Position numbers and translations under genes: made by a program
In this document: positions 1-64,000 of the stretch, piece by piece
Position numbering within the stretch: the first letter of the stretch is position 1
Layout: every line of letters starts with the position of its first letter
NCBI RefSeq assembly: GCF_009830285.1
Contig: NZ_WUQX01000001.1
Coordinates: 1,612,501 to 1,676,500 of the forward strand
Reading direction: 5' to 3'
Source: Sporofaciens musculi
Lineage (GTDB): Bacteria; Bacillota; Clostridia; Lachnospirales; Lachnospiraceae
Length of the DNA: 64,000 bases
The notes under the pieces: model-generated
Databases searched by the model: none
Told to the model about the DNA's origin: nothing
What the model saw: the letters and a program-made list of their open reading frames with translations, nothing else

Positions 1-482
1 CCCATGAATTTTCCGTTTTCGGCACAGGCTCTCTTGACCGCCTTGACCTTCTTGCTGGTGTCCCGGCTGTAAAATTCATTAAATAAGTTCAAAAAGCACA
101 TGACATCGGTGCTTCCGTTGTTGCTCATGGTGTCAATGCCGTTGTTCAGCGCGATGAATCGGCACCCAAGAGAGGGGAACAGGTAATCCGTATATTGCCC
201 AAATTCGATGTAGTTGCGGCCAAAACGGGAAAGGTCCTTTACCAGAATCACATTGATCCGCTTTGCCTTTGCGTCCTCGATTAACCGCCTGACGCCTGGG
301 CGGTTGAAGTTCGTGCCGGAGTATCCGTCATCAATATAGACATCGACCTCATTCCAGCCGCGCTGCCTGACATAGTTTTGAAGCAGCAGCTTCTGGTTCT
401 CAATGCTGACCGATTCCCCGTCACGTTCATCGTCGTTGCTTAACCGGCAGTAGATGCCCACGTTGTATGTTGTATCCATCAT
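1..482 (-). CDS. Large serine recombinase, N-terminal part (cut by window edge)
   Basis: This is the N-terminal 160 residues of a large serine recombinase that would cut and rejoin element ends. The catalytic serine is Ser15 in a YCRLS motif. It is followed by the family signature of a conserved SIENQK stretch, an IDDGYSG(T)NFNRPG block and VKDLSRFGRNY. The start is the first of two tandem ATGs at 480-482, with GGAGG about 10 nt upstream. The DNA-binding and zinc-ribbon parts lie beyond base 1. It is the last gene of a minus-strand set (sigma-like factor, TnpW-like protein, recombinase), the usual arrangement at an element end. It is likely the integrase of the surrounding element, but this cannot be proven without the attachment site. 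Confidence 0.93.
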   Translation of the reverse strand, partial: MMDTTYNVGIYCRLSNDDERDGESVSIENQKLLLQNYVRQRGWNEVDVYIDDGYSGTNFNRPGVRRLIEDAKAKRINVILVKDLSRFGRNYIEFGQYTDYLFPSLGCRFIALNNGIDTMSNNGSTDVMCFLNLFNEFYSRDTSKKVKAVKRACAENGKFM

Positions 483-686
483 CTTTCTTTTACCTCCCGA
501 CCATCTCAGAATCCATACCTCGTGCGGCAAAATGGCTCCGCAGGTTTTACCCTGCATGAATATCTTACCGGAGAATCCACCGCCGCGCAATGGTGCGGGT
601 CGCCGGTGGCGACCTCTAAGCGCCAAAGGCGGTTAGAAGCACCGACCGAGCCGACAGGCGAGAACGGCAGGCCGCGAGGCTTTCTG

Positions 687-860
687 TTATTTGGAACCGC
701 TGGCAGCTGGAATGGCTTCCGACATGGCGCGTCTGACTGCCAGCTGTTCCAGCGTCTTTCCCAGGTCCTTTTCTCCCGAAAAAAAGCTGGTGACGCGATA
801 AATGGTTTTCCCGATCCGCACCTCTTTGTAGGAGCTTGTCGGGGTTGTCTGTTTGGTCAT
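687..860 (-). CDS. TnpW-like small transposon-encoded protein
   Basis: The protein has 57 residues and starts MTKQTTPTSS. The middle has the pattern seen in TnpW-type proteins: RIGKTIYRV, then FSGEKD, then a short helix (LEQLAVRRAM). Its function is unknown; family members sit next to large serine recombinases. The start at 860 has GGAGGTG 8 nt upstream; the longer upstream open frame would run through a hairpin and is rejected. It lies between the sigma-like factor and the recombinase on the same strand. Two related small proteins occur beside the other intact recombinases in this window (48684-48881 and 61595-61768), which supports a functional link. Confidence 0.75.
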   Translation of the reverse strand: MTKQTTPTSSYKEVRIGKTIYRVTSFFSGEKDLGKTLEQLAVRRAMSEAIPAASGSK

Positions 861-898
861 AAAGACGCACCTCCGTTCAAAAATTGTTTTTACTCTAT

Positions 899-972
899 GG
901 TTAAAAAGCAGCCGTATCGAAAGATAAGGGCGGCGGTTGCCGCTGGATACCGTCCGGTACGGCTGCTGCAAT
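899..972 (-). terminator. Hairpin with T-run upstream of TnpW-like gene (terminator or attenuator)
   Basis: On the minus strand, AGCAGCCGTA pairs with TACGGCTGCT around a GC-rich insert, and TTTTT follows the 3' arm. It lies after the sigma-like gene and just before the TnpW/recombinase pair, so it could limit read-through into the recombinase. Confidence 0.55.
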
Positions 973-1361
973 TCTGTTTGGATGGTTCGTCATATTTGCC
1001 ACGCCCCCTGACGATGGGGACATAACAGGCCGCTCCCGGCAGAGCTGTCATAACTCCGCAGCGCCGTTTTACTCGTGCGCCGCAGGGTTCCCCCCAAGTC
1101 TTTGGCGGGCCGTGAGGAAGTATCTTTAAGCCCCCGCACCATCATCGCGCCCGGAACGCCATCTCCGGGTTTAAGGCTGGACGTAGATCGCTCGGATTGC
1201 CTGTCTGTCATCACCTCCTGCAAGCAACCGTCCTGGCGGCGCGCCTTTTCCGCTTCGATACGGGTTATGTACCTGTTATGCCGTATATTCAGTTGTCAAG
1301 CTGCAATGAGGGGCAAGAGGACTTGTCCCTTCAATGTGTAGGCATTGGGAAAGGCGATTTG
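973..1361. other. Intergenic region between sigma-like gene and terminator
   Basis: I see no convincing gene here. On the minus strand there is a TTGACA hexamer (1294-1299) and, about 90 nt further on, a strong AGGAGGTG sequence directly in front of an ATG (1209-1211). The open frame that follows is Ser/Arg/Thr/Gly-rich and looks non-coding. The region may be a leader for the downstream hairpin. Confidence 0.4.
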
Positions 1362-1832
1362 TTAAGCCTTTTTCAAAAAAATCTTGATTTTATTTATTCG
1401 CTGTGTGATTGCACTCCGGGAACAGTTCCACAGCCTTGCGACATCGGCCTGCCGGTATCCGTCCACAATGAGCAGGGTCAGCAGTTCCAGATCGTCCTCC
1501 GGCAATTTGCAGAGCCGCCGGTACAGCAGTTCATCCTCCAGGGAGGACAGCCAGCCAAACCGCCGGGAATCCACATCGCCGGTGTCCCAGGTGCAGGACA
1601 GGGATTCAAATTTTCGGAACAGGCAGGACTGCTCGCTCTCGTCCTCACACTGTTCGCTGGGAAGGGCCTGTACGCGGTTCTGATAGGTCCGCTGGCTGCA
1701 AAACCAGGTCCAGTCATATTCCTTCATGGCCGCGATCTGCCTATCGTCCATACCGGCTGCGCGGTATTCCTGTTCCAGCCGGGTCCATTCTGCATCAAAC
1801 TTCCTTTTCTCATATCCATAGTGAAAGCCCAT
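1362..1832 (-). CDS. Sigma-70-like transcription factor of a mobile element
   Basis: A 156-residue protein that ends in a sigma region-4-type helix-turn-helix: ELLTLLIVDGYRQADVARL followed by NCSRSAITQRINKIKIFLKK. The N-terminal half is charged and has no recognised domain. Family members encoded on conjugative elements are small sigma-like activators thought to regulate excision and transfer genes. The start ATG at 1832 has GGAGG 6 nt upstream; the longer frame to 1907 lacks this. It is the first gene of the minus-strand sigma, TnpW and recombinase set at the left end. A direct role in recombinase expression is an inference from order only. Confidence 0.75.
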   Translation of the reverse strand: MGFHYGYEKRKFDAEWTRLEQEYRAAGMDDRQIAAMKEYDWTWFCSQRTYQNRVQALPSEQCEDESEQSCLFRKFESLSCTWDTGDVDSRRFGWLSSLEDELLYRRLCKLPEDDLELLTLLIVDGYRQADVARLWNCSRSAITQRINKIKIFLKKA

Positions 1833-2311
1833 AGTTTTCCTCCATTTCGATTCAGGCGTGGTTGACGGGTGAATCGAATGGAGGTGGGGACCGGCAGCGG
1901 TACACATCGGGAGGTTTCCCTAAAAATCGACAATAAGAAACGCCAGCTTCTCGCAATGAGAAACTGGCGCAACAAAAAACACCATGATTATGCTGATTTA
2001 TATGGATTGATAATACTGATAGATAACTATAATATCCCGGAGGAGGGCCTATGCTTTTTTTAATTGATATATGTCATAGCTATTACAAATGAATATTGCA
2101 GACATGGCGGTATCCTCCTATACACCGCCCATGCTGATTGCTGAGGGTCATCTGGAGGTCTGCTTTTTAGCAAAAAGAAACGGCGGCCTTGATCTACTCA
2201 AAACCGCCGTATCCGTCAGTGATACAGGAAAGCGCACGAAATCCTCTGCCCGTCAGCGGTTTTTTTCTTTTCCCCGCTGTGGAGGCAGATGTTTGGATAT
2301 GTAGGCTCGTT
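1833..2311. other. Intergenic region with two hairpins
   Basis: This 479-bp stretch has no supported gene. It holds an inverted repeat at 1941-1969 (CGCCAGCTTCTC/GAGAAACTGGCG) with A/T-rich flanks on both sides, so it may act in either direction, and the terminator of the double-receiver gene at 2172-2209. It is the boundary between the recombinase module and the transporter region. Confidence 0.5.
2172..2209 (-). terminator. Terminator of the double-receiver gene
   Basis: CGGCGG (2181-2186) pairs with CCGCCG (2204-2209) and neighbouring bases extend the stem. On the minus strand the 3' arm is followed by TTTCTTTTT. It lies about 100 nt past the stop of 2312-3082. Confidence 0.7.
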
Positions 2312-3082
2312 TCATTCCACAAAGAACAGAACCCGCCGGATCAGCTCCGGGATATTGACCGGGGCGGTGATATAGTCGTTCACGCCCTCATGCCGGTATT
2401 CATATTCCGTGGCAAGGTCGTTGTTCTCGGTGAGGATAAAGAACGGCAGAAGCCGGACAGGGGGATTCTTCATTTGGAACATCCCCGCCACCCGTCGCAG
2501 CGTATGAAACAGCTCCATTGCTGTGCCGTCCGGCAGTTCCAGATCGCACAAGATCAGTTCTATTTCTTCATCCTCAAAAATCCGACACTTGGCGTCTGCT
2601 ATCGAGGAAACCAGAATCAGGTCAAGGCCCTTTTGCAGCATAGCCGCCTGCAACGCCCCGGCGCTGGTATCTTCCGCATGGACAAAGAGCAGCTTATGAA
2701 AAGTTGAATCTGGTTCGCCGGATAACTGCCGGTAAGCGTATTCCACCAGCTTATCTTGCAGCAGCAGCCCTTTCATTTTGTCCATGCACAGCGTTGCGCC
2801 CCGGCGCATAGCCTCTTGTTCGTAGTCGTCCTTGTCATGGCAGGACGCCAGAATAAAAGGCAGCTCCTTATCTGCGGCCCGCACCTCGTTCAGAAAGTCC
2901 ATGCCGGAACCATCCGGCAGATCGAGATTACAGCAGACCACCAGCGGCATTTCCTCTTGGATGGCGGCCCGCGCTTCTTTCAGTGTACAAGCCGTTTTCA
3001 CCGGGTAGCCCCGGTGCTGTAAGTATTTTTGCAGACACCATGTATAGGTGTCGCTGTCATCGATCAGCAGTATCTTTTTCAT
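2312..3082 (-). CDS. Orphan protein with two receiver (REC) domains, no output domain
   Basis: A 256-residue protein made of two response-regulator receiver domains (about 1-120 and 130-256) with no DNA-binding domain. In the first, the acidic pair D8/D9, S80 and K102 are kept, but the phospho-acceptor position is Asn52 instead of Asp. In the second, the acceptor Asp180 and T218 are kept, but the acidic pair is replaced by H135/A136 and the conserved Lys by A240. The two domains are thus damaged in complementary ways. Its promoter (3114-3142) carries the same operator as the nearby transporter genes. It may be a phosphate sink or an adaptor that binds the regulator or kinase; this is inference. 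It is transcribed alone and has its own terminator. Confidence 0.85.
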   Translation of the reverse strand: MKKILLIDDSDTYTWCLQKYLQHRGYPVKTACTLKEARAAIQEEMPLVVCCNLDLPDGSGMDFLNEVRAADKELPFILASCHDKDDYEQEAMRRGATLCMDKMKGLLLQDKLVEYAYRQLSGEPDSTFHKLLFVHAEDTSAGALQAAMLQKGLDLILVSSIADAKCRIFEDEEIELILCDLELPDGTAMELFHTLRRVAGMFQMKNPPVRLLPFFILTENNDLATEYEYRHEGVNDYITAPVNIPELIRRVLFFVE

Positions 3083-3113
3083 ATATCTTCACCCCCAATA
3101 TTGATTTACCACA

Positions 3114-3142
3114 AGCATACACTACAAATGTTACACAAATGT
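3114..3142 (-). promoter_or_regulatory. Regulated promoter of the double-receiver gene
   Basis: On the minus strand ACATTT (3137-3142) and ACATTT (3126-3131) form a direct repeat with 11-bp period, followed after 6 bp by TATGCT (3114-3119) as -10. Four other promoters in the window share this exact geometry, which is typical of OmpR-family regulator sites overlapping the -35 position. A further TGTCCG-N5-TGTAAC site lies at about 3183-3199. Confidence 0.75.
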
Positions 3143-3226
3143 CCGAGGTGCCTTTGATTTCGGCAGAAAAACAGGCTGAATTGTTACAAAGCTCGGACAT
3201 TTCAAAAAAATTTTTGAGAAATTGCG

Positions 3227-3256
3227 AAAAAAGCGGGGCAGCATACGCCGCCCCGC
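3227..3256 (-). terminator. Terminator of permease A operon
   Basis: GCGGGGC (3233-3239) pairs with GCCCCGC (3250-3256), and on the minus strand TTTTTT follows directly. It lies 14 nt past the permease stop, so the double-receiver gene is a separate unit. Confidence 0.85.
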
Positions 3257-3269
3257 CGATCTCATATGG

Positions 3270-5654
3270 TTATTCCATCGTCCTGATTTGCTCAACAAGA
3301 GATTGCTTTTTCAGATTTCCAGTTGTGTAAGAAATCAAGGTGAATTGCACAATCAGCAGGATTGCTAAATATATCAATACGATCAGCCACGGAAATGAAT
3401 AGTAAAAGTATGGATTCATCGTTTTCACAACTACCTGTACGGATAGGAAGCCCAGTCCAGTCCCCAAAACCAATGTTACCAGCGTAGCAAAAACTGAATA
3501 CATTAGCCCCTCATAGCACAGCATTTTGATAAGCTGCTTTTTACTCAAACCAATCGCCTGTAACATTCCAATTTCCTGCCTACGGGATAAGAAGTTGGTG
3601 ATTGTCGTATTGACAAGGTTGATTAAAGAAAAGCACACAACAATAACAGCCACGATCAACAATACCCCGAAAGAAAGTTGTTGAAGCCCGCTATAATAAG
3701 TGATACTTTCTTTTATGGTTTCCATAACCAAATCGCTATTTCCGTCTATCCGTTGATTTAATGCGGCTTCAACCGTATCAAATTTTTCCATATCGGTAAT
3801 TACGGAAATCGTACCTGTGCAATCTATCCCGGTCGCTTCATTCATAAGCTGCTCTGGAAGCGTAAAGCACTTTGAGAAGCCGGAGTAAGAATATTCGTTT
3901 ACAATGCCCATGACTGTATAGGTCTTTGTGCGAATTTGCCCGGATTCGGTTTTATAGTCCACTTCGACGGTATCACCCAACGAAGCCTCAATATCATAGA
4001 GATCGGCACGCTCTTGAAGCAAGACAATTCCATTGCCTGCCACCAGTTCATCATAATCAATCGTTCCCGCAATTCGCTCTTTCTCCAAATTCTGCTGCTC
4101 ATCCCGGCAAAAGCCCTGAATCCATTTTCCAGAATTGCCATTTACAAGATATTCTGCGTCTGTGTAATACCAGCGCTTGATTCCTGTAACGCCATCAATA
4201 GATTCTACTGCATTTACAAAATCGGCATTTAGAAAATTCTTTTGCTGCAATCCAGACAAAGAAATACCGGCAGTGTCCCACGATTGATTTGCGTTGAGCT
4301 GGATGTTAAATTCACCGACAGGGAACACCCTGCCTCTTGCCTCTGCAACGCCATCATAGGAAACTAACATTGTCGAAATCAATACAACCAATACTCCGCC
4401 GAGTGAAAGAGAAAGTATTGTTAAAGTGGACTTTGCCTTTTGTCTGGACAGATTCATTTTAGCAAGTGAAGCAGGCGTTATTTTACGGTGCAACACGGAA
4501 CTTTCTTTCATTTTCCCCTGATAATCGGAATATCGCAATGCTTCCAGCGGAGATACTGCCGCAGCTCTTTTTACAGGAGTATGAATAGCAATCATCACAA
4601 TAATAAATGCAAAAAGGCCAACCCCGACCGTCACACATAAAGCAGTCAGCCAGTACCAACCGGCAGGAACCAGAAAATACCCAATCACATTTCCAATAAC
4701 CAGACCAATCGGGATAGCAATGGCAGCAAGTAATTTTCCCTCGCGGTAAACCATCTTTTTGATCTGTCGTTTTGTTGTTCCGATTGTGCGAAGCTGTCCA
4801 TAGTTACGGATACTGCTTGCTACTGAAATATAAAAAATCGAATAGATCACAATGCCGGAACCAATGAAAGTTATAAAACCGACCAAGAAGTAGAACAGCA
4901 TATCACTTCCACGATTTTCGTCCTTTAAGTTGAAATAAGTGGAACGGACAATCACATTATCATCGGAAATTTCTAATTGCTGTGCCAAAGTATTTGCATA
5001 GTTGGCGGCTTCTTCCTCGCTCATATTTTGAGCGTCTTTCAGCCCAATGTAAAAATCAATCATGCCCTCGTCGCCATACTGCTGTCTTACTAATTCTTTC
5101 GATATAATAGCTGTATAGCGTCCAATATCGCCGGTTTTCACATTTAAGATTCCCGTCAATTTGAAATCATGGGTAGTGCCGTCAGAAAAGGGGATTTGAA
5201 TTGTCTGTCCCAATTCATTTGAATAGCCCAAACTATCCAAAAAGGATTCCTGTACTACAATTTCATCCTCCGAAGCTGGTAAATCTCCCGAATAGGGCAT
5301 ACTTTGGGATATTAGCATATCTGCATTTGCATAAGTAAAATTCACGGTTGAATGGTTTACCTGTTCAGAAAATGCGTTAAAAAATTCCCCAACCCACGCA
5401 ATTTCTTCTTGCTTGTATAGTTCCTGTCCCTGTTGTTCAGAAATCGCATGATACATAATCTGCGCTGTTTTTTGGTTGCGGTTCTGCGTTTCCTGCATAA
5501 CCCCAAAGCCATAGAGGACAATAGCAGACAGCAATGCGCTGGCAAGTGCAATCGTCAAAACAATAAAGATATTTCTTTTTCGATTCGCCGATATACTGCG
5601 ATTTGATATGCGCTTTACTATGCCACTGGTATCATTTTCAAAAGGCCAAGTCAT
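3270..5654 (-). CDS. ABC transporter permease A (FtsX/MacB type)
   Basis: A 794-residue integral membrane protein of the antimicrobial-peptide-type ABC permease family. There is one N-terminal membrane helix (about 28-50), a large extracytoplasmic part, a three-helix FtsX block near 255-370, a second extracytoplasmic part, and a C-terminal FtsX block (about 670-780). The family works with a small ATPase to export or detach peptides or lipoproteins at the membrane; the substrate here is unknown. It starts MTWPFENDTSG with GGAGG just upstream and follows ATPase A by 14 nt, so the pair is one operon. Its last 290 bp are copied at 6583-6874, and its first 12 codons reappear after ATPase B, which shows repeated rearrangement. 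Confidence 0.92.
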   Translation of the reverse strand: MTWPFENDTSGIVKRISNRSISANRKRNIFIVLTIALASALLSAIVLYGFGVMQETQNRNQKTAQIMYHAISEQQGQELYKQEEIAWVGEFFNAFSEQVNHSTVNFTYANADMLISQSMPYSGDLPASEDEIVVQESFLDSLGYSNELGQTIQIPFSDGTTHDFKLTGILNVKTGDIGRYTAIISKELVRQQYGDEGMIDFYIGLKDAQNMSEEEAANYANTLAQQLEISDDNVIVRSTYFNLKDENRGSDMLFYFLVGFITFIGSGIVIYSIFYISVASSIRNYGQLRTIGTTKRQIKKMVYREGKLLAAIAIPIGLVIGNVIGYFLVPAGWYWLTALCVTVGVGLFAFIIVMIAIHTPVKRAAAVSPLEALRYSDYQGKMKESSVLHRKITPASLAKMNLSRQKAKSTLTILSLSLGGVLVVLISTMLVSYDGVAEARGRVFPVGEFNIQLNANQSWDTAGISLSGLQQKNFLNADFVNAVESIDGVTGIKRWYYTDAEYLVNGNSGKWIQGFCRDEQQNLEKERIAGTIDYDELVAGNGIVLLQERADLYDIEASLGDTVEVDYKTESGQIRTKTYTVMGIVNEYSYSGFSKCFTLPEQLMNEATGIDCTGTISVITDMEKFDTVEAALNQRIDGNSDLVMETIKESITYYSGLQQLSFGVLLIVAVIVVCFSLINLVNTTITNFLSRRQEIGMLQAIGLSKKQLIKMLCYEGLMYSVFATLVTLVLGTGLGFLSVQVVVKTMNPYFYYSFPWLIVLIYLAILLIVQFTLISYTTGNLKKQSLVEQIRTME

Positions 5655-5668
5655 AGCCTGCCACCTCC

Positions 5669-6334
5669 TTATTCCACAATCTTGCCATCCTCAATGCGGA
5701 CAATCCGATCTGCAAGGCGGGCAATGTCATTGTTGTGGGTAATCATCACGACAGTTTGCCGGAACTCCGCGCTGGTGCGTTTGATAAGCCCCAGCACTTC
5801 GGCGCTGGTCTTGCTGTCAAGGTTGCCGGTCGGCTCGTCGGCCAGCACGATAGCCGGTTTGGTAATCAGGGCGCGGGCAATCGCCACACGTTGCTGCTGG
5901 CCGCCTGAGAGATTGTTCGGCATATTTTTCAGTTTATCTTCCAGCCCCAGCAGGTGAACAATCTCGTCCAAAAACTTCTGATCCACCGTGTCCCCGTCCA
6001 GCTCCACCGGCAGGACGATGTTTTCATACACATTCAGGATGGGAACAAGGTTATAGTTCTGGAAGATAAAACCGATGTTGCGGCGGCGGAAGATGGTGAG
6101 CTGTTCGTCGTTCTTCTTTGCCAGTTCTTCGCCTCGGACAATCACGGTTCCGCTGGTGGGAGTGTCCAGTCCGCCCATCATGTGAAGCAGGGTAGACTTT
6201 CCGCTGCCGGAGGTTCCCACAACGGTCACAAATTCGCCCTCGTCTACGGAGAAGTTCACGCCGTCAAGGGCGCGGGTAATGTTCGGCTCTGCGCCGTAAT
6301 GCTTTTTCAGGTCAATCGTCTGTAAAACGCTCAT
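5669..6334 (-). CDS. ABC transporter ATPase A
   Basis: A 221-residue ATPase of the MacB/LolD type, partner of permease A. The Walker A motif is GTSGSGKST (40-48), the signature LSGGQQQR lies at 142-149, Walker B is LADEPTG (164-170) and the switch histidine is His200. The start ATG at 6334 has AAGGAG 7 nt upstream; the longer frame through the operator region is rejected. It is nearly identical to ATPase B (10566-11231), with differences mainly in the first 40 residues. The promoter at 6377-6405 carries the shared operator, so the operon is probably controlled by the two-component system at 14177-15897. Confidence 0.93.
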   Translation of the reverse strand: MSVLQTIDLKKHYGAEPNITRALDGVNFSVDEGEFVTVVGTSGSGKSTLLHMMGGLDTPTSGTVIVRGEELAKKNDEQLTIFRRRNIGFIFQNYNLVPILNVYENIVLPVELDGDTVDQKFLDEIVHLLGLEDKLKNMPNNLSGGQQQRVAIARALITKPAIVLADEPTGNLDSKTSAEVLGLIKRTSAEFRQTVVMITHNNDIARLADRIVRIEDGKIVE

Positions 6335-6376
6335 ATTCAAAGCTCCTTTCAACGCTTTCTGCCTGTTGATAAGGCT

Positions 6377-6405
6377 ATTGTAAAACCCAAATGTCCGCGA
6401 AATGT
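6377..6405 (-). promoter_or_regulatory. Regulated promoter of ATPase A/permease A
   Basis: On the minus strand the repeat ACATTT (6400-6405), ACATTT (6389-6394) has 11-bp spacing, with TACAAT (6377-6382) 6 bp downstream as -10. There is no good -35 box, which fits activation by a bound regulator. A second box (AAATGT-N12-ACATTT type) lies about 30 bp upstream, at about 6442-6466. Confidence 0.8.
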
Positions 6406-6470
6406 TACAGCGGCCCAAAAAATTCATTGAAAATCGGGGTGAAATGTTACAATGCTCGGACATTTCAAAA

Positions 6471-6874
6471 TCAGTCTGCCATTTTGATCCGTTCCACCAA
6501 TGAATTTCTGCATTGAATTTTTAGACAGATAGCAGAAATTATAATAGGTGTTATTATTAAGCAGACACCGTAAATCAGTAATATCGTTTTCACAACTACC
6601 TGTACGGATAGGAAGCCCAGTCCAGTCCCCAAAACCAATGTTACCAGCGTAGCAAAAACTGAATACATTAGCCCCTCATAGCACAGCATTTTGATAAGCT
6701 GCTTTTTACTCAAACCAATCGCCTGTAACATTCCAATTTCCTGCCTACGGGATAAGAAGTTGGTGATTGTCGTATTGACAAGGTTGATTAAAGAAAAGCA
6801 CACAACAATAACAGCCACGATCAACAATACCCCGAAAGAAAGTTGTTGAAGCCCGCTATAATAAGTGATACTTT
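6471..6874 (-). pseudogene. Chimeric permease fragment (permease A tail fused to permease B tail)
   Basis: The open frame gives about 118 residues, but it is not a normal gene. Bases 6583-6874 copy 3418-3709 of permease A (last FtsX block), while bases up to 6582 copy the 3' end of permease B and the operator region after it (11612-11735). The join is at 6582/6583 in the middle of a membrane helix. The upstream end breaks at 6874/6875 into an unrelated plus-strand gene fragment. It looks like a product of recombination between tandem transporter operons. It has no ribosome-binding site and no N-terminal domain, so it is very unlikely to be functional. Confidence 0.85.
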
Positions 6875-7085
6875 AGTAAAGACCGTTGCTGATTTACTGA
6901 ACGAGATTGAGAACGAAACCTTGTATCGGGCATTGCTTACGGTGGACAGGCGTACCCTGCAAATTATCCTGCTAAAAATGCAGGGCTATTCCACAAAGGA
7001 GATTTCCCCGCTTGTAGGATTGACAACAGGGGCTATCTATGCAAGGCTAGACCATCTGCGGAAAAAGCTACGGAAGATTTTATAA
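6875..7085 (+). pseudogene. C-terminal fragment of a sigma-70-like factor
   Basis: About 69 codons survive. They encode a region-4 helix-turn-helix: RRTLQIILLKMQGYSTKEIS, then VGLTTGAIYARLDHLRKKL. The 5' part was lost where the chimeric permease fragment joins at 6874/6875, so there is no start codon of its own. It is the first gene relic of a plus-strand remnant element (6875-9850), in the place where an element's regulatory sigma-like gene would sit. Confidence 0.75.
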
Positions 7086-7287
7086 TCATCTAATATAGAC
7101 GGTTTTTCAGCGGGCTATTGGATGGGAGATAAAATTCTCCCATCCAATTTAAAATTAAATGAATAAAAATCCTGTCCACAGGGAATACTAAAAAGTTTAC
7201 CCAAAATCTTGACACAAATATAGTCGCTATGATATTCTGAAATACTCATAGGAGAATTAGAAGTAAGTCAGAAATGGAGATGTCAGA

Positions 7288-7737
7288 ATGACACCAGATA
7301 AAATATTGAATTACTGCCTTCAAAATCTTGAGGGGACAGTCTTAGTTGAGAGTTGGGGCGAAAAAGGGATTTTCTATAACCCAGACCATGTGCTGAAACG
7401 TGGCGTTTATATATTGACGGTTAAGGAAAAGAACGGTGATAATGACAAAGGTTCTGATTTAAACAGAGAGAATGTCTACCGTGTGAATCTGGGAATACGG
7501 AAAAGCACTTTTGCGGAATTGTTTGGGGCAGTCCCAAAACGTCCGCCGGCGGGCGGTGTTGTAGATATGGATTATGACTTTACCGTATTGAATGAGATAC
7601 TCCCCCATCCTGTTTACGCATGGATGGCGTGGATATGTGCATTGAACCCCTCTGAACAGACATTCGAGGAATTGAAACCATATATCCAAGAAGCCTACGA
7701 GTATGCAAGGGAGAAATTTAAGAAACGAAAGAAGTAA
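7288..7737 (+). CDS. DUF6194 family protein
   Basis: A 149-residue soluble protein resembling the DUF6194 family (function unknown): an N-terminal MTPDKILNYC helix, then LVESWGEKGIFYNPD, then RENVYRVNLGIRKSTF, then LNEILPHPVYAWMAWICALN and a Lys-rich tail. The start has GGAG 9 nt upstream. It is a lone gene with about 200 bp of AT-rich DNA in front, where TTGACA at 7209-7214 could be a -35. It is probably cargo of the remnant element. It is followed by the oriT candidate and mobC. Confidence 0.75.
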   Translation: MTPDKILNYCLQNLEGTVLVESWGEKGIFYNPDHVLKRGVYILTVKEKNGDNDKGSDLNRENVYRVNLGIRKSTFAELFGAVPKRPPAGGVVDMDYDFTVLNEILPHPVYAWMAWICALNPSEQTFEELKPYIQEAYEYAREKFKKRKK

Positions 7738-8201
7738 TCTTGAAGATTGAAAATTAAATAGCACATAGATGGAAGAATGGAATGTCAGCCAATGGATAAA
7801 GCTGACTGTCGCCGAACGTAAGCCGTCCTTTTCGGCTGGCGTATGGCAGCAAGGTTTTGAATCCCAAAGCCGTTACATAGCATTGCGAATCCGAGCAGGA
7901 GAAAATACTCCTGTCATTCGTGATGCGGTGTAGCGGCTTTTTCATTTATCCAAAAGTCAAGAGAAATCAAATCCAGAACGGAGGTGCAGGGACATAGGAT
8001 TTTCTTATCGGAGGGTAAGACAGGTATGGAAGAATGCCGCTGCACAGGAAAAATGCTCTGCAGCGTTGTCCACAGAGATAGCGAGCATCGGATTGTGTCA
8101 GCCACAATCCAAATCCACGCCGCTTGTGGGCGTGGACTAACTCAGGGAACATCCCTGAATACCCTGTTAAAAATGAAATTCAAGACTGGAGGATAAGAAA
8201 A
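7738..8201 (+). other. Non-coding leader and oriT region of remnant element
   Basis: No gene is supported in this 464-bp stretch. It contains short inverted repeats around 7800-7930 and, at 8090-8157, three successive perfect inverted repeats directly in front of mobC, which is where an origin of transfer is expected. Confidence 0.5.
8090..8157 (+). other. Candidate origin of transfer (three tandem inverted repeats)
   Basis: GGATTGTG/CACAATCC (8090-8110, 5-nt loop), CCACGCC/GGCGTGG (8115-8135, 7-nt loop) and CAGGGA/TCCCTG (8143-8157, 3-nt loop) follow each other 45 nt before mobC and just upstream of a relaxase stub. Hairpins of this kind mark relaxase nick regions. The nick site itself cannot be told from sequence. 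Confidence 0.55.
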
Positions 8202-8558
8202 ATGAGCAGAGAAAAACCAGAAAAGGACGTGCGGAATGTCCCGATTACCGTCCGATTGAACGAAGAAGAACATGAAAAATTAAAGCAGTGCGCCGCCGCT
8301 TGCGGTCTGTCCGCAGCAGAATTTATGCGCCAGTTATGCAAAGAAAACGCCCCGCAGCCACAGCCTAAAACCGAGTTTTGGGAGCTGTTAAACAAGCTCT
8401 ATGAAGTGCATGACGCTTTCAAAAAGTGTGTTCCCTACTATCCGACCGCCGCCGAAATCTGTAAGGAGATTGAAGATTTTATCTTAGAACTGCAACAGAA
8501 ATCAACTCTCCCACAACGGTTTAGCGTAGAAGAATTGACAGAACAGGAGGCGGTTTGA
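8202..8558 (+). CDS. MobC-type relaxosome accessory protein
   Basis: A 118-residue protein with an N-terminal ribbon-helix-helix (VPITVRLNEEEHEKLKQCAA, then CGLSAAEFMRQL) and a helical C-terminal part, as in MobC/plasmid mobilization proteins that bind oriT and help the relaxase. The ATG at 8202 has GGAGG 8 nt upstream; the longer upstream frame is not supported. A relaxase start codon follows after 1 nt, but that gene is deleted after about 13 codons, so mobC is now without its own relaxase. It could still act with another relaxase in trans; this is inference. Confidence 0.8.
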   Translation: MSREKPEKDVRNVPITVRLNEEEHEKLKQCAAACGLSAAEFMRQLCKENAPQPQPKTEFWELLNKLYEVHDAFKKCVPYYPTAAEICKEIEDFILELQQKSTLPQRFSVEELTEQEAV

Positions 8559-8559
8559 T

Positions 8560-8599
8560 ATGGCGGTAACGAGCCTATGGCATGTCAAGGGGAGCATAA
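8560..8599 (+). pseudogene. 5' stub of a relaxase gene
   Basis: Right after mobC, and with AGGAGG upstream, an ATG begins MAVTSLWHVKGS, the usual start of MobA/VirD2-type relaxases. After about 13 codons the sequence switches to the middle of a recombinase gene in another frame. The rest of the relaxase, with its catalytic residues, is missing. Confidence 0.75.
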
Positions 8600-9799
8600 T
8601 CACGCTTCGGCAGGAACTATATTGAGGTCGGCTCTTACTCCGAAATCATCTACCCAGAAGCAGGTGTGAGGTTTATTGCCATCATGGACAACGTGGACAC
8701 GGGCAGCCTTGAAAGCAACGAATTTGCCGCCTTTACCAACCTTTTCAACGAATGGTATCCCAAAAGCACGAGCAAAAAGGTAAAGGAAGTCAAGAAAGCG
8801 AAAGGGCTTGCAGGAGAACATCTGGGACCGCCGCCATACGGATATTTACGGAATCCAGACGACAAAACCCGTTGGCTTGTGGACGAGGAAGCGGCGGCAG
8901 TCGTCCGCAGGATATATTCACTCTGTATGCAGGGAAAGGGAATATCTGCTATTGCTGATATACTTTGGGAAGATGAAGTATTAACCCCATCCGCATATAA
9001 GGCTTCAAAAGGATTAGAAGCGGCAATCGTGTCAGGAAACCCATATAATTGGGAATCCACCACGGTGGCGTTAATTCTTGAAAATGTGGCGTATATCGGC
9101 GTTACGGAGAACTTTAAGTCCACCCGTTTAGGTTTTAAAAGCAAAAAGCGCATTCCCACTGTAAAAGAAATGCGGACGTATATTGAAAATGCCCATCCCC
9201 CTCTTGTTGACAGGGAACTATGGGAGAAAGTGCAGATGATACGGGCAAATAAACGCAGACCGACAAAAAATGGTGCAACAAGCATTTTTACAGGATTATT
9301 GGAATGTGCTGACTGCGGTACAAAACTAAGTCTGCGCTCATCAAAGAGCTATCTGTATTTCCGTTGTTCCAAATATAAAGGAAACAGCAGGAGCGGCGTA
9401 TGCACACAGCATTATATCAGGGAAGATGCCCTATACCAGTTGGTATTAAAACAGCTTCAGCATTTCCTGTCCTATTTACAGCAGTTTGAAAGGGTATTTA
9501 TCCGACAGCAGATTGACGCCACCCTTGCGGAACGCCGATACGAGTTATACGCAAAGCAGAAACAGATTGAAAAAGACGAAAAGCGCATGGAAGAACTTGA
9601 CCGCCTATTCCGTAAAATCTATGAAGAGAGCTTTTGTCAAGGGAGCGTTTCATATAAGGCAAAATCTTTTGCAATCGGCATAACAGAGCAGCTGCTGAGA
9701 TACAGTTTGGTGAACCCTCGCCTCGTAATAACGAACCCTGTATCACAAAGGCGCAAGGCTGTCAAGGCATTGGCTACGCCTCGCCTACGGCGGCCTTGA
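8600..9799 (+). pseudogene. Serine recombinase, 5' deleted
   Basis: The frame starts inside the conserved SRFGRNYIEVGSYSE block, so the catalytic serine and the first 80 or so residues are gone. What remains is the end of the catalytic domain, the recombinase domain (PPPYGYLRNPDD to NVAYIGVT), the zinc ribbon (CADCG...FRCSKY...GVC) and part of the coiled coil. The last 45 or so codons before 9799 do not look like recombinase and include an inverted repeat, so the 3' end is also damaged. An internal Met at 8666 opens a 377-codon frame, but such a product could not catalyse strand exchange. The deletion that fused it to the relaxase stub removed several kilobases of a mobilizable element. Confidence 0.85.
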
Positions 9800-9806
9800 C
9801 AGCCTT
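9755..9806. repeat. 14-bp perfect inverted repeat
   Basis: AAGGCTGTCAAGGC (9755-9768) and GCCTTGACAGCCTT (9793-9806) are separated by 24 bp. It lies at the decayed 3' end of the recombinase remnant and may be a terminator or an element end. A second hairpin (AAGAGGGG/CCCCTCTT) follows at about 9831-9854. Confidence 0.6.
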
Positions 9807-9866
9807 ACAGCTTTGACCCTCTGGTAGTCAAGAGGGGGCTAAAGCCCCTCTTAATATAGCACGAAA

Positions 9867-9933
9867 CACCTGGGCAACGGACTGCCATAAGTACCGGGCA
9901 GATCCGGTCCCTTAGCATCCCGTCGCCCAGGTG
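9867..9933. other. Structured 67-nt element (outer stem plus inner hairpin)
   Basis: CACCTGGGC (9867-9875) pairs perfectly with GCCCAGGTG (9925-9933). Inside, CTGCC pairs with GGCAG, and on the minus strand GGACCGG/CCGGT segments could give a branched fold. It lies 20 nt past the stop of the DUF6440 gene on the same strand and has no T-run, so it is not a standard terminator. Confidence 0.45.
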
Positions 9934-9953
9934 CTACCAAGCGAAAAGGAAAG

Positions 9954-10136
9954 TTAGTTGTTTTCAATCGGAGAAATAACGGGTTTTCCCTCTTTGCCCA
10001 GTAACGGTGTCATTCCTCCCGCATACCCATCTTTACGAAACACATAATTCACGCCAGTCTCTGTATCTATCCAAATCTCCGTTACATCCAAAGTCCCCTG
10101 TGAATAAACCTTCTTAAATCGTTTTTGGTCAGCCAT
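9954..10136 (-). CDS. DUF6440 family protein
   Basis: A 60-residue protein matching the compact DUF6440 pattern: KRFKKVYSQGT, then TEIWIDTETGVNYVF, then GYAGGMTPLLGKEGKPVI. It has no known function; members are small and widespread in Clostridia. The start at 10136 has GGAGG 9 nt upstream. It stands alone, opposite in strand to the remnant element before it, with a structured element right after its stop. Confidence 0.8.
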   Translation of the reverse strand: MADQKRFKKVYSQGTLDVTEIWIDTETGVNYVFRKDGYAGGMTPLLGKEGKPVISPIENN

Positions 10137-10509
10137 TTTATTTACCTCCAATAATCGTAATTTGTCGATTTGTGACCGCCGACGAGCACAGTATACCACC
10201 GGCATACACAATAGTCAATTCTCATTTATAGGTGCAGCTAGTAGTGGCTAGCAATGTCTGGGGATATACCAGCCGTTTGTTGAGGGCTGGCCGCCCCCAA
10301 GCCCCTGTTAAATCAGGAGCATTGCTCCCGATTTTTAAGCCGCCTTCGGCGTCTGCTGTGCTGCTCTTTCCAGCAGGGAGCGGAAGCTGTTCTGCATGGT
10401 TGATCGGCGCATGGCTTGGTATAGCCACCCTCTGCCAATGGCCGTTCTGAACCCCGCATATTGCGGGATCTTCAAGCGCCTAATTGTCCACGCAACGCCA
10501 ACGGCCTTT
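10137..10509. other. Intergenic region between DUF6440 gene and transporter operon B
   Basis: No gene is supported over this 373-bp stretch. It contains an oriT-like sequence at 10277-10304 and several GC-rich short repeats. It ends where the truncated permease start of operon B begins, so it holds a deletion boundary. Confidence 0.45.
10277..10304. other. oriT-like inverted repeat (GGGCTTGGGG type)
   Basis: The minus strand reads GGGCTTGGGG, an 8-nt spacer, then CCCTCAACAA. The same core occurs beside the ICE relaxase (18337-18359) and upstream of the IME mobC (53091-53116). No relaxase gene adjoins this copy, so it may be a leftover from a deleted mobilizable element. Confidence 0.4.
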
Positions 10510-10551
10510 TTAAAATATGCCACTGGTATCATTTTCAAAAGGCCAAGTCAT
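10510..10551 (-). pseudogene. 5' stub of permease A copy behind ATPase B
   Basis: After ATPase B, with the same spacing and ribosome-binding site as in operon A, an ATG at 10551 starts the identical MTWPFENDTSGI. The sequence then leaves the permease and hits a stop after 13 codons. It is a deletion relic showing that operon B once had a full permease A partner. Confidence 0.9.
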
Positions 10552-10565
10552 AGCCTGCCACCTCC

Positions 10566-11231
10566 TTATTCCACAATCCTGCCATCCTCAATGCGGACAA
10601 TCCGATCTGCAAGGCGGGCAATGTCATTGTTGTGGGTAATCATCACGACAGTTTGCCGGAACTCCGCGCTGGTGCGTTTGATAAGCCCCAGCACCTCGGC
10701 GCTGGTCTTGCTGTCAAGGTTGCCGGTCGGCTCGTCGGCCAGCACGATAGCCGGTTTGGTAATTAAGGCGCGGGCAATCGCCACACGCTGCTGCTGGCCG
10801 CCGGAGAGATTGTTCGGCATATTCTTCAGTTTATCTTCCAGCCCCAGCAGGTGAACAATCTCGTCTAAAAACGTTTGATCCACCGTGTCCCCGTCCAGCT
10901 CCACCGGCAGGACGATATTCTCATACACATTCAGGATGGGAACAAGGTTATAGTTCTGGAAGATAAAACCGATGTTGCGGCGGCGGAAGATGGTGAGCTG
11001 TTCGTCGTTCTTCTTTGCCAGTTCTTCGCCCCGGACAATCACGGTTCCGCTGGTGGGAGTGTCCAGCCCGCCCATCATGTGAAGCAGGGTAGACTTGCCG
11101 CTGCCGGAGGTTCCCACAACGGCCACAAATTCGCCCTCGTCTACGGAGAAGTTCACGCCGTCAAGGGCGCGGGTGATGTTCGGCTCTGTGCCGTAATACT
11201 TTTTCAGGTCGATCGTCTGTAAAATGCTCAT
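10566..11231 (-). CDS. ABC transporter ATPase B
   Basis: A 221-residue ATPase nearly identical to ATPase A, with the same Walker A (GTSGSGKST), LSGGQQQR signature, LADEPTG Walker B and switch histidine. Starting from MSILQTIDLKKYYG, it differs mainly in the first 40 residues. It sits 5 nt after the small membrane protein frame, and what follows is only a 13-codon permease stub. It may therefore now serve permease B (11624-14011) or permease A in trans. The start at 11231 has a modest AAAGGA site upstream. The operon is driven by the promoter at 11530-11558. Confidence 0.92.
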   Translation of the reverse strand: MSILQTIDLKKYYGTEPNITRALDGVNFSVDEGEFVAVVGTSGSGKSTLLHMMGGLDTPTSGTVIVRGEELAKKNDEQLTIFRRRNIGFIFQNYNLVPILNVYENIVLPVELDGDTVDQTFLDEIVHLLGLEDKLKNMPNNLSGGQQQRVAIARALITKPAIVLADEPTGNLDSKTSAEVLGLIKRTSAEFRQTVVMITHNNDIARLADRIVRIEDGRIVE

Positions 11232-11236
11232 AAAAT

Positions 11237-11497
11237 TCAATCCTTTCTTTGTTTGTTGTAAATGCGGAACGCTGCTGCGCCGGTGGCTGCCAACTGTACC
11301 AGAATCAGCACAGCGAACAGGCCGAAGCTCTCATAGTAGAATAGTTCATCCCAAAACAGGAGAACATCACAGAGAGCAGTCAAGGCAACCGTCCAACGGA
11401 TATGCCGGGCCAGCCATTGACGAAACACCAGCACAAGGACAACGGGCGGGACGATCAGCAGCGCCAGATTCAAAATCTAGGTCGGGGTCAGTTCCAT
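11237..11497 (-). pseudogene. Small three-helix membrane protein with in-frame stop at codon 7
   Basis: A good start (ATG at 11495-11497, GAGGAGG upstream) begins MELTPT, then TAG at 11477-11479, then the same frame continues with ILNLALLIVPPVVLVL and about 78 more residues containing three hydrophobic segments. Translation could restart at the TTG at 11471-11473, but no ribosome-binding site is seen there. The protein resembles small membrane subunits encoded beside peptide ABC transporters. It lies directly before ATPase B. Either the nonsense codon inactivates it or it is a sequencing error; the rest of the frame is well kept, which suggests a recent change. Confidence 0.65.
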
Positions 11498-11529
11498 TGC
11501 GTCGCCTCCTCACTTTTGTTGATAAGGTC

Positions 11530-11558
11530 ATTGTAAAACCCAAATGTCCGCGAAATGT
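11530..11558 (-). promoter_or_regulatory. Regulated promoter of small membrane protein/ATPase B
   Basis: On the minus strand the repeat ACATTT (11553-11558), ACATTT (11542-11547) is followed 6 bp later by TACAAT (11530-11535). The sequence over about 100 bp is nearly identical to the promoter of ATPase A. Confidence 0.8.
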
Positions 11559-11623
11559 TACAGCGGCCAAAAAATTTCATTGAAAATCGGGGTGAAATGT
11601 TACAATGCTCGGACATTTCAAAA

Positions 11624-14011
11624 TCAGTCTGCCATTTTGATCCGTTCCACCAATGAATTTCTGCATTGAATTTTTAGACAGATAGCAGAAATTATAATAG
11701 GTGTTATTATTAAGCAGACACCGTAAATCAGTAATGGAATAAAAGGAAAAGCATATTGAAAATAAGTTAATCCATTCGCAGACAATATCCGTACTAACAA
11801 ACAACCCATCAAGGTTCCTGCCACAACCGTAATAATCAAGCATGGAATAATCAGTAAGACACTTTCATGCAGCAGCATTTTCTTTATCTGTTTTTTTGTC
11901 ATACCGATAGACTCCAATATTCCAAATTCTTTTCTCCTTGTGCTGATACGACTAATCAAGGTGTTTGTCAGATTAAAAATGCTAAACATAATGACAAAGG
12001 CAGATACCCCATAAACTTGTACGCTGGTATTATGAATCGTATTTGCCGAAGATGCTTTTACCTCTTGTAAGGTTTCCATTACCAAATCAGGGTGTCGGGA
12101 CAGTATTTTATTTAATTTGCTTTCTACTGATTTACCCACTTTTTCATATTCAGGTACGGACAAAGTTAAGGAAGCTGTTAAATCCATATCGCCCCACAAC
12201 TTTTCTATGGTTTCTTTTGGAAGATAAAAGCCCTCATTCATACTTTTTTCGGAAGTACCGGCAATTAAAACATCTATGCTGTGTTCAGTTCCATCAAACC
12301 ATCGTAATGTCACTTTTTCTCCTATTGACGGGCAAGTATGATAGACTTCTTTCTGTACGCTTGTCCCTAATATAACCATAGCGTCTTGTTCCACCAATGT
12401 TTCGTATGTCCAATCGACAGGAAGCGTTTTCAAAATTTCCTCCTGATTATCAGGTGTAATCGGAATAATGGGAATTTCTAATTGTTCATCGTGATACTCA
12501 ATAATGGCTGCGGTTCTCTCCGTAGTATAAATCTCTTTGACTTCCGGGATTTGTTGCAATTCTTCCATGAGTTCCTGTGAAAAAGGCGTATCAACTTGAT
12601 ACTCCGAAATACCATACGGTTTGGGGTTGACTAATGTATTGTGGTTAATCGCAATATAATATTCTCCATCTTCCAAATTGCCCATCCGCGCAAAGGAATC
12701 TGGATTCCATGATGATATAAATGTGGCTCCAACCATAAATAAAATCCCGCCGATTGCAAGCGAGGCAATCGTCAGATTGTGTTTTTTTCGATCCTGCTTT
12801 TCGCTCAATACGGCTAAAGAATACGGTGAGAGACGAATATGATTTTTCCTGTTGCGCACTCTACTTTCTTTTAGTTCTGGATCGTTTCCAACATATTTTG
12901 TTGCTTCAATAGGGGAAATATTTGAAGCTATTTGTGCGGGCTTGTATACGGAAATTTGTACGATGATAATACCTAATATTATTGCAAAAATACTTGTGGC
13001 TATGGCATTGATAATCGTTATCCCATTCGGCTCTAATAAATATGCAAATATGATACCTACTGTAATACCGGCAGGTATTCCGAACAGGCAGAAACGATAC
13101 CCCTCTTTACGAATCATCCGCTTAATCTGTTTTTCTGTCATGCCAATAGTTTTGAGCTGTCCAATCTGCGACACTTGATTTGATACCGAAAGGTAGAACA
13201 CACTGTATATGACAATTCCGCTTGAAAATGCAATAAAAAGAGTAGCTAAAAGAACACCTCCCATTCCTGATCCACTAATAAGTGAGGAACAGAATTTGCT
13301 ATTAAAATAAAGTTGGTTCCTGCTTATGTCTTGGGATAAAGCCAGACGATATACTGTATTCTCAAAATCAACAAGCCCCATTTCCGTGGCGCCATTTATA
13401 CGAATCAAGGCACTATATGGAATATCAGATAATAACGCTCCCTGTTCTGCATACGCTGGGGAAACATAAAAGTAAAATGTTCCTGTTTCCACATTATCAG
13501 TAAAACCAGTAATGATGAAGTCCTCTGTTTTGCTCCCAGCCGTTGGTAAAGTGATGGTATCTCCTATATTTAGCTGATACCCCAGCTCTAACTGAACATT
13601 TTTATCAATTACAATTTCATTGTACTGTTCTGGACAGGTTCCACTGACTAATTCATAGGATTTTATAATTCCAAAACCAGCCGGCATATAAACCGCTTCA
13701 AATTTGATCCCATCCATCAGAAAACTATCACTATGCTTATAGGGTACAATATCTTCAAGATCAGGTTCTTTTTTCAGAACTTCTATCTGTTCTGCTGTAA
13801 GCCCCCCGATGGTAGCTTGCTGCATTTGATTCAAAATCTTTTGTTCACTAATTTTGCTGCCTTGTTGGAATAAGGAGATTCCCACAATCAAACTAATTGC
13901 CAGTGCAATCGTCAAAACATTAAAAAGGCAAAAAATACGATTTGAAGATACATTGCGTTTTGCTAATTTCTTTACAATGGCGCTTGTATCGTTCTCAAAA
14001 GGCCATGTCAT
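11624..14011 (-). CDS. ABC transporter permease B (FtsX/MacB type)
   Basis: A 795-residue permease of the same family as permease A. Both start MTWPFENDTS(G/A)IVK, but the rest has diverged. The layout is one N-terminal membrane helix, an extracytoplasmic domain, a three-helix FtsX block near residues 270-400, a second extracytoplasmic domain, and a C-terminal FtsX block (about 670-790). The start ATG at 14011 has GGAGG 8 nt upstream; the longer frame runs through the operator. It is transcribed from its own promoter at 14041-14069, right after the histidine kinase gene. Its 3' end is duplicated in the chimeric fragment at 6471-6582. It may form a heteromeric transporter with permease A and either ATPase; this is inference. 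Confidence 0.92.
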   Translation of the reverse strand: MTWPFENDTSAIVKKLAKRNVSSNRIFCLFNVLTIALAISLIVGISLFQQGSKISEQKILNQMQQATIGGLTAEQIEVLKKEPDLEDIVPYKHSDSFLMDGIKFEAVYMPAGFGIIKSYELVSGTCPEQYNEIVIDKNVQLELGYQLNIGDTITLPTAGSKTEDFIITGFTDNVETGTFYFYVSPAYAEQGALLSDIPYSALIRINGATEMGLVDFENTVYRLALSQDISRNQLYFNSKFCSSLISGSGMGGVLLATLFIAFSSGIVIYSVFYLSVSNQVSQIGQLKTIGMTEKQIKRMIRKEGYRFCLFGIPAGITVGIIFAYLLEPNGITIINAIATSIFAIILGIIIVQISVYKPAQIASNISPIEATKYVGNDPELKESRVRNRKNHIRLSPYSLAVLSEKQDRKKHNLTIASLAIGGILFMVGATFISSWNPDSFARMGNLEDGEYYIAINHNTLVNPKPYGISEYQVDTPFSQELMEELQQIPEVKEIYTTERTAAIIEYHDEQLEIPIIPITPDNQEEILKTLPVDWTYETLVEQDAMVILGTSVQKEVYHTCPSIGEKVTLRWFDGTEHSIDVLIAGTSEKSMNEGFYLPKETIEKLWGDMDLTASLTLSVPEYEKVGKSVESKLNKILSRHPDLVMETLQEVKASSANTIHNTSVQVYGVSAFVIMFSIFNLTNTLISRISTRRKEFGILESIGMTKKQIKKMLLHESVLLIIPCLIITVVAGTLMGCLLVRILSANGLTYFQYAFPFIPLLIYGVCLIITPIIISAICLKIQCRNSLVERIKMAD

Positions 14012-14040
14012 AGTTGTATCACCTCCATATTTGATAAGGC

Positions 14041-14069
14041 TATTGTAAAACCCAAATGTCCGCGAAATG
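14041..14069 (-). promoter_or_regulatory. Regulated promoter of permease B
   Basis: On the minus strand the repeat ACATTT (14064-14069), ACATTT (14053-14058) is followed after 6 bp by TACAAT (14041-14046). An upstream AAATGT-N12-ACATTT box lies at about 14107-14130. Confidence 0.8.
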
Positions 14070-14176
14070 TTACAGCGGCCAAAAAATTTCATTGAAAATC
14101 GGGGTGAAATGTTACAAAGCTCGGACATTTCAAAAAAATTTACGGCGGGCAGCCGGAAATGGCCGTCCGCCGCGTT

Positions 14177-15208
14177 CTATTTTGTAGGCAGCATAATGGA
14201 AAATTCCGAACCCTTGCCCGGCTCCGAAACCACTTTGATATAGCCGCCCTGCCGCGTTACGATCTCGCGGGCCAGATACAGGCCAATGCCCACGCCCTGC
14301 TGTTCGTGTACTTCTTCCTCACGATAGAAGCGCCGGAAGATGGCAGCCTGATTGCTTTCGGAAATGCCCTTGCCGGTGTCGGTCACTTTGATCTCCACAT
14401 ACATTTCCCACAGCACCACCGACACAGCGATTTTCCCGCCTGCCGGAGTGTACTTCACCGCATTGTCCAGCAGGTTAAAGAGAGCTTCGGATGTCCATTT
14501 GCTGTCATGGGAAACGGCCAAATCCTCCGGGCAGTCCACAGACACGGCGATTTCTTTTTTCTCCGCTGCATATACAATCCCACTCATAGCCTGCGCTACG
14601 GTATCAAAAAGGTGGCCAGGTTTCTTATCCAACTGGATCACGCCCGTTTCCAGCCGGGAGGTTTTCACAAGGGCTTGAAAGAGAAAGTCCAGCTTATCCG
14701 TCTGGCTGCGGATTCCCCGGATAAAGTCGGTTCGCTCCGCCTCGGTCATGGGCTTTTCCAAAAGGGTGTCCGCTGCCATTTTCAGATTGCTTACTGGCGT
14801 TTTCACCTGATGGGAAATATCCGATACAAGGGCCTGTAACTCCTGCCGTTCCTCGTCCACAAGACGACGGTTCTCCTGCATGATCTGATAAAGCCTTGCC
14901 AGCCGGTGTCCGATTCTGGCAAGCTGGGTTTCGCTGTCCTCTGGTCGCTGGGGCGCTTCATTCCCGGCGATCATGTGGTCTAAAGTCTGGCACAGGTCAG
15001 CGGTAAACTGTGACAGCCGCTTTCCAAACGCTTGCGTCAGTACAAAAATCCCCACAAGGGCACACAGCAGCAGCGCCCCGCCAGTCAGCAGCACCGCTGC
15101 CTGTTTTGTCACAAAAAACAGGGCTATGGTAATCCCGGACATGGAGAGGACAAGTCCTATTGCTACCCGGCCAAACAGCCGCTTTACCGAGAGGTTTTGA
15201 AACTTCAT
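14177..15208 (-). CDS. Sensor histidine kinase (VncS-like)
   Basis: A 343-residue membrane kinase. Two N-terminal membrane helices (about 12-33 and 37-58) enclose almost no extracellular loop, so it probably senses something in or at the membrane, or through the transporter. A HAMP-like linker leads to the phospho-acceptor His133 (DISHQVKTP). The ATPase domain shows the N box (NLLDNAVKYT), G1 (DTGKGI) and G2 (GVGIGLYLA). The ATG at 15208 overlaps the regulator stop by 4 nt (ATGA), so the two are translationally coupled. It pairs with the regulator at 15205-15897 and most likely controls the five operator-bearing promoters. Confidence 0.93.
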   Translation of the reverse strand: MKFQNLSVKRLFGRVAIGLVLSMSGITIALFFVTKQAAVLLTGGALLLCALVGIFVLTQAFGKRLSQFTADLCQTLDHMIAGNEAPQRPEDSETQLARIGHRLARLYQIMQENRRLVDEERQELQALVSDISHQVKTPVSNLKMAADTLLEKPMTEAERTDFIRGIRSQTDKLDFLFQALVKTSRLETGVIQLDKKPGHLFDTVAQAMSGIVYAAEKKEIAVSVDCPEDLAVSHDSKWTSEALFNLLDNAVKYTPAGGKIAVSVVLWEMYVEIKVTDTGKGISESNQAAIFRRFYREEEVHEQQGVGIGLYLAREIVTRQGGYIKVVSEPGKGSEFSIMLPTK

Positions 15209-15897
15209 TTCGCCTCGCCTCCCGTCCACTGATAGCCCATGCCGTAAACGGTCTTGATGTAGGGCGTGCCACCGTCGGATTCAATCTTGCTGCGAATCCG
15301 GCTGATGGAGGTTGTCAGGGTGTGTTCATCCACAAATTTCTCGTCTATATCCCACAGCTTTTCCAGAAGCTGCCCACGGGTCAGCACTTGCCGGGGATTT
15401 TTACGGAACAGGTTCAGCATTTTGTATTCCATCGGGGATAAGGTCAGGGGCTTGCCGTTTAGGGAAGCCGCCTGCTCCGAGAAGTCCAGAAACAGCCGCC
15501 CGTCGTCGTAAATGTCCTTGGCCGGTTTGTGGTGTTCCAGCATGGCGAACATGGCTTTGATTTTCCGCTGCAAGGCCCCGATCACAAAGGGCTTTGTGAT
15601 GTAGTCCACCGCGCCCACCTCATAGCCCCGTATCTGGTCGCTTTCCTGATCGTTGGCGGTCAGGAAGATTACAATGGTGTCCGGGTGCTGGGGCTTTATC
15701 AGCCTGCACAGTTCAAAACCGTTCCCATCCGGCAGGTTGATGTCCAGCAGCACTAAATCAAATTCCCGCTGGCGCAGGACATCAGCTGCGGTTCTGGCAT
15801 TTAGGGCAGAAGTCAAGCCGTACCCGTCTGCGGTCAGGTTATAGGCTAACATCTTATTCAAAAAACTGTCGTCCTCGACAATTAAAATCTGCTTCAT
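15205..15897 (-). CDS. OmpR-family response regulator (VncR-like)
   Basis: A 230-residue regulator. The receiver domain has D9/D10, phospho-acceptor Asp52, Thr80 and Lys102. It is followed by a winged-helix DNA-binding domain (LTLSPMEYKMLNLF to YIKTVYGMGYQW). The start ATG at 15897 has a GGAAGTGAGG stretch just upstream. It is the first gene of the kinase operon. Its own promoter has the 11-bp direct-repeat operator, so it probably regulates itself as well as the transporter operons. Unlike the double-receiver protein at 2312-3082, all phosphorylation residues are intact. Confidence 0.93.
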   Translation of the reverse strand: MKQILIVEDDSFLNKMLAYNLTADGYGLTSALNARTAADVLRQREFDLVLLDINLPDGNGFELCRLIKPQHPDTIVIFLTANDQESDQIRGYEVGAVDYITKPFVIGALQRKIKAMFAMLEHHKPAKDIYDDGRLFLDFSEQAASLNGKPLTLSPMEYKMLNLFRKNPRQVLTRGQLLEKLWDIDEKFVDEHTLTTSISRIRSKIESDGGTPYIKTVYGMGYQWTGGEAK

Positions 15898-15925
15898 ATC
15901 CTCACTTCCTTTGCTTTTTGCAGAT

Positions 15926-15954
15926 AGTATAACAGGCAAATGTCCGCGAAATGT
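15926..15954 (-). promoter_or_regulatory. Regulated promoter of the two-component operon
   Basis: On the minus strand the repeat ACATTT (15949-15954), ACATTT (15938-15943) is followed after 6 bp by TATACT (15926-15931). The spacing matches the other four promoters, which indicates autoregulation. Confidence 0.8.
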
Positions 15955-16135
15955 TACAGCGGACAGATTTTTTCAAAAAAATATCCACCTCTATTATAAT
16001 TTGATTTGGTTAGTGATACAAGGATAGCGTTTATATCTCACTAAAAAAACAGCATAATCATACCTGTTAGTCGGCATAATAAGGTTATTCCTTTGTGTAA
16101 ATCGGCACGATAGAATATATTCGAGGTGAATGATT

Positions 16136-16492
16136 ATGCCGATTGATGATTTAACCGCTTTAGGGCAAAAAATGCGGGAAGCCCGAAAAGGAAAAAGCCT
16201 GACACAGCAGGAGCTTTCTGATTTGAGCCATGTATCTGTAAAGCAGATTGCCAAGATTGAAAAAGGGCAGATGAATCCGTCCTTTTTGATTTTGAAGGCA
16301 CTGGCAAAGGTACTGCCGATTTCTCTGGATTCTTTAATCAATCCGGATGTTTCCCCGGAAGATGAGGGAGCCGGTCAGATGAAGATGCTGTATTGCAGCT
16401 GCCCGTCAGAAATGCGTGAAACCCTCTTGCACCATACGCAGGAAACCATGAAAGAACTAACCGAACTATCCGGGAAATTTAAAACGAATTGA
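16136..16492 (+). CDS. XRE-family transcriptional regulator
   Basis: A 118-residue protein with an N-terminal Cro/C1 helix-turn-helix: MREARKGKSLTQQELSDLS, then VSVKQIAKIEKGQMNPSFL. A short C-terminal helical tail includes CSCPSEMRE. The ATG at 16136 is chosen because GAGGTG lies 7 nt upstream; the ATG at 16130 is too close to that site. It is transcribed alone, on the opposite strand to the two-component operon, with a TAGAAT-like -10 about 20 nt upstream of the ribosome-binding site. An IS3 element begins about 25 nt past its stop. Its target is unknown. Confidence 0.85.
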   Translation: MPIDDLTALGQKMREARKGKSLTQQELSDLSHVSVKQIAKIEKGQMNPSFLILKALAKVLPISLDSLINPDVSPEDEGAGQMKMLYCSCPSEMRETLLHHTQETMKELTELSGKFKTN

Positions 16493-16577
16493 GCCGGTGA
16501 GTGAATTTAATGATATGCTCCCCTTATGGTAGACAGATGAAATAATAAAACTGTCACTATAAGGAGGAGCATATTTT

Positions 16578-17225
16578 ATGGGACAACATTCAAAATACTC
16601 TTTTGAAATGAAATTAGATGCCGTTACAAAATATTTGGAGGGAAGCTGTTCAACAGAAAGTATCGCCCGAAGCCTGGGAACAAATGGAACACGTATCGTC
16701 GAGTGGGTGACCTTGTATCAGTCTTTAGGAATAGAGGGGTTAAAAACAACTCCAAAACTCCGTATCTATTCCGCCGAAACAAAACAAAATGCTGTTGCCG
16801 ATTACCTTTCCGGCAAAGGAACATTAAGGGAAATCCAGAAAAAGTATGGAATCCGCTCAGATAAGCAGCTTCGCAACTGGATTATGAAGTATAATGGTCA
16901 TGAGAAGTTAAAGACTTCTGGAACAGGAGGAACCAGCGTCATGACCAAAGGAAGAAAAACCTCATATGAGGAACGGGTGGAAATTGTAACATACTGCATA
17001 GAGCATGGAATGGATTATGCCCAGGCAGCAGAAAAATACCAGGTATCCTACCAACAGATTTACCAATGGACAAGGAAATACCAGTCAAACGGCGTAGAAG
17101 GGCTTATTGACAAAAGAGGGAAAAGAAAATCTGAAACAGAAATGTCGGAACTGGAGAAGCTGCGTGCGGAAAATAAGCTTCTTCAAGCGGAAAAGCGCAG
17201 AGCCCAGCTGGAGGTTGCTTTCTAA
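16578..17225 (+). CDS. IS3-family transposase OrfA
   Basis: A 215-residue DNA-binding subunit with two or three helix-turn-helix repeats (residues about 8-55, 65-105 and 120-170) and a leucine-zipper-like end (LEKLRAENKLLQAEKRRA). The start has AGGAGG 9 nt upstream. The frame stops at TAA right after EVAF. If one base is added there, the frame continues as LKKLDEIERRRF, the usual IS150-type OrfA ending, so a 1-nt deletion near 17222 is likely. That would disturb the normal frameshift into OrfB. Confidence 0.85.
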   Translation: MGQHSKYSFEMKLDAVTKYLEGSCSTESIARSLGTNGTRIVEWVTLYQSLGIEGLKTTPKLRIYSAETKQNAVADYLSGKGTLREIQKKYGIRSDKQLRNWIMKYNGHEKLKTSGTGGTSVMTKGRKTSYEERVEIVTYCIEHGMDYAQAAEKYQVSYQQIYQWTRKYQSNGVEGLIDKRGKRKSETEMSELEKLRAENKLLQAEKRRAQLEVAF

Positions 17226-18147
17226 AAAAACTCGACGAAATCGAAAGGAGGCGGTTCTAAGCCAGACACAAAATGAAACGGTTTATCTGGCGATACAGGA
17301 AATATATGACGAGCAGGGATGTTCAATATCAGAACTCTGCAGATTTGCGGGAATTTCGCGTTCTGCTTATTATAAATGGCTGAACCGAAAACCAAGTGAA
17401 AATGAGAAATTCAACCAGAAATTATGTGTCCTTATCAGAGATGCGTACGAGGAAAAAAGCGGGATTCTGGGTTACAGGCAGATGACGATTAAATTAAACC
17501 GTGAAAATGAATTTCAAGTCAACGCAAAGAGAATCTTGCGCCTTATGCGGATTTTACATCTGAAATCTGTGTGCCGGCGCAGGAGAAGAAACTATGTAAA
17601 ATCAACGCCAGAGGTTACTGCCGAAAACATCTTAAACCGGGAGTTCCATGCGGAACGTTTTGGGGAAAAATGGCTTACGGATGTAACGGAGATGAAATAT
17701 GGAGCCAGTGGGAAGGCATACCTGAGCGCCATTCTGGACTTGTCAGATAAAAGTATTGTTTCCTTTGTCATTGGACATTCCAATAATAATGCCCTTGTTT
17801 TTGAAACCTTTGACACTGCCCATGAAAACCATCCAGATGCAAGGCCTTTATTCCACAGTGACCGTGGATACCAATACACCTCAAAATACTTCCGTAAAAA
17901 GCTTAACAAAGCGGGAATGACACAAAGCATGTCAAGAGTATCCAGATGTATTGATAACGGACCAATGGAAGCGTTCTGGGGGATGCTGAAATCAGAAATG
18001 TATTACCTGAAGAAATTTCAAACATATGAGGAGCTAAAGGAGGCTGTATCAGATTACATAGATTATTATAATAATCATCGGTATCAGAAACGCTTAAACT
18101 GTATGACACCGATAGAATATAGAAACTATTTGAAAGATGCTGCATAA
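17107..18147 (+). CDS. IS3-family transposase OrfB (DDE catalytic subunit)
   Basis: The open frame overlaps the end of OrfA; the real OrfB part begins near 17230 (KEAVLSQTQNETVYL) and would normally be made as an OrfAB fusion by frameshifting. It has an HTH_21-type region (CRFAGISRSAYYKWL), then an rve integrase core with catalytic residues in WLTDVTEM, FHSDRGYQYTS and RCIDNGPMEAFWG (DDE). There is no ribosome-binding site at 17107, and the start shown is only the limit of the open frame. Confidence 0.85.
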   Translation: MTKEGKENLKQKCRNWRSCVRKISFFKRKSAEPSWRLLSKKTRRNRKEAVLSQTQNETVYLAIQEIYDEQGCSISELCRFAGISRSAYYKWLNRKPSENEKFNQKLCVLIRDAYEEKSGILGYRQMTIKLNRENEFQVNAKRILRLMRILHLKSVCRRRRRNYVKSTPEVTAENILNREFHAERFGEKWLTDVTEMKYGASGKAYLSAILDLSDKSIVSFVIGHSNNNALVFETFDTAHENHPDARPLFHSDRGYQYTSKYFRKKLNKAGMTQSMSRVSRCIDNGPMEAFWGMLKSEMYYLKKFQTYEELKEAVSDYIDYYNNHRYQKRLNCMTPIEYRNYLKDAA

Positions 18148-18152
18148 AAGCT

Positions 18153-18198
18153 CTGCCAGTCCTCTTTGCGACTGGCAGGTAAAAATTTTTATTTTTTT
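18153..18198 (+). terminator. Terminator at the right end of the IS
   Basis: CTGCCAGTC (18153-18161) pairs with GACTGGCAG (18170-18178) and a T/A-rich run ending in TTTTTTT follows. It ends transposase transcription. Confidence 0.8.
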
Positions 18199-18220
18199 AA
18201 CTGTCTACTTGACAGGGAGC

Positions 18221-18454
18221 GGTTCATAACAAATTCCTCACCGGCTTTGTTCTTTTTCGAGAAAAAGAAGGTTATCCCGTTCCGGGATAACCGTGGCAAG
18301 CAATGCCCCAGGATAGCCATTCGGCTCCTGGCGCTGCTTGTTGGGGATTCCCCAAGCCCCTTTTGAACACAGAATTTCATTCTGTGGCTGCGCGTTCCTG
18401 CGGAACGCTTTTCACCTGCCTGCGGCGGTGAGAAAATACGAAAAAACGGGCGCG
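18221..18454. repeat. Cluster of short palindromes downstream of the relaxase gene
   Basis: In 234 bp there are at least four inverted repeats: TCTTTTT/AAAAAGA (18251-18268), GGTTATCCCG/CGGGATAACC (18270-18292), an oriT-like repeat (18337-18359) and GCGTTCC/GGAACGC (18392-18408). There is no gene. The density of palindromes next to the relaxase suggests part of the transfer origin and/or a terminator. Confidence 0.55.
18337..18359. other. Candidate ICE oriT core (GGGCTTGGGG type)
   Basis: The minus strand reads GGGCTTGGGG, then AAT, then CCCCAACAAG. This core is shared with the region upstream of the IME mobC (53091-53116), where an oriT is expected. It lies about 95 bp beyond the relaxase stop codon. 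Confidence 0.5.
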
Positions 18455-19873
18455 TCAGCGGTCCTGCCCCTGTTCCTTTTCCCGGTCATTCTGGCGTTCC
18501 TCCCCGTATCCCATCAGCCGGTCCACGTTGGCTTTTGCGGCCAGCAGTTCCCGCATTTCCTCGCGGGATCGCCGGTACTCGGCATAGTCTTTTTTCTTTT
18601 CTTCCAACAATGTTGCGTACTCGGCCTGCAAGCTCTTGACGGTGGGCAGCTTCTTGATACCCAAATCGTCAAAAGCCTGTTTTGCCGCCTTGTGGAGCAA
18701 AATATCCGCTTCATGTTCCGCTAAAAATTTCTTGGAATATCCCGCCTTGCGGTAGGCCGCATAGACCTCGCGGGTTTTCACATAATTGATGATGTGGGTC
18801 CGCAGTGTGGCAATCTCCGCCATGCGGGTTTCCGCCGCCTTGATCTGTGCCGACAGCTCATTGTGGCGGGTGGTAGCAGCAGCCGCTTTTTCTTCCAAGA
18901 CTGCGTATTCCAGCAGGCCATGCTCGGTGAGGTAGTTCATTGTCTGCGCCATCTGTTTGAGATTAAATACCTTTGCCCAGCGCGCGTAGCCAGCGCCTTT
19001 GCCGGCCTGCAATTTCTCCTGAATATCCACCATCAGATTGACCTTCGGAGTGGGAGTTGAAACTGCGTCTTTTCTGCGGGGCGTATGCTGCTTTTCTCCG
19101 GCAAGGACCGCCCGTATTTCATCTTCGCTGTACCCTTGTCCCAGCTTTTCATCCATGCGGGCAACATTCTTCCAGCCGGGGGCTTTGAGCCGGATTGCCT
19201 GTCCCCGGCGCGACACTTCACAGCCCATTTCTGTAAGCAGTTTTAACAGCCCGTCAAAGTCTGCCGGTTTCTGTTCTAATGCCTGGTCAATCATCACGCG
19301 GAGCTGTTCCCGGTGGGAGGGCTTTGCCCGATCCCCCAGCCATTTGTTGTAGCTTTTTCCATGCGGTTTTGGGTCCTCTACAATGGAATAGCCGTTCTCA
19401 ACGCAGATAGTATCGTTGAGCCGCCGGACCGCGCGGGTACTGCCCCAAAAGTTTCGGAATTTCCGGTCACAGTTCAGATTGACCGCGTTCCAGATGATGT
19501 GGTTATGGATATGGGACTTGTCGATATGGGTGCAGACCACAAAGGCGTGATTGCCCTTGGTGAACCGCTTTGCAAACTCCACGCCCAGCCGGTTGGCTTC
19601 TTCCGGGGTAATCTCGCCGGGGACAAAGGACTGCCGGACATGGTAGGCCAGCACATCGTCCGCGCCCCGTACCCGCCCGGTGGTGGAAATGTACTCCCGT
19701 TTTGCCAGCAGAAACTCGGCGTCGGCTACCCGGCTGTCACACGCAAAGCCGGTGACGAGCCTGCCGTTATCTGTCTTTTGCGGGTTGGATACATAGTCGA
19801 TAATGTCACTGACCGCCTGACTTTCGGTGCGGCCTTTGCCAATGTGCAGCGGCATGATGCGTGTGGTTGCCAT
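18455..19873 (-). CDS. ICE relaxase (MobA/VirD2-like, MOBP type)
   Basis: A 472-residue relaxase that would nick the ICE oriT and lead the transferred strand. The N-terminal domain has a Tyr in DIIDYVSNP (Tyr27) and the metal-binding triad His121, His123, His125 (HIHNH), typical of MOBP enzymes. The C-terminal half is charged and helical and ends in coiled coil, probably for contacts with the channel. The start at 19873 has GGAGG about 9 nt upstream. MobC is encoded upstream at 21902-22246, separated by three small genes. The frame is intact, unlike several other transfer genes of this ICE. Confidence 0.93.
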   Translation of the reverse strand: MATTRIMPLHIGKGRTESQAVSDIIDYVSNPQKTDNGRLVTGFACDSRVADAEFLLAKREYISTTGRVRGADDVLAYHVRQSFVPGEITPEEANRLGVEFAKRFTKGNHAFVVCTHIDKSHIHNHIIWNAVNLNCDRKFRNFWGSTRAVRRLNDTICVENGYSIVEDPKPHGKSYNKWLGDRAKPSHREQLRVMIDQALEQKPADFDGLLKLLTEMGCEVSRRGQAIRLKAPGWKNVARMDEKLGQGYSEDEIRAVLAGEKQHTPRRKDAVSTPTPKVNLMVDIQEKLQAGKGAGYARWAKVFNLKQMAQTMNYLTEHGLLEYAVLEEKAAAATTRHNELSAQIKAAETRMAEIATLRTHIINYVKTREVYAAYRKAGYSKKFLAEHEADILLHKAAKQAFDDLGIKKLPTVKSLQAEYATLLEEKKKDYAEYRRSREEMRELLAAKANVDRLMGYGEERQNDREKEQGQDR

Positions 19874-19930
19874 GATGGAATCCTCCCTTCATAACAAAAC
19901 GGCCTGCATATGCAGACCGCCTGTTTCTTT

Positions 19931-20140
19931 TTATTCACCATTTTTATATCGGATGACCGGAATCTGTCTGACCTTTTTTCCAATGGTCCGGCGTTCTAAC
20001 GCAAAAATCATATCGCTGGTGCGCTCAAAAAATCCGATGTCCTTTTTCCAGCTCATCCCGCATTTACAATGCTGTAAGCCGATAAACTGCTGTTTCATTT
20101 TTCTGCCGCAGACGGGGCAGACTTTATTACTGGTTCCCAT
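19931..20140 (-). CDS. Zinc-ribbon small protein
   Basis: A 69-residue protein with a Cys4-type zinc ribbon: CPVCGRK (CxxC), then HCKCG (CxC). The rest is basic (RRTIGKKVRQIPVIRYKNGE). It may bind nucleic acid, but no specific role is known. It follows the DUF1016 nuclease gene by 2 nt and precedes the relaxase by about 60 nt, so the three are probably co-transcribed. The start ATG at 20140 overlaps the end of the nuclease gene region closely, which suggests translational coupling. Confidence 0.75.
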   Translation of the reverse strand: MGTSNKVCPVCGRKMKQQFIGLQHCKCGMSWKKDIGFFERTSDMIFALERRTIGKKVRQIPVIRYKNGE

Positions 20141-20142
20141 AT

Positions 20143-21162
20143 TTATTCTTCCATCTTATAAAAGCTGTCCAAGTTCAGCTCCCGTTTCAGTTCTTCTTCG
20201 GATGGCAGATAAGTAAAATACTTCGACGCGAATATCTGGCGGTTATCTTCCGGCAGCGTGTATTTTACAATGGAATCTCCTTTGTCCGCGCAAAGGACAA
20301 TGCCAATCGGCGGCGTATCACCGTCATTCATCATCTCACGAGTGTAATAATTCACATACATCTGCATCTGGCCCAAATCCTGATGGGTCAGCTTGCCCAT
20401 TTTCAAATCTATGAGGACAAAGCATTTCAGAATATAATTATAAAAAACCAGGTCGATGAAAAAGTCCTGCCCATCCAGTGTAAACCGTTTTTGGCGCGCC
20501 ACAAATGAAAAGCCGCGTCCAAGCTCTAAAAGGAAGTGCTGAAGATGGTCGATCAGGGCTTGCTCCAGTTCGCCCTCATACACATGAGTGTCCGGCTGGA
20601 TCTGCAAAAATTCCATTACATAAGGGTCCTTGATTATTTTTTCATATTCCGGTTTTGGCTCGGTAGTCTGGATTTCTTTTGCCACAAGCGATTTATCCTG
20701 ACTTGCTAAAATGCGCTGGTAGTACATGGTGTTAATCTGCCGTTCCAGCTGCCGGACACTCCACGCAGATTTTGCACATTCTTCTGCATAAAAAGTCCTT
20801 GCCTGTTCATCCTGGACACGCATTAAAAGCCGATAATGGGACCAGCTCAATTCGGCACACAGTGTGTGCCGAATCGGAAACAAGCAATAAAACTGGCGCA
20901 TTGCCCGAAGATTACGGACGGTAAAACCCTTTCCAAACTCAACAGTCAGCTGTTCAGATAAATAATCCAGAAGTTTTTTTCCATACTCGGCCCGGTCATT
21001 TTCTCCACACGCTTTATAGATTTGTTCTCCTATTTCCCAGTAGGTGATTACCATTGTGGAATTTACCGCCGCGCTTAAACGGTGTTGCGCGGAAACAATC
21101 GAATTGCGGATAGAATGATAGGTCTGTTCCGCATTTTGATTGATTTGCAAATCGTGATTCAA
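20143..21162 (-). CDS. DUF1016/YhcG-type PD-(D/E)XK nuclease
   Basis: About 339 residues. The N-terminal DUF1016 helical domain (IRNSIVSAQHRLSAAVN, YWEIGEQIY, FGKGFTVRNLRAMRQFY, LSWSHYRLLMRV) is followed by a PD-(D/E)XK nuclease-like domain with FFIDLVFYN and CFVLIDLKMGKL (the D...DLK pattern). The family includes nucleases carried on mobile elements and defence islands; its role here is unknown. I take the TTG at 21162 as start because AAGGAGGGAG lies just upstream; the ATG at 21189 has no such site. It is an accessory gene between the hypothetical gene at 21438 and the relaxase. Confidence 0.85.
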   Translation of the reverse strand: MNHDLQINQNAEQTYHSIRNSIVSAQHRLSAAVNSTMVITYWEIGEQIYKACGENDRAEYGKKLLDYLSEQLTVEFGKGFTVRNLRAMRQFYCLFPIRHTLCAELSWSHYRLLMRVQDEQARTFYAEECAKSAWSVRQLERQINTMYYQRILASQDKSLVAKEIQTTEPKPEYEKIIKDPYVMEFLQIQPDTHVYEGELEQALIDHLQHFLLELGRGFSFVARQKRFTLDGQDFFIDLVFYNYILKCFVLIDLKMGKLTHQDLGQMQMYVNYYTREMMNDGDTPPIGIVLCADKGDSIVKYTLPEDNRQIFASKYFTYLPSEEELKRELNLDSFYKMEE

Positions 21163-21351
21163 TTTTGCTCCCTCCTTGCCTATGGACATTATACCACGCA
21201 ATCACAAAAAAACAAATGCCCCAAAAATCTTGCTGTCTTTTTCATAAAAGCTGCGCTTTCTCTCATCAGAGATTGTAAAAAACTTGAAATAATGTGACCA
21301 CGCCAATTTAACAGACGGTGTCTGGCATTTTCCATACATCCACTCCTCTAT

Positions 21352-21377
21352 GAAAAGACCCGCCCGTTTGCGGGGAC
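21352..21377 (-). terminator. Possible terminator after 21438-21752
   Basis: On the minus strand a short GC stem (CCCG/CGGG, extendable to CCCGC/GCGGG) is followed by TCTTTTC. The 275-bp gap around it (21163-21437) has no supported gene, only a 45-codon frame starting near 21339. Confidence 0.4.
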
Positions 21378-21437
21378 TGTCTGCGCTTTGGCCTTTATCA
21401 GTATATCCTATTTTATGCCGAAAGTAAATCGCCAAAG

Positions 21438-21752
21438 CTATCTGGCGTTTCCTTTTTCCCACCTCTCCAAACGGGATTGGCACAGTGCGGCAATTTCGTT
21501 TTTATCTTCCTCCGTCACATTCCTGCGTCCCTTTGTCCGCTGGATTTCCAGATAGCTTTCATAATCGGAAAGCAGAAGGTCAAAAAGCTCCTTTGGGGTA
21601 CGGCAGACCATGCCGCTGCAATAGCCGGGTAATTCCCCTGTCCCATGAAACTCCACCCGGATATACCCATACCGGCTTTTGCAGACTTCCATTTCTGTAT
21701 CCAATGCCAGATAGTCCCCAAAAATGTCTATCACCTGTTCAAATGACGTCAT
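21438..21752 (-). CDS. Hypothetical ICE protein
   Basis: A 104-residue acidic, soluble protein (MTSFEQVIDIFGDYLALD, then EFHGTGELPGYCSGM, then ELFDLLLSDYESYLEI, then a charged C-terminal helix). I do not recognise a domain. AAAGGAG lies about 10 nt before the ATG. It is placed between mobC and the DUF1016 gene on the backbone strand, and a strong terminator upstream (21831-21881) gives it its own transcription unit with the genes that follow. Confidence 0.65.
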   Translation of the reverse strand: MTSFEQVIDIFGDYLALDTEMEVCKSRYGYIRVEFHGTGELPGYCSGMVCRTPKELFDLLLSDYESYLEIQRTKGRRNVTEEDKNEIAALCQSRLERWEKGNAR

Positions 21753-21830
21753 AGCAGTCCACTCCTTTCGTAAAACCCTGTTCTGCCGCTATTATCCATG
21801 ATTCCGGCGCATCCGGCAAGTTTACCGTCA

Positions 21831-21881
21831 AAAAGAAAAAGCGGAGGAAGGCGCGGCGAAGAACGCCGTTCCTCCCTCCGC
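21831..21881 (-). terminator. Strong terminator after mobC
   Basis: GCGGAGG (21841-21847) pairs with CCTCCGC (21875-21881), with GGCG/CGCC pairs inside. On the minus strand TTTTTCTTTT follows. It ends the long ICE transfer operon about 20 nt past the mobC stop. Confidence 0.88.
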
Positions 21882-21901
21882 AGATGGGGTAAACTCTCCG
21901 G

Positions 21902-22246
21902 TCAGGAGAGCTTGGAAAGCTGGGCCAGTATCTTCTGCACACCGTCCCAAAGCTGTTCCTGCCGCTGGGATATATCCTCCAAATCAGCGTCATAAACCCG
22001 CCCGGTTTCATGCACTTTACGGGTCAGCTGGTTTAAGTTGTTGCTGGAATAGCGCATCAGGGACACCAGCTCCTTCAGCTCCGGCAAATCCAGCTTTACC
22101 ACATAACCGTCCAACGCCATTTTCCGTAGATAGGCTTCCCGGTTGACTGTCCCAAGCTGGGACATTTTCTGCTCAATCAGAGCCAGCTCCTCCGGGGAAA
22201 CCCGGAAATTCACCTGTACTTCCCGTTTCCGCTTTGCCGCGCTCAT
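21902..22246 (-). CDS. mobC: MobC-type relaxosome protein of the ICE
   Basis: A 114-residue protein with an N-terminal ribbon-helix-helix (VQVNFRVSPEELALIEQKMS, LGTVNREAYLRKMAL) and the C-terminal helix pair LMRYSSNNLNQLTRKVHETG typical of MobC proteins. It would bind oriT and help the relaxase at 18455-19873. Its ATG overlaps the DUF3849 stop by 4 nt, so it is the last gene of the operon. The relaxase is encoded further downstream in a separate unit. Confidence 0.88.
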   Translation of the reverse strand: MSAAKRKREVQVNFRVSPEELALIEQKMSQLGTVNREAYLRKMALDGYVVKLDLPELKELVSLMRYSSNNLNQLTRKVHETGRVYDADLEDISQRQEQLWDGVQKILAQLSKLS

Positions 22247-23049
22247 CGTTCCGGTTCCCGTTTCTTAGGGGTGACGGGTCTGCGTTCCGGCGGCTCCTGT
22301 TTGAGTTTTTCCAGGACGGAGCCTTTCTCCGGGGGTTGAAGGACTTTCCGCGCCTGCTTCACAAACAGATCGGTCAGACCGGGATTGACCTTATCCACCA
22401 CCAGGGCATAACTGTGGCGGGGATCGCCGCCATCCTCCGGCATGGGGATTGTTTTCGCCCAGGCTTTGTTGTCGCGGGAGATACGCCCGTCATGCTCCTT
22501 TTTCAGCACCGTATTGGCAAGGATGACCTGCACACGCTCCGGCCCGAACTGTTCCAGCACCTCTTTGACAGCGGCCTCGGTATTCAGGCGGTTATCCCCA
22601 TAGTGGGCGCTGATGGCCTGTTCAATGGCTTCTTTGCAGGCAAGACTGGCTTGCAGGGAGGCGCGGTACTGTGCCATCTCCCCATGCTCGGACGCATAGG
22701 CGGCGGAGTGGGGATAGAGCGGGGCGGCCCTCTGTTCTTCTTTGACCCTGTGCATCTCATTGGCCCGTTCCTCAATGCTTTCCCGTATCACATCCATATA
22801 GCCGGTTTCCAGCTTTTCAAAATGGCGGTACACATCAGCCAGCGGCGAAGGGGAATCCAGCAGCGCCTGGGCCTGGGCGTCTGTCAGCTCCAATACCTCC
22901 ATCGCCATCACGATGTCCTCCCGGATGGTGTACTCGTAAGCATGGTTTAAGACTTCCTCCGGGGACTGGCTTTTCAGCCAATCACGGAAGGTATCCTGTT
23001 CAGCGGCCATCTTCTCATAAAGGGCCGTATTCTTTTCATTGCTGTTCAT
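22243..23049 (-). CDS. DUF3849 domain protein
   Basis: 268 residues. The N-terminal half is helical (about 1-105: RDWLKSQSPEEVLNHAYEY, LELTDAQAQALLDSP). The C-terminal half matches DUF3849 (about 108-235): LYPHSAAYASEHGEMAQYRA, ACKEAIEQAISAHYGDNRLN, VLEQFGPERVQVILANTVLKK. A Pro/Lys/Arg-rich tail follows. DUF3849 proteins belong to the conserved core of Tn1549-like elements; the function is unknown. It starts 1 nt after the giant helicase stop and overlaps mobC by 4 nt, so translation is coupled. Confidence 0.85.
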   Translation of the reverse strand: MNSNEKNTALYEKMAAEQDTFRDWLKSQSPEEVLNHAYEYTIREDIVMAMEVLELTDAQAQALLDSPSPLADVYRHFEKLETGYMDVIRESIEERANEMHRVKEEQRAAPLYPHSAAYASEHGEMAQYRASLQASLACKEAIEQAISAHYGDNRLNTEAAVKEVLEQFGPERVQVILANTVLKKEHDGRISRDNKAWAKTIPMPEDGGDPRHSYALVVDKVNPGLTDLFVKQARKVLQPPEKGSVLEKLKQEPPERRPVTPKKREPER

Positions 23050-23050
23050 A

Positions 23051-26000
23051 TTATCTTGCCTCCTGTTCCTGTTGTCTGGGTTTCTTTTCCATGCTGCGGG
23101 GCGGGAGCGGACGTTTCAGCCCTTCCAGCACCGAGGGCCTTTCGCGTTTGGCAATCGCCGCTTCTGGACGGGACTGCCCCTTGCTGTCCATGTTCAGCTC
23201 CATATCCAGCTCTACCAGACGGGCGTTCTTGACCCGCAATTCCTCCTCATAGGGGAAGGCTTTGCCCACTTCCTCCTTTGCGGCGGCCTGCTGCTGGTAA
23301 AGGTTATCCAGCTGGACTTTGACGCTTTCCAACCGCTGGGGCATCTGGGAAAGGGCGTTGTCAATACGGGTCAGGTTGCCGCGCGGGTCCGCGCCCAGGG
23401 CGGTACGGTGGGTCATGCGGCCTTTCAGTTGGAGCATATATTCCTTCTGAAAAGCGTCAAAAGTTACAAGCATAGCAAATCCCCGGTAGCTGCCGACCTG
23501 CACCGGCTCGGAGCCTTTAACCTCCTTGCAGGCGTCCAAAAGGGCGGCTCCGGCGTTCTCTTTGTCGGTGAGCGTATCGCCCCGGATTTCCATGCCGGTA
23601 AATCCGTCTGTTGGGTGTGGGTGTGCCGCCAGGGTTTCCATATCTGTTTCCAGGCCCTGGATAAAGCCCTTGTGTTTCTCGATCTCCTCCGGGAAATGTT
23701 TTAACAGCTGATCTTCCAGCCGGTACTGCTTGCTCTGGTGGTCGGCCTTCATCAGCTTTAAGCGGGATACTTCCACATCCAGGTCCATACGCTCCTTGAT
23801 ACGGGGGTCCCCGGCGCACAGGGCCTTGATCTCCGCAAAGGACAGGGCGGTTTCGTCCACATCGTCACAGCTGCGGACCGGGGATTTTGAAGTCATAATC
23901 TGCGAGATGAATTTCTGCTTGTTCTCCACTGTCTGCCAAAGGTATGCGTCGAAAGTCCCCTCCGTCACATAGCGGTAAACATGGACCAGCGGGTTTTGGT
24001 TGCCCTGGCGCTCGATACGCCCTTTTCGCTGGGCCAGATCTCCGGGCCTCCAGGGGCAGTCCAGATCGTGAAGGGCCACCAGCAAATCCTGTACGTTGGT
24101 TCCGGCCCCCATCTTCTGGGTAGAGCCTAACAGGACGCGCACCTGGCCGGAGCGGACTTTGGAAAACAGCTCCTTTTTGCGGACTTCGGTATTTGCTTCA
24201 TGGATAAAAGCAATCTGGCTGGCGGGCATACCCTGTGCGATGAGTTTCTGCCGGATGTCCTCATAGACCGTAAAGGCCAGCGGTTTCTCCGGCTCTGGAA
24301 CCGCTTGTTCCAAAGCATGAAGTATCGGGTTATCCAGCGTTTTAGCCACCTTTTTGGAGCCAGCCGCCTGGGGTGTGGAAATATCGCAAAACACCAGCTG
24401 GGTCAGCTTTTCCGGCTGTCCGTCCCGCCAGATTTGCAGGATATTGTCCACGCACTGGTTGACTTTTGTACCGGGTTCGTCCGGCAGCATGGGGTTGATG
24501 ATGCGCTGGTCCAGCCCCAGCTTTCGGCCATCCGAGGTGATTTTCAGCATATTGTCGGTTGATGGGTCAACAGTCCCCGAATGGACTTTGGCGGCGCGCT
24601 CGGAGAGGGCCTTCACCATATCCTGCTGGTGTTCGGTGGGCTTTGCCACGATGTTGTGGTATTCCACCTCCGGGGTGGGCAGGTCCAGCTGGTCGGCGGT
24701 CTTGATGTCCGCAACCTCTTTGAACAGGTTCATCAGTTCCGGCAGGTTAAAGAATTTGGAAAATCTTGTCCGCGCCCGGTAGCCCGTCCCCTCCGGGGCC
24801 AGTTCCAGGGCTGTCACCGTTTCCCCGAACCGGCTGGCCCAGCAGTCGAAATGGGTCATGTTCAATTCCTGGAGCCGCTCATACTGGAGGTAGCGTTGGA
24901 TGGTATAAAGTTCGGTCATACTGTTGCTGACCGGCGTTCCGGTGGCGAACACAACGCCCCGGCTGCCGGTGATCTCGTCCATGTAGCGGCATTTGGCAAA
25001 CATATCGGAGGATTTCTGCGCGTCTGTGGTAGAAAGTCCCGCCACATTCCGCATTTTGGTGTATAAAAAGAGGTTCTTATAATTGTGGCTCTCGTCCACA
25101 AACAGCCGGTCCACGCCCAGCTGCTCAAAGGTAATCACATCGTCCTTGCGGCCCTCGGCCTGCAATTTTTCCAGCCTTGCCTCCAACGATTTTTTGGTGC
25201 GTTCCAGCTGCTTGACGGTAAAGCGTTCCCCGCCGCTGGCCTCCACCTCGGCAATCCCGTCGGTGATCTCGTTGATCTGCTCCCGCAGCAGGCGCTCCTG
25301 CCGTTCCCGGCTGATGGGAATACGCTCAAACTGGGAGTGTCCGATAATCACCGCGTCATAGTCCCCGGTGGCGATTCTGGCGCAGAATTTCTTGCGGTTG
25401 TGGCTTTCAAAATCCTTTTTGGTGGTGACAAGGATATTCGCGGAAGGGTAGAGCCGTAAAAACTCAGAGGCCCACTGCTCGGTCAGGTGGTTCGGCACCA
25501 CAAAGAGGGATTTCTGGCACAGGCCCAGCCGCTTGGATTCCATCGCGGCGGCTACCATTTCAAAGGTCTTGCCCGCGCCCACCTCATGGGCCAGCAGGGT
25601 GTTCCCGCCGTACAGCACATGGGCGATGGCGTTTTTCTGGTGTTCCCGTAACGTAATTTCCGGGTTCATGCCCGCAAACCGGATATGCTGCCCGTCATAC
25701 TCGCGGGGGCGGATGCTGTTCATTTCCTCGTTGTACTGGCGCACCAGCGTCTGCCGCCGCTGTGGGTCCTTCCAAATCCAGTCCCGGAAGGCTTCCCGGA
25801 TCGCCATCTGCTTCTGGGCGGCAAGGGTGGTTTCTTTGGCGTTGAGTACCCGGCGCTCCCGCCCCTCGGCGTCCTCAACGGTGTCATAGATGCGGACATC
25901 CCGCAGGTTTAAGCTGTCCTCCAGAATCTTGTAGGCGTTGGCCCGGTCGGTTCCGTAGGTGGTGTTGGCGGCTACATCGCCGTACCCAACGGCGTTTTTG

Positions 26001-29000
26001 CTGGTGATCTGCCACTCGGCGGTGTAGGGGACATACTTGACCTCAATCTTCCCTTGCAGATAGTACGGGGTGTGGAAGGTTTCGTACATGAATTGCTGGA
26101 TGTAGTCTTTGTCAATCCAGGTAGCGCCCAGGCGTACCTCGATTTCCGATGCGTCCAAATCCTTGGGCTGGGCGGCGGTCAGCGCCTCCACATTGACAGA
26201 AAAGGCGGGGTCTTTGTCCGCCGCCCGCTGTGCCTGCCGCAGTTTCCGGCGCACGTTGCCGGAGAGGTATTCATCCGCTGTCACATAACGGGGCGATTCC
26301 CCCTCCGCCAGTGGTCCGGGCAGACGGAAGATCACGCCCCGCAGCTCCTGCGCCAATTCCTCCTGGGTTTTGCCGCTCAGTTCGGCCATGTACGCCATAT
26401 CCACCTCGGCCTTTTCCGCGATGGAAACAGCCAGGGCTTCACTGGCGGTGTCCACCGCAGTAACAGCCTGATGGGGCTTGATGGTGCGCTTGGTGAACAT
26501 ATCCGCCTTTTGCTTCAGATGTCCGTCATCGTCAATGACTTCCAGCGCGCAGAGCAGATAATAGCTGGAATCATCGGCAAAGGCCAGCCGGTTCCCCCGG
26601 TCATTGATCAGCCCGTACTTTGCGGAAAATGCGTCATAGAGCCGGTTCAATTCGGCCTGGGTTTCACGGATTGCCGCATCCGAAACAAAGCTGTCCATCT
26701 GCTGTGCGATGAGCTTCTGCACACAGTCCCGCAGTTCCACCAGCCCCTTTACGCGGGCCTCGGCGGTGGCGTTTAAGTCGGGGCGCACCATGCGGCTGTT
26801 TTCCCGATAGTACACCGCACCGTCCACAACGGTATAGGAATAGTTTTTTACATCAGGGTCAGCGGGGATAGAAGTATCAATTTCTTCCCCCTCGCCCAGC
26901 TCCGGCAGTTCGGCCTCCTGATAGGTCCCGCGAATGTATTTGATGGCGTCGTGCAGCTGGTCGGAAAGTTCCAATCCCTCAATGGGGGCCACTGTGTAAT
27001 CCTGTTTTCCGTATTGGGTGCTTTCTGAAACAGTGCGGCCCAGCACCATTTCCGGGTGGTCCAGGAAATAGCGGTTGATGGTAAAATCATCTTCGGTCTG
27101 TCCGGTCTGCGTCCAGTCCGGGGCAATGTCAATCGGGCGGTCACGTTTTTGCAGGAAAATGATGTCGGATACCACCTCTGTCCCTGCATTGGCCTTAAAC
27201 GCATTGTTGGGCAGACGGATCGCGCCCAACAGCTCCGCCCGCTGTGCCAGATACCGGCGCACCGTAGAATCCTTGGAATCCATCGTGTAGCGGCTGGTGA
27301 CAAAGGCCACCACACCGCCTGGACGCACCTGGTCCAGCGATTTTGCAAAAAAGTAGTTGTGGATGTTGAAGTTCAGCTTGTTATAGGCCCGGTCATTGAC
27401 GGAATACTGGCCAAACGGCACGTTTCCTACGGCTAAATCATAAAAATCCCGCCGGTCAGTGGTTTGAAAGCCCGCGATAGTGATGTCTGCTTTGGGATAG
27501 AGCTGTTTTGCGATGCGCCCGGTGATGGAATCCAGTTCCACGCCGTACAGTTTGCTGCCCCGCATTTCCTCCGGCAGCATACCGAAGAAGTTGCCCACGC
27601 CGCAGGAGGGTTCCAGGATGTTGCCGGTCTGGAATCCCATTTTACCCACCGCTTCATAAATGGCCTGGATAACGGTAGGGCTGGTGTAATGGGCGTTCAG
27701 GGTCGTTCCTCTGGCGGCTTCATATTCCTCCGGGGACAGCGTTGCATAGAGTTCCGCAAACTCCTTGGACCAGGCGGGCTTGCTCTCGTCAAATGCGTCT
27801 GACAGACCGCCCCAGCCCACATACCGGGAAAGGGTTTCCTGTTCCTCCGGCGTGGCCTGCCGGTTTTCAAACTCCAATTCTTTCAGGAGATTGATTGCGT
27901 CCATATTGGCCCGAAACTTTGCTTTTGGCCCTCCTTCGCCCAGGTGAATGTCGGTGATACGGAAGTTCCCGGCAGTCGGCTGGGGAGGGGTGGGTTCCGG
28001 CTCATCAAAGTGCAGCGTATGAATCTCTATATCGTAGGGCAGATGGTTCTGTTCGCCCGGATAACGGGTGACAGGGGTGGTAGTCATTCGCGGCGCTGGT
28101 TCCGGTGCGGGAGGATTCCCCAAATCCGGCTGTTTCTCTGCTGGCTGTTCCTTTAGCTGTGCCGGTTCGTGGGAGAATCCGTCCAGTTCCTGCTGGTAGA
28201 GGGCGCGGAGTGCGGCGGCAACCGGTTCCCAGCTTTCATACAGCGCCGCCAGAACCGTTTCATCCTCCCGCAAAATCTCTACTTCCATGCCTTTGTCGGT
28301 TGTTCTGTAATCTGCCGTATCCCCGGTTTCCAGCTGCATGGTTTCCACTGTACCCGAAAACCGCTGGGAAAGATGCTGGGCAACAGCCGGATTGCCTGCG
28401 CCGCTTCGGAGCAGTACCGCTATATCCTCCTTTGCAGTCGTATCCAGCAAACCGCCCTCCCCGGTCAGGACTTCCCGCAAATCCGGGGAAAACTGGTCCA
28501 GATCGGCGGGGAGATAGTCGGTGATGGCGCTGTTGCGCGGGTCCTGCCGGATGGCGCGTTCAAACTGTTCTTTGCTTTCCGTCCGGTAAATGGGGTAGGC
28601 CAGCGCGGGGTCATTCAGCTGGACATAGCCCCGCTGCAAATCGGTGATGCGGTACTCGGTATTTTCCAGAAAAACAAAATCCCCTACGCCATAGGCCGAT
28701 GCCAGCGGGTCGCGGGGAAGTGTTCCCGGTTCGTCCGCAGCGGGTGCGGCTGTTTCCTGTGCCGGTTCCTCTTGCCGGTCCGCCTTTATCTCTTGTGGTT
28801 CCAGCCCGGCCAGGAATTGCTCCGCAGCTTCTTCTCTTGAAAATGTCCGTACCGTTCCATCGGAGGCGGTATAGTAATCATTGGTCTGATTATCCCAGAC
28901 AGCAAACGCATCTTCCGGGTCGGGAAACGCATCGCTGGTCATAACAACGGAAAAGCGTGGTTCTGCTTCTTCGGCGGCAATCTGCTCCACATCAGCCATG

Positions 29001-30070
29001 ACCTGCTGGATAAAGGGGTCATTGTCCAGCTTCTCCGGTTCTGTTACCTGCCCGTTTACAATGCCGCGCTGGGCCAGATTTTCCCGGATTGCGATAGGGT
29101 CTATATCGTCCAGATTATCCCGTTCAGCCTCTGTAAAAAAGCGGTCCTCTTTGATAAGCTGGGCGATCCGGCGCTGTACCTTGGGCCAGGGCAGTTCCAT
29201 TTCTTCGGGGCTTCCGGCGCGGACAATGAACAGGTTTGTATGTTCAGGACCGCCGTACTCCCTGGACAGCCATGCGGCAGTGTCTTTTTCCCTCCCATGC
29301 TCTTTCATATAGCGGACTACGGCCCGTTTGCTGTCCATATCGCCGTTCCATGCACAGAGGGCTTCGTCAATATCGTCCTGGGAGAGAGGGCGCAGAAGCT
29401 CATGGAGCTTTGGATAGGTTTCGGCAATCACCTCTTGATGCAGGCGGTGGCGGAACTCCGGCACATCCGAATACTGTTTGAGAAGCTGCATATTACCGGA
29501 GCCAAGAACCGCGCGGCGCACAGCGGCGTTGCCCTCAATCACAGCGTTTTCATGGTCAGTATGGCCGCAGGCGTTGCGGTATGCCGTATCCTCCATGATG
29601 GCGGCGGTCACAACCGGCTTGTACTGTTCCAGCAATTCTTCCAGCGCGGGCTGGGGCGGTTCTGTTTCGGTTTCATGGACAGGAGCAGGCTGGCTCTGTG
29701 ATTCTACAATGCCCGCCTCTGCCAGTTCCTTTTCTGCCTGGATTTTCTCATACTGTTCCCGTTCTGCTTCGGTCAGATAACGGTCCTTTTGGATCAGGCC
29801 AGCAACCAGCTTCACGACCTTATCCCAGGTCAGGCGTACATCGTCACAGCCGTTTTTCTGGTAGCGCAGGCCCTTTCCATCGTGATCTTCGCCACTGTGC
29901 GTTGCACCGGACAGTGCGTGGGAGCGTCCGCCGGTTCCGTATTCCTGCCGGAGAAACGCGGTTTTTTCCTTGTCGGTATGGGGCTGCTGGAAAAAGGCAT
30001 AAATGCGCCCTTTGCCCCCGGCAAAACCGCTGCCGCCAGAAAGGGCCGCGCCGATCTCATCTGGTGTTAG
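23051..30070 (-). pseudogene. Giant methylase-helicase gene, 3' part (interrupted by IS)
   Basis: This is the C-terminal 2339 codons of a 2974-residue protein split by an IS3 element. Order in the part: repeated acidic helical modules (TPDEIGAALSGGSGFAGG, RYLTEAEREQYEKI, RFFTEAERDNLD), a linker, an N6-adenine methyltransferase with EPSCGVGNFF and NVPFG (motif IV with V in place of P), an SNF2-type helicase with Walker A HEVGAGKT, DESHNYK and RKGRIERQGNQN, and a C-terminal coiled coil. Such proteins are thought to protect and unwind transferred DNA in ICEs. An internal ATG-like start at 29815 exists, but the natural N-terminus is on the far side of the IS. Read-through across the IS is blocked by stops. 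Confidence 0.9.
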
Positions 30071-30140
30071 TATATAAGTGTGGACAGGAAAAGTTGAACA
30101 ACCTATACTATCAAGTGAAAAAGCAAAGGAGATGTTTTAC

Positions 30141-30417
30141 ATGGCGAAAAACCAGAAATCTTACACTCCGGAATTCAAGCAGCAGATCGTGGATCTGTAT
30201 AATGCCGGAGGAACCTCGTATCCGCAACTGGAGCGTGAATATGGCGTAAATCGAAGCACACTCAGCAACTGGGTAAAACAGCTCTCCCCATCAAAGTATC
30301 CGGGAGGAGACGGTCACCCTTAAGGAGTATAAGGCTCTCCAGAAAGAAATCCAACGCCTTAAGATTGAGAATGAAATATTAAAAAAAGCGACCGCCATAT
30401 TCGCGAAAGAACAATAG
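30141..30417 (+). pseudogene. IS3-family OrfA with frameshift
   Basis: The frame starts MAKNQKSYTPEFKQQIVDLY (AAAGGAG upstream) and has the expected helix-turn-helix (REYGVNRSTLSNWVKQL). It then leaves frame near 30285-30300 and stops at 30323. The usual OrfA end (TVTLKEYKALQKEIQRLK, then EILKKATAIFAKEQ) is found in the next frame up to a TAG at 30415-30417. One base too many, or two too few, near 30290 explains this. The A7G slippery run for OrfAB frameshifting is present at 30381-30388. Confidence 0.8.
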
Positions 30418-31292
30418 CCGAGATTGTTTCCTTTATCCAGAACAACTTAACCCGCTACTGTGTATCTCAGCTTTGCAGCGCTCTGAAATTCCCAAGGAGT
30501 ACCTATTACAAGGCTCTGGTTTGTGTACCCTCAAATAAGCAGAAGGCATATGCGGAATTCGGCAGGAAAGTGAAACAGGCATATGATGACTCAAAACAAA
30601 GGTATGGGGCTGTCAAAATATGCCGTGTGCTGAATGATAATGGTACACCTTGCAGCGTCAAGAGGGTGCAGAGGCATATGGCAGAGCAGGGACTGCGCTC
30701 TATCGTAGTAAAGAAGTACAATCATCATGCCAACCATGGCAGCATCCCGGAGGATAAGAAAAATATCCTGAGGCGTGATTTTGGGACGGAGACCATCAAC
30801 CAGAAATGGTGTACGGATATCACTTACATCCATGTACAGAAAGAAGGATGGACCTATCTGGCTTCTGTCATGGATCTGTGCAGCCGAAAGATTATAGGGT
30901 ATGCCTATGGCACATCTATGACGGCGGAACTGGCGGTTAAAGCGGTAGAAAACGCATGCCTGAATGTCAGGGATACCGAGGGGATCATCCTTCATAGTGA
31001 TCTTGGAAGTCAGTATACGAGCCAGGCATTTGAAGACTGCCTGGGCAGTAAAGGAATCCTGCATTCATTTAGTCGTAAGGGAAATCCATACGATAATGCC
31101 TGTATGGAATCTTTCCATTCCGTACTGAAAAAGGAAGAAATCTATCTTCATACTTACCAGGATTTAAGGGAAGCTCGCAGAGCAATCTTTAAATACATAG
31201 AGGGCTGGTATAACCGTAAACGGATCCATAGCTCTATCGGTTATCTGACACCACAGCAAAAGGAGGATGAGGAACTCAAAAAAGCAGCATAA
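30384..31292 (+). CDS. IS3-family OrfB transposase
   Basis: The frame is open from the slippery A-run and carries HTH_21 (CVSQLCSALKFPRSTYYKAL) and a complete rve core with WCTDITYI, LHSDLGSQYTS and NACMESFHSVLKKE (DDE). The C-terminus ends SIGYLTPQQKEDEELKKAA. It is normally expressed as an OrfAB fusion; a GTG at 30570 would only give a shortened protein. Because OrfA is frameshifted, this copy may depend on another copy's transposase. Confidence 0.85.
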   Translation, partial: KSDRHIRERTIAEIVSFIQNNLTRYCVSQLCSALKFPRSTYYKALVCVPSNKQKAYAEFGRKVKQAYDDSKQRYGAVKICRVLNDNGTPCSVKRVQRHMAEQGLRSIVVKKYNHHANHGSIPEDKKNILRRDFGTETINQKWCTDITYIHVQKEGWTYLASVMDLCSRKIIGYAYGTSMTAELAVKAVENACLNVRDTEGIILHSDLGSQYTSQAFEDCLGSKGILHSFSRKGNPYDNACMESFHSVLKKEEIYLHTYQDLREARRAIFKYIEGWYNRKRIHSSIGYLTPQQKEDEELKKAA

Positions 31293-31324
31293 TCTTTCAA
31301 CTTTTTTTGTCTAAAGTATTGACA

Positions 31325-33232
31325 TAGATCCACATCCTCCGTAATAAACTGCTTAACCGCAGGAACCTCTGCCATTTCAGATGAAAAGGCTTTGTGGGAC
31401 AGTGACAGGTCTTTCAGGTTCTCCCAAATCTCCTTTGGCTTGTGGTAATGGAAACGCAGCAAGTTACGGTCTTGCGTATAGGCAGTCCAAAAGGCGGCGT
31501 ATTCTTCTGTGAGGGGCTGGCGGAAAGCCGGGTCACGCAGCTGCTCAGTGAGCCATGCGGATTCTTCTGGAAACCCGTTGCCCTTGATTTCTGACAGACT
31601 GGGTAAATATCCGGCTTCTCTGGCTTCATCGCTCAAATCGTGATACAGGTTCCAGAGCTTGTTGGCAAGGAGGGAGCGTTCATAACCCTCCGCCTCGGCA
31701 AGCTCCACATTGGAAGCAAATTGACCGGATTCCAGCAGCTCGCCAATTCGTTCCGCCGCGCCCTCCCAGGAAATGACCTGCGCGGATTTATCATAACGGG
31801 CGGATTTTCCATAAGAGAGATGGATTCCGTCCTCACCATACCAGACTGTGATACGGCCTGCATCGGTGGTAAAACCGTTACCGCCATGATAGAGGGATTG
31901 CAGGGCGGCAGCTATTTCCGGGACCGGCTTCTGCTTTTCAAATTCAGCTGTCACGCGCTCCCGCAGACGGTCGGTATTGCCGCCCAGCCGCAGCACATGG
32001 TCGATGTCCTTTTGGGCAAAAGAAAAAGCAGAGGACGCTTTCACATTCTCTGCTTCATCAATATTCTGAATCTGTTCCGCTTCGGACAGAAACAGGTTTA
32101 AGGTCAGCTGTTGATAAGTTCCGCCAGCAGAATCTCCTCCGCCTGGGCCTTGCAGCTGTTCATCAGGCCCACCCACTGCATCATGTCGCGGGCTTTCAGT
32201 TCCTCGGTCACGCCCGCCGCCTGCGCCAGTTCCGGCATCAGCTGCTCCAATCGGCTGTTCGCGGTCCGGTCGATCTCCAACAGGTGCGGGTACAGCTTCT
32301 CGCTCATCAGCAGACGGTTGTAAAGGATGGGCCGGTGATCCTTCAAGTAAGTTTTCCGCATCCTGCCGTACTTGCCCAGGGGCGTTTCGGGCTGTTCTGT
32401 CAGTTGCAGGTTGGGAATCAGATAATTCCCGTTCTGAATGTAAGTTAAGGTGTTGTTCATTTTGCTGGCTCCTTTCTTTGTTGGCCTCTCGTTCCACATT
32501 TAGAATGGTTACGCCGATCTGCCGCAGCACCTGCTGGTTGATCTGGCTGACCGCCGTTCCCAGCGCCCCAACGGTGGCCGGTGTGTTGAAATCGAAAACC
32601 GGCATGAAATCCTCGTGGGTGAAATACTGCTCCGGGGCCAGCCCGCAGCGGGACATCAGGGAATAGGCGATGCTGACGGTGGCGGCGGCTTTGAATTGGA
32701 CTTCGATGTTAAGTTCATCGTACTCCTCCAAAAAGGAATCGTCAACGATGTAAAGGAAGTCCCGCCCGTTGTCCGCCCAGTATTCACCGGCCAGCCTGCG
32801 GGCGATCTCGGTCAGCTGCCCGCCTAAATCATCGCCGCCTACACCATACCGGTTTTCCAGCATGGCGGAGATGGAATCTATATGCCGTTCCTCCATCTTC
32901 CAGAGCCAGGGTGTGCGGGAGTGCGGGCGGGTTCCGGTATCGGAAATGTCAAAGACATACCGCAGCCGGGTCCGGTCCCCGGAATCGTCCACCAGGGCGA
33001 TGCCCTTGGAACCGCGCCGGACATAGCGGCCCATCTTGTCATTCCACAGGTCATACTCCGCGCAGGCGGTAGCGTCCGGGCGCTGGGCGTAGATCATCAG
33101 CTGGTCGTGGAAGGGGTATTTGTAAAGCCTGGAGGCTGTGTCGAGAAACCGCATCCACTCATTCCAGCTGGAAGTAAGCTGCACCGCCGCATGGTCGGCC
33201 ATTTGTGCGTACATCTGCGCTTTGGTTGCCAT
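31325..33232 (-). pseudogene. Giant methylase-helicase gene, 5' part (interrupted by IS)
   Basis: This holds the first 636 codons. The start ATG at 33232 has GGAGGG about 10 nt upstream; the frame to 33346 is not supported. An ArdC-like N-terminal domain (about 1-130: SSWNEWMRFLDTASRLYKYP, QLMIYAQRPDATACAEYDLW) likely binds single-stranded DNA. A predicted helical region follows to about 265. Then comes a Pro/Gly/Arg/Asp-rich linker (about 270-385), which is also read as tnpV in another frame, and more helical modules. The frame meets the IS after DVDL and would add a foreign tail. This truncated product may still be made, but it lacks the methylase and helicase. Confidence 0.9.
32104..32460 (-). 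CDS. tnpV: TnpV family protein, overprinted on the helicase linker
   Basis: 118 residues matching TnpV: MNNTLTYIQNGNYLIPNLQL, ETPLGKYGRMRKTYLKDHRP, LLMSEKLYPHLLEIDRTA, WVGLMNSCKAQAEEILLAEL. It lies wholly inside the 5' part of the giant gene, on the same strand but in another frame. It has its own ATG and AAAGGAG 9 nt upstream. In the giant frame this stretch is low-complexity, so the TnpV frame is the one with normal protein sequence. TnpV function is unknown. The IS insertion at 30071 does not touch it. Confidence 0.8.
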   Translation of the reverse strand: MNNTLTYIQNGNYLIPNLQLTEQPETPLGKYGRMRKTYLKDHRPILYNRLLMSEKLYPHLLEIDRTANSRLEQLMPELAQAAGVTEELKARDMMQWVGLMNSCKAQAEEILLAELINS

Positions 33233-33267
33233 TGTTTTCGGCCCTCCTTTCGGGTTTTGGATAAAAG

Positions 33268-33297
33268 GAAGGGGCGGCACAGCGCTAGCCCCTCCGG
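33268..33297 (-). terminator. GC hairpin between TTRAP gene and giant gene
   Basis: On the minus strand GGGGC pairs with GCCCC across a 12-nt loop, and a TTCCTTTT run follows. It lies between two co-oriented operon genes, so it is more likely a partial terminator or attenuator than a full stop. Confidence 0.4.
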
Positions 33298-33308
33298 TCT
33301 GTTGGTTC

Positions 33309-33524
33309 CTATTCGTCAAAGTCCGGGTACAGTTCCAGACTGTCAAACTCCGCGTCCGTCATGGCGCGCAGCTTATGAAGGGCGCTGTCGGTCAGTTCCA
33401 TCAGCTCCGTTTCCTCCGGCGAGAGGTAGCCGCGCATCTCGGTCAGGCTCTCCATCAGTCCGGCGCGGGTTCCGGTGTTGTATATGCACATCAGATTCAT
33501 TTCTTCAAAGGTAAAGTGTCCCAT
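33309..33524 (-). CDS. TTRAP-type transposon-transfer assisting protein
   Basis: 71 residues of the TTRAP family: FTFEEMNLMCIYNTG, TRAGLMESLTEMRGYL, then an acidic C-terminus (DAEFDSLELYPDFDE). It is a small helical protein found in the core of Tn1549-like elements, between the primase/ArdC gene and the giant helicase. Its role in transfer is only inferred from this position. It starts about 2 nt from the stop of the upstream gene, so it is translationally coupled. Confidence 0.85.
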   Translation of the reverse strand: MGHFTFEEMNLMCIYNTGTRAGLMESLTEMRGYLSPEETELMELTDSALHKLRAMTDAEFDSLELYPDFDE

Positions 33525-33525
33525 A

Positions 33526-36500
33526 TCAAAGCTCCCTTTCCGCGCTCTTTTTCGGCGCTGTCTTTTTGCTTTCCTGCTTCGGCTGCTGGTGGAGCTGTTC
33601 CACCACCGATTTCCGCTTGTCCCCGTCCTCCCGGTGGACCGCAGCCGCCAAATCCATCAGGGAAATCGGCTGGCCGCTTCTGGCCTGCTGTTCCAGCTGG
33701 GCTACGGTCGGCTCTTTGGGACCGTTGTTGATGATCCCGTCAATCATGCCGTAATCGTCCTCCATAGACATTTCCGCATTTTTCAGCGGGTTCGCGTCAA
33801 GAAAACCGGTGATCTGCTGAAAGCCAAAGCTATCGCAGTAATGACAGGATAACGCGCCGTCCCTGCGGATGGCAACGATGTCGCTGACGCTCATGGAGGG
33901 GCTGTGATAGTCCTTGGGGTGTTCGTTGTTGAAGCGGTAGAACAGCTGCTCCGCCACAACTTCCGGCGTATCTTTGCCGGAAAGGGGCGCGGTGTAGATC
34001 AGGTCGTAGTTTTCACGCTCCACCTCGCGCCCGATGGATTGGAGCCAGTCCAGCCCCTCAAAACGGATTTCCCGCAGGCTGTCATCATCCTTTACCTGAT
34101 AGATGGCAAAGCAGTCCCCCTCATGAGAGAGAAACGCCTGCTCCCGTTCCTGCTGGCGGTTCAGCCGGTCCTGCACCAGCCCGTCAAAGGCTGGGCTTTC
34201 CTCCCATTCCTCGCGGGAAAGGGCGAACACCGTACCGGGCAGCTGGGTTTCAAATTCCTCCCGGTCAAAGAGCATTTCCGCGCCGCCCCCGTCCACCACC
34301 GCATACACCGTCAAATCCTGCTCAAACAGTTCCAGCGCCCGCTCTTTGGAGAGGGGCAGCAAGTCCCCGTCCTGATAGCCGCAGTTTTTCAGATCGTCCT
34401 CCCGCAGCAAAGGGTCCGGCATCGGGTATTCATCCAGCGTCTGCTCCGGCGCGTCAGGCAGCGGGGCGGCTTCTGCGGCATGGCCGATGGAATCCAGCGC
34501 CCGCGGGTTTTGGCTGGCGGGCAAAAGGGCGTATTCCCGTTCCTGTTCGGCGGTCAGCGGCTGGGGGTAGTCGATACAGCCAAAGGCAGTGATGGAATCC
34601 TGTTCCACCTTTACCGGCGCGGCAAGTTCAGTGATGGTTTTCCCGTCCATCAAAGGATAGGTTCCCACATCCAGCGATTCCTGGGTAATGTAATAGCGGA
34701 ACATGGAGGGGTCCTGCTCCGGCAGTTCGGCGGGGATTTTCCAGGAGGGTTCCGGTTCAGGGGAAACCTCTTGATTCTCCGTATCGGCCTGCGGGTTTTC
34801 CGGCTGCATGGTTTCTTTTCCGGCGTCCTGCTCCGGCCCGGATTCCAGATCAATGCCGCGCTCCTTGCAGACCTCCTGAAAATGGCGGTCAATATCGGCA
34901 ATCAGAGTACCGGCGGTCTTGTTGATGGTTTCCAAGCTGGCCCGCAGTTCCTTCAGCTCCTTGCCCTGGCTCCAGTTCGCAATGTACCCAAAGCTGTTTG
35001 CGCCGGTCTGAATCCCAAAATATTGGCAGACCGCGTAAGAGATGCTCTCGGCCTCCACCTCCTCAGTGCGCCGGTCCTTTTTATGGTCCTGCAAAAACCG
35101 CTGGGCGGTCTTTTCGCCGCCGTTAAAGTCCAGGCCGGATTCATCGGTCAGGGGGAGATACCCTTGCTCCGGCAGTTCCAGCGGCTTTGCGGTTATGACG
35201 GAACCGGCGTGGTTGACGATAACCCGTTCCTCGACCGCAACCGGCGCGCCGGGGTCATCATCGGAACCGCGCAGGTCATAACAAAACAGTCCGTCCGGCA
35301 GATCGTCTGCGGCAATCCGCTCATTGGAGAACAGGGCTGGCTGTCCAAACAGCTCCACTTCCTGATACAAGGGCGCGTCCGGGTTGTCCGGCACATCAAA
35401 GTTGTGCAGCTTGCTGTGGGCGATCTCATGGACAGCGGCGGAAACCGTCTGCACCTCGCTCATGCCCTGGCGGATGGCGATGCGCTGCTGGCTGGAAGAA
35501 AAATATCCGTCCGTATCCGCGTCCATTTCCTCAAACGCAAGGGGAACCGGGGCGGAGCGTTTCAGCGCCTCCATAAACGCCTCAAAGTGCCGGACATTCC
35601 CGAACAGGTCCGCCGCCAGGGAGGGCAGGGGCTTTCCGTCCGTCTGGCTCACATCAAAGACCTTGACCGGACGGAACAGCGGGATTTCCACCTCTTTTTC
35701 CTCCATGACCACCCTGCCGTTTGCGTCCAGCACCGGTGCATGGGTGTCCGGGTCCAGCTTCTGTTCCTCGATTTTCTTCTTATAGGGGGTGGGCGCGATG
35801 ATGGTGATGCCGCGCTCGCCCTTCTTCACATGGCGCTCAAACTGGTTCTTCCACTTGTTATAGCCAGCCACAAGGGTCGCGTCCGGCTTCTGCATATAGA
35901 TCAGCATGGTATTATTGACCGAGTAGCGGTGGAACCGGGACATCACCGACAGATAGCGCATATACTTTTCGCTCTCAAACAGTTCCTTGATGTTCTGCTC
36001 AATGCCCTCGGTGATTTCCCGCAATCGCTCCCGGTTGGTGGGTTTCTCTGCCATTTCCTTGTTTCTCCTTTCCAAATCCATGATTTTTGTTAGGTGTTCT
36101 GCAATCCATGTTTTTTGTTCCTCGATGCCATCCTCCATCAGAAAGTCCAGAAGATACTCCACATAGTCCTTTTGGTGCAGCGCCTCCACAAAAAGGGGGT
36201 GCGGCTCATCCTCCGGGGTCAGGGGCGCAAGGCCGGTTTCCCAGCCCCGCAGCAGATGGGCGTAGTCTGCCAGCGCGCGGAAACACCGCTGCTTGGATTC
36301 CCGGAATTTCTGCGCTTCTGACTTTTGACGGACATAGGTTTTCTTCGGGGGCGCCTGGCTGTCATAGAGCAGTCCAAAATCCTGGGCCAGTTTTTCCGCA
36401 GCCTCTTTGGGGGAGAGGTTATAGAGCTTGGCGGCAAAGTCGATCACATCACCGTCCGCCCCGCAGCCGAAACAGTGAAAGCGGCGGTCTAATTTCATGC

Positions 36501-36627
36501 TGGGCGTCCTGTCATCGTGAAAGGGACAGCAGGCCATGCCGTTCCGCTTTACCTCGATTCCATAGTGTTCCGCCGCTTCTCTGGTGGTGATGGACTGCTT
36601 TACCGTTTCAAAGACATTCCCGCCCAT
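33526..36627 (-). CDS. CHC2 zinc-finger/ArdC-like/metallopeptidase fusion protein with DUF4316-like end
   Basis: 1033 residues. The N-terminal primase-type CHC2 zinc finger uses C34, H37, C52, C55 (CPFHDD...FHCFGCGADGD), followed by a helical part to about 190. An ArdC-like single-strand-binding domain begins at about 192 (MAEKPTNRERLREITEGIEQ, SRFHRYSVNNTMLIYMQKPD). A zincin site HEIAH lies near 400. The C-terminal part holds YodL/DUF4316-like modules (CGYQDGDLLPLSKERALELF, MSVSDIVAIRRDGALSCHYC). The protein may protect incoming DNA or start its replication. A second start is likely at 36054 (Met192) with AAAGGAG upstream, giving an ArdC-only form. It follows 36630-36911 directly in the transfer operon. 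Confidence 0.88.
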   Translation of the reverse strand: MGGNVFETVKQSITTREAAEHYGIEVKRNGMACCPFHDDRTPSMKLDRRFHCFGCGADGDVIDFAAKLYNLSPKEAAEKLAQDFGLLYDSQAPPKKTYVRQKSEAQKFRESKQRCFRALADYAHLLRGWETGLAPLTPEDEPHPLFVEALHQKDYVEYLLDFLMEDGIEEQKTWIAEHLTKIMDLERRNKEMAEKPTNRERLREITEGIEQNIKELFESEKYMRYLSVMSRFHRYSVNNTMLIYMQKPDATLVAGYNKWKNQFERHVKKGERGITIIAPTPYKKKIEEQKLDPDTHAPVLDANGRVVMEEKEVEIPLFRPVKVFDVSQTDGKPLPSLAADLFGNVRHFEAFMEALKRSAPVPLAFEEMDADTDGYFSSSQQRIAIRQGMSEVQTVSAAVHEIAHSKLHNFDVPDNPDAPLYQEVELFGQPALFSNERIAADDLPDGLFCYDLRGSDDDPGAPVAVEERVIVNHAGSVITAKPLELPEQGYLPLTDESGLDFNGGEKTAQRFLQDHKKDRRTEEVEAESISYAVCQYFGIQTGANSFGYIANWSQGKELKELRASLETINKTAGTLIADIDRHFQEVCKERGIDLESGPEQDAGKETMQPENPQADTENQEVSPEPEPSWKIPAELPEQDPSMFRYYITQESLDVGTYPLMDGKTITELAAPVKVEQDSITAFGCIDYPQPLTAEQEREYALLPASQNPRALDSIGHAAEAAPLPDAPEQTLDEYPMPDPLLREDDLKNCGYQDGDLLPLSKERALELFEQDLTVYAVVDGGGAEMLFDREEFETQLPGTVFALSREEWEESPAFDGLVQDRLNRQQEREQAFLSHEGDCFAIYQVKDDDSLREIRFEGLDWLQSIGREVERENYDLIYTAPLSGKDTPEVVAEQLFYRFNNEHPKDYHSPSMSVSDIVAIRRDGALSCHYCDSFGFQQITGFLDANPLKNAEMSMEDDYGMIDGIINNGPKEPTVAQLEQQARSGQPISLMDLAAAVHREDGDKRKSVVEQLHQQPKQESKKTAPKKSAEREL

Positions 36628-36629
36628 GC

Positions 36630-36911
36630 TTATTGACCGGAGGAGGATTTCAACGGCGGCTTATAACCTGCGGCCCTGGCGCGCTCACTGGCGGCTTTGC
36701 GCCGCTTTTCGCTGTACGGCTCCCGGACCGATACGCAGCGTTTGGGGACAATGAAGTTGTGGGCGTCCTTCTTGATGATCTGCTCCGGGTATTTTTCCGC
36801 CAGCTGCTCCAGCTTCTTCATCAGCTTGGGGTCATGGGTATAGACCTCTGCCGCAGACTCGGCCTGGTTATAAAGGAGAACCGTTTCCTGTTCCAGCAGC
36901 GACAGCTTCAT
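36630..36911 (-). CDS. Hypothetical ICE protein
   Basis: 93 residues starting MKLSLLEQETVLLYNQAE, with a central helix (DPKLMKKLEQLAEKYPEQI) and a basic C-terminus (EPYSEKRRKAASERARAAG). I recognise no characterised domain; homologues sit in the same place in Tn1549-like elements. The ATG at 36911 overlaps the TopB stop (TGATG), with GGAGG 6 nt upstream, and the stop is 2 nt before the next gene. The tight packing indicates a coupled operon position between topoisomerase and primase-like gene. Confidence 0.75.
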   Translation of the reverse strand: MKLSLLEQETVLLYNQAESAAEVYTHDPKLMKKLEQLAEKYPEQIIKKDAHNFIVPKRCVSVREPYSEKRRKAASERARAAGYKPPLKSSSGQ

Positions 36912-39010
36912 CACGAGCCTCCTTTCCGCTGGCCAAAGTCCAGCTTGAAGTTCACATACTCGCCGGTATCCTCCAAAAGCACATCCGCGTCATAGGTTTT
37001 TCCGGTTTTTTCCGAGTAGCAGCCGGTGAGCCTTGCCCGCCCGTCTTTTAAGAGGGCCGCGACAATGGCCTTGGTGGGCTGTTTCTTCTTGGCGCTCCAC
37101 CACTTGCTGTCTTTCCAGATGGCAAATCTGCAAGTTTCACTTTGGCAGAAAAATCCCTTTTGCGATTCTGTAACCTCACCGCCGCACCGGGGGCATCTGC
37201 CTACTGCTTCGCGGGGCGGGGAGAACAGGTACTCGGTCCCCTTAACCACCTGATAGGTTGCCGCCAGCTCCCGCAGCATGGCATAAATCCCGGACAGAAA
37301 CTCCTCCGGGGAAAGCTCGCCGCGCTCAATCTCGCCCAGCCGGTACTCCCACTCGGCGGTGAGCAGCGGGGATTGCAACTGCTCCGGCAGAACCGTAATG
37401 AGGGAACGCGCATCGCGGGAGGGCATCAGCTGGACCGTCTTTTTGCTCTTTTTCCGTTCCAGAAAACCAGTGGAGGCCAGCTTTTCCAGAATCCCGGCGC
37501 GGGTGGCAGGCGTACCCAATCCCTTGCGCTCGGCAGTATCCGGCATATCCTCTTTACCGGCGTTCTCCATCGCGGAAAGAAGGGTATCTTCGGTGAAATG
37601 TTTTGGCGGGCTGGTTTTCCCCTCCTTGACGGAGGCATTGGAAACAGGCAAAGACTGTCCCTGGGAGAGTTCCGGCAGCGTCTTTTCCTCTGGTCTTTCC
37701 TCCGGCTCCGGGGCATTTTTCAGACCGGCGTGATAAGCGGCATCCAGCCTGCGCCAGCCGGGGCGCTGAATGGTTTTCCCTTTTGCGGCAAACTCCTGAC
37801 CGGCGCAGACCAGCGTGGCGGCGGTTTCCTCGTAGAGATGGGGTTCCGCCACCGCGCACAGCAGCCTTGCGGCCACCAGCTCCAGCACCGCTTTTTCCCC
37901 CACAGGGAGGGCGGACAAATCCGCATCCCGAAGATTACGGGTGGGGATCACCGCATGGTGGTCGGTCACTTTCTTATCGTTGATGACCGCCTCCGGATTG
38001 CAGGTAATGCCGATCCCCTTTCGGAACGGCATCGCATTGGCGGTGAGGTTGACCAGCACCGGCAGCCCCTCCGCCATATCCGAGGTCAGATACCGGCTGT
38101 CCGTCCTGGGATAAGTACACAGCTTTTTCTCATAGAGATTTTGCAGATAATCAAGCGTTTGCTGGGCGGTAAACCCCAGCAGGCGGTTGGCGTCCCGCTG
38201 TAAGGTGGTCAGGTCATAAAGGGCGGGCGGCTTTTCGGACTTCTCTTTCCGCTGCGCCTGTTTCACCACCGCAGAACCGCCCCGGCAGGCGGTTTGCAGC
38301 TCTTTCGCGGTGGTTTTGTCTTTCATCCGCGCCCCCACAGCGGTAAATCCGGGCAGTTCCAGCGCCACCGTATAGAACGGCTCCGGCTGGAAGGCTTCAA
38401 TCTCTGCTTCCCGCTGGACGATAAGGGCCAGTGTCGGGGACATGACCCGACCGATGTTGAGGGTTCGGCGGTACAGCACTGAAAACAGCCGGGTAGCGTT
38501 GATGCCCACCAGCCAGTCAGCCTTGGCGCGGCAGAGCGCCGCCTGATGCAGACCGTCATAGTCCGCGCCGGGGCGGAGGTTTTCAAAGCCCTCCCGGATT
38601 GCCGAATCCTCCATGCTGGAAATCCAGAGCCGCTTCATGGGCTTTTTGCAGCCCGCCAGCTCATAGACGTTGCGGAAAATCAGTTCGCCCTCCCGTCCCG
38701 CGTCACAGGCGTTTACCACCTCGGTCACATCCGGGGCGCACAGCAGCTTTTTGAGAATATCAAACTGTTTCTTCTTGTCCCGCCCCACGCTCATTTTCCA
38801 GTCCGAGGGCAGGATCGGCAGATCGTCATAGCGCCACTTGGCGTATTTAGGGTCATAGCTGTCCGCGTCGGCAAGCCCCGCCAGATGCCCCACGCACCAG
38901 CTGACCCGCCAGCCGTTCCCTTCCAGATACCCGTCCCTGCGGGCATTGGCCCCGATCACAGCGGACAGGCTTTGGGCCACCGACGGTTTTTCAGCAATCA
39001 CTAACCTCAT
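36911..39010 (-). CDS. topB: DNA topoisomerase III (TopB-like)
   Basis: 699 residues. The N-terminal Toprim domain has VIAEKPSVAQSL and DAGREGELIFR. The core has the catalytic tyrosine in CTYPRTDSRYL (near residue 300). The C-terminal end has a zinc ribbon (CPRCGGEV...FFCQSETCRF) and a repeat-like tail (GRARLTGCYSEKTGKTYDAD). It would relax or decatenate DNA during ICE processing. The start at 39010 is chosen because GGGAGG lies 9 nt upstream, inside the overlapping upstream gene. No truncation is seen. Confidence 0.93.
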   Translation of the reverse strand: MRLVIAEKPSVAQSLSAVIGANARRDGYLEGNGWRVSWCVGHLAGLADADSYDPKYAKWRYDDLPILPSDWKMSVGRDKKKQFDILKKLLCAPDVTEVVNACDAGREGELIFRNVYELAGCKKPMKRLWISSMEDSAIREGFENLRPGADYDGLHQAALCRAKADWLVGINATRLFSVLYRRTLNIGRVMSPTLALIVQREAEIEAFQPEPFYTVALELPGFTAVGARMKDKTTAKELQTACRGGSAVVKQAQRKEKSEKPPALYDLTTLQRDANRLLGFTAQQTLDYLQNLYEKKLCTYPRTDSRYLTSDMAEGLPVLVNLTANAMPFRKGIGITCNPEAVINDKKVTDHHAVIPTRNLRDADLSALPVGEKAVLELVAARLLCAVAEPHLYEETAATLVCAGQEFAAKGKTIQRPGWRRLDAAYHAGLKNAPEPEERPEEKTLPELSQGQSLPVSNASVKEGKTSPPKHFTEDTLLSAMENAGKEDMPDTAERKGLGTPATRAGILEKLASTGFLERKKSKKTVQLMPSRDARSLITVLPEQLQSPLLTAEWEYRLGEIERGELSPEEFLSGIYAMLRELAATYQVVKGTEYLFSPPREAVGRCPRCGGEVTESQKGFFCQSETCRFAIWKDSKWWSAKKKQPTKAIVAALLKDGRARLTGCYSEKTGKTYDADVLLEDTGEYVNFKLDFGQRKGGS

Positions 39011-39689
39011 AATCTTCATCCTCCCATTCTTCCCGCATAGATGTACGCAGTTTTTCCTCAATGCTGTTATCCTCTGTCAGCATCAGGTCATAGCCGAACC
39101 GGTAATCATATCGGTACAGTTTTCCTACCAGATCATTGATGAGAATGCGGCAGGCCAGAATGACACGTTTTTTATCCACCTGCATCAGCTGGTAGCGTTG
39201 ATAATCGTTGTAATAGGACTCATGCCGGTGCGCGCGGCTGTTGGCGTCCTCCAGCAGCCAGTCTACCGGGTCCTGGCAGCCTTCCTCTTTTTCCCCCTCC
39301 ATATATTTCAGCAGTTCCATCACCATCGGAAAGCTCTGCTCGTCCATGCGGGCTTCTTCTTTCAGATAGCCGATCAGGGCGCATAAAAGCAGGCGGGCCG
39401 CTGTCTGTTCCCGTTCCGTTAATGCCTCCATCGTCTTTGCGGCGTCCGGCAGAAGCCTTTCTTCTACAAAAGTTTCCACATCGCCGGAGTACAGCTGGCG
39501 GATGGAATCTATGGACAGCGGGGCGGCTGTGTCGCCATCCATAGAAAAGTCATAAAGGTCGTCGCTCTGTGCAGGCTTTTTCCGAAGTTTGCGTGTCAGG
39601 GCAGTCAGAATATCGCCGCCCAGATACACCGCCAGACAGCACAGGTCAAAAACAGCAACGATTTTGATAAATAAAATAAGATACTTCAT
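38991..39689 (-). CDS. Membrane-anchored hypothetical ICE protein
   Basis: 232 residues with one N-terminal membrane helix (about 3-28, LILFIKIVAVFDLCCLAVYL) and a cytoplasmic or surface helical domain rich in charge, ending in an acidic DYEVSDC. I recognise no known domain. Its 3' end overlaps topB by 20 nt and its start overlaps the upstream Cys-rich gene by 4 nt, so it belongs to the same transfer operon. It may be an accessory part of the channel; this is only positional inference. Confidence 0.75.
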   Translation of the reverse strand: MKYLILFIKIVAVFDLCCLAVYLGGDILTALTRKLRKKPAQSDDLYDFSMDGDTAAPLSIDSIRQLYSGDVETFVEERLLPDAAKTMEALTEREQTAARLLLCALIGYLKEEARMDEQSFPMVMELLKYMEGEKEEGCQDPVDWLLEDANSRAHRHESYYNDYQRYQLMQVDKKRVILACRILINDLVGKLYRYDYRFGYDLMLTEDNSIEEKLRTSMREEWEDEDYEVSDC

Positions 39690-39880
39690 TTCCGATCTCT
39701 CCTTTCTTTCAGCTGCTTTTCCAGTTCCCGGTGGCAGAATCCCACACAGGGCCTCCCGTAGTTGCCGCAGCCATAGCAGGGGTGGCTTTTGGGTAAAGAA
39801 GGAGGGCGGGAAGTTTTCTTCCTGCCCTCCGGTTTCTGTGTCATCATGCGCTCAAAGGGGCTGTCGGTGAAGCGGGTCAT
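39686..39880 (-). CDS. Cys-rich small ICE protein
   Basis: 64 residues. The centre holds CYGCGNYGRPCVGFCH, a likely zinc-binding Cys4/His cluster, between a basic Pro-rich N-terminal part and a basic C-terminal helix (ELEKQLKERRDRK). Function unknown. It overlaps both neighbours by 4 nt (ATGA type). A strong inverted repeat (GGAGGGC..GCCCTCC, 39798-39831) lies inside the coding sequence and could lower downstream expression. Confidence 0.7.
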   Translation of the reverse strand: MTRFTDSPFERMMTQKPEGRKKTSRPPSLPKSHPCYGCGNYGRPCVGFCHRELEKQLKERRDRK

Positions 39881-40599
39881 TCCGGTTCTTCCTCACTTTC
39901 CTCCGGTTCCTCCTCCGCGCCCTCCTCGGATTCCCACAGCTCATCTTCCTCATCGCCGTAGTCATAATCGTCCAGATTGTCCGCGCCTTTGGTTTTCGGC
40001 TTGTTCTTCATAAACTTGAAGTAGTAGAGCGCGCCCCCGCCGCCTAACAGGGCCACAACCAAAAGCAGGACAGCCGGATTCATGCCGGACTTTTTCTCCG
40101 GTTCCGGCTCCATTGCAGGCGGCTCCTCCGGTTCCGCCGCCTTGCCGGTGCAGCTTGTCATGGTAAAGGCGCAGACCGGGCAGTTCCGGTTGATTGCGCC
40201 TGCCTGACATTTCTCGGTGCAGCTGCAAACAGCGGGAGGCTCCTCGCTGTCCCCGTCCTCCATCAGCGCCATCAGGTCGGCTTCGTCTACCTGGTTCAGA
40301 AAATGGACGGTGTTTTCCCCCTCGTCATCCCGGTCCACCAGGATATAGAAGTAGTTGCCGTTTTTGGTGGTAACGGTAATCAGCTGCTTGTTCCCGCCGT
40401 AATCGTCCACCAGGGTGGCGTTGCCATCCGGGGTGAGGGGAGGCGTTTCCTCCGGCTGCTCCACCTGTACGTTGGAATCGTTGGTTTCATCAGCCGGTTC
40501 CCCGCCGCCGCCCGCGTAGGCGGGGACAGAAAAACCGCCCATAAGAACCAGGGCGGTGCAAAGCGCGGCCAGTGTCCGCAATAGTTTTTTAGATTTCAT
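39877..40599 (-). CDS. DUF4366 secreted/membrane protein
   Basis: 240 residues. A Sec signal peptide (about 1-29, LLRTLAALCTALVLMGGFSVPAYA) is followed by a Pro/Glu-rich stretch, the DUF4366 core (LVDDYGGNKQLITVTTKNGN, YFYILVDRDDEGENTVHFLN, then a Cys-rich CSCTEKCQAGAINRNCPVC), a membrane helix (about 177-196, AVLLLVVALLGGGGALYYF) and a very acidic tail. It is a conserved cell-surface part of Tn1549-like transfer systems with unknown function. It overlaps DUF4315 by 11 nt and the Cys-rich gene by 4 nt. Confidence 0.88.
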   Translation of the reverse strand: MKSKKLLRTLAALCTALVLMGGFSVPAYAGGGGEPADETNDSNVQVEQPEETPPLTPDGNATLVDDYGGNKQLITVTTKNGNYFYILVDRDDEGENTVHFLNQVDEADLMALMEDGDSEEPPAVCSCTEKCQAGAINRNCPVCAFTMTSCTGKAAEPEEPPAMEPEPEKKSGMNPAVLLLVVALLGGGGALYYFKFMKNKPKTKGADNLDDYDYGDEEDELWESEEGAEEEPEESEEEPE

Positions 40600-40846
40600 C
40601 GTGATTTTCCTCCTTTTCCTGGGCGTCTGGCGCAGGCGTTCCCACGCCGGGAATCCCGCCGCCGGACAGCAGCGCGTTCAGCTCCTGCGGGGTCATGCGG
40701 ACCGCCCGCACCAGCTGGACGATTTGCAGGTTCTCCGCCTCGGTTTTCTGCGCCTCCAATTCCCGCAGCCGGTTCTGGTATTCCGCCAGCTTTTCGCGGG
40801 TCTTTGCGATCTCCCGGTCAATCCGGTCGATTTTGTTCGTTGCCAT
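40589..40846 (-). CDS. DUF4315 family protein
   Basis: 85 residues: a coiled coil (about 5-45, IDREIAKTREKLAEYQNRLR) then VQLVRAVRMTPQELNALLSG and a short acidic Pro-rich tail, as in DUF4315. It sits between the CHAP hydrolase and the DUF4366 protein, its usual place in these elements. The ATG at 40846 has GGAG 9 nt upstream. It may be an assembly partner of DUF4366; this is inference. Confidence 0.85.
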   Translation of the reverse strand: MATNKIDRIDREIAKTREKLAEYQNRLRELEAQKTEAENLQIVQLVRAVRMTPQELNALLSGGGIPGVGTPAPDAQEKEENHDEI

Positions 40847-40871
40847 CTGTAACACTCCTCTCCAATATGAT

Positions 40872-42632
40872 TTAGTTCCAGTTCATCAGGCCGTAGCCCT
40901 TGATGCACTGGTAATTCAGGTCATAGCTTTTGATTTTGCAGGCGTCGCCGGAATTGCCCTCCACCGTATAGACCCGGCTCCCGTCTGTGCCGATCACAAT
41001 GCCGACATGGTCGGCGGAACCGTCCAAATCCCAGTCAAAGAAAATGGCGTCGCCGGGGGCGATGTTGGCATATCCGCGCCCGCCCCATTGTCCATGCGAC
41101 TGGAACCAGGGTACGCCCTGGGACTGGCAGCCCGCAAAGCGCGGTTCGCTTTTCCCGGCCTGGTTATAGCACCAGCTCACGAAGCAGGCGCACCATTCCA
41201 CCCGGCTGTTAAAGCCGTACCAGCTCCAATACGGATAGCCGCCCACGTTTCCCACCTGACGCTTTGCCAGATCGACCAGTCCCGGATTGCCGGGGCGGGT
41301 CCCGTTTATAAACTCCACGCCGCTCAAATCCTCGGAATTTCCCATATCCGGGGAACCGCCGCCAAACAGCAGCGGCTTGTTGCCCCTGGTGGCGATATAG
41401 ACCTGGTACATCTCATATTCATCCGGGGTGAGAAGCTCCGGCGCAAGGGCGGAAATCTGTGTGTTCACAAGCTCCACATGGAGGATGTAGTATTCATAGG
41501 GGACTTCCTCGCTGGTTGTTTCCCCGGTTTCCGGGTCGGTGCTGGTTTCGGTGCGGTAGCGGATTTCCACCTCCTCGGTCAGTGTCAGGACATATTGGAG
41601 GTCAAAGACCCGCTGTAACTGTGCCGCCGCGCTCTGGGGCGTGTACTCATGGAGCAGGGCGCTTAAATAAGCCGCAAGCTCATGGGGATTGTGGCCGATA
41701 GGGTCCAGATTGTACCGGTACTCGTCATAGCCGGGGTGCAGGCTCTCCATGTTATCCAGTTCGGCTTGCAGTTCCGCCTCCTTTGCGGCATAGTCCGCTT
41801 CCGTCCCCAGCATATCCTCGTCTTTGGAGGGATAGGTGGAGCCGGACACCGCCGAGCCGATGCTCTGGGCCAGCATGGAGCAGGAGGACAGGGTATTCAT
41901 CAGCAGGCAGACCAGCAGAAACAGCGCCAGCGCAATCAGGAATCCCTTCTTGTGCCGCATGACAAACCGGCCTGCCTGTTCCGCTTTTTCTTTGACGGAC
42001 TTTGCCGCCTTGCCGGTCTTTTGCGCGGTCTTGGTGGTATGGCCTGCGGCCTGTGCCGTATGCCCAGCCGTTTGACCGGCGCGTTTGGCGGCGGCATATT
42101 CCTTTTTGATGGCCTGCTTTTGCTGCCAGCGGGAAAGGGGATTGCTGGCAAGCTGGGGGTTCTCCGCCAGGGACTTTTGGTACAGGGCGTTGATGTTTGC
42201 TTTTTCCAGCTTTTGCTCCGCCTTTGCCGCTTCGCGGTAGGGTTTCAGTTTATGGCTGCGGTATCCCTCCCGCACCAGCCGCGCGCTGACTTCAACAGCC
42301 TGCTCGGTCTTGTGCGCCCCTTCCACGCCCACATTGTCCTGTTCGGACTTGCGGATTTCCTTATGCGCCCCGGCAAGCAGCGCGTTGGCCGGAGCGCCCC
42401 GTACCGCATGGGACAGCTTGGAGGGCGGCTTTGCCTGTTCCTCAAAGGTCAGTTTCGTTGTTTTCTTTCCGGTATCGGGGTCAATAACGGTCTGCCGGAC
42501 CTTCTTTTTGGGTATCCTGGCCTGCGCCTTGTCTGCCCGGACAGCCGCTTTCTCCGCGCGGCGGATCGGCTTTTCCAGCGCCGGGTCGGTCTGTTCCTCC
42601 CTCGTAAAGCGCAGGCGCGGCTCCTTAATCAA
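40872..42632 (-). CDS. Membrane-anchored CHAP-domain peptidoglycan hydrolase
   Basis: 586 residues. A long basic cytoplasmic N-terminus (about 1-225, rich in Ala/Lys) leads to one membrane helix (about 230-250, GFLIALALFLLVCLLM), a middle helical domain, and a C-terminal CHAP domain (about 455-586) with the catalytic cysteine in EWCACFVSWC and histidine in ADHVGIVIG. It would open the cell wall for the conjugation channel, like VirB1-type or CD1107-like proteins. It starts with TTG overlapping the stop of the previous gene. Only the CHAP domain is present; no second lytic domain is seen. Confidence 0.9.
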   Translation of the reverse strand: MIKEPRLRFTREEQTDPALEKPIRRAEKAAVRADKAQARIPKKKVRQTVIDPDTGKKTTKLTFEEQAKPPSKLSHAVRGAPANALLAGAHKEIRKSEQDNVGVEGAHKTEQAVEVSARLVREGYRSHKLKPYREAAKAEQKLEKANINALYQKSLAENPQLASNPLSRWQQKQAIKKEYAAAKRAGQTAGHTAQAAGHTTKTAQKTGKAAKSVKEKAEQAGRFVMRHKKGFLIALALFLLVCLLMNTLSSCSMLAQSIGSAVSGSTYPSKDEDMLGTEADYAAKEAELQAELDNMESLHPGYDEYRYNLDPIGHNPHELAAYLSALLHEYTPQSAAAQLQRVFDLQYVLTLTEEVEIRYRTETSTDPETGETTSEEVPYEYYILHVELVNTQISALAPELLTPDEYEMYQVYIATRGNKPLLFGGGSPDMGNSEDLSGVEFINGTRPGNPGLVDLAKRQVGNVGGYPYWSWYGFNSRVEWCACFVSWCYNQAGKSEPRFAGCQSQGVPWFQSHGQWGGRGYANIAPGDAIFFDWDLDGSADHVGIVIGTDGSRVYTVEGNSGDACKIKSYDLNYQCIKGYGLMNWN

Positions 42633-42996
42633 ACCATTCCCCCAGCATCAGCGCCTCCATCATATAGAGCAGTTCCACATAGAGGCCCATGCCAGCCGGG
42701 GTGTGCAGGGGGCGGAGGACCAGGCAGGCATAGACCTGTGCCAGCACATCGGCCAGAAGCTCCGCGCCCCGGCCCTCCAAAACCCTGCCGCCGGTGCCGG
42801 GGGAGAGGCAGCACCAGATTTCCGCAAGGCGGAGCAGGCCCGTTTCCCCGTCACGGTTCAGTTCTGCCGCCATGCTCTCCGCAGTACGGCACTCGCTTAC
42901 CGCGTCCGCCATCGCCAGAAGCAGCTGGCGGCGCTGAATGTCCATCGCCCGCTTCAAAAACAGCCGGGGATTGTGTTTGATTTTCTGTGCAGTCAT
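42625..42996 (-). CDS. Hypothetical ICE protein
   Basis: 123 residues, mostly helical: NPRLFLKRAMDIQRRQLLLA, then AESMAAELNRDGETGLLRLA, then LLADVLAQVYACLVLRP, ending MLGEWFD. I recognise no domain. It overlaps the VirB4 stop by 4 nt and the CHAP gene start by 8 nt, so it is part of the channel operon. Whether it is a channel part or a regulator is unknown. Confidence 0.72.
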   Translation of the reverse strand: MTAQKIKHNPRLFLKRAMDIQRRQLLLAMADAVSECRTAESMAAELNRDGETGLLRLAEIWCCLSPGTGGRVLEGRGAELLADVLAQVYACLVLRPLHTPAGMGLYVELLYMMEALMLGEWFD

Positions 42997-45449
42997 GATT
43001 GCTTTCCCTCCTTTAATTCCTGTAATTTTGTGGTCATGATGCGGTACAGCTCGGTGTCCTTGGGGAACCGGTCGATAAAGGGCAGGATGATGTTGCCGTA
43101 GAACAGCAGCCCTTCGCCCTCGCCGGAGTGGGTCACATAGGACAGCTGGTGCGGGGAGATGCCCAGCTGTCTTGCCAGAATCTGCCGGTCCCCGCTTGCC
43201 TGGTTGAGCATATATACAAAGTCCGAGTTCTCAAAGATGTTCTCGATCTCCCGGCTGGCAAGCAGGTCCTTGATGTTCTGGGTGATGCCGGTGGGAATCC
43301 CGCCCCACTTCCGAAACCGTTTCCAGATTTCAATGGTATAGGCGGCGGTCTGGTCCTCTTTGAGCAGAAGGTGCATCTCGTCAATGTAGTAACGGGTGGA
43401 CTTGTGGGCGGCGCGGTTGATGGTGACGCGGTTCCACACCTGGTCCTGCACCACCAGCATACCGATTTTTTTCAGCTGCTTGCCTAACTCCTTGATGTCA
43501 TAGCAGACAATGCGGTTGTCGATGTTTACATTGGTCCGGTGGTTGAACACATTCAGGGAGCCGGAAACATAGATTTCCAGCGCCGTAGCGATGTACTGCG
43601 CTTCTTTTTCCTCCTGGGTCAGCAGAAGGTTGTATAAATCCTCCAATACCGGCATATTTTCCGGCCTGGGGTCGTTCAGGTAATCATGGTAGACCAGCCG
43701 CACACAGCGGTCGATGATGGTTTTCTGGACCGGCTGCAAGCCCTCCTTGCCGCCCACGATCAGCTCGCACAGCGACAGGATGAAGTCGGATTTCAAAGAC
43801 AGCGGGCTTTCATCATCCGAATAGTCCAGGTTTAAGTCCATCGGGTTAATGTAGTCCCCGGAGGTGGGCGAAATCTTGATAACCTGCCCATGCAGCCGCT
43901 CCACAAGGGGCGCGTACTCCGCCTCCGGGTCGCACACAATAATGTCATCGGTAGTGAGCAGAAAACAGTTGGCGATTTCCCGCTTGGCGGAAAAGGACTT
44001 GCCGGAGCCGGGAGTGCCGAGAATCAGGCCGTTGGGGTTTTTCAGCTTCTTGCGGTCCACCATGATAAGGTTGTTGGACAGGGCGTTGATGCCGTAGTAC
44101 AGCGCCTCTTTCCCGTTCTGGAAAAGCTCCTGGGTGGTGAAAGGAATAAAGATGGCGGTGCTGGAAGTAGTCAGGCCCCGCTGGATTTCCACCTGGTTTT
44201 GTCCCAAAGGCAGGCAGCTCATCAGCCCTTCCTCCTGCTGGAAGTCCAGCCTTGCCAGCTGGCAGTTGTACTTCTGCGCGATGCTGGACGCCTGAAAAAC
44301 ATTGTTGCCCAGCTGTCTGGCGGTGTCCGCCGTATTCAGCACCAGAAAGGTCACAAGGAACATCCGCTCGTTGCGGCTCTGTAAATCCTGCAACAGCTTT
44401 TTGGCCTCGTTTCCGTAGGTAGCCAGGTCGCTGGGAATGATGTCCATATCGTACCCTGACCGGACCGCCTTTTTCTGTTCCTCGATCTTGGCCCGGTCCA
44501 GGTCGGTGATTTTGCGCTTGACCGTCTTGATGGCCTTTACCTGGTCTAAGGACTGCACATGGAGGCTGACAATCAGGGAGCTTTCCATATCCAGAAAATC
44601 CGCCAGCATCCGGTCGTTCAATTCCGGCGCGAGAATCTGCACAAAGCTGACCGCGCCGTACTTTTTCCCCATGCGGAACTGCCTGCCGGTGCGGAACTCA
44701 AAGGCAGTGGGGGCAATAAAATCCTTGGTGGAAAGGCCGGAGGGGGCCAGCCAGTCCCACGAAAAGGAAAAGGGAACCTGTTCATCCATGTGGAATACGC
44801 CATGCAGCTGGGACAGCCGCGCCCGCCCGTCCAGCGGCTCCGCCACTACGCCCAGCCTCTTGAAGTTGTTGAGCAGGTCGGTTTCAATCCGTTCCAGCCG
44901 GGGCTTTGCCGCCCGGATGCTGTCCGCGTCAATGCCGAAGGTCAGGTATTTTGTCTTAATCAGGCCGTTGTTCCCCTTTGCCAGCTGGTTTTGCAGCATC
45001 TGGGTGTACTCGCCGCGGATGTTGTCAAAATCGTCCCCCTGGGGCGGGATGGTGATGGACCGGGCAAAGGTTTCCTGGGACGCGGCCAGGTTGAGGAAGG
45101 ACAGCTGGAACCGGATGGAGCTGTCAAAGTAGTTGAGGAAATCGCACCAGCCCTCGAAGATGGCGGTCTTATCCTCGTTTTGGGACAGCTGGTAATTGAT
45201 GTCCTGAAACTGAATGGTCTTGGTATAGTAGCAGCCGGTCACGCGGCAGATGCCGTCCGGCCACATCCGTTCATAGGGGATGCTGTCCTGCGCGGAAATC
45301 CCCTTCTGGTCAGTGCGGCTGGCGCGGGAAATGGCGGCTTCGATCTGCTTCCGATCCGCGCGGGAGAGCTTCTTTTTCACCGGCATTGGCCCTTCGCCCT
45401 CCGGCGCTCTGCCGTTTGTCCGGTTTTTCTTTGCCGTAAACAATGTCAT
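42993..45449 (-). CDS. virB4: VirB4-like conjugation ATPase
   Basis: 818 residues. An N-terminal CagE/TrbE/VirB4 region (IPYERMWPDGICRVTGCYYT) is followed by the ATPase core with Walker A GTPGSGKS near residue 476, Walker B YYIDEMHLLL, and the late VirB4 motifs SGDRQILARQLGIS and HSGEGEGLLFYGNIILPF. It powers assembly of, or transport through, the type IV channel. The ATG at 45449 is taken because AAGGAGGTGT lies just before it; an alternative is MPVKKKLSR at 45386. The first 140 nt overlap the PrgI gene in another frame. No truncation is seen. Confidence 0.93.
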   Translation of the reverse strand: MTLFTAKKNRTNGRAPEGEGPMPVKKKLSRADRKQIEAAISRASRTDQKGISAQDSIPYERMWPDGICRVTGCYYTKTIQFQDINYQLSQNEDKTAIFEGWCDFLNYFDSSIRFQLSFLNLAASQETFARSITIPPQGDDFDNIRGEYTQMLQNQLAKGNNGLIKTKYLTFGIDADSIRAAKPRLERIETDLLNNFKRLGVVAEPLDGRARLSQLHGVFHMDEQVPFSFSWDWLAPSGLSTKDFIAPTAFEFRTGRQFRMGKKYGAVSFVQILAPELNDRMLADFLDMESSLIVSLHVQSLDQVKAIKTVKRKITDLDRAKIEEQKKAVRSGYDMDIIPSDLATYGNEAKKLLQDLQSRNERMFLVTFLVLNTADTARQLGNNVFQASSIAQKYNCQLARLDFQQEEGLMSCLPLGQNQVEIQRGLTTSSTAIFIPFTTQELFQNGKEALYYGINALSNNLIMVDRKKLKNPNGLILGTPGSGKSFSAKREIANCFLLTTDDIIVCDPEAEYAPLVERLHGQVIKISPTSGDYINPMDLNLDYSDDESPLSLKSDFILSLCELIVGGKEGLQPVQKTIIDRCVRLVYHDYLNDPRPENMPVLEDLYNLLLTQEEKEAQYIATALEIYVSGSLNVFNHRTNVNIDNRIVCYDIKELGKQLKKIGMLVVQDQVWNRVTINRAAHKSTRYYIDEMHLLLKEDQTAAYTIEIWKRFRKWGGIPTGITQNIKDLLASREIENIFENSDFVYMLNQASGDRQILARQLGISPHQLSYVTHSGEGEGLLFYGNIILPFIDRFPKDTELYRIMTTKLQELKEGKQS

Positions 45450-45795
45450 ACACCTCCTTGTCGAGTTTGTCCTGCCGCTCCAATACGGCATAGAAGTTGT
45501 TGGTCTGGTAGGGGCGCTGCCGGGGCCGGAGAAAGGATACCCGGATCATGTTGCCGATGATCTTTTCCAGCGGCTGGCCGTTCTTCTCGTACATCGCCAG
45601 CAGGAAAAAGGGCAGCATGACAAGCATCATGCACAGGGCGGCGGCGCTGTTCCCGGCTGGCCCCCGAAGCAGAAAGAAAAGCGGTACGCCAATCAGCGCC
45701 CCGCCGCCAAAGCAGACTAACTGCCGTTTGGTGAGGTTGAAGGCCACCTTTGTCTTGACCTTCGTTAAGTCTTTGGGTACGGGTACATAAGCCAT
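45310..45795 (-). CDS. PrgI family membrane protein
   Basis: 161 residues. The PrgI pattern (VPVPKDLTKVKTKVAFNLTK, RQLVCFGGGALIGVPLFFLL) has two membrane helices (about 29-45 and 50-70), then NMIRVSFLRPRQRPYQTNNF. The last 45 or so residues are basic and low-complexity and overlap the start of virB4 in another frame. PrgI proteins are small inner-membrane parts of Gram-positive type IV systems. It starts 18 nt after the VirB6 stop. Confidence 0.88.
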   Translation of the reverse strand: MAYVPVPKDLTKVKTKVAFNLTKRQLVCFGGGALIGVPLFFLLRGPAGNSAAALCMMLVMLPFFLLAMYEKNGQPLEKIIGNMIRVSFLRPRQRPYQTNNFYAVLERQDKLDKEVYDIVYGKEKPDKRQSAGGRRANAGEKEALPRGSEADRSRHFPRQPH

Positions 45796-45813
45796 TTTTG
45801 CACACTCCTTTCG

Positions 45814-46683
45814 TCAGTGGGCCTGGAAGATCGCCTTGGCCATGCTGCCGCTCTTAAAGAGGGTCAGGCAGAGCAGGACCGTATATCCCACACAGGACCA
45901 GATGGCGGCAATCGTGTCCTCGTCGGTGGCGATGTTCTGCACCAGGACCGCGTAGATTGCCACGCAGACCATGATGAGGAACGCCTGAAAGCCTAACGCC
46001 ATTAGGGAACGCAGGTAATTCTGCCCCATGCCGCCCCATTCCCTGCCCATCATAGCGGCCATCGGGACCGGCGCGACCGAGGTGACGAGATATATTTCCA
46101 GCATACGGCCATAAATGACGATAAAAATACAGATGGTCAGCGCCCACATGGTAAGGCCGATAAACAGGGACTGGAACCACAGCCCGAACAGCGGCCCCAA
46201 ATCCATCTCCATGAGCCTTGGCTCCAAATCCGCCATCGCGGAGGAAATGTCGATGGAAGCGTCCGCGCCGATGACGCCGGAAGCCTGGGCCACGATGCCC
46301 TGGGCCACATCAAACACGCCCATCACGATATTCCAGGTGTTGGTGACAATGAGGATGGCACAGGCGGTCTTGAATATCCACTTGAAAAACACAGCGGTTT
46401 CAATATCGTGGAAGTTGTTCTTGTCGGTGATAATCTGAATCAGCTCCAGCGTCATTACAAAGGCCAGGATCACGCCTGCTATGGGGAGAATGACCGTTTC
46501 CGAAAGGCTTTGGACCATGCTGAAAATACCCGCGTTCCAGCCCTGGGGCGTCTGCCCGATCTGCCCCGATATGTCCGCCACCTGGTTGTTGACCGAATCG
46601 AACATACTGGAAAGGTTGCTCATTATGCCGCCCACCAGCATTTCTTTCAGCCAGGTGGTGATTGCATCCAGCAGAAAATCCAT
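45814..46683 (-). CDS. VirB6/TrbL-like channel protein
   Basis: 289 residues with an N-terminal amphipathic segment and about five to six membrane helices (for example VILPIAGVILAFVMTLELI, FIGLTMWALTICIFIVIYGR). Conserved features of the Gram-positive TrbL/VirB6 group include MLEIYLVTSVAPVPMAAMMG and NYLRSLMALGFQAFLIMVC. It would form the inner-membrane pore. GGAGG lies about 8 nt before the start, right after a GC hairpin (46703-46728) that separates it from maff2. Confidence 0.88.
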   Translation of the reverse strand: MDFLLDAITTWLKEMLVGGIMSNLSSMFDSVNNQVADISGQIGQTPQGWNAGIFSMVQSLSETVILPIAGVILAFVMTLELIQIITDKNNFHDIETAVFFKWIFKTACAILIVTNTWNIVMGVFDVAQGIVAQASGVIGADASIDISSAMADLEPRLMEMDLGPLFGLWFQSLFIGLTMWALTICIFIVIYGRMLEIYLVTSVAPVPMAAMMGREWGGMGQNYLRSLMALGFQAFLIMVCVAIYAVLVQNIATDEDTIAAIWSCVGYTVLLCLTLFKSGSMAKAIFQAH

Positions 46684-46702
46684 ACAGTGCTACCTCCTTT
46701 CC

Positions 46703-46728
46703 GCCCCTCCCGCGTTTGCGGGAGGGGC
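46703..46728 (-). other. Perfect 11-bp hairpin between maff2 and virB6
   Basis: GCCCCTCCCGC and GCGGGAGGGGC are perfect complements around a 4-nt loop. It has no T-run and is followed directly by the virB6 ribosome-binding site, so it may set the ratio of the two products by RNA processing or partial termination. Confidence 0.6.
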
Positions 46729-46756
46729 AAAGGTATGGGTGTTTCTGGTGCGGGGA

Positions 46757-46849
46757 TTAGCCGAACAGACCGGAGAGCAGGGGTACAAGCACCATGCCGA
46801 TGAGGGCAACGCCGCCGCCCGCCATGAGCTGCTTCATGCCCTGGCTTTT
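46757..46849 (-). pseudogene. maff2, 3' part (split by mobilizable element)
   Basis: The last 30 codons of a Maff2-type protein: K, then SQGMKQLMAGGGVALIGMVL, VPLLSGLFG and stop. The first 41 codons are at 56742-56864. Joining the two halves at the shared AA (TT on the plus strand) gives an unbroken 71-residue membrane protein with two helices, typical of the family found between virD4 and virB6 in Tn1549-like ICEs. Confidence 0.9.
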
Positions 46850-46862
46850 TGCTCATGTGAGA
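46842..46862. other. Attachment site, left junction (att)
   Basis: maff2 sequence meets the element end here. The core dinucleotide is TT at 46848-46849, and element DNA starts TGCTCATGTGAG. It lies 70 bp past the recombinase stop codon, as expected for a serine recombinase element. Confidence 0.85.
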
Positions 46863-46931
46863 TAAAGAAGTAAAAGAAGTGCAAAAAATTTTGCCGTTCC
46901 CTATCCGGCTGACTGCCGGACGGGTCGGGCT

Positions 46932-48554
46932 TTAGTCGGGCAATTCTACCTTGCCGACAAAAGAGTAATAGATTTCGATTTCCTGTCTGCGGAGCTTCCC
47001 CCGGCGTTTCCCGTCAAGGGCTTCCGATTCGTGGATTATGATTTTCTCCACAAACTCCCGCAACAGGGTGGGGGTGAGTTCCTCAAAGCTGGTGTACTTG
47101 CGTACCACTTTCATAAACTTTTCAGCGTTTGCCGTGGCTTCCAGCGTCTTGGAAAGCTCGCTCTGCAAGGCGGCGGCTTTCTCTTTCAGTTCCTTTTGCT
47201 CGGCTTCGTAGTCTGCCGAAAGTTCCGTGAAACGCTCGTCCGATATGCGCCCGGTCACGCTGTCCTCATACAGCCGCTTGAAGATGGCGGAGAGTTCCGC
47301 AATCCGTTTTTCTGCCGCTTCCAGTTCTTTCTTCCTTGCGGCATTCCAGCGTTTGCTCCCGTCCTCGGTCTGCTCGGTCAACAGCTTCATAAACCGGGCT
47401 TCATGCTTGGCGGCGTAGCTTGTGACTTTCCGTAAATTCTCGGTCACTCCCTCGGTCAACAAGTCGGTGCGGATAAAGTGCGCCGTACAGTCTGCCGTGC
47501 GCTTCTTATAGCTGCCGCATATGTAGCAGTCCTGCCGCCGTTTGTCCGTCTGGTATCTCTGCTGGTACATGACGCTGCCGCAATCCGCACAAAAGAGTAT
47601 GCCGGAGAACAAGCCCACTTCATCATAGCGGTTAGGGCGTTTGCGCTGCTTGCGTAGCTCCTGCACACGCTCCCATGTTTCCCGGTCAATGATTGCTTCG
47701 TGGTGGTTCTCAAAGATTGCCTGTTTTTCCACGGGGTTCTCTTTGCTCTGCTTCACCTTGTAGGACACTTTCTCGGTCTTGAAGTTCACAAGGCAGCCTG
47801 TGTATTCCCGGTTTTCAAGGATGTGCGCCACGGTGTTTGTCGCCCACCTGCACTCATAGCCGGGGTGGTAGCGGCGGGTGCTTCCCGTCCGGCGGTATTC
47901 CAGTGTTCCCGGCGTGGGGATTTGCTGTTCCGCAAGCATACGGGCTATCTTGGTCGGACCGTTCCCGGCAAGGCAAAGGCTGTATATCTGCTTCACCACG
48001 GGGGCGGCTTCCCCGTCAATGATGAAATTTTCGTCCTCGTCCATGAGGTAGCCATATACGGGCTTGCTTGTGACGGGCTTCCCGCTCATGCCTTTTGACC
48101 TCTTGACTGCCTTGATTTTCTTGCTCGTATCCCTCACCAGCCATTCGTTAAAAATGTTACGCAAGGGGGCAAAATCATTGTCGCCCTGTGCGCTGTCAAC
48201 GCCGTCATTGATGGCAATGAAACGGACGCCGTTCTGTGGGAAAATCATTTCCGTGTACATTCCCACTTGTAAGTAGTTTCGCCCTAACCGTGACATATCT
48301 TTTACGATAACCGTTCCCACAAGCCCCGCTTCAATGTCGGCAAGCATGGACTGGAAGCCGGGTCTTTGGAAATTTGCCCCGGAGAATCCGTCGTCCGTGT
48401 ACCATTTGAGGTTGGAAAAGCCGTTCTGTTTTGCGTAGGCTTCCAGAATCCGCTTCTGGTTGCTTATGGAGTTGGATTCGCCTTGAAGCGTGTCCTCGTG
48501 CGACAATCTCGGATAAAGGGCGGTAATGAGTTTTTGGGTGGTCTGTCTTGGCAT
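46932..48554 (-). CDS. Large serine recombinase of the IME
   Basis: 540 residues. The catalytic domain has Ser18 (YPRLS) and the DDGFSGANFQRPGF and VKDMSRLGRNY blocks. The recombinase domain is near 170-300 (VYGYLMDEDENFIIDGEAAP), the zinc ribbon has CADCGSVMY and CYICGSYKKRTADC, then a coiled coil (about 400-475) and a C-terminal tail. It would integrate the element into maff2 at TT. It is the gene nearest the left end. The start has GGAG upstream and an intergenic promoter region of 130 bp. Confidence 0.93.
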   Translation of the reverse strand: MPRQTTQKLITALYPRLSHEDTLQGESNSISNQKRILEAYAKQNGFSNLKWYTDDGFSGANFQRPGFQSMLADIEAGLVGTVIVKDMSRLGRNYLQVGMYTEMIFPQNGVRFIAINDGVDSAQGDNDFAPLRNIFNEWLVRDTSKKIKAVKRSKGMSGKPVTSKPVYGYLMDEDENFIIDGEAAPVVKQIYSLCLAGNGPTKIARMLAEQQIPTPGTLEYRRTGSTRRYHPGYECRWATNTVAHILENREYTGCLVNFKTEKVSYKVKQSKENPVEKQAIFENHHEAIIDRETWERVQELRKQRKRPNRYDEVGLFSGILFCADCGSVMYQQRYQTDKRRQDCYICGSYKKRTADCTAHFIRTDLLTEGVTENLRKVTSYAAKHEARFMKLLTEQTEDGSKRWNAARKKELEAAEKRIAELSAIFKRLYEDSVTGRISDERFTELSADYEAEQKELKEKAAALQSELSKTLEATANAEKFMKVVRKYTSFEELTPTLLREFVEKIIIHESEALDGKRRGKLRRQEIEIYYSFVGKVELPD

Positions 48555-48683
48555 AATGTCCTCCGTTTCCGACAGCCAGCCCCACTATTCCGTAGGTTTA
48601 TTATACCATAGGGCGGGGCTGGCTGTACAGTCTTTTCTGCTTCTTTACCGCCCGTCAAAATGACGGTTTTTATCTGCGGGTTG

Positions 48684-48881
48684 TCATGCGCTGTAAATCG
48701 GCTTGTGTCCGGCTGCGCTTTCGGCTTCCAGCACTTTCATCATCTTGTCGGCGGCGGTGACGGTAGTGCCTTGCTTGAAGTAGCCGGAAACCACAAGGAC
48801 GGTGTTCCCCCGGCGTACCTCTGTCACGCAATCCGGGCGGCGGGCGGTAGTGGCGGTGCTTCTGTTGGGGGTGTCGGTCAT
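48684..48881 (-). CDS. TnpW-like small protein of the IME
   Basis: 65 residues: a polar N-terminus, then CVTEVRRGNTVLVVSGYFKQ, then a C-terminal helix (ADKMMKVLEAESAAG). The RxGNT...V pattern resembles TnpW-type proteins that accompany serine recombinases. Function unknown. The ATG overlaps the DnaC stop by 4 nt and AAAGGAG lies just upstream. It sits between dnaC and the recombinase, as its counterparts do elsewhere in this window. Confidence 0.65.
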   Translation of the reverse strand: MTDTPNRSTATTARRPDCVTEVRRGNTVLVVSGYFKQGTTVTAADKMMKVLEAESAAGHKPIYSA

Positions 48882-49729
48882 AGGCTCTCCTTTCTGTTCA
48901 GCAGCTTTTTAAGCTGTTCCATTTTTTCCCTTGCTCTGGCTTTTCTGAAATTCTCCCCGGTAATGCGGACGGGGGTACACATTTCCGTAAGGCGGTCATA
49001 TATCCGGGCATGGGCGGTGTCCTCTGGGTTCTGCAATTCCTCCAACGTCAAGTTTGTTGTCACGATTAAGGGCTTGCCGCTTCGGTATCTGCTGTCAATC
49101 ACGTTGTAAACCTGTTCAAGCCCGTATTCTGTGCCACGCTCCATGCCGAAATCGTCAAGGATAAGCAGAGGGAAGCTACAAAGGCGGGCTATGTATTCGT
49201 TCCTGTCCTTGTAGCTGGCGGCAAGGTCATTGAGGATAAGGGCAAAGTTTGTCATGCACACGGAAACCTCTTGCTCCATGAGGGCGTTGGCGATACACCC
49301 GGCGAAATAGCTCTTGCCTGTGCCTGCCATGCCCCATAACAGATAGCCGATATTCCCGGCTTTCATTTCCTCCCAACACTCTACATAGGCATGGGCTTTG
49401 TGCATTTGGGGGCATTTCCCGTTGTCGTTCTCAAACGTCCATTCCCGCATAGCCGGGTCGGTGAAGCCTGTCCGTTTCAGCCGTTCCACTTCCTCCCGGT
49501 GCTTGTATTCCCGGCGGCTGGCTTCCAGCTTTTCCCGGCGTTTTCTCTGGCAGTCACATTCTTTGGGGTATCGGTCACGTCCGAAAAAGGTCTTGCCCTC
49601 CGGGAAGTAGGCTTCTTTGGGCTGGCGGCAGCTCCCGCAATATAAAAGCCCGTCCTCGCCCGTGTAGTCCTCCGGCTCTGCTTCCTGTGACGTGGCAAGC
49701 CGAAAAATGGCGTTATCGTAATCACTCAT
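48878..49729 (-). CDS. DnaC/IstB-like ATPase
   Basis: 283 residues. An N-terminal zinc-binding part has CGSCRQPKE and CDCQRKRRE; the AAA+ domain has Walker A GMAGTGKS near residue 131, Walker B LLILDDFGMER and sensor VTTNLTLEEL. Such proteins load the replicative helicase. With the RepA gene upstream it suggests that the element can replicate as a circle. The start at 49729 has AAGGAGG 8 nt upstream; the ATG 21 nt earlier overlaps that site. Confidence 0.88.
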   Translation of the reverse strand: MSDYDNAIFRLATSQEAEPEDYTGEDGLLYCGSCRQPKEAYFPEGKTFFGRDRYPKECDCQRKRREKLEASRREYKHREEVERLKRTGFTDPAMREWTFENDNGKCPQMHKAHAYVECWEEMKAGNIGYLLWGMAGTGKSYFAGCIANALMEQEVSVCMTNFALILNDLAASYKDRNEYIARLCSFPLLILDDFGMERGTEYGLEQVYNVIDSRYRSGKPLIVTTNLTLEELQNPEDTAHARIYDRLTEMCTPVRITGENFRKARAREKMEQLKKLLNRKESL

Positions 49730-49791
49730 AAAATTTTCCTCCTTGTTCATGGTCTTTTACGCCCTGTTTACGGGGCGTTGTGTCTATGAGG

Positions 49792-50556
49792 TCAAAGGCT
49801 CTCGCCCTCTTTGTAGGAATAATCGGGGATTCCTTTCTTTCCTGTGCCTTTCCTGTCACGTTTTGCCCACATACGGACAGCGGCGGCATGGTTGGCGTAC
49901 ACTTTCCCGTAGGCGGCTATGTACTCGCTTAATTCCTCAATGAACCGTTCCAGCCTGTCCGGGTATTCCCCTTTCAGCTCCGCATACTCGGATTCGGAGA
50001 GGAAAAGGTTTTTATATCTGCCAAAGGGTGCGGGCTGCTCCCCACTCACTCCTTTTCGTTGGTTCTCTTTTAGTTGGTTTATAGTAAGTTGGTTAGGGGT
50101 CGGTTTTCCGTCCAACGCAAAGGTCGGTTTTCCGTCCTTATGAGGGTCGCTTTTCCGGCTATCAGAGGGTCGGTTTTCCGGCTGTATGGCTGTCATATGG
50201 TCGGAAAACTGTACCACTGGCATTTGCGGTATTTTTATATAAAGGCGGTTCGGTGCGGAGAAGCCCCGGCGTTCCCTCACCAGAAGCCCGGCAGCGTCCA
50301 GCTCGTTCAGTGCGCTTTTTATGGCGGTGCTGCCTTTATCCAGCATTTCCGTTATCTCCGAAACGGGATAGACAATATACGTCCTGCCCTCGCTGTCCTG
50401 CCAGCCGTTCTTCTGTGAGAGGGTGGAACGGTTAAGAAGCAGCCCATAGAGCAGCCTTGCGGTATGCGACAAGTCCATTTTCAGCAGAAAATAGGGATAG
50501 GGCAGAAAACGGGGCAATATGGTGTCGGCTGTGATGTATTCGGTTATGGTTCTCAC
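49792..50556 (-). CDS. repA: RepA_N-type replication initiator
   Basis: About 254 residues. The N-terminal winged-helix region (ITADTILPRFLPYPYFLLKM, LSHTARLLYGLLLNRSTLSQ, YIVYPVSEITEMLDKGSTAI) matches RepA_N initiators. A polar linker follows, then a C-terminal domain (ERFIEELSEYIAAYGKVYAN). The frame begins with GTG directly after AGGAG, which is too close for a normal site; an ATA codon (50547-50545) has better spacing. The true start is therefore unsure. It would bind the element's origin, perhaps in the repeat-rich DNA at 53117-53627 or 56502-56651. Confidence 0.8.
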   Translation of the reverse strand: MRTITEYITADTILPRFLPYPYFLLKMDLSHTARLLYGLLLNRSTLSQKNGWQDSEGRTYIVYPVSEITEMLDKGSTAIKSALNELDAAGLLVRERRGFSAPNRLYIKIPQMPVVQFSDHMTAIQPENRPSDSRKSDPHKDGKPTFALDGKPTPNQLTINQLKENQRKGVSGEQPAPFGRYKNLFLSESEYAELKGEYPDRLERFIEELSEYIAAYGKVYANHAAAVRMWAKRDRKGTGKKGIPDYSYKEGESL

Positions 50557-50657
50557 CTCCTGTCTGTGGCTTCTTGTTACGCAGTTAAAACGGCATTTTC
50601 GGGGGTAAAGGATAAATGTATCGGCTACCCTTTGAGGGCGGTCAAAAAAGCCTTGAT

Positions 50658-51044
50658 TTACGGGCTTCTTTCATAGCCTAAATGCGTAGAAAGGTGGTAT
50701 CTTTTCCGCTGTCTGTCGGCTTCTTTCCGGCGGCGCACTCTTGCGGCGCAATCCGGGCAGTATTTCCCCCGGTTTGACTTGGGGAGAAAATACCCGCCGC
50801 ACTCGGTACAGCGTTTCCTGTCTGCCCGGTGGAGTAGGGCGGCTTCTAGTTTCCCGTCCAGCGGCAGAACGGCGGTAATGAACCAGCGGCAGATAAGCGA
50901 ATAGCTGATACTCTGGACGCATACGCAAGGCTCGCCGTTATCCAGCAAGATACAGTTGCCGTTATCGTAGTTGCAGCACTCATGTACAAGGCGGCGGGCG
51001 GCTCTGTACTGTGGGTAGTCCATGTAGGGGCGTTTACCGTTCAT
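50658..51044 (-). CDS. Cysteine-rich VLP-type protein
   Basis: 128 residues. The N-terminal CCNYDNGNCILLDNGEPCVC pattern (Cys-rich VLP domain) leads to FITAVLPLDGKLEAALL, then a C-terminal zinc finger CTECGGYFLPKSNRGKYCPD with CAARVRRRKE. It probably binds DNA or RNA. Its ATG at 51044 overlaps the relaxase stop by 11 nt. Homologues are typical of mobilizable elements with RepA and DnaC; the role is unknown. Confidence 0.8.
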   Translation of the reverse strand: MNGKRPYMDYPQYRAARRLVHECCNYDNGNCILLDNGEPCVCVQSISYSLICRWFITAVLPLDGKLEAALLHRADRKRCTECGGYFLPKSNRGKYCPDCAARVRRRKEADRQRKRYHLSTHLGYERSP

Positions 51045-52674
51045 TTTCCCGCCCCTTTCCCCGTTCCGGCTCACGGCGCAATATTTTGTCAAGATTGCTT
51101 TTCACGGTCTGCAATTCCCGGACGTTCTCTTTCTTCTCCCGGTACTCGTTGTAAAGGGCGTTTTTCTCTTTGGTAAGCTGCTCAATCTCCATTTGCAAGG
51201 TCTTGGAAGCTGGCAGTTTGGTAATGCCCTGTGCCTTGAAATACCGGGCGGCAGATTCGGAAATGATAAACTCACTTTCATGCTGTTCCCGGTAGGCTCT
51301 CCGGGCTTTCTCGGTTTTCTGCGCCCGCAATCCGTCACGGGCTGGCTTGGTCTTGATGTACGCCAATAGCTGTTTCTGCAAGTCTTTTTTCTCCCGCAAA
51401 GTGCTTTCCACGGCTTTCAGTTTCCCGGTGGTTTCATGCAGTCTGGCACTGGCGGCGGCAAGGGTGGCTTCCAGTTCTTCCGGGGAAGAAAAGCCGGATT
51501 CCTCGTAAACGCTCATGGTAGCCGCCATTTGCTTTAGATTGTGAACAGCCGCCCAGCGGTCATATCCTATACCCTTTCCCTCGGCTCGTTTCGCTTCCCG
51601 GTCTACCATGCGTTGTACTCCGTCATTTTTCGGGGCGTTTATGGCGGCTTTGCCACGCTGTAAACGGTCTTTTATGCTGCGGGGGTATTCCTGTTGGGGT
51701 AGGGGCGTTTCGGCGGCTCTGGCGGCGTTCTGTGCGTTTATGGTGAGTGTTTCCAGTACGGCGGCACGGTCAAAATCATCACCTAATTTCCGGGCGGTGA
51801 TGGGCTTCGTCCTGTCCGGCGTGAGATACGATAATCTCCCCCGGCTCTCTTTGACGGTCACGCCCTCCCGGAGCAGCAGAGAGGAAAAGTCGTCAAAGGT
51901 GGCAGCGGCGGCAAGGGCTTTCCGTATGGTCTGCCTTAGCTTTTCCTTGTCGGTTTCAAACTTGGTCTGTTTGAGCGGCTCTCCTGTGGCGGCTTGGGAA
52001 GCGTTCTCTTTATCCAGTGCGGCTTGTCCTTTCCGTTTCGCCCAATACTCCCTCTCGGTGACACGGTTCTTGCTCCCGTGGAGTAAATCAATCTGATAGA
52101 GATTTTCCCGGTGGCACATCTCCATTACTTCCGCTTTGAAATATTCCATAGCTGCGTCCGTACAGCGGTGCTTGCAGCCCTCCCTTGTGTCCGCTGGTCT
52201 TTCCATGTAGGGCAATAACGGCACTTCCGCAATCCGTAGGGAATTGATTACGATATGCACATGAATGTTGCCGCTGTGGTTATGCCCGTCCGGGTGGGTG
52301 CATACCAACGCTTGGTGTCCGGGGAAATGCTCTTTACAGAACTGCTCGCCTAACCGTTGCGCCCGGTCTACGGTCAAGCCGTTGTCCTGTGCGTCACGGG
52401 GGTCAAAACTGATAATGTAATGGTGGCTCTTTACGTCCTCCCGTTTCTGGTTCTTGCCGTATTTCAGATTGGAGCGCATACAGGCGATTGCAAAATCTTC
52501 CTCACCGCAATTCAGAGAGGAAATGCGGTAATCGTCACGGAGAACAAGCCGCCCGTTTCCGTCCAGTGTGGGCTTCATGGTAAACTCGTCATGCTCAAAG
52601 GTTAGGTACTGTTCAGCCGCCCCATAATCGGCATTTTTAGAGCTGATATGTTTGAATGTTGCCAACGGCTTCAC
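51034..52674 (-). CDS. IME relaxase (MobA/VirD2-like, MOBP type)
   Basis: 546 residues, starting at a GTG that overlaps mobC. The relaxase domain has Tyr17/Tyr23 candidates (NADYGAAEQYL) and the metal-binding His138 and His140 (NIHVHIVIN). The middle carries a DUF-like helical region, and the C-terminal third is long coiled coil (ATLAAASARLHETTGKLKAV). It would nick the site near 53091-53116. It is distinct from the ICE relaxase, with a different N-terminus (MKPLATFKHISSK), so each element has its own transfer start. Confidence 0.92.
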   Translation of the reverse strand: MKPLATFKHISSKNADYGAAEQYLTFEHDEFTMKPTLDGNGRLVLRDDYRISSLNCGEEDFAIACMRSNLKYGKNQKREDVKSHHYIISFDPRDAQDNGLTVDRAQRLGEQFCKEHFPGHQALVCTHPDGHNHSGNIHVHIVINSLRIAEVPLLPYMERPADTREGCKHRCTDAAMEYFKAEVMEMCHRENLYQIDLLHGSKNRVTEREYWAKRKGQAALDKENASQAATGEPLKQTKFETDKEKLRQTIRKALAAAATFDDFSSLLLREGVTVKESRGRLSYLTPDRTKPITARKLGDDFDRAAVLETLTINAQNAARAAETPLPQQEYPRSIKDRLQRGKAAINAPKNDGVQRMVDREAKRAEGKGIGYDRWAAVHNLKQMAATMSVYEESGFSSPEELEATLAAASARLHETTGKLKAVESTLREKKDLQKQLLAYIKTKPARDGLRAQKTEKARRAYREQHESEFIISESAARYFKAQGITKLPASKTLQMEIEQLTKEKNALYNEYREKKENVRELQTVKSNLDKILRREPERGKGRENER

Positions 52675-53032
52675 CTACTTTCTGCAAGACTTCAAACTTC
52701 AAGGCGGCAAGCTCCGCTGTGGCGGCTCGTACCTCTTGGGAGAGGGCGTTATAGGGTGCGCCGTACTCGTTCAGACAGCGGGCAATCTGGTTCAAGTTGC
52801 CGCCGATTTTCCCGTATTCGGCTGTGAGTTTTCCCACGGCAGAGAGTAATTCATCATTGACCGGGGAAACGGTAATGACCGGGCGTATGCTTGACTTGAT
52901 AAGGGCTTGCCGGATAAACTCGGCTTGGCTCATTTTGCAGAGGGAAACACGCTCGGAAAACTCGGCGTATTCTTCCTCGGTCAAGCGTGTTTTGATTACC
53001 CGGTGGCGGTGGGGTGTGTTGTATTTCTTCAT
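52637..53032 (-). CDS. mobC: MobC-type relaxosome protein of the IME
   Basis: 131 residues. The N-terminal ribbon-helix-helix (VIKTRLTEEEYAEFSERVSL, KMSQAEFIRQALIKS) is followed by the MobC pattern YGKIGGNLNQIARCLNEYGA. The start at 53032 has AAAGGAGG 8 nt upstream; the longer frame to 53248 crosses the oriT candidate and is rejected. It overlaps the relaxase gene by 38 nt. Confidence 0.9.
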   Translation of the reverse strand: MKKYNTPHRHRVIKTRLTEEEYAEFSERVSLCKMSQAEFIRQALIKSSIRPVITVSPVNDELLSAVGKLTAEYGKIGGNLNQIARCLNEYGAPYNALSQEVRAATAELAALKFEVLQKVGEAVGNIQTYQL

Positions 53033-53090
53033 GGCTGTGAACCTCCTTTCGTGGGTGGATTTTTTCAAGCGGCGCAAGCCGCAAAAAGGC

Positions 53091-53116
53091 GGGCTTGGGG
53101 TGGCAACCCCAACAAG
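53091..53116. other. Candidate IME oriT
   Basis: TTGGGGT and ACCCCAA form a perfect 7-bp inverted repeat with a 4-nt loop, inside GGGCTTGGGG...CCCCAACAAG. It lies 60 bp upstream of mobC, next to a second hairpin (GCGGC/GCCGC, about 53070-53083). Confidence 0.65.
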
Positions 53117-53627
53117 ATTCCCGCAGGACAAAATGAGCCGATAGGCGAAATTTGGTACTGTGGTAGAATCTTGCTCTAAGAAAGTGGCGGCTTCCTCTGT
53201 GTGGGCTTTTGCTGATACCCCCGGCTTGCTCGGCGTGGATTCTGCCAACTATGCGGCGGTATTTCTCCCTCTATTACTTACTACGCACGGCAAGGCAAAT
53301 CTGGCAAAGTTCCCCGGAATTTCTTTTCGTGTTTTCACAACAGCATTTGACAAAAACGGAAAACTGGAAGCCTTTTTTGGCTTGAAATCAGTTCCGTTTT
53401 GTAGTGATATACGGACAGTTTCAAAAAACGCCAAACTTTCCGGCAATTATTTTTCCCCTTATTACCTACTACGGGAAAAAAGGAAATTTAGGCAATGTTT
53501 TCAGAAAGTAGTTGAATTATTTTATTACGGTGCAAAATCCGGCTTGGTTTTGGGCGCAAAAAAACAGGAAACCTTTTCTTGATTTCCTGTCTTTGGCTGC
53601 CGCTGATGGGCGGCGGTTATTCTGTTA
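53117..53627. other. Intergenic region of the IME
   Basis: 511 bp without a supported gene. It contains two diverged copies of a TTTnnCCC(T/C)nTATTAC(T/C)TACTACG block (about 53268-53290 and 53450-53473), A/T-rich stretches and the terminator at 53557-53590. The repeats could be initiator or relaxase binding sites. Confidence 0.4.
53557..53590 (-). terminator. Terminator after the winged-helix gene
   Basis: ACAGGAAA (53564-53571) pairs with TTTCCTGT (53583-53590); on the minus strand TTTTTTT follows. It lies about 40 nt past the stop of 53628-54056. Confidence 0.85.
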
Positions 53628-54056
53628 TCATTCCCCGGAAGCAAACTTGTAGCCCACGCCTAAAACGGTCTTTATGTAAGTGGGCTTTCCGCTATCCGGC
53701 TCTATCTTTTTCCGTAGATTGCATATCACATTCGCCACGTTTGACTGGCAGCTTTCACTTTCCATGCTCCAAACGGCTTCAAAGATTTGCGCCTTTGTGA
53801 ACACCCTCCCCGGACTGGCGGCAAGGTAGCAGAGTGCGCCATACTCTAAACGGGTGAGGGGAATATCTGTGCCGTTTTTTAATACCCGGCGTTGGTGCAA
53901 TTTTATTTCCAATCCCGGAAAAGTAAGTGCCGGGGAGTGGGGCGGCTGCATGGCTTCCAGCGGTATCATATCGGCAAGGGCAGCTATGGCTTTCTCAACC
54001 GCTTTTTCTTCGGTGTCGTTAAACATAAGCATAACTATTTTTGCGACAAATCTCAC
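53628..54056 (-). CDS. Stand-alone OmpR-type winged-helix regulator (no receiver)
   Basis: About 142 residues. The C-terminal half is a complete Trans_reg_C winged helix (IPLTRLEYGALCYLAASPGR, VFTKAQIFEAVWS, NVICNLRKKIEPDSGKPTYI). The N-terminal half is a short helical domain (EEKAVEKAIAALADMIP) and not a receiver, so it cannot be phosphorylated in the usual way. The frame begins with GTG right after AGGAG; Met at 54032 is an alternative. It is the third gene of a regulatory set with the sigma-like and HTH_16 genes. Confidence 0.8.
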   Translation of the reverse strand: MRFVAKIVMLMFNDTEEKAVEKAIAALADMIPLEAMQPPHSPALTFPGLEIKLHQRRVLKNGTDIPLTRLEYGALCYLAASPGRVFTKAQIFEAVWSMESESCQSNVANVICNLRKKIEPDSGKPTYIKTVLGVGYKFASGE

Positions 54057-54062
54057 CTCCTG

Positions 54063-54275
54063 TTAGGTAGGCTGTCCGTCAAAGCGGAACTGGAACAGGG
54101 CAGCGATAAGCCGCCGTTTGATGTTGTCCTCGGTGTCCTTGTTGACCTGTCCGTTTTCAAGGGAAGCAAGCCGGATTCGCTTGCTGTAATGCCGCAAAAC
54201 CTCGTCAATGGCTTCCGGCTCGCCGCTGGTCGCCCGGACAATCGTTTCATACGGCACAAGTTTAGGATTCCTCAC
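54063..54275 (-). CDS. HTH_16-type regulator (Tn916 Orf8-like)
   Basis: 70 residues with a GTG start and GGAGG 9 nt upstream, inside the end of the sigma-like gene. The sequence RNPKLVPYETIVRATSGEPE, then LRHYSKRIRLASL, then RRLIAALFQFRFD fits the HTH_16 family that accompanies sigma-like factors on conjugative elements. It probably regulates transfer or excision genes. The longer frame to 54521 is antisense-like and rejected. Confidence 0.8.
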   Translation of the reverse strand: MRNPKLVPYETIVRATSGEPEAIDEVLRHYSKRIRLASLENGQVNKDTEDNIKRRLIAALFQFRFDGQPT

Positions 54276-54705
54276 GGAAAAGCACCTCCATTTCTTTATG
54301 CAGCATTTGCAAGGCACTGTGTATGTGATGCCACGCCGTACTCCGGCAGCGTCCGTACATTTCCCCGATTTCCTGTTGTGTATAATCTCCGAAAAAGTAA
54401 AGGAAAATAATTTCCCGCTTTCTTTCCGGCAGAGATAACAGGGCGGCGGCAAGTTCCCCATTGGTGAGGATAACTGTCTGACCGCATATCGTAATGGGAT
54501 ATTCTTCATAGGGTGCTTCAAAATATTCGTCTGTCGTGCCTAAAGGGTAAAACTTTTCTTCTGTGAGGTATTCAAGGGATATTTCTTTTTGCCGCCGTTT
54601 GCTCCTATCACGCCATGCGTTGAGTGCCGCAAAGCGTATGACGGTCTTGCAAAAGCCATTGAACGTATACATGATATGTTCCTTGTATGCTTCTGTGCAA
54701 GGCAT
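54262..54705 (-). CDS. Sigma-70-like factor of the IME
   Basis: 147 residues. Region-2-like FNGFCKTVIRFAALNAWRDR, then region 4 (LLSLPERKREIIFLYFFGDY, TQQEIGEMYGRCRSTAWHHI). It starts at ATG 54705 with GGGGGA upstream; a second ATG at 54672 is possible. It overlaps the HTH_16 gene by 14 nt. In Tn916-type elements the matching pair (Orf7/Orf8) controls excision and transfer. Confidence 0.83.
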   Translation of the reverse strand: MPCTEAYKEHIMYTFNGFCKTVIRFAALNAWRDRSKRRQKEISLEYLTEEKFYPLGTTDEYFEAPYEEYPITICGQTVILTNGELAAALLSLPERKREIIFLYFFGDYTQQEIGEMYGRCRSTAWHHIHSALQMLHKEMEVLFREES

Positions 54706-54841
54706 AGATGATTCCCCCTTTCTCCCACATAGGGCGGTGCATGGTTTATGGTTGCTTGTTTATAATTCAAAGTAACAACAACTCTATGCGCAGGTCTTAA
54801 CTCATTTCGCTACTTTAATTATCTTCTCCCGGTATCACATT

Positions 54842-55738
54842 TTACCATTCACAAAAAACAATTTCAGCATTTTCGTAAATAGGACATATATCTTTCAAGA
54901 TATTCCTTTTGACAGTTTGTATTTTTTTATAATCAATATTATTGGTAATATAAATGCAAACTTTTATGTGCATACCAATTTTATATATGTCACATTTTTG
55001 CAATGTCATAATACCGCTAAGATTCTTTTCTACAAATTGGAAAACTGTTCTTTTTAGTTCCTGATTCGTTGTCAACCCTCCTGACAATTCGCGGAAAGAA
55101 GATATGAAAACACTTATCGGTTCTTTTATTGCAGGCAAGACTATAATTGTCGTAATGAAAAAATCTCCAGTATAATGAAGGAAACCCAAACTTCCGTTAA
55201 TATCTATCAGTTTTATCAAGAACGCAGACAGTGCTACGCCCAAAGATAATATGCCGTCGATAAAATTTCCTTTCGATTCTGTTGCTAAAAGTGTACTGGA
55301 ATCATTAGTTTTACGGCTCTGGCTTCTGTTAAAAAAAGACAGCCCAAAACATATGATACACATAAGTATCTCATAAGGAATTACAGGTTCAATCATCAAA
55401 GGGGTTCCAACGCCATATGCAAAATACCCCCATGCTGCTTTTGCAGTACGAGCAACAGAAGAAAACAGCAGCACCAATGTTAATAAAGTTCTAAAAATAG
55501 AATATAATGGCTCTAAAAAATAAAGACCGTCCGGGTAATTCTTTGTCTTTTTATTACTAATTTTTGAAATTTCCAATGCTGCCAAACAAGAGCAGGAAGC
55601 AATCATTGAAAAGGAACAGTCTAAAAACAGAGCTTGAATATTTGTTATCGAAAAAATCCAAAACCCACCTATTGCCATTATTAAGTTTACAATGCAGCTT
55701 ACTATCAGCGATTTGCGTTCAATTTGTTTTTGTGTCAT
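54842..55738 (-). CDS. Cation efflux (CDF-type) transporter
   Basis: 298 residues. Six membrane helices are seen, with the family's metal-site helices as ALFLDCSFSMIASC (helix 2) and GNFIDGILSLGVAL (helix 5), followed by a cytoplasmic domain (YKIGMHIKVCIYIT). It probably exports a divalent metal ion such as Co, Zn or Cd; the specificity cannot be read from sequence. The start at 55738 has GGAGG 5 nt upstream. It is divergent from the TetR gene and much more AT-rich than the transfer genes, so it looks like recently acquired cargo. Confidence 0.8.
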   Translation of the reverse strand: MTQKQIERKSLIVSCIVNLIMAIGGFWIFSITNIQALFLDCSFSMIASCSCLAALEISKISNKKTKNYPDGLYFLEPLYSIFRTLLTLVLLFSSVARTAKAAWGYFAYGVGTPLMIEPVIPYEILMCIICFGLSFFNRSQSRKTNDSSTLLATESKGNFIDGILSLGVALSAFLIKLIDINGSLGFLHYTGDFFITTIIVLPAIKEPISVFISSFRELSGGLTTNQELKRTVFQFVEKNLSGIMTLQKCDIYKIGMHIKVCIYITNNIDYKKIQTVKRNILKDICPIYENAEIVFCEW

Positions 55739-55776
55739 GGTTACCTCCATTGCCTTGGAATTTTATAGTATTCAGA

Positions 55777-55806
55777 TTGACATATCCGTACAACAAGCAG
55801 TATACT
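55777..55806 (+). promoter_or_regulatory. Promoter of the TetR gene
   Basis: TTGACA (55777-55782), an 18-bp spacer, then TATACT (55801-55806). It is in the divergent region between transporter and regulator. Confidence 0.7.
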
Positions 55807-55813
55807 ATAACAT

Positions 55814-55864
55814 GTGTCGTTTTTCTATCTTCAATTTTATCTATAATTGTTGCCTAAACGACAC
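55814..55864. promoter_or_regulatory. Split inverted repeat, candidate TetR operator
   Basis: GTGTCGTTT (55814-55822) and AAACGACAC (55856-55864) are perfect 9-bp complements 33 bp apart. They lie between the TetR promoter and start codon, so they may be two half-sites or an RNA hairpin in the leader. Confidence 0.55.
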
Positions 55865-55898
55865 TGCCGCTCGAAACTGTTGTTTAAAGGAGAAAACT

Positions 55899-56456
55899 AT
55901 GAATAAACATGATAGGCGGGTCAAAAAGACAATAAAAGCATTACAGTCTGCTCTTGCTGACGCAATGCTTGATAAGGAACTTCAAAAAATTACAGTACAG
56001 GAATTAGTCAACAAGGCAGACATACATAGAGCTACTTTTTATTCGCACTACCATGATGTGTATGACTTATATGAGCAAATGGAACATGACGCTATATCTG
56101 AGTTCACTAAATTTATTAACGATAATCCAGCAGGTCATTACGAAAATATTTATAATTCCATTATTGATTATATTTATGAAAATCCTGCCCTAAGCCGTTT
56201 GCTTTTTTTCGGAAAGGGAATTGACCACAAATTTCAAGAGCATATGTATGACATCATCGAAGAAAAATATCTTGAAATATGGATGCAAGAAGAAAATATA
56301 TTTTCCGTTTCAGAAGAAATGCTCTATATGGCGACATATCATATTCAAGGCTGCCTCTCAATAATCTCACTTTGGATTAAGAATAATTTTTCTACCCCAA
56401 AGGAAAAAATAATCCAGCTTATTTATTCTATTGACGCAAGTTGGAATATGCCATAA
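55899..56456 (+). CDS. TetR-family regulator
   Basis: 185 residues. The N-terminal TetR helix-turn-helix (RRVKKTIKALQSALADAML, ITVQELVNKADIHRATFYSH YHDVYDL) precedes a helical ligand-binding half with a TetR_C-type end (MATYHIQGCLSIISLWIKNN). The ATG has AAAGGAG 8 nt upstream. It probably represses the divergent CDF-type transporter and itself; this is inferred from arrangement. It is AT-rich like its partner. Confidence 0.88.
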   Translation: MNKHDRRVKKTIKALQSALADAMLDKELQKITVQELVNKADIHRATFYSHYHDVYDLYEQMEHDAISEFTKFINDNPAGHYENIYNSIIDYIYENPALSRLLFFGKGIDHKFQEHMYDIIEEKYLEIWMQEENIFSVSEEMLYMATYHIQGCLSIISLWIKNNFSTPKEKIIQLIYSIDASWNMP

Positions 56457-56501
56457 AAGAAATAATCTGTGTGGAGATAAAGAGGGATTCCGTAGTAGTC
56501 G

Positions 56502-56651
56502 GCACTGTGGGAATGTGCATAACTTGCTGTCTTATGGAGTTGTGGGAAAGTCTGTTTGCAGAATGTGGGAAAGCTGCACTTTAGCTTTTCCATGTTCTGT
56601 GAACGGACTTTTCCATGACGGAATAGCAAGTTATACACATTTCCACGGTGC
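56502..56651 (+). ncRNA. Long imperfect hairpin (about 70-bp stem), possible structured RNA or replication site
   Basis: The left arm (56502-56575) pairs with the right arm (56583-56651) with one 3-nt gap and a short apical loop. Of about fourteen positions that differ from perfect pairing, nearly all are G-T or T-G pairs when the plus strand folds, and only about two are C-A. GTGGGAA boxes repeat three times. It lies between the TetR stop and the right end of the IME, with no coding frame. It may be a 3' UTR or antisense RNA, or a single-strand origin. Confidence 0.5.
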
Positions 56652-56728
56652 TTGTCTTTTGGTCTTTGGTTCGGAATAGTGTGGTACTGGCGGTCTATCT
56701 CTTGTTTTCGGTTGCTTGCTTCTTTACC

Positions 56729-56745
56729 GTACATGAGCATTCGCG
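56729..56745. other. Attachment site, right junction (att)
   Basis: The element end ACATGAGCA (56731-56739) meets the core TT (56740-56741) and then maff2. The element end is the reverse complement of the left end over 9 bp. Confidence 0.85.
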
Positions 56746-56864
56746 CCAGGGTTATCATTGCCGTAACCTTCCAGCAGGTTGATGACGCCCCAGATTCCAA
56801 GGCCGGCTCCCAGTGCGATAACGAGGGTCTGCAAAACGTCGATTGCGCTGTTGAAAAATTCCAT
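56742..56864 (-). pseudogene. maff2, 5' part (split by mobilizable element)
   Basis: The first 41 codons, MEFFNSAIDVLQTLVIALGA followed by GLGIWGVINLLEGYGNDNPG A, with one membrane helix. The frame then enters the element after AA. It belongs with 46757-46849. Maff2 lies, as usual, between virD4 and virB6. Confidence 0.9.
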
Positions 56865-56920
56865 ACTTTAATTTAGCCGGAATCGCTTTGTGGTTAGTGT
56901 TGGTTCATAGGCATACAAAA

Positions 56921-56966
56921 GCCGGACAACAAAACCGCCCTGAATTTTGGGCGGCTCGATTCCGGC
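56921..56966 (-). terminator. Nested hairpin after virD4
   Basis: CCGCCC/GGGCGG (56935-56954) sits inside GCCGG/CCGGC (56921-56966), and on the minus strand TTTTGTTGT follows the inner stem. It lies between virD4 and maff2 and would reduce read-through into the channel operon. Confidence 0.65.
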
Positions 56967-57085
56967 TATCCTCCTTCTTCATTTTTTTGTTGAGCTGTCC
57001 GCTTTGTACGCCAATGGCCTCAACCGAGGCAGGTTTCAGGGACCCTGGCGGGTAGATAAGATCACTCCTTTCTCGCGGAACGGGA

Positions 57086-57343
57086 TTATTCGCCCTCGGT
57101 GTCTACGTCAACTTCAAACACATCGTAGACCTCGTTGGGTTTTGGTTTGAGCCGGGTGGACAGAAACGCTTCAATGTCAAAGGCGTTCTTATCGTCCGCG
57201 TCGGCGGTGTACTGAAAATTGGGGTGCCTGGTGATGTCATACTTATCCGACAAAAACGGGCGGACGCCCCGCAGCTGGAGGATACATTTTCCCCCGTCCA
57301 TCACCGCAAGCTCATCCTGGCTCATCAACTCTTTGCCACATTG
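57086..57343 (-). pseudogene. virD4/traG coupling protein, 3' remnant
   Basis: About 80 codons remain: KELMSQDELAVMDGGKCILQ, LRGVRPFLSDKYDITRHPNF, then NAFDIEAFLSTRLKPKPNEV and an acidic end. This is the C-terminus of the VirD4-type ATPase that brings the relaxase to the channel. All upstream parts, including the Walker motifs, are missing: an in-frame stop and unrelated AT-rich DNA begin near 57340. Either an element inserted here (the rest would lie beyond the right edge) or a deletion took place. Confidence 0.88.
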
Positions 57344-57447
57344 TCAAGTGAAGAATTCATTCCTTTTGCTTTTTCATACACGGAATCTTGTAGATGTTCT
57401 ATAAATGTGCTAAACTATAGCAAATCAGAATATAAGGAGAAATATAT

Positions 57448-57690
57448 ATGCGTATTTGGAAAATAATATTTTCGGTTCTGACAGTTGTTTTTGGTTCTAT
57501 TGGATTGATGAAATTACTGCCTTATGATATAACGTTACCTATTATGTTTGTGTTTATGGGATTAGTTATGTCATTAAATGCGAAAGAATGCTATGATAAA
57601 AAATCGAAAACAGATGCTGCTATTTTTGGCGGAGTAGCAATTTTTGTTTATGCAGTCACAGCATTTAATTTGGTTAGCCGATTGCTATAA
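57448..57690 (+). CDS. Small membrane protein (DUF3953-like)
   Basis: 80 residues with three hydrophobic segments (IIFSVLTVVFGSIGLMKLL, LPIMFVFMGLVMSLNA, AAIFGGVAIFVYAVTAFNL) and a short basic loop (KECYDKKSKT). It resembles DUF3953-type proteins. AAGGAG lies 10 nt upstream. It is the first of five small AT-rich plus-strand genes; a weak promoter (TTGTAG, 17 bp, TAAACT) lies about 60 bp before the start. Confidence 0.65.
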   Translation: MRIWKIIFSVLTVVFGSIGLMKLLPYDITLPIMFVFMGLVMSLNAKECYDKKSKTDAAIFGGVAIFVYAVTAFNLVSRLL

Positions 57691-57713
57691 TTCAAATTTG
57701 CGAGGGAAAATAT

Positions 57714-58199
57714 ATGATTAGAATAAGACCATATAAAGCTTCGGATGTAGATACGATATTATCGTGGTGTCAAGATGAAAAAGCATTTTATCAATGGACA
57801 GCAGGTGTACTTGGTAATTACCCAATAACACAAAATGAATTTTGCTTTGTTGAATCTCTAATGCCGTTTACTGCATTTGATGAAACTGGAATTGTTGGTT
57901 TTTTTACACTAAGGAATCCTGATGAATCTTTGGATGAATTACGCTTTGGATTTGTTATTATAAATCCTCACAAGAGAGGAAAAGGCTATGGAAAAGCTAT
58001 GCTCCAGTTAGGTCTAAAATTTGCATTTGAAATATATGGAGCAAAAAAAGTATCATTGGGTGTTTTTGAGAATAATCTTCCAGCTTATTACTGTTATAAG
58101 GCAGTCGGTTTTAGCGACGTAGTTCTTGATACAACAGAAAGATATTGTATTCTGGGTGAGGAATGGAAGTGCAAAGAATTGATTATGGAAAATAGATAG
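57714..58199 (+). CDS. GNAT acetyltransferase 1
   Basis: 161 residues. The GNAT fold is clear: IRPYKASDVDTILSWCQDEK, then LRFGFVIINPHKRGKGYGKA (acetyl-CoA loop RGKGYG), then VFENNLPAYYCYKAVGFSD. The substrate is unknown. The start has GAGGG upstream. The leader AATTCAAATTTGCGAGG recurs before GNAT 3. Confidence 0.85.
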   Translation: MIRIRPYKASDVDTILSWCQDEKAFYQWTAGVLGNYPITQNEFCFVESLMPFTAFDETGIVGFFTLRNPDESLDELRFGFVIINPHKRGKGYGKAMLQLGLKFAFEIYGAKKVSLGVFENNLPAYYCYKAVGFSDVVLDTTERYCILGEEWKCKELIMENR

Positions 58200-58247
58200 A
58201 TTCCAGTTTATAGATTTGAACAAATCGGTATTTAAGGAGTTGTTGAA

Positions 58248-58736
58248 ATGGAGATTAGATACATCACCAAAGATGATAATCCTCTTGAAATAAGCAAAAT
58301 ATATGAAAGTAGTTGGAAATACGCATATAAAAACATTATTCCTCAAAACTATCTTAATAGTATTCCAACGGGGCAATGGGCTAATAGTATCAATAAAATT
58401 GGTATGAATAACCTTGTTCTGATAGAACATGGGCGTCTTATAGGTACTGCAAGTTTCTGTAAATCAAGATGGGAAAAATACAGCGAATATGGAGAAATCG
58501 TTTCCATATATTTTTTGCCTGATTACATTGGAAAAGGATACGGTAGGTTATTGCTTAACAAGTGTATTAAAGAATTAAAACAATGCGGATTTAGTAAAGT
58601 GCTTTTATGGGTTTTGGAGGATAATCATAGAGCAAGAAAATTTTATGAAAAAAACGGATTTATTTATTCAGAAGTATTTCGGGATGATAATATCGGTGGG
58701 AAAGATATAAGAGAGGTATTGTATTTCCTTGTATAG
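58248..58736 (+). CDS. GNAT acetyltransferase 2
   Basis: 162 residues: MEIRYITKDDNPLEISKIYE, a core strand EIVSIYFLPDYIGKGYGRLL (acetyl-CoA loop IGKGYG), and LWVLEDNHRARKFYEKNGFI. It acetylates an unknown small molecule or protein. AAGGAG lies 10 nt upstream. A 39-bp leader similar to the one before the NTF2-like gene precedes it. Confidence 0.85.
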   Translation: MEIRYITKDDNPLEISKIYESSWKYAYKNIIPQNYLNSIPTGQWANSINKIGMNNLVLIEHGRLIGTASFCKSRWEKYSEYGEIVSIYFLPDYIGKGYGRLLLNKCIKELKQCGFSKVLLWVLEDNHRARKFYEKNGFIYSEVFRDDNIGGKDIREVLYFLV

Positions 58737-58765
58737 ATAAATTCAAATTTGTGAGGATGAATGTG

Positions 58766-59296
58766 ATGCGTGAATTGATGTTGGTTAGGCCATCTAAACT
58801 ATATGCAAAACAAGTCATGTCATATAAAGAAGAAATGTTACAATGTGGAGATAGTTTTGATGGTTGTGCAGGTCTTGAAGATGTCCAATCATTTGATGAG
58901 TGGATTGACTTTGAGAGAAGATTAAGAGAAAAATATAAAAGCGGATATGTTCCATCAGAAGTGTTTTTAGCGGTAAGGCGAAAAGACGATTTTGTTGTTG
59001 GTATGATTGATTTTCGACACCCATTATCGGATTTTCTCAAAAATTTTGGGGGTAATATTGGATATAGTGTTCGTCCGTCAGAAAGACGAAAAGGTTATGC
59101 GTCTGAAATGCTGGGATTAGTTTTACCTTTTTGCCGTGCGTTTGGAGAAAGCAAGGTTTTAGTAACCTGCGATAAGCGAAATGTAGCTTCGCAAAGGACG
59201 ATTATTAAAAACGGTGGAGTGATGGAAAATGAAATTGTTGATACAGTGGGATTAAGTAAAAGTGGCATTATTCAAAGATTTTGGATTTCAATATAG
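58766..59296 (+). CDS. GNAT acetyltransferase 3
   Basis: 176 residues: LMLVRPSKLYAKQVMSYKEE, then a conserved GNIGYSVRPSERRKGYASEM block (acetyl-CoA loop RRKGYA) and VTCDKRNVASQRTIIKNGGV. The ATG at 58766 is preferred since GAGG lies 9 nt upstream. It has the same leader type as GNAT 1 and differs clearly from GNATs 1 and 2 in sequence, so the three are not recent duplicates. Confidence 0.85.
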   Translation: MRELMLVRPSKLYAKQVMSYKEEMLQCGDSFDGCAGLEDVQSFDEWIDFERRLREKYKSGYVPSEVFLAVRRKDDFVVGMIDFRHPLSDFLKNFGGNIGYSVRPSERRKGYASEMLGLVLPFCRAFGESKVLVTCDKRNVASQRTIIKNGGVMENEIVDTVGLSKSGIIQRFWISI

Positions 59297-59357
59297 TGTC
59301 TTTCTCAACCATTTCCAGTTTGACATACTGGGAAATCGCAATTTAAAGGAGAAAATT

Positions 59358-59726
59358 ATGAATATAGAACAATTTTGGAAAGCCGTTCTTGCCCAAGATG
59401 AAAGAGAAATTAGAAAATACTTTCATGCAGAAGCCTATGTAAATTGGCATTGCACCAACGAGCATTTTACGGTGGATGAATATATTGTTGCGAATTGTGA
59501 GTACCCCGGAGAATGGGACGGACTCGTTGAAAGAGTAGAAATTGTGAATGATTTAATTATTACAGTTGTTCGTATCTATCCCAAAGATAGAAGTATTTCT
59601 TTTCATGTGACTTCGTTTATTCAAACAAAAAACGATAAAATTACAGCAATGGACGAATATTATGCCGATGATGGAATGGCACCACAATGGAGATTGGATA
59701 AACGCATTGGGACACCTATCAAATAA
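59358..59726 (+). CDS. NTF2-like/SnoaL-type protein
   Basis: 122 residues with an NTF2-like pattern: NIEQFWKAVLAQDEREIRKY, FHAEAYVNWHCTNEHFTVDE, then ISFHVTSFIQTKNDKITAMD EYYADDG. Such proteins bind or convert small molecules; the role is unknown. The start has AAAGGAG 8 nt upstream. It is the last gene of the plus-strand cluster and is followed by a terminator. Confidence 0.75.
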   Translation: MNIEQFWKAVLAQDEREIRKYFHAEAYVNWHCTNEHFTVDEYIVANCEYPGEWDGLVERVEIVNDLIITVVRIYPKDRSISFHVTSFIQTKNDKITAMDEYYADDGMAPQWRLDKRIGTPIK

Positions 59727-59742
59727 ATCTCAGTTTTTTCTG

Positions 59743-59775
59743 GAAGCCGGAGAATAGGGAACCCGGCTTCTTTTT
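59743..59775 (+). terminator. Terminator of the acetyltransferase cluster
   Basis: GAAGCCGG (59743-59750) pairs with CCGGCTTC (59763-59770), followed by TTTTT. Confidence 0.88.
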
Positions 59776-59786
59776 CGTGTACGGGC

Positions 59787-59821
59787 AAAAAGAAAACCCT
59801 TCCCCCAAAAAGAGAGAAGGG
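59787..59821 (-). terminator. Terminator of the third recombinase gene
   Basis: CCCTTC/GAAGGG stem (59797-59821) with TTTTCTTTTT on the minus strand. It faces the cluster terminator. Confidence 0.85.
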
Positions 59822-59829
59822 CATTGCCG

Positions 59830-61485
59830 TTATTCTGTTACCGCCGGTATCTCCCCGACAAAGTTATAAATGATTTTGATTTCCTGAAACTTCTCCCCGT
59901 CAACCTTTTTCACCTCACCCACCAGAATCCGGCTGATAAGGCGGTTTAAGATACCCTCGTCCAATTCCTGTATCGTGGCATACTGCCGGATTTCACGGAT
60001 AAAGGTGCGGACATCGCTTTCCTGCTCATTGGAACGGCGCAGGGAGAGTGCCAATTCTTTAAGCTGCTTCTGGTTTTCCTCCTGTTCCCGCTCCATTACC
60101 GCCGTCAGCTTCACAAAACGCTGCTCGGACAGGATTCCCTTTGCCTTGTCGGTATACAGGTTCAGGAACATATCGTCAATCTCCCGGTTCCTTGCTTCCA
60201 GCCGTCCCCGCTCCTTCTCCATCTCCGAAGCGTCCGCCAGATACCGCCGCTCCATACGGCTGCTAATCCGCTGGTAGAACGATTCCACGTCTTTAAGCGC
60301 CATTGTTGCAAGTTCCTGAATGTCCCTCAACACAAGATTGTACAAATCCCTGGCTTCCACCTTATGGCTGGTGCAGGAGTTCTTCCCCAGCCGGTTATAC
60401 GTCTGGCAGATATAATACGCCTTGTCTATCGGCTCCCGTTCCTCGCCGGTAAAGCGGTTCTTCCCGGTTCTGCCTACTTTCTCATAGCGTACCTGCATGG
60501 ACTTCCCGCAGGTGGCACAGTAGATAATGCCGTGGAACAGGTTATAGAAGGGGCAGGCGTTCCCCTCCATGATGGGAGGGCGGCGGTCAATCAGTTCCTG
60601 CACCTTCTCCCAGTCCTCCGGGCTTACGATGGCTTCATGGCAGCCCTCAAGGACTTCCCATTCCTCACGGGGAATGATGTCATAGGTATTGGAGCGGATT
60701 CCCTTCTGGTGCGTCCGGCAGACAAGATGTGCGCCCTTGTAAAACGGGTTCCGCAGGATATGGCTAATCCTTGCGCTCCCCCACGAATAATAATTCACGT
60801 CACATTCCGTATTGCTTTTTACCCGTGTGATGGGGATTTTATCCTCCATCAGTTGTTTGGCTATCCGCATACACCCCCAGCCGTTTAAGGCAAGGTCATA
60901 GATTTTACGGATAGTAGGCGCTGTTTCCGGGTCAAGGATAAGGTGTCCCCTTTCCTCCGGGTCACGCATCAAGCCAAGGGGCGGCTGCCCGCCGCCAAAC
61001 TTCCCCTGACGTGAGCGTGTCATGCGACCAGCCAGCACTTTCTTTGAAATATCCCGGCTGTACATGTCATTCAGGATATTTTTGAACGGCGTAATATCCA
61101 TTTCCTGCCTTGTCAGGCTGTCCACGCCGTCCGTGACTGCTATATACCTTACATTGTGTTTCGGGAAAAAGATTTCGATATAACTGCCCGCTTCAATATA
61201 GTTCCTCCCAAGCCTTGAAAGGTCTTTGGTTATCACGCAGCCCACCTTCCCCGCTTCAATGTCGGCAATCAGACGCTTAAACGAAGGGCGGTTGAAATTC
61301 CTTCCCGTATACCCGTCGTCCACGTAATACTCGTACCGGGGCATACCGTTCTTTTCAGCGTAATCTTTGAGCAGAAGTTTCTGGTTCGAGATACTCATGC
61401 TCTCATTCTGGCTGCCGTCATCAAGGGAAATCCTGCAATAGAGGGCGGTTATTTTCTGATTCGATAGATGATTTTTCCTGCTCAT
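59830..61485 (-). CDS. Large serine recombinase of the third element
   Basis: 551 residues, complete. Catalytic Ser20 (YCRIS), DDGYTGRNFNRPSF and TKDLSRLGRNY blocks, a recombinase domain (PPLGLMRDPEERGHLILDPE), zinc ribbon (CATCGKSMQ...YYICQTYNRLGKNSC), coiled coil and a conserved C-terminal LVGEVKKVDGEKFQEIKIIY. The start has GGAG upstream. It lies next to a TnpW-like gene and a VapE/CHC2 pair, a module of mobilizable elements or satellites. It differs from the recombinases at 1-482 and 46932-48554. Confidence 0.93.
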   Translation of the reverse strand: MSRKNHLSNQKITALYCRISLDDGSQNESMSISNQKLLLKDYAEKNGMPRYEYYVDDGYTGRNFNRPSFKRLIADIEAGKVGCVITKDLSRLGRNYIEAGSYIEIFFPKHNVRYIAVTDGVDSLTRQEMDITPFKNILNDMYSRDISKKVLAGRMTRSRQGKFGGGQPPLGLMRDPEERGHLILDPETAPTIRKIYDLALNGWGCMRIAKQLMEDKIPITRVKSNTECDVNYYSWGSARISHILRNPFYKGAHLVCRTHQKGIRSNTYDIIPREEWEVLEGCHEAIVSPEDWEKVQELIDRRPPIMEGNACPFYNLFHGIIYCATCGKSMQVRYEKVGRTGKNRFTGEEREPIDKAYYICQTYNRLGKNSCTSHKVEARDLYNLVLRDIQELATMALKDVESFYQRISSRMERRYLADASEMEKERGRLEARNREIDDMFLNLYTDKAKGILSEQRFVKLTAVMEREQEENQKQLKELALSLRRSNEQESDVRTFIREIRQYATIQELDEGILNRLISRILVGEVKKVDGEKFQEIKIIYNFVGEIPAVTE

Positions 61486-61594
61486 AGGCTTCTCCTTCTA
61501 TGAACAGGGACACGATACCATGATAATACCATGCCCCCGCCATTTGTTCAACTGTTTTCTGCAAGATTCCCGGTTTTTCTCCGGTTTCCGCCCT

Positions 61595-61768
61595 TTAGCC
61601 TGCCTGCCGTTTCTGCCATTCCTCGAACCGCTCACAGGTCTGCCTCTCGATAAGCTGCTCAAAGGCTTCCCGCATGGTCTGGCTTCCCGCAAACTCACGG
61701 GAAACGATAAACTGTACTTTTTTATTTTCCTTCCGGTTCTGCGCCGGATAATCTGCCTGTTTTGCCAT
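61595..61768 (-). CDS. TnpW-like small protein of the third element
   Basis: 57 residues: MAKQADYPAQNRKENKKVQF, then IVSREFAGSQTMREAFEQLI and a charged helix. It resembles the protein at 687-860 in size, helix layout and position before a serine recombinase. GGAGG lies 9 nt before the start at 61768; the longer frame to 62071 is rejected. Confidence 0.72.
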   Translation of the reverse strand: MAKQADYPAQNRKENKKVQFIVSREFAGSQTMREAFEQLIERQTCERFEEWQKRQAG

Positions 61769-62046
61769 ATGCATTTCCCTCCATAAAGATACCCGGAGCG
61801 TTTCCGTCCGGGTGTGATAGTGTGGACTGCCGGGCAGGTGGGAGCCTGACAACGGGGGCTGACAACGGACGTTAAAAAACTCCGCACACAAAACCCGGCT
61901 TTCCGTTTTCTGTTCTGATTGATTTTCTTTCTGTTTTTCCGTTGCTTTCGTTGTCAGGGAAAGAAAAAGCCCTGAAAAACGGCATTTGTTAGGCGGCTTC
62001 CCGGCAACGGGCTTGACAACGGGAGGGGCAACCAGCCGACAACCGG

Positions 62047-63471
62047 CTACGGTTTTCCCGCTTCCAGCCATTCCTCCGGCAGCCCAAGCTGGACGGCTTC
62101 CCCTTCGGGCAAAGGCTGGAAACCTGATTTTCCATGTCCTCCGTTGTCAGGCGGCTCCACCCGTTCCCAACCCTTCTGCCGGTTATAGGGCGAGGGGAAA
62201 TGCCGGGGATTCTCAAAGGCTTTCCAGCCCGCCGCATAGTTCTTCATAATGGAATTAATATCACGGATATCATACTGTTTTGGTTCCTCATAAGCCGGGT
62301 GTCCCAGCCCTTCATGGTAGATTTGTAGGGAGCATACCATCTTCCCGCCGTACCCGTCTAAAAAGTTCAGAATCCGGGTGGCGAGGGTGTCCTCCGGCAT
62401 GAATGACCGTTGGTGTTCTTTCAGATACTTCTCCATTGCCGGGCTTAATTTCAACTTTACATCCCCCTTCCGGTAAACCTCCATGACCTCCGCCCACATC
62501 TGCCCGATATAGGCTCTGGAAGCGGCTTCATCTTCCAGAATGTGAACCTCCGCCGCTTCCGCCTGCACCTGCACCGGCAGGAAACGCCGGTTCCCGGTTC
62601 GGTCAAGGGGCAGGAAGTCCAGCGTGTTGGAAGTCCCGGCAAACACGCACTGCCGCTTATGGTCTTTTGGGTGGACTTCATAAGGGGCTTTGTAGGTTTC
62701 CTTCTGGCGGCTCAAAAAGGACTTAATATCCTCAATGCTCTTTGCGTTCGCCGTGGCAATCATTTCCGACATTTCAATAATCCAATGCCCTTGCAGCTTC
62801 CGGTATACGTTATCATCGTCTAACTTCCGCAGGTCATCGGAAAACCACTCATCACGGACAGCAAGGAACCGGAAGAAGGTGGACTTCCCGGCTCCCTGGC
62901 CGCCCACCAGACAGAGCATGACCTCAAACTTTGTCCCCGGCTTGAATACCCGTGCCACCGCCCCCAGCATGAACAGCAGGAGGACTTCGTAATTGTAATC
63001 GCTCACCTCCGCACCGAGGAAATGGCGCAGGGCATAGCGCACCCGCTCCGTCCCGTCCCATTGCAGGCTGTTCAGGTAATCACGGACAGGGTGATACCGG
63101 TATTCATTGGCGGCTACCTTGATAGCCCCCTCAATCCGCTTCTCTGATGTCAGCCCGTAGTGTTCCTCCAAATACAGAACTAAATATTGAATATCCACGT
63201 CCGTCAGCCGGTTCCCGTCCCGATACCAGCCAAGGGGCTTCACAATGTCAACCCGGTCAGTCAGGAGGTTGCTACTGAACGCCCTTCGAAGCAGCGGGTC
63301 ATGCAAAAACACCGCCCTGTAATTCCCCGGCGTGTTGGCGGTCTGCCCCTTCTGGGTGGTTTCCAGCATCTGCCGGACTTCCCCCACCGTCTTTTCACCG
63401 TCCATGCTGTCTACGGCTGTTCCCACGGCTTGCCTGACCTCTGGCGGCAAACTTTGATACCCTCCGCTCAA
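62047..63471 (-). CDS. VapE/virulence-associated E family helicase
   Basis: About 474 residues. The VapE domain has HPVRDYLNSLQWDGTERVRY, Walker A GGQGAGKS near residue 187, IIEMSEMIATANAKSIEDIK, and the sensor VFAGTSNTLDFLPLDRTGNR. It would act with the CHC2 primase encoded upstream in element replication. A TTG at 63471 is taken as start since AGGAGG lies 9 nt upstream; an in-frame ATG at 63492 is an alternative. Both overlap the upstream gene. Confidence 0.9.
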   Translation of the reverse strand: MSGGYQSLPPEVRQAVGTAVDSMDGEKTVGEVRQMLETTQKGQTANTPGNYRAVFLHDPLLRRAFSSNLLTDRVDIVKPLGWYRDGNRLTDVDIQYLVLYLEEHYGLTSEKRIEGAIKVAANEYRYHPVRDYLNSLQWDGTERVRYALRHFLGAEVSDYNYEVLLLFMLGAVARVFKPGTKFEVMLCLVGGQGAGKSTFFRFLAVRDEWFSDDLRKLDDDNVYRKLQGHWIIEMSEMIATANAKSIEDIKSFLSRQKETYKAPYEVHPKDHKRQCVFAGTSNTLDFLPLDRTGNRRFLPVQVQAEAAEVHILEDEAASRAYIGQMWAEVMEVYRKGDVKLKLSPAMEKYLKEHQRSFMPEDTLATRILNFLDGYGGKMVCSLQIYHEGLGHPAYEEPKQYDIRDINSIMKNYAAGWKAFENPRHFPSPYNRQKGWERVEPPDNGGHGKSGFQPLPEGEAVQLGLPEEWLEAGKP

Positions 63472-64000
63472 TCCGTTCCACCTCCTTCCCATGCCCCGTG
63501 ATGACTGCGGCTTTTTCCTCCTTTGTCCCGGTCAGCAGCGTGTCTAAAAGATAACCCACATACTCCCGTTTCTGCATGGCTTCCACGAACAGCGGGTTCC
63601 ACCCGTCCCCCGGCGATTTCGGCGCATATGCCGTTTCCCACCGCTCCAACAGATGGAGATAATCACTAAGCACCCGGAAGCATTTCCGCTCCGCCTGCAA
63701 GAACCGCAGTTCTGCCGACACGCTCCGTCTTGCCGGTTTTGGGGAAGCCCGCCCCCGGCTGTCATAAGAAATGCCAAAATCCGAAGCCAGCTTTTTCGCC
63801 GCTTCCAGACCGGGCAGCCCGTAAAGCCTTGCCACAAAGTCAATCACGTCCCCGTCCGCCTGGCAGCCGAAACAGTGGAACCGCTTATCCACCTTCAAGC
63901 TGGGATTCCTGTCATCATGGAAAGGGCAGCACGCCATGCCGTTCCGGTTCACCCGGATGCCGTACATTTCCGCCGCCTGCCTTGCCGTTACATTTTCCTT
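63395..64000 (-). CDS. CHC2 zinc-finger primase-like protein (cut by window edge)
   Basis: The C-terminal 190 or more residues are visible; the start lies beyond 64000. The zinc finger is CPFHDD...FHCFGCQADGD, followed by VIDFVARLYGLPGLEAAKKL and helical segments (LSDYLHLLERWETAYAPKSP). It is related to the first 170 residues of the ICE protein at 33526-36627, including the ASDFGISYDSRG block, so the same module exists there as part of a fusion and here as a separate gene. It overlaps the VapE gene by about 77 nt. Confidence 0.88.
   Translation of the reverse strand, partial: KENVTARQAAEMYGIRVNRNGMACCPFHDDRNPSLKVDKRFHCFGCQADGDVIDFVARLYGLPGLEAAKKLASDFGISYDSRGRASPKPARRSVSAELRFLQAERKCFRVLSDYLHLLERWETAYAPKSPGDGWNPLFVEAMQKREYVGYLLDTLLTGTKEEKAAVITGHGKEVERIERRVSKFAARGQASRGNSRRQHGR

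Follow-up and report, generated by a model that had tools for sequence, protein, structure and literature searches.

Two receiver domains without an output domain make up the protein FrzZ of Myxococcus xanthus. FrzZ is phosphorylated by FrzE and acts as the output of its pathway (PMC3441718); it works through phosphorylation and differs in this from the phosphorylation-independent action considered below for another double receiver. Two further output-less proteins, Osp and FixT, are single-domain proteins of unrelated bacteria. Osp of Rhodobacter sphaeroides is described as keeping the acceptor Asp, lacking both acidic residues and the Lys, being active as D51N and inhibiting the autophosphorylation of CckA (PMC9430884). 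Like FixT it is induced by a regulator, and there is no sign that it works by being phosphorylated itself. The same residue pattern (acceptor Asp kept, acidic pair and Lys gone) is found in the second receiver (Rec2) of the present protein, but Osp has one domain and belongs to a hybrid kinase and phosphorelay of alphaproteobacteria. FixT is an output-less receiver that is upregulated by its own pathway and inhibits kinase autophosphorylation, phosphorylation of FixT itself being reported as undetected (PMC7078487). The Caulobacter protein is rich in cysteine, with Cys 53, 56, 59 and 64 in one stretch (PMC7078487). FixT and the double receiver are both output-less and linked to a regulator, here through an operator sequence, but FixT has a single domain and clustered cysteines, as opposed to positions 50, 51, 81 and 99 of the first receiver (Rec1).

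A receiver followed by a second receiver-like domain, as in the double receiver, occurs in PleD, whose second domain is a pseudo-receiver (PMC12632262, in excerpt), and in the pair 3luf/3mf4. These are GGDEF/diguanylate cyclase proteins by description, and the first domain of PleD is phosphorylated; a GGDEF domain is absent here. In the CmrRST system of Clostridioides difficile a pseudo-receiver protein is encoded in an operon that is autoactivated by its regulator, according to excerpts of two reports (PMC12548384; PMC12632262). As in the present cluster, a pseudo-receiver protein is tied to an otherwise normal two-component system, but CmrT is an OmpR-type transcription factor in which Glu occupies the acceptor site. 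A 2025 review speaks of a "mystery" in the way bacterial pseudo-receivers are turned on and off (PMC12632262). Proteins of each kind are already known separately: tandem receivers, pseudo-receivers and kinase inhibitors of the receiver type. New in the literature searched, in which no published description of the present cluster was found, is their combination in one mobile, operator-linked protein with Asp/Asn/Tyr/Ala variation at the acceptor site and conserved cysteines.

The double receiver is encoded in the window, by which we mean the whole stretch of 64 kb that was analysed, taken from a genome of 5.76 Mb (Table 1). Its open reading frame runs on the minus strand from the ATG at 3082 to the stop codon at 2312-2314; an earlier note on this DNA had the coordinates right and omitted the strand. 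The two receivers without an output domain described there are borne out by Pfam and the predicted structure, and the residues it named (D8/D9, N52, K102, H135/A136, D180, A240) are all correct in the translation. PF00072 matched two stretches of the 256-aa protein (85.5 bits), and no other Pfam family, GGDEF included, scored above its curated cut-off. AlphaFold2, run on an alignment of 33 rows, predicted two receiver folds with a mean pLDDT of 82 and a pTM of 0.55, which leaves the relative placement of Rec1 and Rec2 unsure. The predicted single domains matched solved receivers with Z-scores of 17.8-19.0 among the 50 matches listed, nearly all of them single-domain and together covering both halves. 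Among the Foldseek matches across both domains the best were the receiver pair 3mf4/3luf and PleD, with a TM-score by query length of about 0.4-0.5. Each half of the protein is therefore a receiver fold by Pfam and by structural matches; with its two domains the protein falls outside the single-receiver type of Osp and FixT, whereas the relative L060 has one domain.

Table 1. Features of the double-receiver cluster (positions in the window)
Feature	Position	Strand	Remarks
Double-receiver gene, 256 aa, without output domain	2312..3082	-	ORF, Pfam, predicted structure
Rec2, residues 129-256	2315..2698	-	pseudo-receiver: H135 A136, D180, T218, Y237, A240
Rec1, residues 1-120	2723..3082	-	D8 D9 S80 K102 kept, N52 at acceptor; invariant C50 C51 C81 C99
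Codon 52 of double-receiver gene	2927..2929	-	AAT (Asn) in window allele
Operator ACATTTGTGTAACATTT of double-receiver gene	3126..3142	-	43 nt from ATG
Terminator-like hairpin between permease and double receiver	3232..3257	-	11 pairs, T tail
FtsX-type permease, 794 aa	3270..5654	-	
ABC ATPase	5669..6334	-	start chosen by inspection
Operator copy	6389..6405	-	
ABC ATPase, second copy	10566..11231	-	start chosen by inspection
Operator copy	11542..11558	-	
FtsX/MacB-type permease	11624..14011	-	start chosen by inspection
Operator copy	14054..14070	-	
Histidine kinase, HisKA + HATPase_c, 343 aa	14177..15208	-	
OmpR/PhoB-type response regulator	15205..15897	-	profile score; start chosen by inspection
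Operator copy upstream of regulator	15938..15954	-	

Fifty open full-length copies of the gene, some from genomes duplicated across two collections, represent 37 distinct DNA alleles; the set was assembled ahead of a later genus search, which yielded the copies L094-L103. All 37 alleles lack the acidic pair and the Lys of Rec2: position 136 is Ala throughout, position 135 is His, Tyr or Cys, and position 240 is Ala or Ser. The acceptor D180 is retained in 35 of the 37, and the five-residue phosphorylation site is incomplete in every Rec2. Judged from these alleles, Rec2 is a fixed pseudo-receiver that keeps D180. Site 52 of Rec1 is Asp in 20 alleles, Asn in 15, Tyr in one and Ala in one; the five-residue site of Rec1 (DD, D, T/S, K) is complete in 20 of the 37 and incomplete in the window allele, the Rec1 of which is an aspartate-less receiver. 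A conserved design in which the two receivers have lost complementary residues was rejected, since the loss is found in 37/37 alleles for Rec2 and the acceptor of Rec1 is variable. Variation among homologues, which the earlier note had named as the refuting result, is thus present at site 52 and absent for the Rec2 losses.

The change from D52 to N52 takes one base (GAT in 20/20 D alleles, AAT in 15/15 N alleles), and when the alleles of 256 aa are compared, G154A is the sole base of Rec1 that consistently sets N apart from D. In the whole-gene tree, with or without codon 52, N52 lies on a single branch (support 100/99, and present in all 200 bootstrap trees), and Y52 and A52 are separate changes. 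A poorly resolved tree of Rec1 only, without codon 52, has two changes on the best tree and one origin in 28% of the bootstrap trees. A single origin of N52 among the alleles in the tree is supported by the whole-gene tree. Asp is found at site 52 in the most divergent double receiver (L051) and in the single-receiver relatives L060, L063, L072 and L077, and is therefore the probable ancestral state, N52 being likely derived. On this reading of the alleles, the loss of the acceptor in Rec1 is recent and lineage-specific, and the defects of Rec2 are old and fixed. Deamidation may turn an Asn at the acceptor site into Asp, as has been remarked of receivers of this kind (PMC4395418), and the Asn52 of Rec1 might be convertible in this way.

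Natural single-domain hybrids, in-frame fusions of the front of Rec1 with the rear of Rec2, were observed in L061, L062 and L065-L069. The junction of L061 and L062 is a common LPDG motif. The hybrids L065-L069 form a second group of near-identical sequences with Asn at site 52, one of which (L069) contains a stop. They lie outside the tree and encode this Asn as AAC, not AAT, so that an additional gain of Asn is possible there. The double receiver of L051 (An118, 10001-10771) is 72% identical to that of the window, with 94% in Rec1 and 55% in Rec2, and its kinase is 56% identical, which suggests that one receiver was replaced by mosaic exchange.

At least four genomes in the scan carry both an N52 and a D52 copy: Eubacterium plexicaudatum (L009, L026), Dorea sp. 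5-2 (L013, L045) and the isolates A13_5 (L012, L037) and B90_2 (L023, L052); G1107 and G1108, which also hold both, are probably two of the same four. Covariation of kinase or regulator residues with N52 versus D52 was sought among proteins with an identity of 85% or more that were nearly complete and lay inside the fetched flank: for the kinase 10 loci with N52 and 16 with D52, for the regulator 7 and 12. No residue covaried perfectly and none exceeded the partial cut used. One identical kinase protein and one identical regulator protein were each found with N52 as well as with D52. Mobile clusters thus carry the same double receiver with any of four residues (Asp, Asn, Tyr, Ala) at the phosphorylation site, beside nearly identical kinases. 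This amounts to a natural experiment, in which a comparison of the alleles would give a direct answer on the importance of phosphorylation to an output-less receiver.

In the order of transcription the cluster consists of the regulator, the kinase, a permease, an ATPase, an inserted recombinase-like gene on the opposite strand, an ATPase, a permease and the double receiver; by inspection, the surrounding region contains a relaxase and conjugation-like genes. The window contains five exact matches to the motif ACATTT-N5-ACATTT, whereas 100 shuffles give an expectation of 0.01. Three of the five belong to the transporter region, and the regulator and the double receiver each have one upstream. 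The operator common to the double receiver and the transporter, to which the earlier note had pointed, is thereby confirmed. The half-sites of the motif have the 11-nt spacing that is usual for OmpR/PhoB regulators. The motif is the core of a 105-bp repeat that precedes the transporter genes and of a 61% version of it that precedes the double receiver, and the copy upstream of the regulator suggests autoregulation.

The exact operator was found in 54 of 60 family loci, 60 nt before the ATG in 51 and 58 nt in three; the 60 are those in which the start codon and no fewer than 60 nt of DNA before it are present, one unrelated locus having been dropped from 61 and repeated genomes being counted. 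Of the other six, L051 has one mismatch, L073 retains a single half-site, and the upstream DNA is different in L031, in L041 and in the one genome of L040/L083. The strongest evidence that the receiver belongs to the regulon of this regulator comes from three single-receiver genomes, in which the exact operator stands before the regulator, before the ATPase operon and, about 29 kb downstream, before the receiver. Their regulators are 75-77% and their kinases 69-70% identical to those of the window, and the unrelated two-component genes between ATPase operon and receiver lack the exact operator in all three. Two of these receivers are frameshifted (L063, L072); L060 is intact. The idea that Rec1 is more conserved than its own kinase was rejected, because the kinases at 26-40% in these loci were other ones and the related kinase, 29 kb upstream, is at 69-70% about equal to the receiver (about 60-69%).

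The hairpin between the last permease gene and the double receiver lies in a 54-nt stretch that folds at -28.1 kcal/mol (z -5); the terminator scan as such found two against 1.2 expected, which is not above chance. Together with its own operator, the hairpin makes the double-receiver gene probably, though not certainly, a separate transcription unit. No match to a sigma-70-type promoter was found within 2200-3400, which is compatible with an activated promoter.

The double receiver is an accessory of the module. One scan of a collection of 84,980 species genomes gave 65 loci, of which 41 are full-length and open; the other 24 are not intact double receivers, being truncated, frameshifted, internally fused, ended by a contig edge or single-receiver. 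In sampled searches, which overlap and each count the genome of the window, matches were found in 5/392 genomes of the order, 7/397 of the family and 5/12 of the genus. A full-length kinase at least 93% identical is present in 14 of 378 family genomes, with one further partial copy; in the order or family searches the double receiver was present in six of these 14 and absent from eight. Its leader DNA persists without the gene in six loci (L105, L107, L109, L110, L112, L113), the modules L106 and L111 stop at a contig end, and L114, with a kinase at 84%, contains an internally deleted relic of 87 aa. The eight kinase genomes without the gene and the 24 loci that are not intact indicate that it is dispensable. 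Among 398 genomes of the phylum nine matches besides that of the window itself were found, at 31-41% identity to part of one receiver, eight of them within open frames of 453-495 aa. A search of phages gave no match, viral contigs gave a single weak partial one, and a plasmid search gave 116 records, none of which reached 60% identity or 80% coverage of the query (31-37% identity among the 20 matches listed).

Our first choice, tentative and at somewhat less than an even chance, is that the double receiver is an output-less protein, induced by the regulator, that modulates its own two-component system independently of phosphorylation, most likely as a feedback brake. The active regulator would bind the 11-nt-spaced direct repeat in front of its own gene, the transporter genes and the double-receiver gene, and the double receiver would accumulate together with the transporter. 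It would then bind the kinase or the regulator via its receiver surfaces and damp signalling without a need for phosphorylation. Rec2, with the residue pattern of Osp, would be the likelier inhibitory half, and Rec1 would be a relative of a stand-alone, apparently phosphorylatable receiver that has lost this ability in the lineage of the window. The operator copies, the three single-receiver loci, the hairpin, the Osp-like Rec2, the existence of N52, Y52 and A52 alleles and the lack, in the loci compared, of kinase or regulator residues that separate N from D argue for this reading. The dispensability of the gene, the frameshifts in two of the three single receivers and the distance from the single-domain proteins FixT and Osp argue against it. 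The earlier note's proposal of a phosphorylation-independent adaptor, decoy or feedback inhibitor thus gains in plausibility from the analogues FixT and Osp and from the common operator; a conserved complementary design is not supported.

The complete Rec1 site in more than half of the alleles (20/37) implies that the ancestral Rec1 may act by phosphorylation. It favours a rather unlikely but substantial alternative, a phosphoryl sink in the course of being lost: a D52 Rec1 would draw phosphoryl groups from the kinase and so limit the regulator, and the N52, Y52 and A52 alleles would be decaying copies on a mobile cluster. The intact single-receiver relative L060 has D52, the A52 allele (L047) additionally carries N8, N52 is also present in the broken copies L049, L050 and L073, and more than a third of the loci (24/65) are not intact, all of which agree with decay. 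Against it, the 15 distinct open N52 alleles come from several genera and families and all retain D9, S80 and K102. Pairwise dN/dS is 0.06 for Rec1 within the N clade and 0.145 among the D alleles (0.28 and 0.21, respectively, for Rec2), and Rec1 of the N clade has eight silent and two replacement codons. However, six of its ten variable bases are common to non-N alleles and may have been imported by recombination; the four private to the clade are two silent and two replacement changes. The initial support for purifying selection on Rec1 after the loss of D52 was therefore dropped, and selection after this loss is not demonstrable, which counts in favour of the sink.

It is distinctly less probable that Rec2 acts as a heterodimer partner, pairing with the receiver of the regulator through alpha4-beta5-alpha5 and altering DNA binding. 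Such pairing is discussed for CmrT/CmrR and reported for WhiI/BldM. Among 33 aligned proteins T218, Y237, D236, E246 and R250 of Rec2 are each at least 90% conserved, T218 and Y237 being its Y-T coupling positions, and D236, E246 and R250 positions that we take to belong to the OmpR/PhoB dimer face. The OmpR-family receiver TorR is, among the matches listed, the only solved structure with its best stretch in Rec2. By eye, however, the regulator complements these residues only in part at its matching positions.

Four cysteines of Rec1 (C50, C51, C81 and C99) are invariant in 33/33 aligned proteins, single receiver included; 62 of the 116 columns of Rec1 are invariant in the same alignment. Relative to the active site they occupy D-2, D-1, T+1 and K-3. 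A comparison set of 67 further distinct receivers, taken from the fetched loci, has Cys at these positions 0, 1, 0 and 0 times, respectively. The set, which forms 34 clusters at 70% identity, is weighted towards OmpR-type regulators, and K-3 of Rec1 falls in a gap of its alignment, the placement of C99 resting on other alignments. Receivers usually have Tyr/Phe at K-3 and Ala/Gly at T+1, according to an excerpted review (PMC12632262). With Cys in both places, Rec1 probably lacks the classical Y-T coupling, even in its D52 alleles. The Fe-S motif of Caulobacter FixT (Cys 53/56/59/64) was sought in Rec1, where no such closely spaced motif was found. It is conceivable, if quite improbable, that Rec1 is a thiol- or metal-gated feedback receiver fused to an Osp-like kinase-inhibiting pseudo-receiver; Rec1 may then report the state of redox or metal, either in place of phosphorylation or in addition to it. 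If so, what would set the D52 alleles apart from the N52 alleles is whether phosphorylation contributes a second input.

Very unlikely, finally, is a post-translational adaptor of the transporter or of another protein rather than of the two-component system: among the loci listed the double receiver usually follows the last transporter gene, under the common operator, but the adjoining permeases range from about 28% to 99% identity to those of the window and the full-length double receivers from 84 to 99.6% (L051, at 72%, standing apart), so that a permease would be a poorly fitting partner; the ATPase, above 90% by eye in most loci, could still be one.

Across the window (3270-14011) and L009-L073 the kinase, regulator, ATPase and operator are, by eye, mostly at least 90% identical beside these variable permeases, and transporter cassettes seem to have been swapped behind a constant regulatory frame. 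In the three genomes with L118-L123 a single ATPase gene precedes several permease genes in tandem, which unrelated two-component/ABC genes separate from a single receiver. An ORF of 118 aa in the window (6471-6827) joins C-terminal parts of both permeases, and 292 nt of the last permease gene (3418-3709) are 100% identical to part of it; it is likely a relic of recombination between cassettes. By inspection, the recombinase-like gene between the two ATPase copies lies at 8666-9799, a transposase-like pair at 16578-18147 beyond the regulator, and a transposase-like gene, at 29815-31292, between two parts of a long helicase/methylase-like region of the conjugative element.
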